From contig NC_087383.1 in NCBI RefSeq assembly GCF_963675165.1, positions 3,750,979-3,814,978 of the forward strand: DNA of 64,000 bases, read 5' to 3'. Under the pieces are notes generated by a model. It worked only from the letters and a program-made list of their open reading frames with translations. It searched no databases and had not been told where the DNA came from. Made by a program: the position numbers and the translations under genes. Source of the DNA: Halichondria panicea (Eukaryota; Porifera; Demospongiae; Suberitida; Halichondriidae). Shown piece by piece: positions 1-64,000 of this stretch; position 1 is the stretch's first letter, and each line of letters begins with the position of its first letter.

Positions 1-357
1 TTTTAAATTAATATCATCAATAGCTATCTCAGCAGTGGAGTCTCTGTGCGACTACAAGCTTGTTTAGCACCACATCTAGCATGGATACGAATTGACTGTT
101 AATTATTTTATAACATTTACGTCATGTTTTACAATACCGTTCTGAGGTTTCTTGGTGATAAAGTGCTGTGCACAAAGATTTGAACTTTGTGGTCACTGTG
201 TTGTGTAGGAATAATTGTACTTGTACACTTATATAGGAAATATGTTTATTAACATGTGAACCTAACCATTTATTGCATTAACTGTGTTAGCTTGGAACAC
301 AGTCGGAATGTTGCTACAATAACCTACATGTGCGTGTAAGAGTGAATGTGTGCGTGG

Positions 358-900
358 TCACGTAGCTGCTTTCAATCCTACCAATTTGAACACTAAGAGA
401 AGGGTGCATTCATTGTAGTCTTTCATTAGCTGTGGGTTCACGGGATCCTGTGTGGGAGTGTACTGACCTTTCTGGCAGATCCTGATGATACCCTCTTTGT
501 TCTGGGAGAACTCTGGACTAGTGGATGTTTGTCAGCATGAATTGGTGCCAAATGTACATGTAGACAGAGGCTCGTGGTGTATCTGTTGCTGCTCTTGAAC
601 AGTTAGGTGGAATGTGTATTGGGTATTATAGCATTTATGTAATCCTTCTCCCTGTGACATGCCGGGTACATGTAGTTCTCTACTGTGTTGTTCCCTAAAT
701 CTATACTACACATGGTACATGTACCTTGTGTGGAATTAATTACACAATTACACCCTCCCTGACTCTCTTGTATATATAGTACAGGTTTATATGGTGGTGT
801 GTTTATCATCACCACTTAAGCAGTTTCCTGTTACTGTTCTCTTGATTGTCTCTACTAGTCTGTTAGTAGTGTCTGCTGGTCCATAGTCTCCCAAAGGCCT
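358..900 (-). other. Possible exons of an unidentified minus-strand gene
   Basis: On the minus strand two short stretches read like protein. One, about 900 down to 825, gives a peptide containing RPLGDYGPADTTNRLVETIK and stops at a possible donor (ACA|GTAACA). The other, about 512 down to 358, follows a possible acceptor (GTCCAG) and gives a peptide containing NKEGIIRICQKGQYTPTQDP, ending at a TGA. An internal AAG|GTCAGT could also be a donor, and other frames of the second stretch are open too, so neither the exon ends nor the frame is settled. I do not recognise the product. The amino-acid composition looks coding but the evidence is weak. Confidence 0.25.
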
Positions 901-958
901 CTCAATGGAACCCTTCAATTGTTAACCCATGTGGGAAGACTGGCTGTGTTATAGTAGT

Positions 959-1005
959 CTGTCTGTCTGTCTGTCGGCTGTCTGTCTGTCTGTCTGTCTG
1001 AGTCT
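959..1005. repeat. GTCT tetranucleotide microsatellite
   Basis: About ten GTCT/CTGT units interrupted once by a CGG triplet. A simple-sequence repeat, likely polymorphic in length. Confidence 0.9.
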
Positions 1006-1437
1006 GCCCAAGTGCTGCATAGGCATTAGCTTTAGATTTCCACATAAAAGCTGTGCTGTCCAATAAAAGCACTAACAAACACTGGACTTACAGCTACCTA
1101 CCTACCTACATGTATGCGCTAGGCACTTTTTTTCACATTTTCATGCGAATACTCCAGACTTCTTACTGAGTCTATTGTGACCGTAGTCCCATTGCATGAC
1201 CTACCACCGCAATAATACCGTTCTCAGAGCCTTGATTGCCACCGCTTTGGTTGAAGTTCACTAAATTCTATAAATCTTGTACTGCAATTACAACTATAGT
1301 CTACAAACACGCTTCTAGCGGAGGGTTTAACACTGCACATGTAGTTTTCTAGTACATTTTAATATAACCCCATTGAACCCACTAGGACCTGTTGTACATG
1401 TATGATAAGCAGGTATACATGTACATACGTTTTAGTA

Positions 1438-1604
1438 CCGTATAGCGCCAAATTTCCCCTTTTCGCAGGCTACTTAACATTTCAAGGATTTTGTTTTCAA
1501 GGATAGTCCCCTGTACACTACCGGAAGTATACAGTGATCAATTCTAATTTGAGGTGCATAATTTCAAGGTTCAAGTCAGCTCGTGAAAATTTAGCGCTAT
1601 ATGG
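1438..1604. mobile_element. MITE with CCGTATAGCG terminal inverted repeats
   Basis: The left end reads CCGTATAGCGCCAAATTT and the right end is its diverged complement, AAATTTAGCGCTATATGG. It has no coding capacity. The ends match the better-preserved element at 27272-27465, so this is a diverged member of the same non-autonomous DNA transposon family. Confidence 0.6.
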
Positions 1605-2749
1605 TGTTTTGGGTAGAGCATTTTGGGTGTAATAACTGTGGCCTGGGGCCTGGAGTGTGTTAGAGTGCATGTACATGTTACATTAAGCCTCTCTGCCAAT
1701 AAAACTGGCAGTCAGTGTGTTACAAAGCATGAGATGTCCAACATTGGTGCTGGTGCAATAGGAGGTTGTTTGGGTAGCACAGTAACTATTGTATGGTGGT
1801 TGGTGGCGTTGGTGGTTGGTGGTCTTATTCCTAATCTGACCACTGTCTTAGGATGTGACTGGGTTCACTACTTATCTGAATGGTTCAGGTGTGATTCTGA
1901 CCACATGTTTTCAGAGCTACTGTGTGTTGTCTCTCACCTGATTCCCTTGAGAGTTTTAGGCATTTTGGTTGATTGATTGTATGCCTGCATGTACCCACTC
2001 TATTGTACACACTGCAATAATTATATATTATTTAATAATTATTAAAAAGCACATGATAGTCATGTATCCATGATGTGTAGGTTTGAGCCACCCTTAGTGC
2101 AGTCTTCCTTAATTAATCTGGTGAATGTCAATCGCTGTATTTCATGCCTTTTGTCTCTCCTCCCTAGCAATTGTAGTGTCGTATTCCACACAAAAGTTAG
2201 ACCCCATCAGAGTTTAATGTCCAACCATAAGCAGCTCATTCAGTCATAACATTGGTTGAAATGTCAGCCATGTGTGAATGTACTAGACATACATGGCAGA
2301 CACGCTACCTTTTCTTAACGATCTAGAAAATTGGTGTTAAATAAAAGTGTGTAGGTTGGCCTGAACCTTTCCTGTGGGTGGAAACGTGTTTTGTAAGTGG
2401 GTAATACATATAATTATTATACATTATACATGTAATCATGGCGATCTCTTTTGTAGCTATGCAACTTTAATGTAACTAAGGATTTGTCAGCCTAAAGTTG
2501 CTATGACTATCGCAACTATCTGTGCAATGTTGATCTGTTGAAAGTGTCATGGAACCCGTGTTCAGGTGCAGATACATGACTTGGACATGTATGCTAGCGT
2601 ACCTATTAATGTGTAGGGTATACTATTTACAGACACTATTCATAAGAAAGAGACAAAGTAACAGTAACCCGTTAATTTTTGTAGTCTATATATTTCTAGT
2701 TACATTACATGTACATGTAGTAGCAAGAGTGCACTGGTAGTACTGTTAA

Positions 2750-3160
2750 CAGTAGACCCTCGCTAATCAGGACCCCTTTAGTCCGAAACCTCGCAAATCC
2801 GGATAAAATGGCAAAATTAAAAAGAGGAGGGGCTGTTAGTAGAATATGCACACTCTAACTTACCTTGCTGAATCAACAATAATTTTATATAACGTGCTCA
2901 ATACCTCGCCCAAAACAATGGGCACTGCAAAGAAAACAAAGAGAGCTCACACGACTTAGAAATGAAGTTGAGATAAAAGGCTATTATAGCTGTTATATAG
3001 CAGCTTCCCTTCACTCATAATACATGTACCAAGTGTCTTCGTATAGTGATATTTATAATCACTTAATGACATCCGTTAATCCGGAAATTTCATGTATTCG
3101 GATGAGGTACGTCTGGTCCCACTCTATTCGAACTCTATTCGAATTAGCGAGGTTTTACTG
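2750..3160. mobile_element. pogo/Tigger-like MITE
   Basis: The left end CAGTAGACCCTCGCTAATC and the right end GAATTAGCGAGGTTTTACTG are inverted repeats of each other with a few mismatches, and TA follows the right end. Ends starting CAGT and TA targets are typical of the pogo/Tigger branch of Tc1/mariner elements. The 411-bp interior has no transposase frame, so this is a non-autonomous copy related to 35533-35831. Confidence 0.6.
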
Positions 3161-3791
3161 TAGCTAGTACAGACAAATACTACACATGGAATCTGGTTAG
3201 TACATTAACGAAATTGACAATTATGCTGTGGGATACATGTAATTTCCTTGGCAGTGTATACTAACTAGTAATTTAATGATGGTTGACCTTTCGGTTGTGT
3301 TTACACCTGATTTGGTTGTCATCATCTGATAGCACCAAAGCTGACCTTTCCTTGGCCTGTAGTGTCCATGGTAACACTCTGTTCCTGTCATTGTATAGAC
3401 CAGCTATTGTTCTATTAATTAATCAGCTTAGTAGCTATGAATTTTTATCATTCACTCACTTTCGTTTGCTCTGATACTCAAACTGTCTGTCTTCCTTCTT
3501 AATTAGTCTAGCTGGGTAATTGTACAATACTGATACATACATAGTGGAACCATGAGACATTATTGTCAGTTTCAGACATGGTGAATTTACTCTACACACT
3601 GTAGGTACGCAGTGTTATACATGTAGAGATGTCTAAATGTCATACCTGTGGTGTTACTGTTGCTCTACACCAGCTTTAATTGTATCTGTAGCTTAAGAGT
3701 GAGTAATGTAGCTCTAATATTGGTTAGGAACGTGATTTGTGTGTTGTTTTTTAACTACCCTCTCCACACACACACACACACACACACACAG

Positions 3792-3854
3792 GATTGCAAT
3801 TTAGAAGAGGACAATTGTTTCTGCACAATCAACCTGGGATCTTCCATTTATAGG
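3792..3854 (+). other. Candidate upstream coding exon of PDE8
   Basis: After a CA-repeat ending in CAG, 63 nt read as 21 codons (DCNLEEDN...NLGSSIYR) and stop at a good donor, AGG|GTATGT. Both ends are phase 0, and so is the start of the first certain PDE8 exon at 5414, so the join would be in frame. The peptide has no strong family match. The initiating exon is still not located. Confidence 0.35.
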
Positions 3855-3906
3855 GTATGTACATGTAGTACATGTGTACATGTGCTGCTGGGTTCCATGT
3901 TCAGTG

Positions 3907-4363
3907 ACTACTATAACACAAGACTACATCATGTTTGCATGCTAGGAATCTGACCTGGGCCTCGGACAGTGTTGGGTGCATGTTTATCCGTGGTCTGCTG
4001 TATCGTGTTAATGTCCTACATGTATATGTAAGGTCATACTACAACACAAGACTACATCATGTTTGCATGCTAGGAGTCTGGCCTGGTATGGACCCATTTT
4101 AACAGGGTCACTTTGAATAGTGTTGGGTGCATGTTGATCTCATTATTCCGTGGTCTGCTGTATCGTGTTAATATCCTATACTATGTAAGGTCATACTATA
4201 ACACAAGACTACATCATGTTTGCATGCTAGGAATCTGGCCTCGGTATTGACCCTTTTACCAGGGTTGCTTTGAACAGTTGGGACAGTTGTTTATCTCGTT
4301 ATTCCGTGGTTTGTTGTATCGTGTTAATCTCCTAATAATGAGCTACAATGTAGGTCATACACT
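3907..4363. repeat. Tandem repeat, three units of about 130-165 bp
   Basis: Three successive units begin near 3907, 4037 and 4197. Each carries AACACAAGACTACATCATG and TTTGCATGCTAGGA, then CCGTGGT and GCTGTATCGTGTTAAT or close variants. The units differ by small indels, so the array is not very recent. It lies upstream of PDE8, and no gene is seen in it. Confidence 0.8.
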
Positions 4364-4997
4364 ACAGTGGATTGCTGTGCACTTGCAACAGAAAATTGCC
4401 AAACAGCAAAACCACCAGATATGAATTTTATTACCAATAGTAATTCTAAGCTCAGCTTGCATTTTTATTACAATTAGCAGAATCTCATTGAACATCTGCT
4501 TATTCCTAAACATATACAGGTATGAGCAAATTGAATCTACAAGCTGGGCCCAGGGGATTAAATCCTAAAAAGGTGCTCAGTCAAACACCTCCATGCGATT
4601 ATATAGATATTCTCAGGGCACTCCTATTAGTCTCACTCATAGATACCTACAGAATGGATACTTTATGATAGCACTCTTGAAAAGCTTAAGTAGACTAGAA
4701 ATGCATGAAATACATTTCAAGAATGCTTGACTGACTATACAGTGTACAAATGTCATGCATGTAAATTACGTTCTTTGGGGGGGAGGGGGCATGCCTAGAG
4801 AGGTTCAATGAGTGTCTGCTGAAAATTGGTTACTTTCAGTTGGCTCTATGCGTTCTACCTGTAATAAAGTAGTACAGTACTCTTGGAAAAGTTCAAGTAA
4901 ACTCCAGAAAACTGATAATGATATTCATAATAATTTATCTGATTGTGGTTTTGCTGTTTGGCAATTCTCTGTTGCAAGTGCACTGCAATCCACTGTA
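4364..4997. repeat. Long inverted repeat, arms of about 52 bp
   Basis: The arm at 4364-4415 (ACAGTGGATTGCTGTGCACT...) is the near-perfect complement of 4945-4997. Further inside, 4670-4715 and 4870-4912 are also related, so the whole 630-bp unit could fold on itself. It looks like a foldback or MITE-like element with no coding content. Confidence 0.65.
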
Positions 4998-5413
4998 ACA
5001 CTAAGTGAGCATTTTTACATCTTACATGTGTGTGTCTATGAATATGATACACATTCCATTTGTGGACCTAGTTGTTTTTGATGTGGTTAGAGGTCCAGCA
5101 TGTGTACATCTGCTACTGGGTCTGGCCTCTCATGTGGTTGCGTATTTAATGGCTTTGGGTTAAACCTTCCCATGACTGCCACCCCATTACTAATTAGTTC
5201 ACCTTCGTTAAACTGCTGTGTGCATTAAGAATATTACATAACGTACCAGGTCAGCTTCTACATGTATAACAAGTCAACCCACCACTGTCTCGTCTTGCTA
5301 CACACACCCATAAAGTTGTCTATATTCCAAGGATAATTCTGCATCGTACATGTATTGCATTACATTAGCATCCACATGCATACATGTACCACACACATAA
5401 CACACACACACAG

Positions 5414-8400
5414 GTAATCTTGTACTTCAGTGAGGGCAACCCTCTGGGTCCTCTTCTTCAGAAGAGAGTACGAGACATAGACTACACCGTCTCGCTGTTC
5501 CACTCTCAAGAGAGGGTTGTCGAGGAGTGTCTACTCTCACGACACCCTGCCCTTATTGTCATGGATACCGAGCACAAGCCAATCGGTGGGCTCGGATCTG
5601 TTGAACAACTCTCGAGGTAGCATTGCGCACACGTAACATCATGCCTGCATTGTGGTGTACCCATTATGTGTGTGTGTGTGTGTTGTTTCAATGGATTGTT
5701 GTAACTGGTTTGTTATACCTGAAAGTATACGTTACATAAACTCATTATGAATAGGCATGTTTTCAATTGGTGCTTTTTCTATGCTTCAGGACCATTCATT
5801 CTAACAAGCTCCATCACACGGTCAAACTTCTTCCAGTGGTCAAGAGCTACTCTGCCATTCTGAGCACTGGCATACCTTCGGGAGTGTCCAGAGTAAGTCA
5901 CGACATGTAATGCTTGCATGATGCAGCACTAGAGTATATTGATTCGTTTGGTCTGATCAATGCGGACAGGGATTGTTCAGTATTGAATGGTGACTCATGT
6001 ACGAGTAATAATTGCTTGCTTTTAGACTCAGGTACTTTATGTGTTAGCTTCTCTAATAATTATAGGGTGGTATGGTACATGTATTTCCATTATTTTAGCT
6101 TCTAATGACATTGTGTTGTGTGATGGATTAAAAATTGGTGCCCAATTTCTTTTGCAATGTGAGAAGTGTGTGTAATTATACTCCCTCTTGTACGTGAGTA
6201 TTGTTTGCACTCACTATTGGTGTTATGTCTGCAATCAACAGAGGTCAAATATCTGTTTTGAATACTCCAACACGAAGTGCACACGTTCGTGACTAACTAT
6301 TTTGATTTTTAACGACCTTCTTATGCATGTACTACATGTATGTATAGTTTATATTTATAACGGTCTTCTGTTGTCAAAGCAAGGTTATTTTTAAGTTTTA
6401 GACTCTTTTTTCTTATACTACAGTAACTATATGAGTATGCTGTGTAGCTACAGTGCATTGTTAGTGTCAACAGTATGTTTCTCCTTATGTAGCTTATGTA
6501 GCAATCTTCACATACGCACCATGTGCATACATGCAGTGTTTGATTGTGTGATTACAATGAGTGATGTTTTGTACAGGTGCTGTCGGAGGAAGATTGCCGT
6601 GGTGACCAGTTTCTACTGGCTCTCAAGTTATGGGAGAAGAATGAAGCATTGCAGCAGAAAAAATTATTGTGAGCATTTTTAAGTGGGAGCTACATGTACA
6701 TGCATTGATTTTTATTATGAAAGCCCTTCCTTCCTATTTGAAGTAATTATCGTATATAGCAGGTGATTTAATTTTCATAGGGTCATGTACTGATCATTAC
6801 CAGCTATCCAAGTTAATTTGTATATTATGTGCATTGTACATGTAGGTATAGAAGAATGTACTGTGCATTGACTGATCTTTCTTTCTCTTCCAGGTTAGGG
6901 AATGTGCTATTTGAGGCAGTGGAACAGAGCAGTGACGCTATCCAGATCACTGGACCTGACAGCTGCATCATGGTGAGTCTCAATGACTGCAATATAGAGA
7001 GAAATTCAAGCGAGGGCTTATGTTGTTTTATTTTATGACTGTTTACATGCACCTCTTTGCAGTTTGTCAATCGGGCGTTTGCCGACATCAGCGGCTATTC
7101 CAGAGAAGAGGTGGTAGGCAAACCAGCCATGGACATACTGAGAACAATTGACTCAAAATCTGTGAGTTTTTTATTGTTACAAGTACATGTAGCTATAATA
7201 ATGAAAGCACCGCAGGTGCTGATGCCTCGATGGAGATGCCAAAGCTACATAACATAAAGCTACTAATAGCTGATGAACATTTTTGCAATAATTATTTTGC
7301 TGCATGCAAACTCAAAGAATGGGTAATGATCGACCATGATTGTTGTTAAAAACGATCGATGCCAAAAGTTCAATTCTAAAATTAATGGCTGCCATCAGCA
7401 GAGCCTTGCAGCTCTCATCCTCACTCTTGCAGCTACCAATAGCTAGCGTCCTAGTACAGAGCTAACTACTAAGTAGAGTAGTAACACTCGGTAAACAAGT
7501 TTGGCTACGTGCTCTTCTGAAAAGGCTGCAATGGCATTCCAAGTAAGCAAAACTAGGCATAACTCGAGAACGAAGCATTATTTTGCAAATCCACGAATTA
7601 AAATCCAAGTAAACATGACTAGAAGCCTATAGAAACTCTTACTTGCACTTGATTCATCCTTGAGCAGCTGTAGCGGTCTACACACACACACAGACACACA
7701 AACACACTACCGTATACCTCGCTTGCGCATGCGCACCGAGGCATAAATATATGTACGTGTTTGCTTATACATACTAGGTTCATTGCTTTTCTTTGAATCA
7801 TATGATTTGAACTCTTTGACCTGCATAATAATATTCTACACAATAGCAACCTACGCATAAAGGCTCCCCTTTATGCGTAGGTCACCTCAATTATTACTAC
7901 ATGCAGTCATACATTCTCCCCACTCACAGGATAATGGCCCCAAGTTGGCGGTGAGTCAAAACCAGAGCTGGGACGGAGTGTGTTTGGGCAGAAGAAAGTC
8001 TGGCTCAATTCTCCGACAGCACATTAAGCTCATACCAGTCAAGACCAATGAAGGGTGAGCAATAGGGTCATCGGCTAGGTGTATGCACATAATTATAATG
8101 TATGTGAATGCAGGTATGTGTACATGTAGATTTTATGGAAGTATGGAATGGTGTTTAGAATATATTTCACTGTACTGGGTAGGCTCTTTACAACCTGGCA
8201 TTACATTTTTAGCTGGGAACTGGTGTACTATCGTCTGCTGTAGGTGTAATGTTAACAAAGTAGCGAGTGGAGATTTAATGTTGATGATTTTTCCAGTATA
8301 CATGTACTGCAGTACAGTAAATGTACCTTTTCACCCAGTACACGTTCCCACAGTAGAATGTTTTTTTTGCTTAGTTGCATACTATTCAGCTCTGATTGCC

Positions 8401-11400
8401 CCACCCCTCCCCCACATACACACAGGCGTGCCAGTTTCCACATCACCATTCAGAGACTGCTCTCTTATCACGACTCTGACCACTCCAGAATAACCAGCCC
8501 AAGAACCATGCGTACGCTATGCTTGGTTTATCAGTGTAGTGCTATACAGTAGCTATAGTGCTAGTATTTTGGTAAAGGATCACTGTAACATGTACGTCTG
8601 TATGTGTTTGTGTTTTTCAGATGGTGACCGCCTCCATGCATTCAGCACTCGCCAAGCCTCCCTCGGCTCCATTCCCAATTTGGGGTCAAGACTGGAGATA
8701 CCCATCACTAAGGTGTGTTCTGTAGACCTGTATAGAGTACATGTATGTGAAAGGGAGTGTGTTTTGCGCAGTATGGGAATGTGTTGGTTTATTGTTTAGA
8801 TGTGCAAATGATGAAAATTGTAAATTAATATTTCATTGAATTTGTCCTCTGTAGGCTGTTCAGGTGCTGTCCATAGCTAGGGACAACACTAGCACTCCAG
8901 TTTATGTCAAAGAAGCCTTGGAACAAGCCATGGTGAGACTCAAATACCGTGCAAAGTAATTTTCTGTTTTGTTACATTGAGGCTTTCACTAATGAACATT
9001 GTCCCCCTACCATTCTGTAGGAGATCTTGTGCAGTGCTGAGTTGTTTTCACCAGTGTCTGGGGGCAGGGGCAACTCTCAGAAGGACATAGTCGCTGGACT
9101 GCTAGTAAGTCACTTACATGTACTTCATGATTGAGCTACCTTAGAGCTACGTACTTCTTTGTGGTCACTTTGTGTCCTCTCTTCTCCATACACGTAGAGT
9201 GGCGGGAGATTCCCTGGGACTGGAAACGACATTACAAGAGGTAGCGAGAACATGTGCTCTCTAATTTCTATAAAATCCTTGTGATTTGAATTGCACATGG
9301 CACAGAGGCTTTATTTACCAAATACATGAATACCTTTTCTCCTATGCAGTGGCCCACCCACACAGTCACCTGGCTAGGAACCCACCCATCACACCACCCC
9401 CTCCAGAGGTAAACAGGTTTAACGACAGTTTCATTAGTGGAGTACCTTGTCCGTCTTATCACTTAATTAAAATGTAGAAGCTGTCTTTATAACTTATTGT
9501 GTTGTTGTTTCAATGGATAGGGAAGCTTGTGTTTCAATGTATGTGTGTGTGTTTGTCTTTCACCGCACTCTCCTAAAGAGATCTCCAATATGCGTCAGAC
9601 AATATTTGAATGTATTTTCCCACCCTCTACATGTACATGTAGGTTGAAGATGCTATTCAGAATCTAGACCGCTGGGAGTTCGATATCATCAATTTGGAGA
9701 AGCTCTCCTCAAATGAGTGAGTGCATGTGGTAATAAGTAAGTAGGTGATATGTTTTGTTCCGGTTTTCTTAACCAATTTCAATTAAAATGTTGCATATAG
9801 CACGCTTTTTCAATATAAATTGACCCAGGTATGTATTTTTTTGTCTCGTCTTTGTTGGCTTAAAGTACGTACACCTACATGTACACCTGTATAGATGTTT
9901 TTTACTTTACTAACTGTACTGCACTCTAAATGTATCCTTACTTTATTATCCCCTTCCTCCAGGCCTTTGTACTATGTTGGGATAAGGGTGTTCAAGAACT
10001 TCAACGTGTGTGAGATTCTGGAGGTGGAGGAGTCAGTGATGGCTTCTTGGCTGAAGCTCATGGAGTCCCATTATCATAGACAGAATGCCTACCACAACTC
10101 CACACATGCTGCAGACGTGCTTCAGGCTACAGCCTACTTCATCAAGATCCTACAAGACTATCTCGTCTCACAGGGGGTAGGTGCATGTACATGTAGGATT
10201 GGCTGGTGATTGATATTTTGTCTCTACCATACGATGGAAATATTCATTTTTCGGTGGTTATGTACATACTACTAGAGTACACGTAGCTTCAAATCGTCAC
10301 CAGAGTTCCTTTTCAGAACTTATCTAGCTTAGCTGAGCTTGACTCAATCTTTCTCTCCCTCCTCACATGCACTCCAGGACATGCTAGAGAGATTGGAGAT
10401 AGCTGCTCTGCTCATCACAGCAGTCATCCATGACCTGGACCACCCAGGACGCACCAACCCTCACCTCTGCAACACCAAGCACCATCTTGCCACACTATAC
10501 AATGACAGGTACAGCACATGCAGCCAGTAACGAGGAGCACTGCATGTATGTGCTGTAGGAATTAGGGTAGCCTCTGTACAGTATATGGGAGACTGTTAGT
10601 CTATATACATGTATTTATCAGGTTTGCATTCAATACAACGGTAGATAGCTTTGATGTTTGTGGAGTATGAGATTAATCACTTTGCCATTGCTTTGAAAAT
10701 TATTTCACCCCTTAGAAATAGTTTAAACCCACTTTCCACTTTTACACACAAACTGCAGCGCTGTATTAGAGAACCACCACATTGCGCTGAGCTTCAAGAT
10801 AACCGAGCAGTCCAAGGGACTCAACATCTACCAAAACCTGGACAGGTATGTATCGTCTTGTGTGTGTCAGTATACATGTCTATAGTAGCCACTGACTGTT
10901 TGATTTACCTATTCTGTGTGAAATGTTTGTGCAGTGTGACTTATCGCAATCTAAGGAGCTCAATTATTGACCTGGTTCTGGCTACGGATATGGCTAAGCA
11001 CTTTGAACACCTGGCGAAGTTCAACATGTACTCTGTAAGTATCGCAATTTAATTGTAGCAGTTTACTATATATTCAGACCCTCATCAACTATATACATGT
11101 GTACCATCAGATGACTTCACGTACATGTACTCTATTGAAAATTAATGTGTACAAATGTAGTTGCTATTTCAATGGCCGACAAAATAGTGTATAATGTGCC
11201 TCAGAATCTTTTTTAGTGATTAACAGTCACCACCCCCCCCCCCACATACACACACACAGGTGGATGGTGAGACTGGCTCATCAACGAGCCTCACGTCGAA
11301 GGACAACAGTCGTGAGAACAGAATGGCCATGAAGAGAGTCTTGGTCAAATGTGCCGATATCTCCAATCCCTGCCGACCCACTGAGCTGTGTCAGGAATGG

Positions 11401-12166
11401 GCCACTAGGATTTCAGAGGAGTACTTCAATCAGGTCAGTGATCCATAATGGTCGTTAGGGTAAACCCTGTACGTTGAGATCGAATGTACATATTGATTGA
11501 TGAGTCGCAAGGCTGTGTATGGCTATTTATGTGTCCATAACTTGAGTTAAAAAATTAAATTGTATTTAGTAGCCTGTCAGATTTAGTAGATCCAAGAACT
11601 GGGACGGCTTATCTATAGTAACATGTACACTATGTTCATAATCGTTGGTCAGTGTATTTTGCGTACTGTTGTATCAATTGAGTGTTTTCCTGTTCCTGTA
11701 TAGACTGATGAAGAGAGACGTAGGAACCTTCCCGTTGTGTTCCCTGACTTTGACAGGAAGACATGCATTTTACCAGTCACTCAGGTACACACTGGAGACA
11801 TACACTCGTGTACAATACATCAGTACCTTAGCACAGTACTCATAACACTGTACCCTACATTCACTATTGCACGTGTGCATGTATATGTATGTAAATACGT
11901 GTGCACTCACAGTAACACCCTGTGAGGCATTTCTTATCCAGACTGTGAATTCAATTTTTCTTCTGTGCAGGTTAAATTTATTGACTTTTTTATTTCTGGA
12001 CTTTTCGACGCTTGGCACAGTAAGTTTGGATAATGAATGTTCTCACTACTTCAGCATTAATGTTACTCATTCAGATTTCTGTCCCATACCGCTGGTGATG
12101 GACTACCTCAAGGCTAATTATGAATTCTGGAACAACAAGTCTCCGTCTAATGAAACGGCAGATTAG
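5414..12166 (+). CDS. PDE8: High-affinity cAMP phosphodiesterase 8 (5' end missing)
   Basis: Hydrolyses cAMP to 5'-AMP. Twenty-one exons join with consistent phase: 5414-5616, 5790-5892, 6577-6668, 6894-6972, 7063-7161, 7930-8054, 8426-8511, 8621-8712, 8855-8932, 9021-9104, 9198-9240, 9350-9408, 9643-9716, 9963-10176, 10378-10508, 10759-10845, 10935-11034, 11260-11433, 11704-11784, 11971-12019, 12075-12166, giving 714 residues to a TAG. Order: a receiver-like segment (VILYFSEGN..., 1-130), a PAS domain (about 134-250, [20 protein letters not shown]), then the catalytic HD domain. Metal ligands are visible in [27 protein letters not shown] and [11 protein letters not shown], and the purine-clamp glutamine in [12 protein letters not shown]. 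The receiver-PAS-PDE order is peculiar to PDE8. Human PDE8A has 829 residues, so roughly 80-100 N-terminal residues are missing; 3792-3854 may supply some. Introns are short apart from 7162-7929, which holds a dispersed repeat. Confidence 0.93.
7508..7746 (-). repeat. Dispersed repeat, copy 1 (inside a PDE8 intron)
   Basis: Read on the minus strand this begins TTATGCCTCGGTGCG, continues through GAGGTATACGGTA and a GT-rich tract, and contains TTCTATAGGCTT, CTTGGATTTT and AGTTATGCCTAGTTT. The same landmarks in the same order occur at 39051-39305 (+). No coding capacity and no clear terminal repeats; it could be a SINE-like or MITE family. Confidence 0.65.
7850..7881. repeat. Perfect 14-bp hairpin in a PDE8 intron
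   Basis: CCTACGCATAAAGG (7850-7863) and CCTTTATGCGTAGG (7868-7881) are exact complements separated by four bases. The hairpin lies 48 bp before the acceptor of the exon at 7930. It may be the remnant of an excised element or an RNA structure near the 3' splice site. Confidence 0.8.
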
Positions 12167-13686
12167 CTGGTGCGCAAATATCCCCGTTATGGGGCTGCAT
12201 GGTACAGTAGTTATCTATAATATAAACTTCTACAAGCTATACCCTCGTGCAAAATCTCAATGTGACTGTCAGTACTTGCATATATACAAGTATTCATTTT
12301 TACCTCAGTTTTATCTTTGTACCTTGGCATACATACACACAACACACAGACTCATCACTCACTTACATGTACCCTCCTTTCCCCACACACAGGACTTTCT
12401 GCAATTATGCCAACTCTGTTCACATCTATTGCTATACTCTTATTTTCTGGTTTCACAACAATAACAATACAGCATGTTAGCATTTCACATCAGTTTTGTC
12501 ACTGTACATGTACATACGCGAGACTCTAGAGTTTTATTTTAGTCTGACATAATGTACGAATCGATAGTTTTGTGGTATTATGTACATATTAGTCTAGTTT
12601 TGCTTGACAATGTATTAATCATTATTATTTTTTCATGCACTGCTAATTTATTTTATTTCAAGCAAGTATTGTTCAACGCTTAATGTCTGACAATAATATT
12701 GAGAATTGAGAATTTGACCATGTGACAGTGTAACATACATGTAACTGTTAACTATGTCTCGTCATGTCAAAGCTTATTTAAAGTATAAATACCTCAATGT
12801 AAAGCTGCATGGTTACAAGAATTTATGCTGTAGCACTAAACCAGAAGAGGTCCGACATGCGTGCACGAATCACTACAAATTCAGTGCATTGATGTCATTG
12901 CGGTCACATGATAATTCCAGGCCAAATACACAGGCACTTGTAGTGATTCGTGCACGCATGTCAGACCTCCTCTGGCACTAAACCGTGGCCGTTCTGAGGA
13001 TCAATTAAATATACAGTCTACATGTATCCCATAAATAATATCCATGATTGAATTATAATACTTGGGCACATCCGAGTTTGATTATACTGATTACCGGCCT
13101 TTTCTTTAACGTCAGTAAAACGACCTTTAAAAATGTTTCAATCCTGCATGATAATAATTAAGTCCATGGTTCAGTTGAAAGCTCCTCTCCACTCGTACTC
13201 CTGGGGTGACAGTTTCGAATCGAAGTTTGGTGTGCGCCGGCCATGCATCTTGAGACATCCCATCAGTAAGTAACCTGCACACATGCACTGCATCATGTGT
13301 ACTGTACTGATCGAGGCCACACAATGAAATATTAATTTATAGCTATACATATAGCCATGTGCACCACCTTTAATATAGGATACCGGTATAGACCTATAGG
13401 AAGAACTAGTGGCTGAGCTCAGAGTAGATCTACGTAGTGTATAATTTATAATAATTATAATGCCTCAGACGTACATGCACAATTAAATTCCTCAGCATGC
13501 AATTTCTCGACTCGCTGATGTTCCTGCACTTCCACTTCAAGTGCCCATGCCACAAATGTTGCAACATTCACATAAAAAGTTTTTGTACCTGTTTCTACAG
13601 GCTCATAATTAGCTGATTCAGCAGAAGCCACATGAACGGAAGGTCTGGCCACGCCCAACTACACAGTGTTTTTCTTGAGTGTGAGA
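12167..13686. other. PDE8 to F-box intergenic stretch
   Basis: This holds the presumed 3' UTR of PDE8, a foldback element (12841-12975) and the upstream region of the F-box gene. Open frames here are short and lack coding character. I saw no clear AATAAA close to the PDE8 stop. Confidence 0.5.
12841..12975. mobile_element. Foldback MITE with 38-bp arms
   Basis: The left arm 12841-12878 and right arm 12938-12975 are inverted repeats with about two mismatches; the shared core is GTGCACGAATCACTACAA. The loop is about 59 bp. The well-matched arms and lack of coding suggest a recent non-autonomous insertion. Confidence 0.7.
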
Positions 13687-14697
13687 ATGGCTTCACCAGC
13701 AGTGGTACCAGGCTACAACAAGCAGCTATCCACTGGCTCTGAGCTGAACTTCTCTCCAGATGACCCAGTTCCCTCCCTACCCTATGAAGTGGTGGCTGAC
13801 ATATTCCAGTACGTGCCCCCAGTACAGATCATCACTGTGTGCAGGCTTGTTAGCAAGACATGGAAGAGCTTTATTGACGACCCTCAGTTCTGGCAGTTTG
13901 GACTCAGAAAATGTCAGAATTTCACTCCAAAGCTAATTGACATCCCGTCTCAAAATATTGATTGGCCGAAGTTGTACCTAAACACTGCATGTGGCCCCAA
14001 CTTAATTAGGAATTCTGTTTCTGGTGAATTTTCTCTTGAACCTCCATGGACGATTTCGTATAGCTCATGGAAGAAGTTTAGCAATAAGTACGGCCTAAGC
14101 AAAGTGGCAGTACGTAAACGTCAACGACACTCTTCTAGCTCTAGTAGCGAGAGTGAAGACGATGAATCTGATGAGTCTGATGCGGACGACGACCAACTAT
14201 CCAGTTGGGGTGGAGGTAATAAATGGAGCATTCAGTCAGGATGTATAAAGCCAGAGCATCTACACTATGAGCAGATAGTCAAAGAGAATGGCAACAGTGC
14301 TAAGAATTATGTTACGTCGTACGAATGGTGCTGTCGACAACAAGTTATCGAATTATCTCATCATGGTTTTTCCGACTCTGTCATGGACACTGTTCAGCCC
14401 TTGATCTCGGTCTCGGAATGGTACTGTGCAAGATTTGATTGCGGCTCCATTTTTTGTATTCGTGTTGAGCTTCTGAGCTCAGAAAAGAAAGTGATTGTCT
14501 TGTACGAGGACTCGGTAGAGACTGATCAATGGCAGGGTGGAGAGCTGGGCTGGAGGAGGGTGGAGCATGAGTTTAAAGACTATGGGTCAGGAGTGCGATT
14601 TGTACGATTTAGTGACGGAGGAAAAGATACCCAGTGGTGGGCTGGTCACTATGGCAGCAAAATGGCGGGTGCTAGACTGATAGTTAGCTTGAAGTAA
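13687..14697 (+). CDS. F-box protein with FBA sugar-binding domain (FBXO2/6/44-like)
   Basis: Probable substrate receptor of an SCF ubiquitin ligase; vertebrate relatives bind high-mannose N-glycans on misfolded glycoproteins in ER-associated degradation. Single exon, 336 residues from the ATG at 13687; in-frame codons upstream offer only GTG or TTG. The F-box is at about residues 29-72 (SLPYEVVADIFQYVP...CRLVSKTWKSFI). The FBA domain fills the rest, with the family marks PNLIRN, YEWCCRQQVIEL, WYCARFDCGS, DYGSGVRFVRF and DTQWWAGHYGSKM. The Q-W-W of the last motif sits where FBXO2 has its Tyr-Trp chitobiose-binding pair, so the tryptophan is kept and the tyrosine is replaced by tryptophan. A run of serines and acidic residues (about 148-170), preceded by a basic patch, is inserted in the FBA domain; its length is unusual and it may form a disordered loop. 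Confidence 0.88.
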   Translation: MASPAVVPGYNKQLSTGSELNFSPDDPVPSLPYEVVADIFQYVPPVQIITVCRLVSKTWKSFIDDPQFWQFGLRKCQNFTPKLIDIPSQNIDWPKLYLNTACGPNLIRNSVSGEFSLEPPWTISYSSWKKFSNKYGLSKVAVRKRQRHSSSSSSESEDDESDESDADDDQLSSWGGGNKWSIQSGCIKPEHLHYEQIVKENGNSAKNYVTSYEWCCRQQVIELSHHGFSDSVMDTVQPLISVSEWYCARFDCGSIFCIRVELLSSEKKVIVLYEDSVETDQWQGGELGWRRVEHEFKDYGSGVRFVRFSDGGKDTQWWAGHYGSKMAGARLIVSLK

Positions 14698-16497
14698 AGT
14701 CAGTTAGCATTATAATTGCTAGAGTGTGAATTTAACTATCTTTGAAGTTATCATAATTATGTAACAGCAGCTATAGTGCTGCATGTGTAGCCTAACATGA
14801 ATGTGTATATCAAACTTTAATTTACATATAAATTAATTTATTGCGAGTTATTCAACTCTTGAGCAACTGATGATATAGTCCTGTAAACATGCAGTAACAT
14901 GCACAGTCTGTTGAAACAATCTAAATCTGTTCAACATAGGATTTCTGAGACCTATAATATATAGGCTGAAGGATCCATATATATAATCGTATTATGAAGT
15001 CGGAACTATATATATCCTTTGATAACATGCATGACTGCATATATATATATAGGAGAAGGATATGGTGCATGGATATTCATACCACAACTTTCACAGCTGG
15101 TTGGACTATAACAATAACATTTCACTGTTATAGACTCGATATCAGACTGTCATTGACGTTGTCAATGTGGCAATCCACATTGACGACGTCTACAACATCC
15201 ATGCAGTAAAATAGTCGGATCCGAAATGGTTATACCTGTTATTGACAGTCAGTGTCAGAAGTAGCTGCCTTTGAATTCTGCAGCCAAATTTGGGTTCCGC
15301 AGCTGCATAATCATGTACAGTGTGCTGGACTTATATGAAAATTTTCCATCTGTGTAATAAGCATGCATGCAATCATTATAAAACAGGTTAGCATTCAGTC
15401 AGCATGCAGAGACTGAAATTTTCTTGATGTGTACATAGATACGACAGTATGCATATAATTTATATAGACGAATTACTCCCAGTCTTAAGATGATATACCA
15501 GCCGGGTTAATTGAGTTTGGGCGATGGATGCGGAAGTGTTGTAATGTAAGTAGCATTTTCTTGGGAAGTGGTGCATGCCATGGTGTAACTGCATGACATT
15601 TATGTGTCTATAGTGGTAGAAGTGGTGGTATAGTAGTGCAAGTTTGCTTTAGGGCATACTCATGCAGGCACCTCTAGAGGAGTTGACTTTGGGACTAAAG
15701 CTGCATGGTGATCGCTAGAGCATGCATGACATGTGTATACAGAAAAAACACTTAAAACAAACGAGTTTATAAATTACATGTAGCTGCTCGCTTTTGTTAT
15801 TTGTGAGATTTCTATTTTCTTATAAGTTGTGAATATGACAATGTGTGGAATATACCTCTCAGTGAGTATACACATTTTGTGCGTCCAGCAGTAAAAGCGA
15901 AAACTCGGCCTGGGATCGAGGCTAGCTTTGAGCAGTCATATTGATTCCAACTGTCTCGTAACCCGGTCGACACAATGCATGCCTGCAGTTTTGTGGAATC
16001 ATATACTCTTCAATGAGAGCTAGTGCAATAATCCTGTACTATAAACTACTAAACTGAAGCGGCACAATCTTCTTCTCAAGTTTCGAGTCGAAATACGCGA
16101 ACTTCACTAACCCTAATTATTTAGTGCTACATGTTAGGAGCTAGTCTGAGTGTAGGACCAGGAGCTGCAAATCCCTCACTTGCATGCAAATTGTAGGAAA
16201 GAGGGTGTAACTATTATCATGCTCACATTCCAGAGACTGACCAAGAACTGATCAGGCGTTGCGTTCAAGCGTTTGTATAAATGCATGTGTCTATTATATA
16301 ATCTCAAGAGTTCTTGGTAATCTATATAGATCTAACAACCCAAACTGGGCCTAGGGAGCAGGTACCGTAAGCCAATCTTATTGTTGTGAGACTCAGCTCT
16401 AGCTAATCAGTTAAAATGTGCTAGATAGATAATTATGATCTACACACAGGCTCATTTATATACATTTGAATTAATCTTGCAGACAAAAACTGAAGTC
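14698..16497. other. Intergenic stretch with a CABIT relic
   Basis: AT-rich, no intact gene. It contains the CABIT pseudogene fragment at 15171-15340 and, at its right end, a plausible acceptor (TTAATCTTGCAG, ending 16482) that would join an unlocated 5' UTR exon to the coding exon beginning with the ATG at 16498. Confidence 0.5.
15171..15340 (+). pseudogene. CABIT-domain gene fragment
   Basis: This matches the middle of the CABIT exon at about 16817-16975: GACGACGTCTACAACATCC, GAATTCTGCAGCCAAATTTGG and TACAGTGTGCTGGACTTA recur in the same order. Here the frame is broken by small indels and stops, such as GTAAAATAG where the intact gene has GTAAAACAA. A relic of an older duplication of the CABIT-SAM gene next door. 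Confidence 0.75.
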
Positions 16498-19158
16498 ATG
16501 AGTGCCAGCCCTAGAGAACCACCTACTGTCAAGCCAAAAGTGTCTCGAAAACCAGCACCAGATCTAGACCAGGTCTACTATGATACAATGAAAGAACCCA
16601 TTAAAATTTCCAAGCTCACTCCACAGAACGTTAATGCCACTGAAACTCTAACGCGTTTGAAGAATCCTGAGACAGTAAATCGTTCATTACCATCTGATTT
16701 TCCTAACGAAGACGAAAATTTTAGTTTAACGGAGCTAGTCGATAAGTACTCTCACTTACTTCCATTGCGAGTGAAAGCAGTTTCTGGATTTATGGCCGAA
16801 AATGAAGGTGATCCAACAATTTACGTAGATGATGTCTACAACATCCACGCTGTAAAACAATCTGAAGTGGTAACGATTGTTGACAGTAGACGTCAGAAGT
16901 ATAAGCTACCATTGAATTCTGCAGCCAAGTTTGGGCTTGTTGGTGGTTCAACAGAGACCTACAGTGTGCTCGACTTACACAGAGCAGAACTTCTCCCTCC
17001 TGTTATTGTTGCCATGAACATACCTTTTAAAGAGAAACACATCAAAGAAAATGAGATTCTAATCCCAATGATGAAAACAAAGCTAAGTACAGTGATTAAG
17101 GCGTTTAGTGTTACTGAACTTAGAGAAAAAATCCTTCCCTCGCCCAAAGAAGAATGTGATATTCTTTTTTCTACAGATCCAAACCTCTCAAAGCTTTACC
17201 TTTCTGAAGTCATCACGCATGTTTCTCACTTACTTCCGTGTTCAGCTCGACTTTTTATATCACAAGAAGCAGCTAAGCTTCCAAAGCACCTTACTTCAAA
17301 GCAGGTTACTATACAACAAAAATGCACTGAAACTTCCCTCATAATTAGTCTTCACAAGAAGAAAACGAAGAACGAAGAAAAGGTGTACATTGATATACCT
17401 GTTTCTATTGACATTGATGTTCGTGTTCTTAGACCCCAAACGTCCGAAGAAGGTTATGCCGCACTGTATCAAGATTCTAATGCTCTCATTACCGAGTATG
17501 ATCCAACAAAGCTTCAGGCATGTGTTAATGCAAACGATGATGATACATACATCACACAAGCGCAGCTATTCAAAGCTCTTCGTCAAGGATATGAGACGGC
17601 TGGAACAAAGATCAAGACGTCCGGAGTAGAACACATCTATGAGCCTCTAGGTCAAACAAGGGAAGCTCCTAGTATGTACCAAGGGATCATGTTTCCTACG
17701 AGTGTACACAATCAGGTGATTAGTAAGACGTGTGTATACCATATAACGTGCAAAGATTGAAGGCGTGACTTGTATAAGCTTTTACCTAAGCTATCATAAC
17801 ACATTTTGACAACAATAAAAGATTGCATGTGCATATGTGTGCGTTTACATTTATGAACGGAATGTATATACAGTCAGAATAAAAGTAACCGTTGTTATAA
17901 GTGTTGATCACTAAGTTCTTTGGATCATGTGGTAGTTACAATACAAAGACCCTTCAAATCCTTGCTATGTCAGACAAACTGCTACAAAGCTACAGCAATG
18001 AATGTTAGTAGCCTTGCTTTATTTTATATCTTTATGCAGGTAGTACCTGCACCTACCCTGCGAACACCTTCGGTTTCAATGTATGAAGAGGTTAAGCCAT
18101 TCCTTGAGATTGAGACCCCTCCACGAAAGTTTTCATCTCAGCCTCCACCACCTGCCGGAATGCTTCCAGCCCCTGTATTATACCCTCGGGGTAAAGCACC
18201 ACCAAGTATACAGAGGCGCATGCCTCCAGTACCGATGTCCAAATCAATGACCTCTTCCCCTACGGACGTGCCGTCTTCCCAGGGCAAAACTCCAACTATT
18301 CCCCCCAAGGCCGCCCGTGCTCACAACAAAGCTCAACCGTCTACAGCCATTTATGATAAAGTACCCAAGAAGCCGATCAGTTTAGCTCCTGCAATTCAAC
18401 CAAGAAAGACTACAATATCCACGTCATCTTCTCCCGATCCAACACAGTCAGCTCAGTCCAAGTCGGACACTACTGCACCTTTGAAATCTTCAGTATGGCA
18501 ACCTACATCATCAACCCCTCCAAGAGTAGAATCCCTAACACCTTTGAAGAAGCCTCAACCAACGGGTTCACATCCTTCCAATGGTATAGGTACTTCAGTG
18601 AGCAATAATGGTGACAGCATTAAGGAGGATAAAAATAACTATGGGACAGCACTACTTTCTATCAATGAAAGCCTACGACTCCTGGTCGGTAAAATGGAGA
18701 AGATGGAACTGAAGCAAACACAGTTTGAGCAAAACCTTTCGCAGTTGAAGAATCAAGCTACAGGCGACAGCAAAAGAGAGTTACCTTTGGAATTATGTTC
18801 CATGACTCAACAAGATGTAAGTTTCATTGGCGCATGATTAAGTCACCATTGCGGCCAACTAATTATTGTGCTTCGATGTTCATGTATATATGCATTCTTC
18901 ATTTCAGAGAATAATAAACAGCTCTGGCCAATAATGAATTCATTTTCTTATCTACTATAATTATAGGTGCAGAAGCTGTTGGATGGCATGGGCATGCCTC
19001 AATACAAAGAGGCCTTCTCAAAAGAGTGGGTGGATGGTGAGGTATTCAAAGAGCTGGATGACGAGACACTGGAGGAATTGGGAGTGACCTCCAAACTGCA
19101 CAGACTCAAACTAAGGAATGTTATTACTGGGATTCATCCCTTGGAAAAGTTTTTGTGA
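16498..19158 (+). CDS. CABIT-SAM adaptor protein, copy 1 (GAREM-like)
   Basis: Three phase-0 exons, 16498-17715, 18040-18816 and 18967-19158, give 728 residues. A CABIT region spans about 76-315 (YSHLLPLRVKAVSGF, KQSEVVTIVDSRRQKYKLPL, NSAAKFGLVGG). The second exon is proline-rich with possible SH3 and SH2 ligands (QPPPPAGMLPAP, RRMPPVPMSK, MYEEVKP, IYDKVPKK; also HIYEPLGQ in exon 1) and ends in a predicted coiled coil (LLVGKMEKMELKQTQFEQNL). The last exon is a SAM domain (LLDGMGMPQYKEAFSKEWVD...LEELGV). CABIT, proline-rich linker and C-terminal SAM is the layout of GAREM, a GRB2-binding regulator of ERK signalling; a similar cytoplasmic adaptor role is inferred. If intron 1 is retained, the frame stops at 17758 and an AATAAA follows at 17814, so a CABIT-only isoform is possible. 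The start is the ATG just after a likely acceptor; an upstream in-frame ATG at 16435 would fall in the intron. Confidence 0.82.
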
Positions 19159-20168
19159 ACTATGTATGGAGTTTGTGATAGTTATTAGCTTTGTGATAGT
19201 TATTAGCTACGTGTACTTTCGAATGTTTTTTATGTGTTGTTTTTGCTAACAAAAATCGCATTCATTAGAGAGTCCTATTATAGTGTTGGTATTTCTAAAG
19301 CCCCATTACACGAGGCCTAATATTAAAATGGGTCAGACCACCATTTATGCAAACAGTGCATATAGGGCTGCATGATAGCAGAGGTACGACAGGGGTGGTG
19401 CAGCTCAGCAATAATTAGCAAGCAATTAGCCTCTGATTGATCGGCACTTATACGTGGGATAATTATTGTTCAACAGAGACTTTATAATTGCTGAGCTGCA
19501 CCACATCTGTCATACCTCTCTGGGCTGATAGGAAGCTACTCCAGGCCAGCTAATAGGAATTAAGCTAGTTTCGTTCCCAGGCCGATTTTTTTCAGGTTGG
19601 AAAAATATATACACCCATGAAGAGTTCTTCAATTTTGAGGCAAAAAACAGCCTTGGACCGAGGCTAATATAGGAAGCTACAGGTCAGGCTTACTCACTAA
19701 AAACATCCGCAAACTTAATTGTAAACTCCTCAGAATTAGCGCTTTGTGTTTACTCACAGATAAACTACTTTTGACCGAAGTTCCTGAGGTGCATGGGTTG
19801 GCTATATAATCCAGGCCTGTTTTACATGAACGCAAATTGGTTTAAGAAATCCGAATTAAAGGCTTCGTATAATAGAACAATAAGCTTCTGTCAATGAATT
19901 CAACACTATCTGCCAGTGTGATCATTAGTATGATTTTCCCTAGCACTTATATATTTCTGGCATTTAAGATTTACGAAGAATACTGTTATTTCTAGAATAT
20001 TGGTGTGAAATTACTTTAACACTATAAATTAAGCACGCTTTAATTAAGCATGCTTAAATGCTTTAATTAAGCATGCTTTCCCTTGTGTAACTAAGTACCT
20101 GCATGCTTCTTAGAATAATAATAATTATGTGCACATATATAATTATAGTTACTAGCTAATCTATCAGT
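19159..20168. other. Intergenic stretch with foldback elements
   Basis: No gene seen. It contains the foldback at 19379-19521, a weaker inverted pair around 19565-19670 (GTTCCCAGGCCGATTTT against AAAACAGCCTTGGACCGAGG), and from about 19880 sequence that also lies upstream of the second CABIT-SAM gene near 28970, marking the start of the tandem duplication. Confidence 0.5.
19379..19521. mobile_element. Foldback MITE with about 39-bp arms
   Basis: Left arm 19379-19417 and right arm about 19482-19521 are imperfect inverted repeats; the shared core is GTGGTGCAGCTCAGCAAT. Loop of about 65 bp, no coding content. Different sequence from the foldback at 12841-12975. Confidence 0.65.
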
Positions 20169-21536
20169 ATGAGTTCCTCAGCTAAGCCACAGGCACGACA
20201 AAGTGTCCAGTACAAAAAAAGACAGCCACCGAAAGTTAAACTGATCAAGCATCAGACGCTACCTCAAGCTCAAGCCACGAACAAAAACTGTCAGACAGCG
20301 CATTATGATATGGGAACACTATCCCCTAAGACCTAGTTTCACAGTACTCCAATTTGATATTGCCATGCCGGAAATATTGAATATGAGCCCAACATCAAAG
20401 CTGGCGATTCTCTGGTCATTCATTGCATTAAACAATCCCAAGTTGTAAAGATCATTGACCAGACTGATGAAGCATACAACATTCCGTTTTACTCAGCGGC
20501 TAAATTTGGCATCATTGGAAGTCCCCATGTATGGTTATCACCTACTACTGTTGCCTGCCTTGGAAAGTGTGGGAACCGAAGAGACGCTATAGCATATACA
20601 TATCTTTCAAGCAATTCTACTTACGATTTTCATTGCTATATCATTATCAATATAATTATTTTGCCTGCCTTGGAAACTGTGAGAAGAAACGCTATCTTTC
20701 AAGCAATTTGAAGTGCTAATTTTTAAAGATATAATACTGTATACAAAAGGGTTTCAGGAGGATTCAAGTGATTTGAGCTTACCTTCAGTATGACAGAAGA
20801 CCATGAATCGAACTTCATCTCGAAAGAATGATTGTGATGCTTTTTTGTCAGTTGACCATCACGATCAGGTGTGCAGCTGTATCCTTCCGAAATTTTGAAT
20901 ACACCTCACATAATTATGCTAGATATACCATGTCAAGCCCGACTATATTAATTTTGTTCCGAAATAATGTACAGCTCCTTGCTTGAAGATTTCACTGTTT
21001 AAACATAATTTTATACCCAAGCGCTTCTCCTGCTGTATAATATTATAGATCTAGCACTGGAGAGCTCATTGTAAAAACTCGTAGAATGGCGAATCCTTAG
21101 GTCCATGCATGCCGGTATCTATATATAGACTCTACCTGGCTTTGAGGCAACTTCTGCTACCAGTGACTATACCAAAACAAGGAGAGTCTCAGAGCATCAG
21201 CTCTGTATATTAAGACTATTGCTAAACATGCCAATTAAATTTTGTTCCTAGGTATCAGCATGCAATGCAGTGTCATGCACTTATTGCTGTAATTTGCGTG
21301 AAAAGTCATAGATACTATAATTATTATAAATCTAGTATCTATGGTGTGAGAGTGCCCCAAATACGTATACACTTTTATTACTGTCATGATTACTCTGATG
21401 GACATAATCTTCTGGAAACGTTGGGTATGCCCTCAACACAGAGATGCCTTTTCAATGGTATGGGTGGATGGTGAGGTACATTTCAATATACCTCAATGAA
21501 TTAAGAGGCACTCAAGAACTGGGAGTAAACAATTAG
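20169..21536 (+). pseudogene. CABIT-SAM pseudogene (decayed twin of 29185-31494)
   Basis: Starts ATGAGTTCCTCAGCTAAGCC like the intact gene at 29185 and follows it closely (CAAGTTGTAAAGATCATTGA, TTTTACTCAGCGGCTAAATT) but is riddled with frameshifts, stops and deletions. The second-exon region is essentially missing. A recognisable SAM relic lies at about 21405-21536 (GGTATGCCCTCAACACAGAG to AACTGGGAGT). It faces the chimeric cadherin gene just as its intact twin faces the Delta-like gene, which shows that the pair was duplicated together. Confidence 0.85.
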
Positions 21537-21703
21537 GTTATTCTCAATACAACACGCAACCACAATCGCTCATTGTTTGTGTGTTTTCTATATATCTATC
21601 AATGGACAACTTAATTGTATGACACAGTACGGATATAGAAAGCATGCATGCATGACTGTTGTAGCAAATAATTATATTATACTGAGATCGTACAACGCTA
21701 ATT

Positions 21704-24700
21704 TTAAAATTTGGTTTCATCACATATTTCATCGTAAATGTATTGATAGATGTATTCCCCCTCGTCATTAGAGTTTTCTCTTACACTCAGCGTTGTACTG
21801 AAAGGGGTTGATGGTAGTGGCATATCAACAGCACTAATGTTTCTTTGTTCGAAAATGGTATCTGGTGTAGAAGTAGGATACATTTTCTCCACTGATCGAC
21901 CTGTATTTATAATCAGACAGAAGGATATAAAATTCCACAGCAACGTTTTGCTAGAGTAAATTGATAAGTCAGTGCTTATATAGAAAGGTATGTAATTTCC
22001 AAAAAAATTTTAACTCATCTTTACCAATCAATTTGCTAGTTACCTATTATCTGCCGTGATGTTCTCTTCCTCAAGATAGCACAGTTGATTATAAGCAGAA
22101 TGACAATACAGCCACTCACAAGCAGTAGACCTCCTCCAATGCCAGCAATGAGGGGAATCAGAGGCTCCGATACTGAATGAATACGTAATTGTAACGACCC
22201 AGATCAGTACGTACGTTAATTTGTTTCCAATTACCTGGATTGTCTGGGTCTGTTGGTATGGTTGTAGTAGGAGGCTCAGTATTACACGTGCTCACATTAC
22301 TGTTGCAAACACACTCGGCAGAAGGTGATTGCTCATCTACAGTTCTGGCCTCGCAGTGAGTACCCTCAGTACACTCAACGTTTGCACAGACGTCTTGCAT
22401 TAGTTTTACTTCACAGTTTTGACCGGAAAACCCTGATTCACAAACACAAGTATATATATTTGTGCCGTTCAAACAGAACCCTTGGCCACTGCAGTTTACA
22501 GATCCACAGTAATTTGGATCTGTATCCAGTACTTCAATGAGTACACGGGCAGCATCAAACCGAATAGGGCTACCAGCATCAGCACATTCTATGAATAGAA
22601 TTATATCATCAAATTGTCTTGTTGCCACGTCTCCTATCACAAAAATGTTGCCAGTGTTTATGTTGATGTCAAATAAATCGCTTGCATCGGATATGGAATA
22701 GCTTATCATAGCATTGGCTCCGAGATCGAAATCAGTGCAGGAGACATTTCCAATAATGGTTCCAAAAGTTTCATTTCCATTCAGAGGCCCATAGGTGTAC
22801 GTATCGGAAACAAATATTGGCTCATTGTCATTCTGATCCAGTATAGTGATGTTTACAAGATGAGATGACATTCGCCTATTCAAAATGTCCGCTGATTGGT
22901 CGGTGATGCGAATTTGGAAACTGTAAAAGTCAAACTCCTCCCTATCTAGTGTACCATTCACAAGAATTTGGCCTGAGGCTGTTACAGTAAAATCATCATC
23001 TAAAATGTCTCCGATAACTTCAAACACCACCACTCCATCCAGTCCATTATCATCATCAAAAAACTGCAACTGTATCACCTCACTTCTACGTACAGCATTT
23101 TCCTCAATTTCAAATGGTCCTGATGCAAAAGTCGGTGTGAACTCGTTAACAGGAGACACGAATACAGTAACCAATGTTGTCGCTTGTAGATTATGTATAT
23201 CAGTACAAGCTGCAGTTAGTATGTGGGCAGGGCTCATTTCATAGTCCAATGTCATTCCAGGAGAGAGTGTAATCACTCCAGTTTCCATATTGACAACGAA
23301 AATCCCACCATCATTCCCATCGAGTATACTGTATATCACATCATCATTGTTGTCAATATCGCTGCAGACAAGCTCAACAACAAAGGTGCCACTTTCTTGA
23401 TTCTCAAAGAGCGTTGAGCTGTATGGTGTGTTCTCGAATACTGGTGGAGCTGCGACAGCATCATCTACGGAGACCAACAGCTGGGCTGCTGAACTGAGTG
23501 GTTCAACACTGAGATCAGTAGCAACAACTTGATAGAAGTAGGAAGGAACAATGTCAAAATTAAGAGGAGCAGCTACAAAAACACACCCAGTGTCCTCTTG
23601 GATTCCAAAGGAGCCTTGGTTATTCTGTGGGGACACTAGAATTAGGGAGTAACTGATGGTACCATCTAAAGTGTCTGCTCTGTCCACATCAGTAGCCATT
23701 ATACAGTCTACAATGGTACCTAATGTAGCATTTTCCAGCACACGAAAACTGTAACTTGAAGGTGAGAAAATCGGTGCGTGTTCATTAGCAATCACTGAAT
23801 TGATGGCTAGACTGACTGTTGTAGATATTGGTGGCTGCCCACGATCAGAGCATGTGATATCCAGTACGATACTGCTAATCACTCGGGCTATCGTCCTGAC
23901 TACACCATCCTCGGTTATGATAAAATTATCAAAGAGACTTGTACTAGACAAGGAAAAGTTTGTTAATCCATTCAACCCATCATCAGCGTCTGTACATACA
24001 AAGACTGCTACATCCACATTGCTGCTGTTAGATTCAATTATGGTGATGATTGGTGGATTCTCTGGAGATATAATCGGGCTATTATCATTCACATCTCTGA
24101 TGAATATGTTGACAAGAGCACTGTCAGATCTCTCTGGACCAATCACAATACGATTTTCTGTAACTACTACTACCATACGATATTCACTAATTATTTCTCG
24201 ATCAAGGGGTGCACCAAGCGTAAGATCACCAGTGGTTGGTTCGATAAAGAAGAAACCAGGAGAGCTTTCGTTTTCAAGCCTATAGTTTAGTTGGTCTGAG
24301 TCAATGTCCACAGCTTCAATAGTGGCTACTATAGTACCTGTTGCCGTGTCTTCTGACAAAAAGATATTGATTGTCGTGTTTGTTATCATTGGAGGATTCG
24401 AATCATCTCTAAAGACAGTTACAAAGATGGTGGCATCATCGAAGAATGTTGGTACACCTAGATCGTCACACCTAAGAGCGAGTGTGTACGATTCCGTTGA
24501 TATGCCTTCTGGGAGGGTTAGCGCTCTATTTACGGTTATCTCACCTGTAATTAGATCAATACTGAACGCATCATCAGTGTTGCCTTCTGATATAGAAAAC
24601 CTAACTTCTCCATTAGCACCACTATCAGGATCACTACAGCTCAAATCTGCAATAGTTTCTCCGAATATAACAAGCTCACTGAGTTGTATTAAATGACTAG

Positions 24701-26777
24701 TTCCGTCAGCAAAAGATGGACGATTTGTATTTCCTTCGGTAATTTGAAGAACGACCAAAACATCATCAGTAAATTCAGAGTCAGTAACAAAGGCTGTGAA
24801 GCTTACGCTTGTCTCTGTTATGTTTAGTACAGAGTTAAAAAGTAGTAGTTCGCCAAGTGTATTGATGTCAACAAAACTGTTCGTTTGCAAGCTGTATGTA
24901 ATATCACCACCAAGGCCAACATCTATATCAGTTGCAGATATCCTTCCAATTACATATCGATTAGCAGGAGTGGTGCGAGATACGTTAAAAAAGTAGCTCC
25001 TCTGATCAAAGACAGGGAAATTATCGTTTTCTGGCACAATGTCTATCGTTACTATTGCTAAGTCCTCACGTCCATTATTATCATAGCAACGAATCTCAAA
25101 ACCATAATTCGTGGCTACCTCATAATCGAGCACACCTTGGAGTTGAATTTCACCTGTGCGAGTATCAATGTGAAACAAATCCGTGATTGTTGAAGAAGTG
25201 GTAACAATTTCAACGTGGTCCATGCCCAACTCTCCCCTTCCCCTGTCCACATCAGTACAGGACACATCGCTAGCACTCAGTATCACACTTCCAGTTAGGT
25301 AGGATTCAGGAAACATTCGCGTGTATCGATCTTCAGCAATAATCGGGTCAAACTCATTAACGGAAAGCACAAAAATTCGGAAATCAAAGTTATCGCACTG
25401 ATCACTGGGTGGAAACTCATCACAACCAACAATTGAAACAGCAAAGCGTCTGTACAATCCAGCAATCAAAGTAATACCATCCACATCATTATCCAAATTT
25501 TCTGTGAATGACAAATCACCTGATACCAAGTCAAGCAAGAAAGCTTCACTGTCTCCAGAATCGGGAATACTGTCATCCAATGTATACGTTATACTTCCAT
25601 CAGCACCAGCATCTGTATCTGTAAATAAAAACTTGTTACTAACTTCAGTTAAACTTGAGTTTCCTGTTGCTATAACAACACCTACGGTGACCGTTTCCGA
25701 AATTGCAACTGTACTTAGTCTTTGTACAATCACAGGCACTTGTTCATTTACTGGTAAAATTGCCACATCAACGCTTACAGTGCTGGATTGATTGCTCTCT
25801 GAGTTATCGTAACATGTGACCATGAAGGAATATGATGTTTGTGTCTCATAGTCAAGGTCAGCATTGACAGAGAAAGAGCCAGAAGCTTCGTCCAAGATAA
25901 GAGGACTGATACTACCAGTGCCTACTAGAGAGTAAGTTATTTAACTGGAGGCTGTGTCTGGATCAATGCATCTAGTCACTAGAAATCCTGCCGAAGGTCT
26001 TGGATAGTCTATACCAGCGACAATATTGTCGAGTACGGTTTCGTGTACAGCTGCATCGTATGTACCCAACTCGAAAGCCGGAGCAGTGTCATCGATATCT
26101 TCTACAGAAATTGTTACTCGTAGGTTTCTACCAACACCTTGATCAAAGGTGTTTGCTGCTCGTACAAGAAAATCAAACACAGTATTTTGCTCATAATCTA
26201 AAGCAGACTGCGAAGTGATCTCTCCAGTTTCTGAGTCGATGGCAAAAATACTAAACACCTCAGGGTCCAATGACTCAAAAGAATATTCAATCACTCCAAG
26301 GTTACCTCGATCTTCATCTGTAGCGTTCACAATTGTGATCAAGAAATTTAGCGGAAAATCTTCGCTAAGCGAGAGCTCGATTGCAGCATGAAGAAATTGT
26401 GGACTGAACTCATTTTCATAGATACGCGTCACTCTGAAGAAAGCTGAGGTTGAATCTGTACTATCACTTACGTCAAAACACTCGACGAAAGAGGAGAATG
26501 TACCAGTGGATATATTTAATGAATCAATGTTGAGCGCTACACCACCATTAGTTTCGCTTAAAGTAAGAAAGTTCACGTTGTCAGGGTTTAGAAATCGGTA
26601 GTTGACAATTCCACTAAAAGAGCAAAGAAGTGTGGCAATTGTATGACCCGTTGGTAAGTTTTGGTTGAATGTAATGTCGTAGTTGCTGCTGTTAAATTGT
26701 GGTGATGGTTGAGCAAGTAAACCTGTACAAAGCAAGTTAGTAAAAAGTGTGCAAGTAAAACCCTTCTACTGAACCAT
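21704..26777 (-). pseudogene. Cadherin-Delta chimeric gene, two stop codons
   Basis: Read on the minus strand: exon 26777-22235, transmembrane exon 22172-22044, tail exon 21900-21704. The first 1,500 or so codons copy the giant cadherin (signal-peptide region, then 13 cadherin repeats), joining repeat 8 directly to the repeat 21 region. Near 22530 this runs in frame into the EGF module of the Delta-like gene (VNCSGQGFCLNG...SGFSGQNC, then CANVECTEGTHC), a PTTTIPTDPDNP spacer, a membrane helix (IAGIGGGLLLVSGCIVILLI) and a 64-residue tail ending EGEYIYQYIYDE. Phases agree at both introns. Two in-frame stops break it: TAG as codon 4 (26766-26768) and TAA for CAA at 25941-25943. Otherwise the frame is open for 1,514 codons, so the loss is recent, or another first exon joined at the TTTGTACAG acceptor (about 26721) bypasses the first stop; the second stop has no obvious bypass. 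Confidence 0.85.
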
Positions 26778-27271
26778 TCGAATGATAATGGACACTTTTA
26801 TAGCCCAAATTAGTGTTTAACGTTCAAACTAATGGTCACTGTAACTGCTCTCGAAGTATCTTTATTCGGATGCACATTTGAATTACTTTTATGCCTTTGA
26901 CTCACATATACATACGTCTATCGCTTATCTGTAATTAAAACTACCCTTTAATAGATGAAGTACGTGTCAACTACGGGGTACCTGGCAAAATTAGCGTCAG
27001 AAATAGACAGACCGTCAGCGGTACTCCTTGCAACCAGTTCATACTTGGATTGCACTTGACCTAAAACAGTACAGCAGAGGTGGATTTTCATGTACAATCA
27101 TGGTTTTTGATACAAACGGCATCTCATACCCCTTGCACATTGCTAGGCCTCAATTGTCTTTTGTGTATGCACACTCACCATGTAAGAGGGGGGTCTCAAT
27201 GGACCTAGCTAGACAGCTGTCTTGGCAGAAGCTTTGGGTGGTTTGCACTTGGTTTTTATCTACTATTATTA

Positions 27272-27465
27272 CCGTATAGCGCGAAATTTTCGAGGGGCTT
27301 AATTTTCGCGGATTTCGTGGGTTGGAATTCTACACGAAAATTAAGTCCACCAAAAGTGTTGGTTAATATCCGGTAAGCAGTCATTCCGCGAACATTGTGC
27401 AACGAAATGGCTTTTAGAGGCCAATCCACGAAATATAAGTGCCTCGAAAATTTCGCGCTATACGG
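27272..27465. mobile_element. MITE with long TIRs and TA target duplication
   Basis: 194 bp beginning CCGTATAGCGCGAAATTTTC and ending with its near complement AAATTTCGCGCTATACGG, flanked by TA on both sides (27270-27271 and 27466-27467). The corresponding place in the direct copy of the duplicated flank (about 40885-41010) lacks it, which suggests insertion after the duplication. Likely Tc1/mariner-type and non-autonomous. Confidence 0.85.
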
Positions 27466-27705
27466 TATGTCAAAGCAGCTTTAGGTGCATGCAAGGGATT
27501 ATGTAAGAAGATATCATTTCACACAAAAGTCCATGAATAGCATTAGTGCAAGCTAGATCTATACCACTGTAGAAGAGGAGAGACAAAACAAAACATTATG
27601 CACTGTCAGTGAAGCATTAAGTTAATATCATATCATAAGGGTTGCATATAATTATAGTCTACAACAAACAGTTTTGTTCTTCTGAGTCACTGTCATTGAT
27701 AGCAG

Positions 27706-27767
27706 CTATCCCAGGATGAGCTCATAGAGGATGACCAGGATGTTTACGACCAGCAAAGCCAAAGGTA
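27706..27767 (-). pseudogene. Orphan copy of the last IER3IP1 exon
   Basis: Minus strand: after an acceptor-like CCCTGAAG the reading is PLALLVVNILVILYELILG and stop, the same as the real last exon at 40557-40612 apart from a 6-nt insertion that adds two residues and keeps the frame. No upstream IER3IP1 exons accompany it. It was carried along at the edge of the inverted duplication. Confidence 0.85.
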
Positions 27768-28639
27768 CTTCAGGGGAAAGAGAAATACAGTACACACAAT
27801 GCCCCTGGGACAACTCTCAATATATACGGTACTCTGCAGGGAAAAGAAAAGAACAATAAACACAATGCCTATGGGATAACTCTCAACACACAGTGTATAC
27901 ATGGCGCTTCGATTCCCTTTTCTCAGGGGAAAAAGTGAGTGGTTTCCAGCCTAGCAAATTCACCGTGCAAATGAAGAGAGTGTGTGTCCTTTTTATAAGA
28001 ACTTCTCTATTGTATATAGTATACGTATATAATCACCATGCAAATGACTTTAGTAAGAGCTAGAGTTTTGACACTGATCACCTATTTGGAATCCACATTT
28101 TCAGCTGAGATATTCCTGTAGAATTACTGTATAACATCATCATCATGCGGTTTGAGGGAATAGTTAGTGAGTTAAATTTTTTGCCAAAATCCTAAAAGAA
28201 ACCTTACAGTGTATTTGACTTTATTTCAACAAAGAATCCATTCTTCTATAGCCTCCTTCACAGGTCGATTGGAGGCTACCATTCTCGAATTTAAATCCAC
28301 TCTACATCATATATAGTGATCGTTAAGATGAGATTGCTTGCGGCTGTATATCTCAAAGCATGATATTCGAGCAGAAGAAGGTGATTATTATAATTATATG
28401 CACATATGAGAATGTCAATCTGTATTACACCTCTCCTCTACATCACTCACTCTAGTGCATCTTTGTGATCACTGCCATGGACACTGCGGCCTAGACGAAC
28501 AAGTCCAGATAACGTTGTGAAAAAACTGTTTTGATTTGAAACACCTTCTTCTATACCGTTTTGTACCTTTTTTTTACCTGCTGCCAACAACGTAGTAAGT
28601 AGAGAATAGTTTTCTCTTAGAAGCGTATACCTCCCGCAG

Positions 28640-28920
28640 TGCAGTACCAGTGTCCAAATCAATGATGGGTTTCTTTGGAGGTTGTTATTCTTTCCTTTTC
28701 TCCCTGTCCTTTCGTCTTTTGCAGACAAAAAACTCACCAAATATTCTCCCCAAAAGCCTGCCATCCGTGATCACAACAAGCTTAACTACCGTCTACAGTT
28801 GTTTTGTTGATAAAGTACTCAAGAAGCCAATCAGTTTAGCTCCTGCAGTTCAACCGATGAAGACTACAAAATCCACGTCATCTTCTCCCAATCCAACACA
28901 GTCAGCTCAGTTCGTATCGA
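28640..28920 (+). pseudogene. Fragment of CABIT-SAM proline-rich exon
   Basis: Matches part of the second exon of the first CABIT-SAM gene (about 18232-18462): GTCCAAATCAATGA, AGCCAATCAGTTTAGCTCCTG and CCACGTCATCTTCTCCCAAT recur in order. The frame is broken and the CABIT and SAM parts are absent here. A relic of gene duplication next to the intact second gene. Confidence 0.7.
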
Positions 28921-29184
28921 TTTGTTTGGACACTCCACCTTAATTTGCTTCGGTATATAAGCTTGAAGTTCTATCAATGAATTCAACACTGTATCTGTCA
29001 GTGTGATCATTATAGATCTAGTATGATTTTCCCTATAAGATTACTGGTATCAATTACACATTTTAAGCACATTGCATGCTTTCCCTTGTGTAACTAAGTA
29101 TGGTATGTGCACACCTTGTGTAACTAAGTACACGGTATGCTATTTGCACATAGCTATTAGCTAAAGCCTGATCTAGCTATCAAC

Positions 29185-31494
29185 ATGAGTTCTTCAGCTA
29201 AGCCACAAAGTGTTCGGTACAATAGACAGCCACCAAATGTTCAAAAAAAAACAGAATTGATCAAGCATCAGACACTACCTCAAGCCAAGCCTCGAACAAA
29301 GGTAGGGATTTCTAATCGACTGTCAACCACCAGGATTATGGAACACACTAATCTCAAAGACTTAGCTGCACAGTACTCCAATTTAATGCCGTTTTCTGTG
29401 AGTGTAATTGCCGGAAATATTGAATATGAGCCAAACATAAAAGCTGGCGATTCTCTGGTCGTTCATGGCCTTAAGCAATCCCAAGTTGTAAAGATCATTG
29501 ACCAGACTGATGAAGCATACAACATTCCGTTTTACTCAGCGGCTAAATTTGGCATCATTGGAAATTTGGATTCTGAAGAGTATATGAGTACCTGTTCTGC
29601 TTCCGAGATGATGGAATCCCCACGGTTACCACCTATTGTTGCCTGCCTTGGAAACTATGTGGGAAGAGACGCTAGCATGTCTTTTAAGCAATTTGAAGTG
29701 CTACTTTTGAAAGATATTGTACACAAGAGCTTCAGGAGGATTCGAGTGATTCGAGCCTACAGTATAACAGACCACGAATCGAAATTTATTTCGAAAGATT
29801 GTGATGCTTTTTTCTCAGTTGACCCATCTGGTGTGCAGCTGTATCCTTCTGAAATTCTTGAGTATGCCTCACATCTTCTACCATGTCGAGCCCGACCCTT
29901 TGTTCCGAAGGAATACAACTCCTTGCTTGAAGATTTCACAGCAAGTGTGGTTGTTATTGAAGGACAGAGCTCAGAAACGTCTTTGCTTACTTGTAGAATA
30001 GATCGTTTAACTAAAACCAAAGAGTATCTAGATATCTCCACAGAGATTAACATCATAGTTACTCTAAGTACTCACGAAGTCAGCACCACTAAAGAAGATG
30101 TTGATCAAACGAATTATAAAAAACTTTCGAGGCATAGAGATGACTTGTCCGGCTGTATGCTAAGAATGGTTCGAAAAGGACATGAAATCGAAGGAGTAAA
30201 GATCACGACACCGAAGCTATCGGAGCCCAGTCAAGATGAAGATAAAAGTTCAAATTCATCTGAAACAGATGCATATGATGATGTTATTATAAGTCCAAGT
30301 CAGGATGAAGACGTGTACGATCTTGTATGGCAAGATATTGAAACAACAGACTCAGTAAGTTTTTTAACAGTGAATCTTTATTGCCAGCCTGTAATGTTTG
30401 TCGTACGTAGAGATTTTAGAATGCACCCTTTAAGTGATACTAATCGTTTATATGTACACATCTAATCATACCTAATCAATTTTTCTAATCAATTTTCAAC
30501 ATCAAACACTCAGAATGAAACTCAAAAGAAACCTACCGATATTGATCAACCCACCTCACACAACATAACACATTCAGTGTTTAAACGAGGTAGAATACCC
30601 AGCGCTCCCCCTGCTGTAGCAGTTAAGAGCTCAATTGTAAAACAATATCATAGTCGAAACTCGTGGACTGGTGATGAATCCCCACTATCTGTACCTGCTT
30701 TGAGATGGCCAAGGAAACCTCCACCAGTACCTAAGAGAAGAGAGAGCAGCTCTTTTATTCAACCAACTATTAAAGATGCCGGAAACTCGAAAGACGAGCC
30801 AGGAGATACTGTACTGAAATCTATTCAGAATACACCATCATGGAAGATAGACACCGGAAACTCGAAAGACGAGCCATCAAGAGAGACTGCATTACTGTCT
30901 ATTCAGAATACGAAGACAGATGCCGGAAACTCGAAAGACAAGCCATCAGGAGAGACTGTACTGAAGTCTATTCAAAATACACTAAGCTTGCTGGTTGGAA
31001 AGATGGAAAGACTGGATGCAAATCAAACTATTTTTGAGCAAAGACTTGACAAACTGGAGGCAAGCAGACAAAGCACTGGAAAAAGAAGTATTGCCTCAAT
31101 GAAACAAGTGGAAGTGAGTTGCCGTGTTTCGTGCCGAAACTATACCATGGCATATTAAGTAGAGCCGTGCCAATTAAATGATGGCTCCTGAGGTATCAGC
31201 ATGCATGCAGTGTTACATTAATTTGTTATGCACTAAATTTGTAAGTGTGCATGAGAATACTCAAATACGTATTATCAGGAGCACGTGATGATTACTTTTA
31301 TTTCTCTGATTGACTAGATTCAAGATCTTTTGGAGAAGTTGGGTATGCCTCAATACAGAGATGCCTTTTCAAAGGAATGGGTGGATGGTGAGGTGTTTCA
31401 AGACCTCGATGAAGAGGCACTCAAGGAACTGGGAGTGGAGTCACGATTAGATAGAATCAAACTGCTTAAAGTAATTTCCAATGGTCATTATTAG
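29185..31494 (+). CDS. CABIT-SAM adaptor protein, copy 2 (GAREM-like)
   Basis: Three phase-0 exons, 29185-30354, 30514-31113 and 31318-31494, give 648 residues. The CABIT region is at about 56-300 (YSNLMPFSVSVIAGN, KQSQVVKIIDQTDEAYNIPF, YSAAKFGIIGN). The acidic end of exon 1 has tyrosines in acidic context (DAYDDVI, EDVYDLVW). Exon 2 carries a proline-rich SH3-type ligand (RWPRKPPPVPKRR), three repeats of about 23-25 residues containing GNSKD(E/K)P and SIQNT (from 30775), and a coiled coil (LLVGKMERLDANQTIFEQRL). Exon 3 is a SAM domain (LLEKLGMPQYRDAFSKEWVD). Exon layout and phases equal those of copy 1, so the two are paralogues; a cytoplasmic adaptor role is inferred. It runs convergently toward the Delta-like gene, with 232 bp between the stop codons. 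Confidence 0.82.
30775..30986 (+). repeat. Coding tandem repeat, three units of 69-75 bp
   Basis: Units start at 30775, 30850 and 30919; each contains GGAAACTCGAAAGACGAGCC or a one-base variant and ATTCAGAATAC. All are in frame within exon 2 of the second CABIT-SAM gene and absent from the first gene, so they arose after the two diverged. Confidence 0.85.
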
Positions 31495-31726
31495 AGTTCC
31501 ACATGTTGGACAGCAACTTTAGCAACACAAACTCATGGAGAACCACATGTATATAATTGTATTCATTTTGTGTGTGTTTTTCTAAGAGATCTACATTAAT
31601 ATCAAAGGAAAAGTGAAATTCATCTTGTAATGCGCATGTACAGTATATATATATAATTATGTCTACAGTTTGGATGGAAGGAATGCATGACTGTATAGCG
31701 AATATACGTGAGATCGTACATCACAA

Positions 31727-34232
31727 TCAGATAGTGTGAAGATTATTTTGTTTGGTATCATCAGATACAACATCGTAAATGTATTGATAGACGTATTCCC
31801 CCTCGTCATTAGAGTCCTCTCCTACACTCAGCGTTGTACTGAAAGGGGTTGATGGTAGCGGCATACTAACAGCACTAATGTTTCTTTCATTCTTTCCTTT
31901 GAAAATGGTATCTGGTGTAGGAGACATTTTCCCCACTGATCGACCTGCATGTGATCATAAAGAATCTACAATGTATAGTGATTCAGAAGTAGATCTATAT
32001 ATATAATTATAGCTGATGTTTTGCATGCTTTGTGCTGATTACTCAAATTTATTATTTTTTTCCTATAATTATGTTCAAATTATATAGTCAATAATATTTA
32101 TTAATTGCTGGTTACCTATTGTCTGTGGTGATGCTCTCTTCCTCAAGACAGCACAAATGGTTATGAGCAGAATGACAATACAGACACTCACAAGCAGTAG
32201 ACCTCCACCAATCCCAGCAATGAGAGGAATCAGAGGATCCAACACTGAATAGGGGTTGGAATCAACTACATAATTAATTATAAAAAATTACATATATCAT
32301 TCTAATTGTAAGGACACAGATATTTCAGTACTTTAATTTAAATTTCTACCTGGATTGTCTGGATCTGTTGGTATGGTTGTAGTAGGAGGCTCAGTATTAC
32401 ACATGCTCACATTACTGTTGCAAACACACTCGGCAGAAGGTGATTGCTCATCTACAGTTCTGGCCTCACAGTGAGTACCCTCAGTACACTCAACGTTTGC
32501 ACAGACGTCTTGCATTAGTTTTACTTCACAGTTTTGACCGGAAAACCCTGATTCACAAATACAAGTGTAGTTATTGGTACCGTCCAAACAGGAGCCTTGG
32601 CCACTGCAGTTTACTGCTCCACAGTCATCGATATTGAGTTGACAACTATCTCCATTGTAGCCAGAATTGCATTCACATACACTATTCACACATACCCCAT
32701 TTCCAGCACATTCTAGGCCACCAAACATGCTACAGGACTGAGATTGGATCATTTCCCCACAGGAAGGACCGCGAAAGTTTTCGCTGCAAACTACACGAAA
32801 AGTAAATCCAAGTTGGGCGATATTTTCTCTCCCAATGAGAAGTTTTTGAAAGTTTTGTCCAACTTGATAACTAGGTGCGGATAGGCGTTTAACAAATATA
32901 TCAACCAGAGGGTCTTCAGAAGAATGTGCATCACTGTCATGGGCTCGGATCAAAAGCTGTGCACCCTACAAAAATGTTATCGTGGAGGATCAGTGCAAAG
33001 CTGTTAAACAGAACACATGCTCATGTCTATGTAATTCTCTATGTCAGACATGGTATATATATGCAACCGTTTTAATGTACTCACCGCACTTCATGTAGTG
33101 AAAAGCTACCCACACAATAAAACGTACACCCTATGTATTACTTATTGCCCAGCATGCACGAGTACAATATTTGGCATGTTGCATGAGGGCGCCTGCAATA
33201 ACTAACTTGTTAATGCCTAATGACGTCAAACTCTTCTGGTTTTCTGGGCCTATAAAACTGAATAGACATTGTGTTTGCTGATTTTGAATTCCATAATAAA
33301 TTCTTAGGTTTTCTTCCCACAACTATTTAAAAGGGACCAATTGAGTTATTGGGTGGGAGGATGGCCAACCGGGGCATTATCATCCACATACTGCATTTAC
33401 ACACAGTGCAACATGCCATATATATATATAATTATATTGCACTTGCATTATAATTATGCTATAATTATTGCAGCTAGTGCAATATATGGTTGCTATGACA
33501 ATGTAGTGATGCAACATGCTATTGATCTGCCCACTCACTGGGCAACAAACACGTATAACTGCATAGCAGGTTACTTTTGTATGGTGTGTAAATGTTCGTA
33601 GAGCATCATACAAAAATTAAACTACGAAATTTGCAATACGTTCAATGTCACATATCCTGAGCTGTATACAAATTCAAAGAAATATTTAATTGGGCACTTC
33701 ATACGAACATTTGCATCTACGAAAATTACCAGCTATACAGTACTTACGAAGTGAAGCGTTTATTGTGCATGCAGCAATTGTTTTATTAACTTACATCCCA
33801 ATATCGTGAGATTCCATTCAATCTCAATGGGTTTCCAACTTCAAGAAACGTGGCAAGGTTAAAGTTAATAGCCCTGTCATCCACATTTGTACCAGTTACC
33901 ACGAACCTGTCCCCCACACATTGTTCAGGTAAACCAAGTGGTACAAGACAAATACGAAAGTACGTATCACAGCGATTAGCTCCAGTACAAGTGCCTTTCT
34001 CACTGATTTGATCGCAGCAGCCTAGAGGCTCACTAGTTGAACTGCTACTGCGACAGGTACTGCAGTGACCACTAGGATTGTTGTATGACTGGAATTGCAT
34101 CAATATGTGGTAGTCACACTTACTGGTAGTCACCTGAAATTGTAAATACATTATAGCTATAATTATAGCTAGATTTACAGTATGCAAACTCACCATTGAA
34201 AATATCATAATCAGTAAACAGTAAAGCTTCAT
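31727..34232 (-). CDS. Delta/Serrate-like Notch ligand
   Basis: Five exons read down the minus strand, 34232-34194, 34133-33795, 32965-32350, 32244-32116 and 31944-31727, give 446 residues. A signal peptide (MKLYCLLIMIFSM) leads into an MNNL-type N-terminus (GCCDQ...CDTYFRICLVP; LLIRAHDSDA). Then FTFRVVCSENFRGPSC resembles the start of a DSL domain, which continues only in degenerate form, followed by EGF-like units (CAGNGVCVNSVCECNSGYNG; NCSGQGSCLDG...SGFSGQNC; a shortened third), a Thr/Pro spacer, a membrane helix (IAGIGGGLLLVSVCIVILLI) and a 75-residue or so tail ending in a tyrosine cluster (EGEYVYQYIYD). MNNL, DSL and EGF together define Notch ligands; presentation to Notch on neighbouring cells is inferred. 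It has fewer EGF units than most ligands. Its EGF-membrane-tail part is shared with the chimeric gene at 21704-26777. An alternative is a Delta-derived surface protein no longer able to bind Notch. Confidence 0.75.
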
Positions 34233-34692
34233 GATTGCACAATAATAATTAATGTAGCGTCTTAGCATATTTAAGATAGATCTACTTTTGACACAGCTAA
34301 TTTAAATATATTATAGGTGCAGTGCATGAAACCTGCTCTGACTTAACCGCAATAGAAGCACCCCACCAACGACTGCATGAATCCCCATAACCAAAGGATG
34401 TTGCTGTTTACTCATGCATGTAGTAGTGCATGATCTCATATCTTACATATGCTGCTGCTATTGTGTGGGTGTTAGTCATCAGGCACCCACACACTTATCA
34501 CCCACACGTATCATGCACACACATACCACATGTATCATGCATTCCAGGACCTTACTTGAAATACATGTCATGATTCCTAATTTAATTTGTGAGGTAATAT
34601 ATTATGAAAACAAACACTTGTACGTAGATGGAACACACTTAAATACATTAATCATGCAGTATACAGTCAGTGAGTGTAACGTATAAAGTGCA
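34233..34692. other. Spacer between Delta-like and PMF1-like genes
   Basis: Presumed promoter of the Delta-like gene on one side and 3' region of the PMF1-like gene on the other. Contains a short CA/CACCC-rich patch near 34465-34545. No gene seen. Confidence 0.5.
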
Positions 34693-37600
34693 CTAAGAAA
34701 GAGCGTTCACAAAGTCACCTAGTTCAAGTGCTAGACTCTGTATATCCAGTTCTAGTGTTTTTAGAGTGTTTTGTCGTTCACTGAGTACCTTTTGAAGCCC
34801 ATCCGAGATTGAGTGCACCTACACATAATAAGAATAATAAGCACAAGAAATTACACTTTGAGAGGCATGACAATGGGTTGTATAATATCCTCCCACGTAC
34901 AAACATAATTACCTAATATGAGCATCAGAAATTGACTAAAGCCAGCACAATGTTCTTGAAACCTTACTCTGAGGGAATTATTAAGATATCTGCATAGGGT
35001 TTTGTAGACATGTTGGCAGCTACATGTACTGGATTTCCCCTACAAAATACTTTGTTGTGTTCAGCTACATGGAGGGGAAATCCCTATAAAATACTTTAAG
35101 TCACCAAGACATGCGCCACTCATTGTGACTCTGTTTACTTTCCACCCTCTCACGTAATATGAATAATACTTGTCATCAAGACATGCCGGCTACATGGAGG
35201 GGAGATCCCTACAAAATACTTTTCTGTCGCCAAGACATGCACCACTGTGACTTTATACCCTCCCACACATGAAGACATACATGTACAGTTACCCTACACC
35301 TAAAAACTTTATGCTTATAGGTACACCACACTGTACCACTGAGTGATTGTAAGAGACTGGAACATTGTGTGTGTTGATCATTTTGTATTTGTTAAGTAGA
35401 TGTATTGATTTTTGTGACGTGATGCCAGCTATAAGCCTGGTTTTTGTGAGGAAGCTCATGGAGAACTGAACGCTGTGTGTCTATGTATCTTGTGTGTTGT
35501 TTCGATTTATCTTGTTATTAAAACTCAAGCTACAGTAGAACCTCGATTATCCGGCCCTCCATTATCCGGAACCTCGATTATCCGGCTTGGCAGTTTTCTT
35601 GTTATCAGATCAGAAAATGGGCGTGTCCCTCAAACGCGCATGCGCGTTGCAGCTGTTACCATGGAGACATGCCTGCTTATCTTCTGCGCATGCGCAGACA
35701 ACCATGTGGCACTGCTGTTTATCAATAAAGTGGGTGGATCAAGGCGTGGTTTATCTATTCGATTATCCGGCATATTCACTTATCCGGCCTGCTTCTGGAA
35801 CCAAGGTGTCCGGATAATCGAGGTTCTACTGTACTATGAATAGCTAGTCCTATCTAGAGTGTTGTATCCGCTCGGTGACAGTGTTAAACTACTCATTGAT
35901 GACCAGTTCCTGAAAACTCCTGGTGTTGGAAAGTATGACTCGATCATCTTAGTACATACATAGCCGACGTTCAAAACATTTTGTTTCTAATAGAGTACAC
36001 AGTCATGGAAACAGTGCATCACCTGTTTTGACTCCTCCTGAAAGCGTGGGATGACCTCCTGTCTCACTACCACCCCCTCTGCCTCAACACAGTCAGCCCC
36101 GGGGGTCCCAGACGGCCTCCTAGGGACATCAATATACTTAATACATGTATGTCTACACACTCCCATACAATGTAGGAGAATGGATTTGGTTTGAGAAAGA
36201 GAGGAGGACCACATGCACACTGAACAGCATATCATAATGCATAGTGTAATAGCATTGTTAAGAGTGCAATTATGTGGGAGTAATAGCACGAGTAACAAGT
36301 AATGGTAAGGCCTTAATTGCACGAGACGTAATACTTTATGCATTAGAAAATAAATTGATGGCTGCAACATTATCATGATTATGTAAGGGGGTGCCATTAA
36401 TTTATCCCTTACATGTAAGTATAAAGGCTTACACTACACAGCTATCCAAAAGACTGACACTGCTTATTTAGCATGAAACATGCACCCGACTACCTCACCA
36501 TGCCAACTCGTCTGAATCGCTCTCGTCCCAAAGTTTGTCCAACTCAGTCAGCTTCTCCTTCACTGTGAACTCTTCTAGCACACTTACAAACTTTGCCTGC
36601 AAAATAAATCGCACAAATGGTGGCTAGGCAACAGTAATGCTACGTATATGTATATCTTGCACAAAGTATACAGTCATGTGTTACACACATTAGAAATTGC
36701 TAGACATGACATTACATCTCCAGGAGGTAGGAGTTCCTTAAATAGATGTATGGAGATTCAGTGGTATGTAAATGTACAGTATCGTGAACATAAAAGTAGA
36801 GCAAACCCTCGGCTGTTGACATGATTTAAAATATAGAAACCAGAAGAGTGTTATACAATAAATGCAGTAGCTGGCTAAGCAGCAAGTAACAGGAGAAATC
36901 CAAAGTACACTAGGCTGAAACTGATACATGAGACATGCACTGTGGACTAAATGTAGGATCACAGTAAAGCCAGCAAAAAAATCCTGGAATCTTAAAAATA
37001 TGGCTCCCGATATGTTCTGGGGCTAGGACGTAAGGCAAAGCAACAACCACAATCATAATTCTAACTTTCTACTTTAGGGACCCTTTTCCATTGATCCTGA
37101 TAAAGGATCCCCGCAATTCGTACCTCAAATAAAGGTCGCGTGTAGCTAGCCAGCCATGATGCAGCCATTAACTATTAAAACGATGTGTGAAGGCTATCCA
37201 TGCTGTAAACTCAGCGCTGTGAGAGTAGACTTAGATATTACAAACAAATAAACAGACAAACCAAACGACTACTACATGTATAACCCGCTGGCCGCGGCAC
37301 GGCCTCGGGTTAATCAATTAATACACTAAGGAGATCAGCAAACACAAGTACTCACTGAATGTAAATGGCGCTATATTGTTACTGTACATGTAACCACACC
37401 TCTAATGCAGTGTGTACGCTCAGGTTGACTTGGTCCCAACACTTTGTAGCCACTCTAAGAATATCGCCATGGAAATGCTTGGACAGACTCTCACCACTGT
37501 AGGGGTAGAAACCAATACACAAGTTAGATACAGGTAATTTCTACAGTACATATTTGTTCAAGAGGCTGACTCTAGTAATTATAGTGCAACCCCACTTTAC

Positions 37601-38373
37601 GACATCCCTGAGAACGACCATCCGGTATATAACGGTCAAAATTTAAGGTCTGGATTGCACCCACGTGTACTTATTGCACGTAGATATGACCCCTGAAGAA
37701 CAGCTACCTCACTAATCTGTACAACGACCAGCTTTCTGCTCCCTGAACAGCGTTTTCAATAAAAAAGACTGCCAGCCACACGATGGATTAGCAGCCGAGA
37801 TATACATTATTGATCTAGCTTCTGCAGTATTTTCAAAGTTTGTAATACCTAGAGAAGCATTAATTAGTACAGTCATAAGGTTCGCTAGAATAATGAGACG
37901 TACGTGCGGATGATAAATCAAACCTCTCTGTAACGGCCAAAAGCTTGTTCTTCAATGATGTTCAGGTTCCACTGTAAACTTTGCCACACAAATAGAGCGG
38001 TGAAAATTTTCAATTGACGCACAATTAGATAATGAGACTGTTCTGTTTCAGTGGCTCTCCGATTAGGGTGGCGCATTTATTATATTTTTACGATGTAATG
38101 TAGGAGCTTTGCAAGTAGATCTAAGACTATGTGGCAATCCCCTCCATGTCCCCCCCACACACACACATACCTGTACACAGTTTTATGCTGTTGCATGAGC
38201 TGCTCCAGCATTCGCACACTCTCACATTGTCCTGGAGTATCTCCTGCTGACATTGATCTGTCTCTGGTCTCAGCAACTGTGCTAGTCTCTACATCTACCT
38301 GCTTGATTGTTTCTACCTCATCCATGATAACCGAATGGTCACCGTTAGTCATAACAACAGTCTGTTCTTCCAT
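34693..38373 (-). CDS. PMF1/Nnf1-like kinetochore (MIS12 complex) subunit
   Basis: Five exons on the minus strand, 38373-38171, 37496-37400, 36596-36499, 36119-36023 and 34818-34693, give 206 residues with matching phases; human PMF1 has 205. Residues are mostly helical: MLEQLMQQHKTVYR, then a CWDQVNLSVHTALEAKF helix, then LTELDKLWDESDSDELAWRPSG, which matches the PMF1 order LDK...WRPSG, and a C-terminal coiled coil (LQKVLSERQNTLKTLELDIQ). PMF1/Nnf1 is a subunit of the four-protein MIS12 complex that links centromeric chromatin to the microtubule-binding NDC80 complex. The acidic, threonine-rich first 50 residues are not family-typical. The call rests on length, helical layout and the WRPSG motif, not on an alignment. 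Head-to-head with IER3IP1, 148 bp between start codons. Confidence 0.62.
35060..35250. repeat. Tandem repeat in a PMF1-like intron
   Basis: Two similar units (GCTACATGGAGGGGA.ATCCCTA.AAAATACTTT followed by CACCAAGACATGC or GCCAAGACATGC), with a third partial unit before 35060. About 125-bp spacing. No coding content. Confidence 0.7.
35533..35831. mobile_element. pogo/Tigger MITE with TA duplication
   Basis: 299 bp beginning CAGTAGAACCTCGATTATCC and ending with GGATAATCGAGGTTCTACTG, its exact complement over 20 bp, flanked by TA at 35531-35532 and 35832-35833. An internal direct repeat of the end (CCTCGATTATCCGG) follows the left TIR. No transposase. Well-matched ends suggest fairly recent activity. 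It lies in an intron of the PMF1-like gene. Confidence 0.9.
37582..37974. mobile_element. pogo/Tigger-like MITE, diverged
   Basis: Left end TAGTGCAACCCCACTTTACG, right end CAGGTTCCACTG, imperfect inverted repeats with TA at 37580-37581 and 37975-37976. About 393 bp, no transposase frame, in a PMF1-like intron. Inner sequence differs from 35533-35831, so a separate subfamily. Confidence 0.55.
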
Positions 38374-38521
38374 GTCAGCACAGAAGATTTAGAATCCATG
38401 CACCTTTGAAATTGATTTTGTGACTCCTGAACTTTTGACCCTATGAACTTTCTTGATGTAACATTGAATAGCTTTTGTTTAATTAGAATGGAAAACCCCA
38501 CGTGGAGACAACGTATAAACA
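38374..38521. promoter_or_regulatory. Short bidirectional promoter region
   Basis: Only 148 bp separate the start codons of the PMF1-like gene (-) and IER3IP1 (+), so both 5' UTRs and any core promoter must fit here unless upstream untranslated exons exist. No TATA box at a usual distance is obvious. Confidence 0.55.
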
Positions 38522-40612
38522 ATGGTGTTTACCTTGGGAACACTCTTTGAGGCAGCTCTTTTACTGATCAACTCCATAGCCATTCTCAATGAGGAGAGAT
38601 TCCTCAAGAAAGGTAACTTTTATGCTAATTAAGATCATAGACATAGGCCAAGGGACTGCCCCAAAGCAAACTTATCGCTATGGATTGGTTTGAAAAATAA
38701 ATTCTTTTTTGTCTGTTGAGTTACACAGCACCGAATGTAAGATTACAGATCAAGTAGGCGTGACAAGTGGTTAGAGTTAGGTTAGGGCGTTTCCGTATCC
38801 GGTCGTTATCTGATATGATCATCTGTTGCAATACTTTACAGTTGGCTGGGGTAGAGACTACAGGAACGAGGGCTTCGTGGATCAAGGTGGCGTCAAGTTC
38901 CAGTTAGTCAACCTCATCACGTCAGTACAGACATTGCTAAGAGGTAAGGAACATTAGGATCCCTCTCGTTAATAGGGACTCTTTGTAACTGTTTACAAAC
39001 CACCTCCGACTAAAAATACCAACAGTACAGTGAAACACTCAATTGGTATAATTATGCCTCGAGGCGTAGCCGCACGAGGGATACAGTAAAGCTTGTGTGT
39101 GTGTGTGTGTGTGTGTGTGTGTCTGTCTGTCTGTCTGTTCCAGCTGTAACTGCTCAACGGTTGCAATGCGACGGATACCAACAGTTCTATAGGCTTATAG
39201 CCACGTTCTCTTGGATTTTGATTCGTAGATTAGCAAACTAAAGCTTCTTTCTCAAGTTATGGCTAGTTTGACTCAAAGTGAAGGCTGCAGTCTCTTCAGA
39301 ATTTGTCATAGCATCATCTGTTTGCATAAACTTTCTGTTCAACTTATGAGTTAGCCTTGCACTAAAGCGCTAGCTTTTTGTTAGTTACAAGAGTCAGGAA
39401 AGAGCTGCAAAGCCTATTGCTGGCCTCCTGCAAAAGTAGCCCTTGTGTACTCTGACCTCATTGCTGATCCACCTCCTTTTCATTGCTAGGAAATGCAAAA
39501 TACTGCACAACTTCAACTTCTACATTGTAGATCTACATGCTTCTATAAATCCTTGAAGATCATTCATTAAGCTATCAGATAAACTTCTGTTCCTATTAAG
39601 CTCCTCTTCTATAATGACTGGAATTCGTGTCAAAAATTGCAATCACAATAATTATTTTATATACAGCATAATCATTATACAAAGCTTACCTCTCTGAGCG
39701 AAAGCATAACATGGCAAGAGGCATTAGCACAGCGCAGCTTGCAGTACTCGTAAGTAAGTAATTGAGCTTCAGGTACATGACATTTTCATGTACTATGTCT
39801 ATTTTGTAGGCCTTGTGGCAGGCAGCTCAGCTGTTAGCTTATTTCTGTACACAACAAGCAGGTAATAATGCAATGATGTAATCCCAGAGCACCAAGCTGA
39901 CAGTTCCTTTTGTTGGTTGTGCTGGTACCTACAACGTGTGCATAGCTCCAACACAGTGCGCACAGTGATTTTGCACTACCCTTGCCGCCTATGTGGACTA
40001 TGAATGTTTAGATGTGGTCAGAGTCGCTGTATTTTGTGTGGGCAGTAGTTGGCTGTCAATAGTGCTCTAATTTTGGTCTTGGAATGTTCCGTGAATAAAC
40101 AACCTGTATTCATGCTGCTCGCGCTTATTGGCAATTGCTTAAGTTGAGAATACAATGTAGATATTATTATGCTTGCTTTGGCGGTGAATTTTAGGAGTTG
40201 TACGTGCATGATAAATATTGGGGTGAAGCACAAAAAAGCCTATATGCAAAGCTCTCTTGAATTTGCATTAAAAATTTTTGCTTGTTATTTGTTTTCCTGT
40301 TGACTAAACACACCCCCATGTCGTTACCACACCCCACTCACTTATAATTATAATTGTCTGGCGCACCTCAGCAACGTGACCCCCGCCCGCTCTTAGGAAG
40401 CTGAATGCATTTGTCAGTATGATACTATAAGAGAGTGTAAACGCTCCAATTGTGGTCAATTAACAATACGTTCTGCTCTGAACTGTTGTATTGGTGTCAA
40501 CATAATTACTAATGGCTTTTTTATTGTGTTTACTTGTATTTCTCTTTTCCCTGAAGTACCTTTGCTGGTCGTAAACATCCTGGTCATCCTGTATGAGCTC
40601 ATCCTGGGATAG
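38522..40612 (+). CDS. IER3IP1: IER3IP1/Yos1-like ER-Golgi small membrane protein
   Basis: Three exons, 38522-38612, 38842-38943 and 40557-40612, give 82 residues, exactly the length of the human protein. The family marks are clear: an N-terminal membrane helix (FTLGTLFEAALLLINSIAIL), NEERFLKKVGWG, a loop with QLVNLITSVQTLLRVPL, and a C-terminal membrane helix (VVNILVILYELIL). Yos1/IER3IP1 helps ER-to-Golgi vesicle transport. All intron phases agree. The second intron (1.6 kb) holds a dispersed repeat (39051-39305). The last exon lies at the edge of a duplicated block and has an orphan copy at 27706-27767. Divergent from the PMF1-like gene. Confidence 0.93.
39051..39305 (+). repeat. Dispersed repeat, copy 2 (IER3IP1 intron 2)
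   Basis: Starts ATTATGCCTCGAGGCG, has a GT/CTGT tract (39097-39138), then TTCTATAGGCTTATAG, CTTGGATTTTGATTCG and AAGTTATGGCTAGTTTGA. Order and content match the minus strand of 7508-7746. A third, truncated relative begins at 58413. Confidence 0.65.
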
Positions 40613-43600
40613 CTGCTATGAATGACAGTGACTCAGAAGACCACAGAACTATGTTGTAGACTATAATTATATGCAACCCTCATGGCATATTGATATTGGA
40701 CTTTTCAAGGAATCTAATTTTTATTGATAAACTTAATGCTTCAATGAGTGCATAATGTTCCGTTTTATCTCCCCTCTTCTATATGACATTCTGTCTTGCA
40801 CTGATGCTATTCATGTAAACACTCTGATATTCATGGACTTGTTTGTGTGAAATGATATCTTCTTACATAATCCCTTGCATGTGCTAGACCCACCCATTAC
40901 AGCTTGTAGAGTAGAGTTTCTAGCTACAGAAACCTAGCATATACAAGCTACCCAAAAAAGTCCTTCTGTCATAGGTAGGCCAAGACAGTGTCTACAATAT
41001 ATACAGGTCCATTGAGACCCTCCCTCCTTGGTGAGTGTGGTATGACATAATAAGTGAAAACACAATTGAGGCTCTACAAGTGCAGGCATTTAAAACTATG
41101 ATAGTGAATCACAGCACATACATACTGTTACACACATACATTGTTTATAGGTAGAGTGCAATCCAAGTATGAACTGGTTGCAAGGAGTACCGCTGACGGT
41201 CTGTCTATTTGTGACGCTACTTTTGCCAGGTACCCGTAGTTGACACGTACTTCAAAACGTAGTGTTAATTACAGATAAGCATCTAGACGTATGTACGTAA
41301 GTAAAAGAGTCAAAGGCATAATAGTAATACAAGTGTGCATGCATGTATTAACATCCGAATAAACATTGAACGTTTAAAACACTGACTTGGGCTATGTCAA
41401 GTGGCCATTATAATAGAGGAATTTTATTTCGTTCGGATGGTTCAAGAGAAGGGTTCTACTTTTATTGTGTGTACATTTTTTACTAGCTTGCTTTGTACAG
41501 GTTTACTTGCTCAACCATCACCACAATTTAATAGCAACTACAATATTACATTCAACCAAAACTTACCAACGGGTCATACAATTGCCACACTTCTTTGCTC
41601 TTTTAGTGGAGTTGTCAACTACCGATTTCTAAACCCTGACGACGTGAACTTTCTTACTTTAAGCGAAACTAATGGTGGTGTAGCGCTCAACATTGATGCA
41701 TTAAATATATCGACTGGTACATTCTCCTCTTTCGTTGAGTGTTTTGACGTAAGTGATAGTACAGATTCAACCTCAGCAATCTTCAGAGTGACACGTATCG
41801 ATGAAAATGAGTTCAGTCCACGATTTCTTCATGCTGCAATCGAGCTCTCGCTTAGTGAAGATTTTCCGCTAAATACCTTGATCACAATTGTGAACGCTAC
41901 AGATGAAGATCGAGGTAACCTTGGAGTGATTGAATATTCTTTCGAGTCATTGGACCCTGAGGTGTTTAGTATTTTTGCCATCAACTCAGAAACTGGAGAG
42001 ATCACTTCGCAGTCTGCTTTAGATTATGAGCAAAATACTGTGTTTGATTTTCTTGTACGAGCAGCAAACACTTTTGATCAAGGTGTTGGTAGAAACCTAC
42101 GAGTAACAATTTCTGTAGAAGATATTGATGATACTGCTCCGACTTTCGAGTTGGGTACATATGATGTAGCTGTACACGAAACCGTACTCGACAGTATTGT
42201 CGCTGGTATAGACTATCCAAGACCTTCGGCAGGATTTCTAGTGACTAGATGCATTGATCCAGACACAGCCTCCAGTCAAATAACCTACTCTCTAGTAGGC
42301 ACTGGTAGTATCAGTCCTCTTATCTTGGACGAAGCTTCTGGCTCTTTCTCTGTCAATGCTGACCTTGACTATGAGACACAAACATCGTATTCCTTCATGG
42401 TCACATGTTACGATAACTCAGAGAGCAATCAATCCAGCACTGTAAGCGTTGATGTGGCAATCTTACCAGTAAATGAACAAGTGCCTGTGATTGTACAAAG
42501 ACTAAGTACAGTTGTAATTTCGGAAACGGTAACCGTAGGTGTTGTTATAGCAACAGGAAACTCAAGTTTAGCTGAAGTTAGTAACAAGTTTCTATTTACA
42601 GATACAGATGCTGGTGCTGATGGAAGCATAACGTATACATTGGATGATGTTATTCCCGGTTCTGGAGACAGTGAAGCTTTCTTGCTTGACTTGGTATCAG
42701 GTGATTTGTCATTCACAGAAAATTTGGATAATGATGTGGATGGTATTACTTTGATTGCTGGATTGTATAGACGCTTTGCTATTTCGATTGTTGGTTGTGA
42801 TGAATTTCCACCCAGTGATCAGTGCAATAACTTTGATTTCCAAATTTTTGTGCTTTCCGTTAATGAGTTTGACCCGATTATTGCTGAAGAACGATACACG
42901 CGAATGTTTCCTGAATCCTACCTAACTGGAAGTGTGATACTGAGTGCTAGCGATGTGTCCTGTACTGATGCGGACAGGGGAAGGGGAGAGTTGGGCATGG
43001 ACCATGTTGAAATTGTTACCACTTCTTCAACAATCACAGATTTGTTTCACATTGATACTCGCACAGGTGAAATTCAACTCCAAGGTGTGCTTGATTACGA
43101 GGTAGCCACGAATTATGGTTTTGAGATTCGTTGCTATGATAATAATGGACGTGAAGACTTAGCAATAGTAACGATAGACATTGTGCCAGAAAACGATAAT
43201 TTCCCTGTCTTTGATCAGAGGAGCTACTTTTTTAACGTATCTCGCACCACTCCTGCTAATCGATATGTAATTGGAAGGATATCTGCAACTGACATAGATG
43301 TTGGCCTTGGTGGTGATATTACATACAGCTTGCAAACGAACGGTTTTGTTGACATCAATACACTTGGCGAACTACTACTTTTCAACTCTGTACTGAACAT
43401 AACAGAGACAAGCGTAAGCTTCACAGCCTTTGTTACTGACTCTGAATTTACTGATGATGTTTTGGTCGTTCTTCAAATTACTGAAGGAAATACAAATCGT
43501 CCATCTTTTGCTGACGGAACTAGTGATTCAATACAACTCAGTGAGCTTGTTATGTTCGGAGAAACTGTTGCAGATTTGAGCTGTAGTGATCCTGATAGTG

Positions 43601-46600
43601 GTGCTAATGGAGAAGTTAGGTTTTCTATATCAGAAGGCAACACTGATGATGCGTTCAGTATTGATCCAATTACAGGTGAGATAACCGTGAATAGAGCGCT
43701 AACCCTCCCAGAAGGCACATCAACGGAATCGTACACACTCGCTCTTAGGTGTGACGATCTAGGTGTACCAACATTCTTCGATGATGCCACCATTTTTGTA
43801 ACTGTCTTTAGAGATGATTCGAATCCTCCAATGATAACAAACACGACAATCAATATTTTTTTGTCGGAAGACACGGCAACAGGTACTATAGTAGCCACTA
43901 TTGAAGCTGTGGACATTGACTCAGACCAACTAAACTATAGGCTTGAAAACGAAAGCTCTCCTGGTTTCTTCTTTATCGAACCAACCACTGGTGATCTTAC
44001 GCTTGGTGCACCCCTTGATCGAGAAATAATTAGTGAATATCGTATGGTAGTAGTAGTTACAGAAAATCGTATTGTGATTGGTCCCGAGAGATCTGACAGT
44101 GCTCTTGTCAACATATTCATCAGAGATGTGAATGACAATAATCCAACATGTACTCGTACTTTGAACAATGCTGATGTTGATGAAACGGCTGGTGTAGGCA
44201 CGCTTATACTTCAGCTGCAATGTAATGATCCTGACTTGAATGAGAATGGGCTTCTCACGTACACACTTGTAGAGGATTTCAATGTTCTGAGTATTGATTC
44301 CGGTACCGGAGTGATAACTCTTGGAAATCTTCTAAACAATACAGAGAGCACCCTTCTCCCCGCAACTGTGATAGTATCAGATTCTGGAATTTTGGAGACT
44401 CGCCAGATTCAGATCCAAGTAACAGTTTCTATTATTTCTCGAAATAACAACCAACCTACTTTTCAGAATTTGCCTATGACCATAAACGTTAGCGAGGCTC
44501 AATTGTTAGGAGATGTTTTCTTCACTGTTGTTGCAACTGATTCTGATCGTGGAAGCTTTGGACAAATTATATACTCAATTGCTGGAGGAAATGAGAACAC
44601 TTTCAGCATCATATCCAACACTGGTGGGCTATCTTTGGTAGAGAAATTAAACTTCTTTTCTCAGGCTGTATATTCACTCAATATTTCTGCTAGCGATACA
44701 GATTTTGACTCTTACGAGACTCTCACGATCAATGTACTCGATGCTAATGAATACAACCCTGTGTGTGAATCAATTCAGGAAAGTTTCTCACTTGCTGAGA
44801 GTATCGAACCTAACGCCCTTGTGTTTCAACAACTCTCTTGCTCTGATAATGATGAAGGGAGCAACGGTCAAATTGTGTATACTATTGAGTCCGGAAATAT
44901 TGAAAATATATTTGAAATTCAAACTGATGGCACTGTGGCAACTACTGATGTGCTTGATTATGAAGCTGTACAGGAATATAATCTTGACGTCCTGGTTTCT
45001 GATGGAGGCTCTCCGCCACGTTCTACAATGGTTGCGATTCGTGTAACCGTCACAGCGGTGAATGAATTTCCACCAGTCTTCACTCAAGCACTGTATGAAA
45101 TGAACATTGTAGAACATAGCGATATCTCAACATCTGTGCTTCAGGCTATGGCTTCAGATCAAGATTTAGCATCACATCGAGATGGGGAGATAGCCTTTTC
45201 TATCAATGGCCCTGATGCACGTTTCTTCACAATTGCTAGCAGTGGAATTATCCGTATCGCGAGTGCAATAGACCGAGAATTGACAGGTAACTTACTAATA
45301 TTCACTGTTACCGCTACAGACCAGGCAGTCATTCCCCAAAGCAGCTCAGCACTGATAAACATCACAGTAGTAGATCTTGATGATAATTCACCCGTATTCA
45401 CGACTGATCTGTACGTATTCGTAGTGAATACAACAGCCACGACAGGTACTCAAGTAGGATCCACACTTTGTACTGACATAGACGCACCAAGCAATGCTCG
45501 AATTTCATATTCATTCACAGAAGAGGGAGAACACAGCTCATTTTTCGATATCAGACAAAATGGTAGGATCGAACTTATACAAGATGTTCCAATAAACAGC
45601 ATTTTTACTTTCGATATTGTTTGCACAGGACCTAGTCCACTAAATAGATCTGACTCCGCTACTGTCAGTGTGAGAGTGCTACTCAATTCCACAATCACTT
45701 TTCATCCAGACAGTACTTATGATGCGAACATTAATGAAAATTCAGCTTCTGGAACTGAGATACTGGTATTAAATGCTACCGCAAGTACTGGAGCAATTCT
45801 TAAATTTAATCAGATAAATCTTCTTAGCCAGTTTCGGGTTGATGAATCTAGCGGCAGCGTTCAATTGACAGGTGCTCTTGACTTTGAGACCACTGAGTCG
45901 TATAGCTTGAGAGTTGAAGCCACTGACAATGGTGACCCTCCAAACACAAACGAAGCTATTGTCCATGTGACTGTTATCAACCTCAACGATCGAGAACCCA
46001 GAATCACAACGGAACCGACTGAAATAGTGAGAGAAGAAGAGAACAACATCGATGTTGAGACTCTCGATCAGTACCTTTGCTCAGATGGGGATAGTGGAGA
46101 TTTTGGAGATGTGTCGTTTAGGATTGCTGATGGAGATACCAATAATATATTCTCAATAACAGCACCAGGAATGCTACTACTTGTAGGGGATCTTGATTAT
46201 GAGATTGCTACACACTACACTCTGCGAATAGTATGTGAAGACGGAGGAAATCCGCCACTATCGGATGAGATAACAGTTCCGATAAGAATCTTACCAGTGA
46301 ACGATAATCCTCCAATTTTCAACACAGTGCAACCAATTACCGTAGATGAGAACACGCCTATTGGAACCAATGTTGGCTTACCAATAGCAGCAACCGATCA
46401 AGACAGCCCTCCTCACAATACAATCTCCTACTCTATATCACCTACTGACTCGCCCTTCAGCATCTCACCGACAACTGGCCAACTAACGCTTCAAACCTCT
46501 CTCGATTTTGAAGAAGCATCTGAATACATGCTCACCATTCGAGCTGACAATGATGAACGTATCACTACTGCTAATCTTACTATCACTGTTAGCGACGTCA

Positions 46601-49405
46601 ATGATAATATTCCCGTATTTTCTCGCTTTCTCTATTTTGGAACAATTCCTGAATCAGCAAATATTGGAGATATGGTCTTTCTCGTTGTTTGTACAGACAG
46701 AGACTCGGGGGCTAATGGTGACATTATGTTCACACTCGTAGGGGACTTTCCATTTCAAATTGAAAGTAATGGAGCTCTTACTGTGGCTGGAACTCTCGAC
46801 CATGAAGCTCAGTCATTATACAGATTTGGAATCACTTGCAGTGATGGTATTTTCTCTGCTTCCGCTGACATAATCGTGATTGTAGTTGATGTGGATGAGC
46901 ACATGCCAGTATTCGTTGCACATGTGTACAATTTCAGTGTCTCTGAAGACGATGGTATCAATACTGAGATAGGAACGGTGGAAGCTATAGATCAAGATGG
47001 ACTTATAGCTGGTGTAGTAATGTATGAGTTTCCAGATACTGACGTACCTTTCGAAGTTAACGTGGACAGTGGTGTTCTAACACTAACGTCCATAATTGAC
47101 TACGAAGAACAGCAGATGTATACTTTCTTCGTAGAAGCGTTTGATGTTGCAAACAATCGAGACACTGCACTTGTTATGGTCGAGATAAACAACGTGAACG
47201 ACAACAATCCTTCTTTTTCTGACAATTTGTATTTCTTTAGCGTTCGAGAATCTTCTCCTCAAAACACACCAGTTGGAATGGTTGAGTGTATGGATGTAGA
47301 TGATCAGACAGAAGGTATTCCTGTGCAGTACTCACTTGGTTTTCAAGACGTTCCGTTTCATATAGATTCCACATCTGGCATGCTAGTTGTCAATGGAGTG
47401 GTTGATTTCGAAACTACGGCACGCTATATGATTCTAGCATTCTGTAATGACTCTGGTAACATAGAAGTCAGCACTGATATCACTATTGACTTGGAGCCTT
47501 TCAATGACTTTGCTCCAAGTTTTGTAGAGCCGTCCAGTGTTAATGCATCAGAGTTGGAAGTAGCCGAGAATTTGGCGGTGGGAAACACTTTGGCACGTTT
47601 AATTGCTGTTGATGCCGACCAAGGACCGCAAGACCATAGAGCGGTGGTGTTTAGTATAATTGATGGCAATGGTGATAATGTGTTCGTTATTACCAGTAGT
47701 TTATTACGATTGCAATTACCTTTAGATCGAGAGCAAGTATCAGAATATTTACTGGTTCTAAGAGCAGAGAATGTCATTTCACCGGATGATACTAGCAATT
47801 CCATCTCACTCTTTTCAATTGCTACATACAGGATTATAGTAACGGACATCAATGACAACAGCCCGATTATATCTCCGGAAAATCCACCAGTCATCACCCT
47901 AATTGAATCTAACAGCAGCAATGTGGATGTAGCGGTCTTTGTATGTACAGACGCTGATGATGGATTGAATGGATTAACAAACTTTTCCTTGTCTAGCACA
48001 AGTCTCTTTGATAATTTTATCATAACTGAGAATGGTGTAGTCAGGACGATAGCCCGAGTGATTAACAGTATTGTACTGGATATCACATGCTCTGATCGTG
48101 GACAGCCACCAAAATCTACAACAGTCAGTCTAGCCATCAATTCGGTGATCATTAATGAACACGCACCGATTTTCTCATTGTCAAGTTACAGTTTTCGTGT
48201 GCTGGAAAATGCTACATTAGGTACCATTGTAGACTGTGTAATGGCTACTGATATGGACAGAGCAGACACTTTAGATGGTACCATCAGTTACTCCCTAATT
48301 CTAGTGTCCCCACAGAATAACCAAGGCTCCTTTGGAATCCAAGAGGACACTGGGTGTGTTTTTGTAGCTGCTCCTCTTAATTTTGACATTGTTCCTTCCT
48401 ACTTCTATCAAGTTGTTGCTACTGATCTCAGTGTTGAACCACTCAGTTCAACAGCCCAGCTATTGGTCTCCATAGATGATGCTGTCGCAGCTCCACCAGT
48501 ATTCGAGAATATACCATACAGCTCAACGCTTTTTGAGAATCAAGAAAGTGGCACCTTTGTTGTTGAGCTTGTCTGCAGTGATATTGACGACAATGATGAT
48601 GTGCTATACAGTATACTCGATGGGAATGTTGATGGGATTTTCGTTGTCAATATGGAAACTGGAGTGATTACACTCTCTCCTGGAATGACATTGGACTATG
48701 AAATGAGCCCTACCCACATACTAACTGCAGCTTGTACTGATATACATAATCTACAAGCGACAACATTTGTTAATGTTATCGTGTCTCCTGTTAACGAGTT
48801 CACACCGACTTTTGCATCAGGACCATTTGAAATTGAGGAAAATGCTGTACGTAGAAGTGAGGTGATACAGTTGCAGTTTTTTGATGATGATAATGGACTG
48901 GATGGAGTGGTGGTGTTTGAAGTTATCGGAGACATTTTAGATGATGATTTTACTGTAACAGCCTCAGGCCAAATTCTTGTGAATGGTACACTGGATAGGG
49001 AGGAGTTCGACTTTTACAGTTTCCAAGTTCGCATCACCGACCAATCAGCGGACCTTTTGAATAGACGAATGTCATCACATCTTGTAAACATCACTATACT
49101 GGATCAGAATGACAATAAGCCAATATTTGCTTTCGATACGTACACCTATGGGCCTCTGAATGGAAATGAAACCGTTGGAACCATTGTTGGAAACGTCTCC
49201 TGCACTGATTTTGATCTCGGAGCCAATGCTATGATAAGTTATTCAATATCCGATGCAAGCGATTTATTTGACGTTAACGTAAACACTGGCAACATTTTTG
49301 TGATAGGAAACCTGGCAACAAGACAATTTGATGACATAATCCTATTCATAGACTGTGCTGATGCTGGTAATCCTATTCGGTCTGATGCTGCCCGTGCACT
49401 CATTG
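40530..49405 (+). repeat. Inverted segmental duplication, direct copy
   Basis: Partner of 22535-27790 (-). Begins just before the last IER3IP1 exon, covers the cadherin upstream flank and the first 8 kb of the cadherin exon. 44131-47851 is absent from the partner; the edges of that block share AATGACAA. This copy is the likely source, since the cadherin frame is intact here and IER3IP1 is complete. Confidence 0.88.
40613..41436. other. Upstream region of the giant cadherin
   Basis: No coding seen. Duplicated in inverted form at about 26778-27700. A likely promoter region by position; no confident core element identified. Confidence 0.5.
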
Positions 49406-52400
49406 AAATACAGGAAGTCAATCGTAATGCCCCAGAATTCCTCAACAGCTCTTATTTGGTTCAAGTGCCTGAGGATACACAGTTACTGAATGAAGTGATC
49501 CTAACTGTACAAGCTGTGGATTCAGATGATGGTGTGAATGGAGAAGTAAGGTACTCATTAGTTGATAGTGTCGATACAACATTCTTCATAAATGAAGACA
49601 CAGGTGATATATCTATTCTCAGATCTCTGGATGTTGAGACTAGAGCATTGTATGTGCTGACTGTAGTTGCAAGAGATGGTGCTATTGATAGTAATACTCA
49701 GTTGATGTCCAAAGTGAATGTTACTATTGAAGTGACGGGTGTGAACGAGTTCACTCCAGTCTGCTTTGATCCGATTTACGTTACAATCATCAATCATACG
49801 ACTATTGGACCAATCATAGATTTTCGATGTACTGATGGTGACATTGGTATGGATGGTGCTCTGTCATACACAATATGGAGTGGAAATGATAACGGCTTAT
49901 TCAATGTCAGTGAAGATGGATCTTTCATTGTGACTACTTTCATATTACCAGACCCAAATTTCGAGCAATTTGTGCTTCAGATATCTGTGACAGACATGGG
50001 AATGCCATCACTTCAAATCACAATTGAAGCTATCTTGATATACTCCTTCGATAATCTGGACACTCCGACATTCGAATCGCAACTTTACTCTTTCAATGTG
50101 TCTGAGAGTTCAATGGTAGGCACAATAATTGGTCGTGTGGTAGCATCAGATTCTGATCCTGGATTGCAAGGGCAAGTTGTCTACTCCGTAACTGGTGTAG
50201 GGAGTTTTGAAGTAGACCCTGTAAGTGGAGAACTGTTTATTCGTCGACCTCTCGACTGGGAGAGTACACCCACCCACACTTTCACAGTCATGGCTGAAGA
50301 TAGCGACCCTTTAGCTCCTCTTAGGGGTGTGACCACCGTGACAATTAATGTTATCAACGAGAACGATAATATACCCCAATGTGAGAGTATGTTCTATACT
50401 GTGGAGATATTTAGCAATGCGACTATTGATGAGACAGTGGTGTTATTGAATTGTGAAGATGCTGATCAAACACCTATACAGTTTGAACTCTCGAGTGGAC
50501 AAAAATCTCCATTTGGAGTAGACCCCATCACAGGGAGAGTGTATATTGCTGCCCCTGTCACACCTTCTACTGTTACTGCACTGGATGTAAATGTGATTGG
50601 GAATGGTGGAGAGTTCACACAAATAACTATTAGTATTCAAGTGATATTCATCAATACTCAGCCCCCTGTGTTCGTCGAACGTCAGTTCTCCATCTCCATA
50701 CCAGAAAGTACACCACTCCTCACAGTGATTGGATATATTTCTGCCACAGACCCAGACAGTCATCAAGCTGATCTCATTTACTTCATAGAAGACCCTTTGC
50801 CTCCTAGCGAACTATATATTAACCCCACCAATGGTGGAATTATACTAACCAGCCCCCTTGACTTTGAAACAACAGCACAATACTCGTACAATGTATTTGT
50901 TATGGACGCAGGTAGTTTTGACGAGTCATATCAGCTAGTGGACATGGCAACTCTCACTGTTAATGTAACAAACACCAACGACAACTCTCCCATCCTTGAC
51001 AGTGGTGGTGTGTATGGAGTAACTGTCATGGAGACCACCTCAATAGGAGCAAGTCTTGTGAATATAAGTTGTACCGATGACGACGCCTCACCCTTTTCCT
51101 CCCCTCAAGTCTCCGCTAATCTCACTGCTACTCCATTCAGACTAGTACCATTAGAAGATCTCTACAGCATTGAGGTTTCACAGCAACTATCTGGTCCTTC
51201 ATCTTTCATTTTCGATATACTCTGCACTGACAACGGAAATATATCATCTGAGGGTCAAGTCTATATATTTGTGCCTGAGCCATTGGCGCCAGTTTTCACA
51301 GAACCACGCTATGACTGGATACTTAGTGAAACTGGAGAAACAGGAGAGCAATACAGTAACATACAGGCATCTAGTAATGATGGTTCAGCAATCACGTATT
51401 CAATTACTGATGGCAATGATAACAACATATTCTATATCGAGCCTGACACTGGTGTCATCATTCTTGTTATAAGTCTCGACTTTGAGATGCAGACCAGCCA
51501 TGGTTTAGTTGTGAGGGCAGTTGACGGCAGTGGAAGGCAATCAAGTGTTTTACTTCTAGTGACGATTGTGGACGAAAATGATGAAGTACCACTAACTCCG
51601 CCTTCTGCCCTGCTCTCAGTTAGGCAAAATGCTCCAGTTGGATTTCCGATTGGTGTCCTACAATGCACAGACCTGGACTCGATAGCGAACACAACATTCA
51701 GTTTTGATCCACCCAACACTCTATTTAGCGTTGATAACTTGGGTATTGTGAGACTAGAAGGTGCGCTAACAGATACTCCAGTATATTCACTACCCGTGCT
51801 ATGTTTCGATATAACTCGCCCTGAGGACGTCTCTATGGGAATTATTACCATTGAAGTGGAGTTTGTTAATGTCTATCCACCAATCTTCGGATTCGATTCT
51901 TACATATTCTCTATACCGGAAGATGCTCCTCCTCTATCCTTTGTTGGTCAGATTTCGGCAACTGATAGAGATGTGGGTAGCTTTGGTGAGATTGCATACA
52001 TGATTTTTGACGGCAATCCAGATCAGTTTTTCATCGATGCTATCACAGGTCGTATTGGCGTTCTTACCTCAGTCGATCGTGAGACGATAGACACGTACGT
52101 TCTTAATATTGCAGCTATTGATGGAGGGGTGGCTGCCCTTCCTGGGACCAGATTGAACGAAACAACTCTAGTGACTATCAGAATAGCGGATATTAATGAT
52201 AACCATCCTATTCCACAGCAATTTACATACATTCAGTCCATTTCGACGAATCACACACTACTTTCGCCTGTACTCACAGTCACATGCACAGATGCAGATC
52301 TGTTGGATAACGGTGTCATTGATTACTCCTTAGAACAAGACGGTCAAAATTTTGTAATACAGAGTAATGGTACTGTTCTGCTTGCAAGAGAGCAGACAAC

Positions 52401-55400
52401 ACAAGCAGTTCACAATTTTCAAGTAGTGTGTACAGATCGTGGTGTCAATAGACTTTCGTCCTCAGCTCAAGTTACGGTGACCGTTGACATTGCGTCTCTT
52501 ATTGCACCTGTCTTTGATCTGCAAGAATATAACATATCTATCGATGAAGATGTCGCCATTCACACTTCAATTCTGCAAGTGAATGCTGTCCCAAGCAATC
52601 CTGACATTGAAGTGGTCTATTCTATTGTTGGCGGGAACGAGGGAGGTGTCTTTACTGTTGATCCTCTGTTCGGCAACATTTTAGTGATAGATGAGCTAGA
52701 TGCTGCATTTCAACAAGAGTATGTGTTAACTGTGAGTGCTACAATTGCAGGCAGAGCAAGCATCTCTTCTCTTGTCAGCGTGTTTATAACTGTCACTGAC
52801 TTGAATGATAACATCCCCCAGTTTTCCAGCCCATTCTACTCTGGAAACGTCACTGAAGGAGCAAGCATTTCCACTCCCATTGTACAGCTAATGTGTACAG
52901 ACTCCGATCTAAATACAGACATCAGCTACTCGATACTATACTCGCTAAACATCTTCAATATCACAGATGAAGGTTTGATTTACGTGAACAGTGTTATTGA
53001 TTTTGAGAAGAATACTTCTCACGCATTTGAAGTGACTTGTACTGACGGAGGCAGTTCCCCTCACACAGTAAGGACGTCTGTTAGAATTAATGTTGATCCA
53101 GTCAATGAGTTTGTCCCGACGTTCTCACAAGCAATTTTCAACTTCACTGCGTCTGAGAACAGTTTTGGAGCGCAAATTGGTATTCTCGAAGCAATTGATG
53201 ACGATACTGGATTCCATGGTGATGTGAGGTACTTTTTGCAAGACCCTGGTAACAATTCGGTGGTATTAATAAATTCGTTGACTGGAGAGCTAATTGTGGC
53301 AAATAATCTTGACTATGAGGTGCAAAGAGAGTGGGATCTCAGCGTAATAGCTGTTGATGGAGGTGGTCTGGAGTCACACGCCATAGTCCACATCGAGGTA
53401 CTCAACTTGAATGACGTTATTCCTGTAATGTCTCCAATAGCAACAATCGCTACTATCAATTTTGACAGCCCGATGGGCCAACCTATTCAGTCATACACTT
53501 GTATCGATGGAGATGGCAGTGAAACATCCTTGTCTATAAACAGTGGGAACAGTCTCGGTCTTTTTGAACTGAACTCAGACAATGTTTTAGTCTGGGCAGG
53601 ACAAGGCAACAGCTTGGATGCAAATGCAGTTATCTCACTGAACCTGCTATGTACTGATAGTGAACTATCCAGCCAGCGTGCAACTGGTCATATAGCAATT
53701 AGGATACAAGTCACTGATGCTCAACCACCTGTATTCTCCCAGTCTGTCTTTCAGAGAAACATTTCAGAAAATGCTGAAGTTGGTACAGTCGTACTCACTG
53801 TGTTTGCTACTAGTGAGAGTATGAACACTTCTTTTTCTTTCTTCAATTTGCCAGCAGGTTTCCCATTTGAAATAGATTCCAAAACCGGGGAGGTGTCTCT
53901 GACGTCTTCACTCAATCGTGAGGCTGAGTCGCTGTACACATTCTTTGTAGGTGCTAGCGATGTGGTTACTTCTGGAGTAGGTGTTGTGTTGGTAGAGATA
54001 CGAGTGGAGGACTCAAATGATAACGAACCGACAATATTCCTATCTCAAGGAACGATAACCCTCCGTGAAGATACCAGCATAAACATGGAATTCTTCAGGC
54101 TGATGTGTACTGATAGGGACTCAGGGATAAATGGAGAGATAACATTCAACATCACAAGTGAACACAGCGATACTTTTACTGTATCTAGAATTAACTCACA
54201 AATTGCTGCACTTTCGCTGCAAAGAAATCTTGACTTTGAAACACAGACGCAGTACACTTTAGAAATAGAATGCAGAGATGGCGGTTCTCCATCCTTAGCA
54301 GATTCTGCAACACTTGTTATAGTTGTCAGTGGTGTGAATGAATTCAGTCCAACGTTTTCAGAGCCTGGCTATTTCTTCCAGATCAATGAAACTTCTTTGC
54401 CTGGCAGTCTGGTTGGCACCGTGATAACTAGTGATTCAGATGCCGGTGAAGATGGTGTATTTGTGTACCAGATTGAACCAACACAACAGTCTTCATACTT
54501 CACAATAAATAGGATTGGAGAAATTTACACTACCAGCTTACCACTCAATTCTAGTGTGACATCGCAGTTGTCATTTTTTGTTAGCGCAATTGATACTGGC
54601 AATTATGAGGATACTGTCCTTGTGACGGTTCAGGTGGTGGACGTGAACACACCTCCAATACTTTCAGACTTTGGAACATACTTTGTCACTCTTACCACAA
54701 ACCAAACAATACCTGAGATTATCCTGGAAGTGTTCTGTTATGATATTGACACCACCTACAATGCAGATTTAACTTTAGAGATTCTGAATCGACCAGAAGG
54801 GGTTGCCGTTGAAACAATTACACAATCAGGACGTGTTACAGCTACTTTCACATTGGCCTCATTCTTACCAGCTGGCACGTACGACATCTTTATTACATGC
54901 TCTGATAACGGAACCGAAGCTTTGTCAGTGACTTCTATAGCGACCATTCAGGTTCAAGGAGCCAACACACCCCCTACATTCCATCACGGTTCAATTTCTG
55001 TGAGTATACTAGAAAATGCAATTGAAGGTATTCTCCTCACCGCTGTTAATGCAACGGACACTGAGGGTAACGTCACTTATGCTATTACTGGCGGAACTGG
55101 AAGAGGGGCATTTACAATTGATTCTCAAACTGGTGAAATCCGTCTCTTACTCGCTCTAAATCATGAACTTACCTCTAATTATTTTCTGGCTGTGAATGCT
55201 TTCGACAATTCGATTGTCAATCCTTTATCAGCTCGAATAAATATCAATATTGATGTAATCAACGTCAATGATGAGTATCCAGTAATCATGCCACAAGGAA
55301 TCGAGAATATCGTTATCAATGAAGATCAACAATTGGCCACTCCTATTCAAACCTACACATGTGTTGATCCAGACGGAAGTAGCAATGTAAGATTCAGCTT

Positions 55401-58400
55401 TTCTCCAGACAATTCCCCATTCACTTTGACTCAAAACGGTGAAATTGTGCTGCACAACCCTGTTGATTTTGAAATCCAAGACAGCTACACATTGGAAATT
55501 ACATGCACCGACACAGAAATCCGGCTTGGTTCAGGTGTGACATTGTCCTCCTCTGTAACACTTATAGTAGTGGTTGTCCCTGTCAATTCTCATGCCCCCG
55601 TATTTCAACCACCATTCGAGTTATTCACACCAGAAGACACTGCACCTGGTATTGTAATTGGACGACTAATAGCTACAGATAGGGACTTGAGGGGACAAGT
55701 AACCTTCTCATCAGACTCACGTACTGATCTGTTTCTCGTTGAGAGTCAAACTGGGAATGTAGTGCTGGTCGGTACGCTTGACTTTGAGTCTGTGAACAGA
55801 CAGTATACTTTGATCGTTGAAGCAAGTGATAACGATGAGACGTTTGGTGTTACGGGTAAGACTGCTACTGCTAGTATCACCGTGTCTGTAACTGATATAA
55901 ACGATAATTCACCTGTATGCCAACCTTTCATCAGTCTTCAGTTACCAACCGGAGATTACTCTCTCACCTCCTTCGCTCAGCTATCTTGCACTGATGAAGA
56001 CTCCGGTAATAATTCTTTACTTGTGTATACTATTCAAGCACCAGTACAAAGTGATGATGAGGTTTTCATTATTGAGAACACTGGTGAATTGTTCTTGAGA
56101 GGTTCTTTCAATACACCAGGAGCTGTTGTATTTACTGTACTTGTCCGAGATTCTGGTGCTGTTTCTCAGTCGACACAAACAACAGTTGCACTTTTGTTTC
56201 AATCTAATATTACCAACGCAATACGATTTAACCCAAGTCAGTTCAATGTTACTATATCTGAAAGCATTGACATTGGCACGTTGATATTCAGTGGTGTTCT
56301 GATTCGTGATGCACTGGTTAATCCAACATCGAATGAAGTAACTTTTGGTCTAGAACTAAGTGTTGATAACGAGGGTGCCTTTGTGATAGATCCCACCACC
56401 GGAGACGTTACTCTTATTGACAACAGGAACTTAGACTACGAATCAAACAAGAAACAGTTTACCGTCATTTTAAATGCAATAGTGAATGCAGCTACTGTCA
56501 ACTCTGCCATTCTTCTAGTATCACTAGAAGACTTTAATGACAACAAACCAGTGTTTAGCCAAACTGTGTACACAGCGGAAATACTTGAAAATCAACCTGC
56601 AGGCATTTCTCTCCTCCAAGTAATGGCAACTGACATCGATTCAGGAATGAATAGTATTATCCGATACTCTACTACCAGTTCTGATTTCACGGTAGACTTA
56701 ATTAGTGGTGAAGTAACCTCCCTAGTGTCATTTGATCGTGAAACAAACGAACGATACTCAATCATTGTCAAAGCTATGGATCTGGGCTCACCACGTCTCA
56801 ATTCCACCGCACTGATAACTATTGTGATTCTTGATGAAAATGATCAACCTCCAGTCTTCAGATCATCACTTTATATTATTGATATTGACAACCTGACACC
56901 TCCTATTCAAAATATCCTAACTCTTGAAGTCACGGACAATGATGCCAACAGTTCTCTTCGTTACGAGCTACTAACGACTGATTCAGAGATACATGATCTG
57001 TTTGTTGTGGATGTATTGGATGGTATAGTGCGAAGAGGTTCAAGTGAATTTTCGGCAGATCACAGAGACAGATACAATTTCACTGTTGAAGTTAGCGATG
57101 GAATATTTGAGGACACCACCACTGTCATTGTGTATGTGGCATCTGTTACAACTGACACTGTTGTCTTTGCCGAAAATGTAGAAGGCCTTCGTTATAATGT
57201 GAGAGAATTTCTCATTCTTCAAGACTTCCAAACTTCAAGCCCATCTTACGAAATTGTCGGAGGTGACGTGTTTGATGAATTCTCTGTTTTGTTGAATGGA
57301 ATGGTGTTAGTTAATGATATACTCGACAGAGAGAGAATACCTGAATATGTTTTGACCATTCATATTACGGATAATACTACGCAAGTGAATGTGAATGTAT
57401 ACCTTACAGTAATTGTGAAAGATGCCAATGACAATACACCTACTTTCCCTATTGATCAATTCACATTCACGCTACCTGAAGGAACGTACCAAGATGACCA
57501 TAGTATTGGATTTATCACAGCTACTGATCTAGATGAACCTGGCACGAATGCAGCCACCATTGTATTCAGCATTGTTGGAAGCTTAATTGGAACCGCAGAT
57601 GAATATTCAATTCGATCTCAAACTGGAGAATTGTTTGTGAAAGAAGGTTCTACTTTAGACTATGAAAGATTCCAGAATATTACTCTTGTGGTCCGAGCCC
57701 GTGATTTGGGTGAGCCAAGTGCTAAAGTTAATTCAGTAATCGTGGTCCTGTTTTTGACTGATATCAATGACAACGATCCTGAGTTTGTCCCAGTCGATGT
57801 GGTGGAATACATCGTCCTTCTCGGGAAGGAAGACGTACTTTCTAACACACGTATAAACATTATTGTAGCCATACTGCCCAAGAACATTCAAAGTAAGGCA
57901 AACAGATTTGCATTCACTGATCCCGACACTTCAAGCAATGTCACTGCATCGTTGATCAATACTTCAAAAAACAATTATTTCAGACTCGAGCAAAATTTCG
58001 CGGAAAATACAGCGATTCTGTTATCCAATGAGAAGATATCAGCCGCAGAAACAAATGATGTCATATCCCTACAGATAGCACTATCAGATGAGCCAAACGA
58101 ACAAAATCCTATCATCAGAAACATAACCGTGTATTTCACCGACACTGTCCCTGTAACTCCTAGTATTGGACCACTGACTCCGACTGTCCCATTCTTTCAG
58201 TCTGAAATTGGGATTGCTGTGATTGTTGTGATTTGCATGCTCATCCTTGCTCTGCTTTCAATCTTCCTTTGTATGTGTTGCTATTGCTACTTGAGATTGA
58301 GAAGAGAGAAAGACCCACTCAGAAATGTGTAAGTTATGCTCACATGTGCATGGTGTAGATAGCTTTTGCATTCGATATAATTATTATGAGTGGCCATGGT

Positions 58401-59418
58401 GTTGATCAAGTCAATTATGCCTCAGGCGTAGGATTAGGGGGTAAAACTGATTGTGTGTGTGTGTAGTGTGTGTCCGTCTGTTTTTGTATGCAGGCCCTAT
58501 TCTGGTTTTTGCTGCTCTAAGTATTATTACTAGCGGATTCTTGTGTTACAGCTAGTGGTGCATTATTGTTTATGACAATATAGATCTATAATTACGTCAT
58601 GCTATCAAATAGATACGTCTACTCATTTACTGCAGGGATCGTATGATCACAGTAGCACAAAGACTGAACACTGAGACAGACAGGAAAGGGAAAAAGTCTT
58701 ATGGCCGCCCCATGAACTACTTTGGCTACTCCGATCTTGATCCTTTGGACTTTCCGGAATATTCTACACGTAAGTTTCAACACTAAAGAAACATGCTGCT
58801 CTATCTTATAATGTGTTTTTTATAATGTGTGACATTCATTCTTGTTTCGGAATTCTTTCTGCGCAGAAGACCCAGACACTAACTTGCTGTATTCACCGAA
58901 TATCAATGGAGAATTTGAATCCTCGTTCATGGTGAGTGCATACAATCATGTGATACAATTAAGCTATATTAAATATAAAACATGGGCTACTAAAATGCTT
59001 CGAGACAATTATTTTGGCAGCACTATAAGATTATTCCAGAGTTTTTTGTCAATTGTGCCCGTTTCCACCTATGCAAAGTCTCTTCTAGAACAAGTATGTA
59101 GATATATAACATATGCATACAAATATTACTTTCTGTACTGCTTTTCTACTTACTCCTTAGGGTGAGGACTATGATACAGAAATGGCAGACTTGGTGGATC
59201 AGTTTGATCCTTCTACTGACACATCCGTCCTCTCGTCCTTTCCTATGGAGGACACAAACAGCGACACCAGTCGTGGGTACATGATGGGCCCGGTGTTAAA
59301 AGCCATGCTGGAAGAGTGGGACAAGGGAGATGAAATGCTCGTCAAAAGTAAGAAGAAAAGGAGAAAAACGAAAGAAAAACAACCTGTAAGCCAGAAAGAA
59401 GACGAATTTTTGTACTAG
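41437..59418 (+). CDS. Giant cadherin, about 52 repeats, one 16.9-kb coding exon
   Basis: Exons 41437-58328, 58636-58769, 58867-58931 and 59161-59418 give about 5,782 residues. The start is the first ATG (41437); codons before it lack an ATG. A signal peptide (FIVCTFFTSLLCTGLLA) precedes roughly 52 cadherin repeats, counted from linkers such as VTDINDNSP, VNEFTP and ILDENDQPP; calcium-binding DRE/DYE and DxD motifs recur. No EGF or laminin-G domain was seen, unlike FAT cadherins; dachsous-like proteins are closer but have about 27 repeats. One membrane helix lies at about 5591-5618 (IAVIVVICMLILALLSIFL). The tail, about 160 residues on three small exons, has acidic and lysine-rich parts (KSKKKRRKTKEK) and no clear beta-catenin motif. 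Calcium-dependent adhesion at the cell surface is inferred. The donor GT|GTAAGT at 58329 is preferred over reading on to the TAA at 58330. An AATAAA at 59719 may end the transcript. Confidence 0.92.
58413..58484 (+). repeat. Dispersed repeat, truncated copy 3
   Basis: AATTATGCCTCAGGCGTAGG followed by a GT tract and GTCCGTCTGT, resembling the first 70 bp of 39051-39305. Lies in the first intron of the giant cadherin. Confidence 0.45.
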
Positions 59419-59754
59419 ATCTATAAGCCTACTATGAACCATTCATTACTCGAAGTAAAATTATTATTTTCCCGTTTATTTTGTATTTATACTGATTGTG
59501 TTTATTATTACACATGCAGAGCCAAATCTACAATCTTGTACATTTTGGTTAGTCATTACTCTAGATGCCAAATTAAAGGAGAAAGACAATAATATAAGTA
59601 TGTCTATAGTGTAGTACAGAAAGTCATATTTGCATGCATATGTTATATCTACATACTTCTTAGAAGAGACTTTTGGTTTGCAGGCTGGAACAACAAAATA
59701 CTCTAATTACAACATATCAATAAATTATACCGAGAAAAGCATACAGTACAAATA
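59419..59754. other. Convergent 3' ends of cadherin and membrane-protein genes
   Basis: 336 bp between two stop codons. A plus-strand AATAAA (59719-59724) could serve the cadherin. Nothing else seen. Confidence 0.5.
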
Positions 59755-62700
59755 TTAGTTGTCAGATTCATCTACTTGTTGAAGTTCTATGAGCTCAAAC
59801 TCATCAGGATTGTCTTTCTTGATGGAAGTTGAACTTCTACGATTTCTATATACCGAGTTATGATTGATTTCTGAACTTGATCTTGGCTTTACACTTATCT
59901 TGTGTTTTGTTAGCGTAGGTCGGTTCGGAAGAGTATTAGTTGGCAGAGAAGTTTTGACATTGTAATCCTCTCTTCGACGGCGACTGAAAATTGCCCGAAC
60001 AAGTTCAGATAGAGGTATTTGTTGACCACTGAGTTCGACAGAGAAACTAGCAGCAGTGTTGTCTTCAGCTCTGTAATAGTAGCCTCTGTATTGGTTGTCA
60101 TTGTGCTGTTCCTCAAGCACCATCTTCTGGCGTGTACAGTATCGATTCCTGCAGGAAAGGAAGGCATACAGGCAGGCAAGGTAATATAAAATAATTTATC
60201 CAAGGATTTAATGAGGTTATGGTAATTCATGATTTTATAAGGAAACGAGGTGTCTTACCTTAGAAGCACAACTCCACTGACAGCTGCTATAGAGATGAAG
60301 GTAACCAGGGGAATGTAATAGAAGGGTGCGAGTACAAAAGAGACAAAGCTGGTGGCCTGTATTCCTCCATCCAAGCACTGGTTGTCAGTTCCAGGGCCCT
60401 CGAATACAAAGAAAATTGTTGTGTATCTAAGATCCACATCTACATTACGCATTTCTAGTAACACCAACACATTGACTGCTAAAACTGCTTCCATGACATT
60501 AGCAAAGACACTCTTGTAAGGCTGAAGAAATAGGCATAGTCCAATGGACATCATCAGAGAGAAGATCAGCGGAAACTGCGGAGGATATAGTAGAAAATGA
60601 TCACGATTGGGACATCCATTGTCTATAGCTTACATGCAATAGCTATAATTACTATTCGCCCATACATACTGTATCACAAGCAATATTTTAGAGGCTTATG
60701 GTCATGCATACAGCTACAAATTCAAGCATAATTATATACATGCACACATTATTTATGCATAGCTGGTATGCTGTGAGCTAGACAATGGACGTACAAAACA
60801 ATTGACAATATGATCATTGGTATGCATGTATGCCGTCATTGCATGACACATTACAGCGTACATAGTTTCCTGGAAATGCAGCCACCATCACAACAACCAT
60901 CAGTCTTCGTATAAGTTCAATCGCTCCCCACCACCGGCATATACTCTTGAAGGTAGCTGTCATCGGTCTAATAGCATTTGCCAGCCAGTACGGCTTCTGT
61001 GTATCACATTTAAACATAAGATTTGTTTATATACAGTCAATTTTCGAGGACCAAATTTTGTGGATTGCTCAAAATAACGATTTTGAGGATAACGCCTTAC
61101 CTATGAGTCCAAATTACAAGGCGCATAATTTTATATGGATATATCCCTTATGCTATATCGAGAGTAATTTTAAGGTTCAGGTCAATTCATGAAAACAACT
61201 GTGTCTTTAAAATTTGGTGCTATTATATAACTAAATGCAAAATGCAAAATGCATTATTAATGATGGTTTATTATAATATTATATACCTGTAAGAAACCAA
61301 TGGTGTACAGAGGAATGATGAGTATAATCAGAGTACAGAACAGTAGTACCAGAATAGACATCACTGCCAGAGCAGAATGCGCTCCCTCAAAACAAGTCAC
61401 ATCTCCATTTACGTACCACCGCTGCAAAAAGTTTGCAGTCACATGTAAAGTTATATTAAGTGTTAAATCTTGGGTCTACGTGCATAATTTACTCTGAAAA
61501 ACGAGGATACACTTACTGGCTCAATGACTCCATCCTTCCCGGCCAGTCGAGGACAGTCAAGTACAGAGACACACGTGTGAACAAGATGAGTGAACTGGAA
61601 CAGGATAACCCACCAAAGACCAGGCCAAGCCTTCTTATGTAACTTGTAGTAGCAATTTCTAAAAATAAAATTTATACTGTGCGTACATATTTTCAATATC
61701 AAACTATTGATGCACAATCTTTATGAGCACACAGTAACATGTTTAAAGTGTCGCAGAATGCTATGTGTCTGATGTTGATTACCTGATTAAGAGGACCACA
61801 ATGGAAACTGCTACAGAGATCAAAAATGACACAAACTTTACGAAGTATATGCCAATCGCTGGAATTTGTGGCCCCAGACAAAAGTCGTAAGCAAAATAAA
61901 AGCTGAGAGCACTGCTCACAAAGTAAACCTGCAATAAGAGATATCACTTCATACCATTACTTTTAAAGGGTAAGCTAATTCGATAGTAGCAAAAGTAACT
62001 TACATATGGACGGAAAACTTCAAATGTTGAAGGAAAATGGAAAGTCATATATGGAACCACCTGTACAAAATGAGCGATAAATGGACCATCGAGAACCTTC
62101 TACAATTGTGACCCTTCGTGGCAATAATTATTTGTATCAGTCTAATCTCCCTGCTCTCAAAAGTGCATTAATATTGCTTGCCTGTAGGTAGAATAGAGTG
62201 GGGTATAGCCAGGCAGAAGGAGATTCTTTGAGGGACAACAGCACTGCTATCACAATAGTGTCTGCTATCACTGAATTGAAGGAAAAATAGTAACGTATAC
62301 TGGTACTAAGAATATGTACATATAAAATTATACATCCATACATGCACACAAGTGAAATGCACCAATACAGCAGTTATTATACTAGGGGTCACCTAAGGCT
62401 ACAATGTAGAGCATATTTTCGTAACCGCATGTGTCACAAGTATTCAAGAGAGCTGTAAATCCATCACTCTCATTCTTGCAACTTCCGCAAAGTATACCTG
62501 CACACAGACAGAAGCGAAACATAGGAGTAAACATTCCATTCAAAGTATGATACAAGTTGGAGAAGTGAATATACCGTATAGCAGGTAATTTTTGGGGGAC
62601 AAAATATTCGTGGATAATATTTTCGTGGTTGCTGCTTGCACTGCAGGTAAAAGTAGACAAGGTCGCTTCATTTGTGGGTAAAATATTCGTGATCAGACCT

Positions 62701-64000
62701 TCAACCACGAAAACCACAAATATTTTGCCCCCACAAAACTACCCTCTATATACATGTTATGGTAGCTAATGACACTTGAATGTAGCTTGACAGTCTCAAT
62801 TTTCCGATTACATTTTTTAAATAGCTTACCTTTTCTCTTACAATGACACTGCTGATCAGGATACGTGGAGTTGAATTTGTATTTGCACTCCACAGTCTTG
62901 TTAGCTATCACACTCAAACACTGACAATAATAATGAGGACATTGGTGTACCACTAGCTTATCTTTGGCGCTGTCCTCATTAGACTCACTAGCCCATAGTC
63001 CGTTCTGCACATGCATGACGGAAATAACAGAGTACATAATAGCTAGACAATAGACTATCAACAGTAATTATCGATAATGTTCGGTGAAGCCTGTAAATAA
63101 GAACACTTTGAGGTCTACAGTCACATGCAGCGACTGTATCATTTCATTCTAAATTGGAGGTTAATTAATTCTCAAACAGGGATAATTATTTGATTCAATT
63201 ATCAAGATCACCTTTAGTATTATTGTTTCTCCTTCACATTTTAGTATGTTCTCATTATTGTTTTCATTGCAGTCACAATAGTAGAATGACTTGTTACTCT
63301 CCTTTTCAGTAATCTGGATGCCCTTCTCTTTCTCAATAAGATGGAACCCCACCGGACAGGATTTTGGAATCAAGGTGACTTGGAGAGGAGCCACTGCCTG
63401 CATGCATAGAAAGTAATATCTTTGTGATCCTCTAAAATGCACGCACATTTTGGCATTGTGTGTATGTGACACAGGAGCTAGCTTGTAAAGATTGTATCTA
63501 TATCAACCTTACATCTGCTATGATTGTGTTGATAGTTATATTGGTAGCACCGTACTCCTTAACATCTTCTTCAGTAGAGGCAGTCGTGTAGTATTTTGTT
63601 GTGATACTCTCAAAATGTATTGCATCAGGAGCAGCTGCTGATGGACTGAATAGGATATCACCCTGTGTAATGAAGCACATTCAAAATCCAGCATTATAGA
63701 GTGCACTCATGTGTTATGATAATTTATGTCACAGAGCAATACTAATATATGAAGCAATACACCGAATCGCAATATCCGCCTAGCTTTTGTAAACTGACAT
63801 CATACAAATGAGAGGCTTCAGATATTGGCTGTCCAAGCTGATCAATTCCAGTAATGTTCAGTGAGAATTTCTGGCCCGGGTAAGCAGTTATCTGCATGCA
63901 GAGACATTTGAGGTGAGAACCAACAATTTTTAACTCACTGTCTTATTGCCACTGTTGACTATTCTTTCTGCTCGTGTTTGAACGTGCCACTTTGAATTGT
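59755..64000 (-). CDS. Cys-rich multi-pass membrane protein (5' part beyond window)
   Basis: Fourteen exons read leftward with consistent phases: 64000-63939 (partial), 63891-63799, 63662-63513, 63397-63212, 63004-62830, 62497-62393, 62270-62182, 62060-62004, 61928-61783, 61658-61517, 61421-61287, 60996-60862, 60575-60259, 60148-59755. The N-terminal part is extracellular (AYPGQKFSLNITGIDQLGQP; KSCPVGFHL), with a cysteine stalk (YYCDCNENN; PHYYCQC; GILCGSC...CDTCG). About nine hydrophobic helices follow, e.g. VIAVLLSL, YPTLFYLQVVPYMTFHF, VKFVSFLISVAVSIVVLLI, LAVMSILVLLFCTLIILII, RRLMVVVMVAAF and YYIPLVTFISIAAVSGVVLL, then a basic cytoplasmic tail of about 130 residues. From memory, sponge genomes carry many uncharacterised proteins with this GxLCGxC stalk and helix bundle, some with N-terminal beta-helix repeats. 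Function unknown; a receptor or sensor is possible. The intron after 62182 has a GC donor. Confidence 0.72.
62574..62752. mobile_element. MITE of the CCGTATAGC family in an intron
   Basis: Left end CCGTATAGCAGGTAATTTTT; the right part, about 62700-62752, is a diverged complement (CACAAATATTTTGCCCCCAC, ACCCTCTATA). About 180 bp, in the intron between 62497 and 62830. A more diverged relative seems to lie at about 61020-61232. Confidence 0.6.

Follow-up and report, generated by a model that had tools for sequence, protein, structure and literature searches.

In a 64,000-nucleotide stretch of Halichondria panicea contig NC_087383.1 (referred to as the window), we identified a chimeric gene of four exons on the minus strand (27042-21704), in which the ectodomain of a giant cadherin is joined in frame to the EGF, membrane and tail exons of a neighboring relative of Notch ligands. 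We consider it probable that this gene was made locally and that its ectodomain was under selection in the past, with the copy in the assembly being a recent or still segregating null. The two parents, which the first-pass annotation had identified correctly, both lie in the window. All three introns of the chimera are GT-AG, and its exons and parents are as follows:

26982 to 27042, minus strand: chimera exon 1, with the signal peptide MNWLQGVPLTVCLFLTLILP and a phase-1 donor; 2 of 61 bases differ from 41169-41229
22235 to 26722, minus strand: chimera exon 2, with 13 cadherin repeats, two EGF-like domains and a stalk
22044 to 22172, minus strand: chimera exon 3, with the membrane span
21704 to 21900, minus strand: chimera exon 4, with most of the cytoplasmic tail, then the stop
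41169 to 58332, plus strand: the giant cadherin, one of the two parents, with 53 profile-detected repeats and an open frame across exon 2
31727 to 34232, minus strand: partner gene, the other parent, with an open frame of 446 residues in five exons separated by GT-AG introns

Exon 1 is absent from the first-pass annotation. Its counterpart at 41169-41229 belongs to the giant cadherin, i.e., the signal-peptide exon is conserved, and position 26982 joins 26722 in phase, giving a spliced frame of 1624-1625 codons with one internal stop. An earlier placement of the frame start near 26777 did not hold, as the ATG there is followed by an in-frame TAG and the stretch is the end of intron 1; this TAG was also considered as a second gene-breaking stop and was ruled out because it sits within the intron. 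Using a repeat profile trained on 18 giant-cadherin repeats, all outside the copied parts, we recovered the 13 cadherin repeats reported previously, of which two are weak (11-14 bits). In Pfam scans, 10 cadherin stretches were detected in 22158-25940 at E values up to 5 (9 at 0.001) and 1 in 25941-26765, and the tandem repeats that define the cadherin superfamily are present with a PF00028 score of 340 bits (E 1e-103). The partner's intron positions are conserved in the shared module and the membrane exon is 129 bases long in either gene, in agreement with the claim that exon phases are kept. The giant cadherin itself may continue past 58332 by splicing.

The partner had been described as a Notch ligand, and its domain content supports this in part. 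It encodes an MNNL-type N-terminus, half a DSL domain, three EGF-like domains (the third recognized by its cysteines only), a membrane span and a tail. The N-terminal exons scored 21.5 bits against MNNL, just under the cut-off of 22.5 (E 1.8e-4; profile positions 20-157 of 157), all three aligned members matched at E values up to 10 (best 5e-7), and Delta-like chains in the PDB were matched over it by profile. The DSL domain is reduced to its first two cysteines, with RVVC...GPSC being all that remains by alignment, and had no Pfam match at E values up to 5 or 10, the filters of these scans removing most weak matches. None of the 26 DSL matches in the genome at E values up to 0.001 lies in the window. 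MNNL together with DSL is taken as strong evidence for Delta (PMC6040629), and Notch binding in bilaterians is mediated by the DSL domain (PMC3482393). The fusion point in the partner comes after both domains, and neither was detected in Pfam scans of the open parts of the chimera. A search for the Notch NODP domain gave no match anywhere, and the controls likewise gave none. The 75-residue tail of the chimera does come from the partner, but calling it a Notch-ligand tail says little, since it matches at only two loci genome-wide, the chimera and the partner, both in the window.

BLAST (and, for the cadherin segments, the repeat profile) resolved exon 2 into parts of different origin:

24080 to 26722, minus strand: cadherin segment 1, comprising repeats 1-8; its source in the giant cadherin reaches to 44140
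22525 to 24089, minus strand: cadherin segment 2, five repeats, from giant cadherin 47851-49415
22514 to 22524, minus strand: fusion junction between cadherin and partner-derived EGF sequence
22235 to 22513, minus strand: two EGF-like domains and a stalk derived from the partner, which they match almost exactly over the last 71 codons

The cadherin part had been called a copy of the giant cadherin; the origin is right, but the copy is not contiguous, with giant-cadherin residues 1-900 joined to about 2141-2661 and about 1240 residues between the two segments missing from the chimera. The internal join sits in a D-x-N-D-N linker and is in frame. The cadherin part diverges by 3-4% from the giant cadherin, with BLAST blocks that are 94-96% identical over 4.6 kb, a similarity beyond chance. 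A repeat expansion within the giant cadherin in place of a deletion in the chimera was rejected, as the giant cadherin has no self-match longer than 100 bases at the DNA level; the matches that rank next for the cadherin part reach only 27-32% identity, too distant to show which copy changed. At the fusion junction, the last cadherin match is at 22525 and the first partner match at 22513, and the frame runs on across these positions, as noted in the first-pass annotation. The partner-derived exons diverge by 5-11% from the partner gene, and the EGF-stalk stretch has only 4 differences over its 71 codons, a near-identity for which we suspect gene conversion.

The duplication extends into both flanks of the chimera, which include the following elements:

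27488 to 27800, minus strand: copy of giant-cadherin upstream sequence from 40523-40881 (BLAST)
27270 to 27467, no strand assigned: palindromic MITE-like element with inverted ends TACCGTATAGCGCGAAA (inverted self-match and termini)
20161 to 21526, no strand assigned: duplicated 3' flank of the partner, in pieces, source 29177-31436 (BLAST)

The upstream copy differs from its source by 34 mismatches over 301 aligned bases and by 6 indels. The MITE-like element separates two upstream blocks that also occur at the giant cadherin, whose upstream region has no match to it, suggesting that it is an insertion. Overall, the chimera and its flanks form a left block (18286-22513) that corresponds to 28729-32628 on the same strand and a right block (22525-27800) that corresponds to 49415-40523 in inverted orientation; this layout, like the reading frame and the exon structure based on splice sites, is directly observed. 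We also observed a small out-of-order match within the left block, of 18989-19086 with 31340-31437.

From this layout, we infer an inversion and a deletion, as well as the order of steps. A block comprising a neighboring gene, the minus-strand partner and, head to head with the partner, the plus-strand giant cadherin would have been duplicated in tandem. An inversion in the left copy, with breaks in the partner EGF exon and in the cadherin ectodomain, would then have aligned the promoter region, signal peptide and repeats of the cadherin with the EGF, membrane and tail exons of the partner, and about 1240 residues of repeats would have been lost at the linker motif.

The frame is not open from start to stop, as it would be in a functional gene, owing to the following codon:

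25941 to 25943, minus strand: in-frame TAA, codon 281 of 1624, which is CAA in the giant cadherin

This TAA splits the exon-2 frame into open reading frames at 25941-26765 and 22158-25940, and the frame thus ends too early for the assembled copy to make the fusion as read. Accordingly, the open frame reported for the fusion is broken, and the proposed single-pass protein fails for the assembled copy. We considered the removal of the TAA by a frame-keeping 21-base GT...AG intron and rejected it as too short and as cutting into a cadherin repeat; 21 bases is far below animal intron lengths. The stop is probably recent or allelic.

Three tests indicate past selection on the frame and domain quality of the cadherin ectodomain, because frameshifts are absent, dN/dS of the cadherin part is 0.30 and repeat scores are uneroded. 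Compared with its parents, exon 2 has one 3-base indel and no frameshift, whereas based on noncoding indels on the cadherin side, 14 (scaled to coding dS) to 39 (unscaled) frameshifts would be expected on the chimera branch. Over the 1395 codons of the cadherin part, dS is 0.0715 and dN 0.0211, giving a ratio of 0.295 (0.21-0.42), with 0.3% of bootstraps at 0.5 or more; for segment 2 alone, dN/dS is 0.37, with 11% of bootstraps at 0.5 or more. The membrane span and tail have a dN/dS of 0.78 (0.38-1.79), i.e., no clear constraint. The total repeat-profile score of the chimera (571.9, with X at the stop) compares with 570.4 for parent-type sequence, while neutral simulations scored 519-562 in all 100 runs with 33 nonsynonymous changes and 536-568 in all 100 runs with 20. 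With 33 changes, 1.01 stops were rejected per simulation, so a single stop is about what neutral change gives.

Noncoding divergence, at 0.11 in the upstream region and 0.30 in intron 1, exceeds coding dS (0.07); together with the 71 near-identical codons, this suggests that the copy may have undergone repair by gene conversion. The introns derived from the partner can scarcely be aligned (45-52% mismatches) and dS of the membrane span and tail is 0.14, so that one half may be older than the other. These observations bear on the possibility that the chimera has been a pseudogene from the outset, a side product of duplication whose resemblance to its parents is due to gene conversion alone. The in-frame TAA, the dN/dS of the tail, the excess of noncoding over coding divergence and the close match of the EGF-stalk codons beside introns that barely align would all fit such a history; however, about 14 frameshifts would be expected since any last conversion (dS-scaled) and none is seen, and the accumulated amino acid changes have not lowered the repeat scores. 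We therefore regard death from birth as rather unlikely.

Still less likely is a working gene that avoids the stop by splicing exon 1 to an in-phase acceptor after 25941, thereby encoding a shorter ectodomain followed by the EGF, membrane span and tail. Phase-compatible acceptor-like sites past the stop end at 25925, 23636 and 23465, and TTTTTATTTACAG, read by eye, ends near 25619, but all four fall inside cadherin repeats by the profile boundaries and such sites may be frequent by chance. That the assembly falsely joined alleles or copies of the two parent genes is highly improbable even though the junction is present in one copy only, since differences from the parents run along the entire copy and it is flanked on either side by diverged duplicates. 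The chimera, moreover, has a 200-base element of its own, its intron 1 carries an indel of 9 bases and its exon 2 one of 3 bases, and neither internal join breaks the frame. We thus favor a locally made chimera with past selection on its ectodomain. More tentatively, the fusion may work in the population as an adhesion receptor in which a gene derived from a Notch ligand supplies the membrane anchor and tail for the N-terminal repeats of the giant cadherin; it would have arisen by one local duplication and inversion and been kept by selection, the assembled haplotype being a segregating nonsense allele.

The chimera resembles Fat-like and invertebrate classical cadherins in having many cadherin repeats followed by EGF-like domains and one membrane span. 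It differs in that its EGF, membrane and tail exons derive from another gene, in that no laminin-G domain was found in Pfam scans of its open parts (22158-25940 and 25941-26765), and in that its tail lacks the beta-catenin-binding pattern D-x4-aromatic-xx-EG in a pattern test; the pattern was taken from PMC5968619, with one lost symbol filled in from its wording. The combination had been considered unknown. A cadherin followed by EGF repeats in one frame is not new, as another gene in the same genome has this order, while a cadherin with a Notch-ligand membrane-tail module is not described in the titles, abstract openings and passages searched. In PMC3482393, sponge Deltas are reported to have divergent tails, and the partner resembles these ligands in its MNNL-type N-terminus, EGF domains, membrane span and own tail; DSL is, however, present in all five Amphimedon Deltas, while the partner has half and the chimera none. 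Hedgling, as described in PMC4054682, likewise combines a cadherin ectodomain with part of a signaling-ligand gene, but has an N-terminal Hedgehog domain beside VWA; neither was found in Pfam scans of the chimera, in which the foreign part is membrane-proximal and inner. When the junction protein was compared with contigs from prokaryote genomes and from viruses, no relative emerged; animal sequence is not to be expected among such contigs, so the result has no bearing on related species.

Young chimeric genes can arise by segmental duplication, with adjoining parents, duplicated flanks and an in-frame join. The chimera shares all three features, but its join lies within exons and the proposed origin needs an inversion of a head-to-head pair. 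It appears to be a multi-domain adhesion protein caught in the making, and because both parents still adjoin it, the layout left by the duplication, the inferred head-to-head inversion and the in-frame joins can be read directly. A full-length product would be a single-pass adhesion protein that presents the first eight repeats of the giant cadherin on a different membrane anchor, with a tail devoid of the beta-catenin-binding pattern. Because of these repeats, it would probably contact the same partners as the giant cadherin and would act as a competitor or a rewired receptor. If open alleles exist, the question becomes whether a cadherin with its inner half replaced amounts to a new receptor; with a fixed stop, the gene would show how briefly such chimeras can last.

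The first-pass annotation had described cadherin sequence passing into an EGF-membrane-tail module at 21704-26777 on the minus strand, and this arrangement is present in the window. Using BLAST with 20000-29000 as the query against the window, we traced this fusion gene (the chimera) to the giant cadherin gene and to a Notch-ligand-related gene at 31727-34232 (the partner).

Source blocks of the chimera
24080-27068, cadherin block 1, from giant cadherin 44140-41142, inverted, 94.3% identity
22525-24089, cadherin block 2, from giant cadherin 49415-47851, inverted, 95.5% identity
22033-22513, EGF/membrane block, from partner 32105-32628, same strand, 82-84% identity with gaps
21710-21906, tail block, from partner 31751-31950, same strand, 82-84% identity with gaps

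Based on splice sites and conservation with the parents, the chimera is predicted to have four exons.

Predicted exons of the chimera
27042-26982, minus strand, exon 1, 61 bases, encoding MNWLQGVPLTVCLFLTLILP
26722-22235, minus strand, exon 2
22172-22044, minus strand, exon 3
21900-21704, minus strand, exon 4

The ATG near 26777, originally taken as the start, is wrong; that stretch lies within a 259-base GT-AG intron, and the predicted first exon lies farther upstream, matches 41169-41229, ahead of the giant cadherin, at all but 2 bases, and joins 26722 in phase 1. As proposed, the frame is unbroken across the cadherin-EGF join, which lies between 22525 and 22513; the cadherin-internal join is also in frame, at a D-x-N-D-N linker. 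Exon 2 differs from its parents at 67/2630 (cadherin segment 1, repeats 1-8), 70/1565 (segment 2, five repeats), and 14/276 (EGF part) aligned bases, and its sole indel is 3 bases. A profile trained on 18 giant cadherin repeats lying outside the copied parts recovered 53 repeats in the giant cadherin and, in the chimera, the 13 previously counted, of which two are weak; Pfam cadherin stretches numbered 10 in 22158-25940 (E up to 5), with a single one in 25941-26765.

The spliced frame of 1625 codons contains stops at codons 281 and 1625 only. Codon 281 is TAA (25941-25943), where the giant cadherin has CAA, and the chimera therefore has two abutting ORFs instead of one; as assembled, the gene does not code for the protein first described. 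The giant cadherin frame is open over >5600 codons, which argues against poor base quality, and its own tail may extend by splicing past 58332.

By BLAST within the window, 18286-22513 is largely collinear with 28729-32628, with one small match out of order, and next runs into 22525-27800, an inverted copy of 49415-40523. The partner and the giant cadherin are oriented head to head. We infer an order of rearrangement steps in which an inversion inside a tandem copy, breaking each of the two genes once, would have given the observed order with both halves in one transcriptional sense; BLAST within the window detected no remains of the reciprocal inversion product in 27800-29160. Divergence is alike upstream (11%) and in the partner flank (12-14%), which fits one duplication. 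Two duplications of unlike age may instead have occurred: divergence is higher, or alignment fails, in intron 1 (30%), in the introns of the partner (45-52%), and beyond the stop (36%), and dS is twofold higher for membrane plus tail (0.14) than for the cadherin part (0.07). A pair of abutting ORFs of 434 and 230 residues (29161-31158 and 20161-20995), separated by one in-frame stop and lacking a Pfam match at E 0.001, also belongs to the duplicated block. An apparently inserted palindromic element of ~200 bases (27270-27467; termini TACCGTATAGCGCGAAA) lies in the upstream region of the chimera, and 13636-14697 holds a 353-residue open frame with F-box and F-box-associated (FBA) domains.

For the cadherin part (1395 codons; gapped codons, the stop, and exon 1 left out), dS was 0.0715 and dN 0.0211, giving a ratio of 0.295 (0.21-0.42). 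Only 0.3% of bootstraps reached 0.5, the lowest ratio expected were the chimera freely evolving at the parent's silent rate; segment 2 by itself was less clear (ratio 0.37; 11% of bootstraps at least 0.5). Cadherin-side noncoding sequence has 10 indels that break frame over 578 aligned bases; from this rate, 14 (scaled to coding dS) or 39 (unscaled) frameshifts were expected in exon 2 on the chimera branch and none was observed, expectations that are generous because slippage is perhaps better tolerated in noncoding than in coding sequence. The 13 repeats scored 571.9 in total (X at the stop) versus 570.4 for the parent-type sequence and 519-562 (33 nonsynonymous changes) or 536-568 (20 changes) in neutral simulations (n = 100 each), a test in which the parent's own postsplit changes are mixed in. 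Counting against selection are the membrane-plus-tail dN/dS of 0.78 (0.38-1.79) and the single stop, which is no more than neutral change gives in simulation. Also counting against selection, the EGF-exon end (chimera 22235-22455, partner 32350-32570) is nearly identical, with 4 differences in a 71-codon EGF-stalk stretch beside an intron that hardly aligns, which points to gene conversion. Our reading of these sequence comparisons is that the chimera ectodomain was probably under selection for most of its existence and that the stop is recent or allelic.

The partner has five exons, GT-AG introns, and 446 open residues. Its N-terminal part scored 21.5 bits against Pfam MNNL (cut-off 22.5), a family matched by all three members of a small partner alignment. 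Among the best 60 of 102 PDB matches to the profile from these three sequences, the top ones were Notch EGF repeats, reflecting the EGF part only, while Delta-like protein 1 (4xbm, E 6e-12), Delta-like protein 4xl1_B (5e-9), Delta (7alk, 4e-7), Delta-like 4 (5mvx, 6e-6), and Jagged-1 (4cbz, 3e-4) cover the N-terminal region, EGF part included. No DSL domain was found in the partner; the genome has 26 DSL matches, none within the window, and 29 MNNL matches. When the partner is aligned to a true DSL gene from this genome, the match is good over the first half of the domain (RVVCSENFRGPSC) only. The N-terminal exon has 74 genome matches, its own included, and the partner therefore belongs to a large Notch-ligand-like expansion. 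Relatives with an MNNL-type exon and EGF repeats cluster at C6:3.97-4.03 Mb, C14:5.64-5.72 Mb, C12:1.81-1.87 Mb, and on C15; by alignment, the two examined (on C14 and C6) are without a full DSL domain. Three tandem DSL matches lie within one 275-residue open frame at C4:5457205-5457588 and, with equal frame length, at C4:5594023-5594406; cnidarian multi-DSL genes are mentioned in PMC2770060. The inner half of the chimera is not a conserved Notch-ligand tail, as genome matches to the partner tail at E up to 1 are confined to the partner and chimera loci.

Since repeats 1-8 of the chimera are the giant cadherin's own, a full-length protein should meet the partners of the giant's N-terminus. In it, these repeats would be anchored by another membrane span and a tail of 75 residues, which has 3 lysines, two Y-x-x-hydrophobic motifs, and a C-terminal ETKF, and in which a pattern search found no beta-catenin-binding pattern. 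Such a protein might compete with the giant cadherin or link the same contact to other machinery. A stop upstream of introns can direct a message to nonsense-mediated decay; because introns lie 3' of the stop, the message of the assembled allele might be lost in this way, or it might yield a secreted fragment ending within the third repeat. In Amphimedon, each of the five Deltas carries a DSL domain, and their tails are divergent (PMC3482393); the Hedgling N-terminus carries Hedgehog and VWA domains (PMC4054682). On the features tested here, the chimera fits neither type. The chimera is real and well resolved, is a new case of a duplication-born gene fusion with an unusual parent pair, and is a good example of gene birth.
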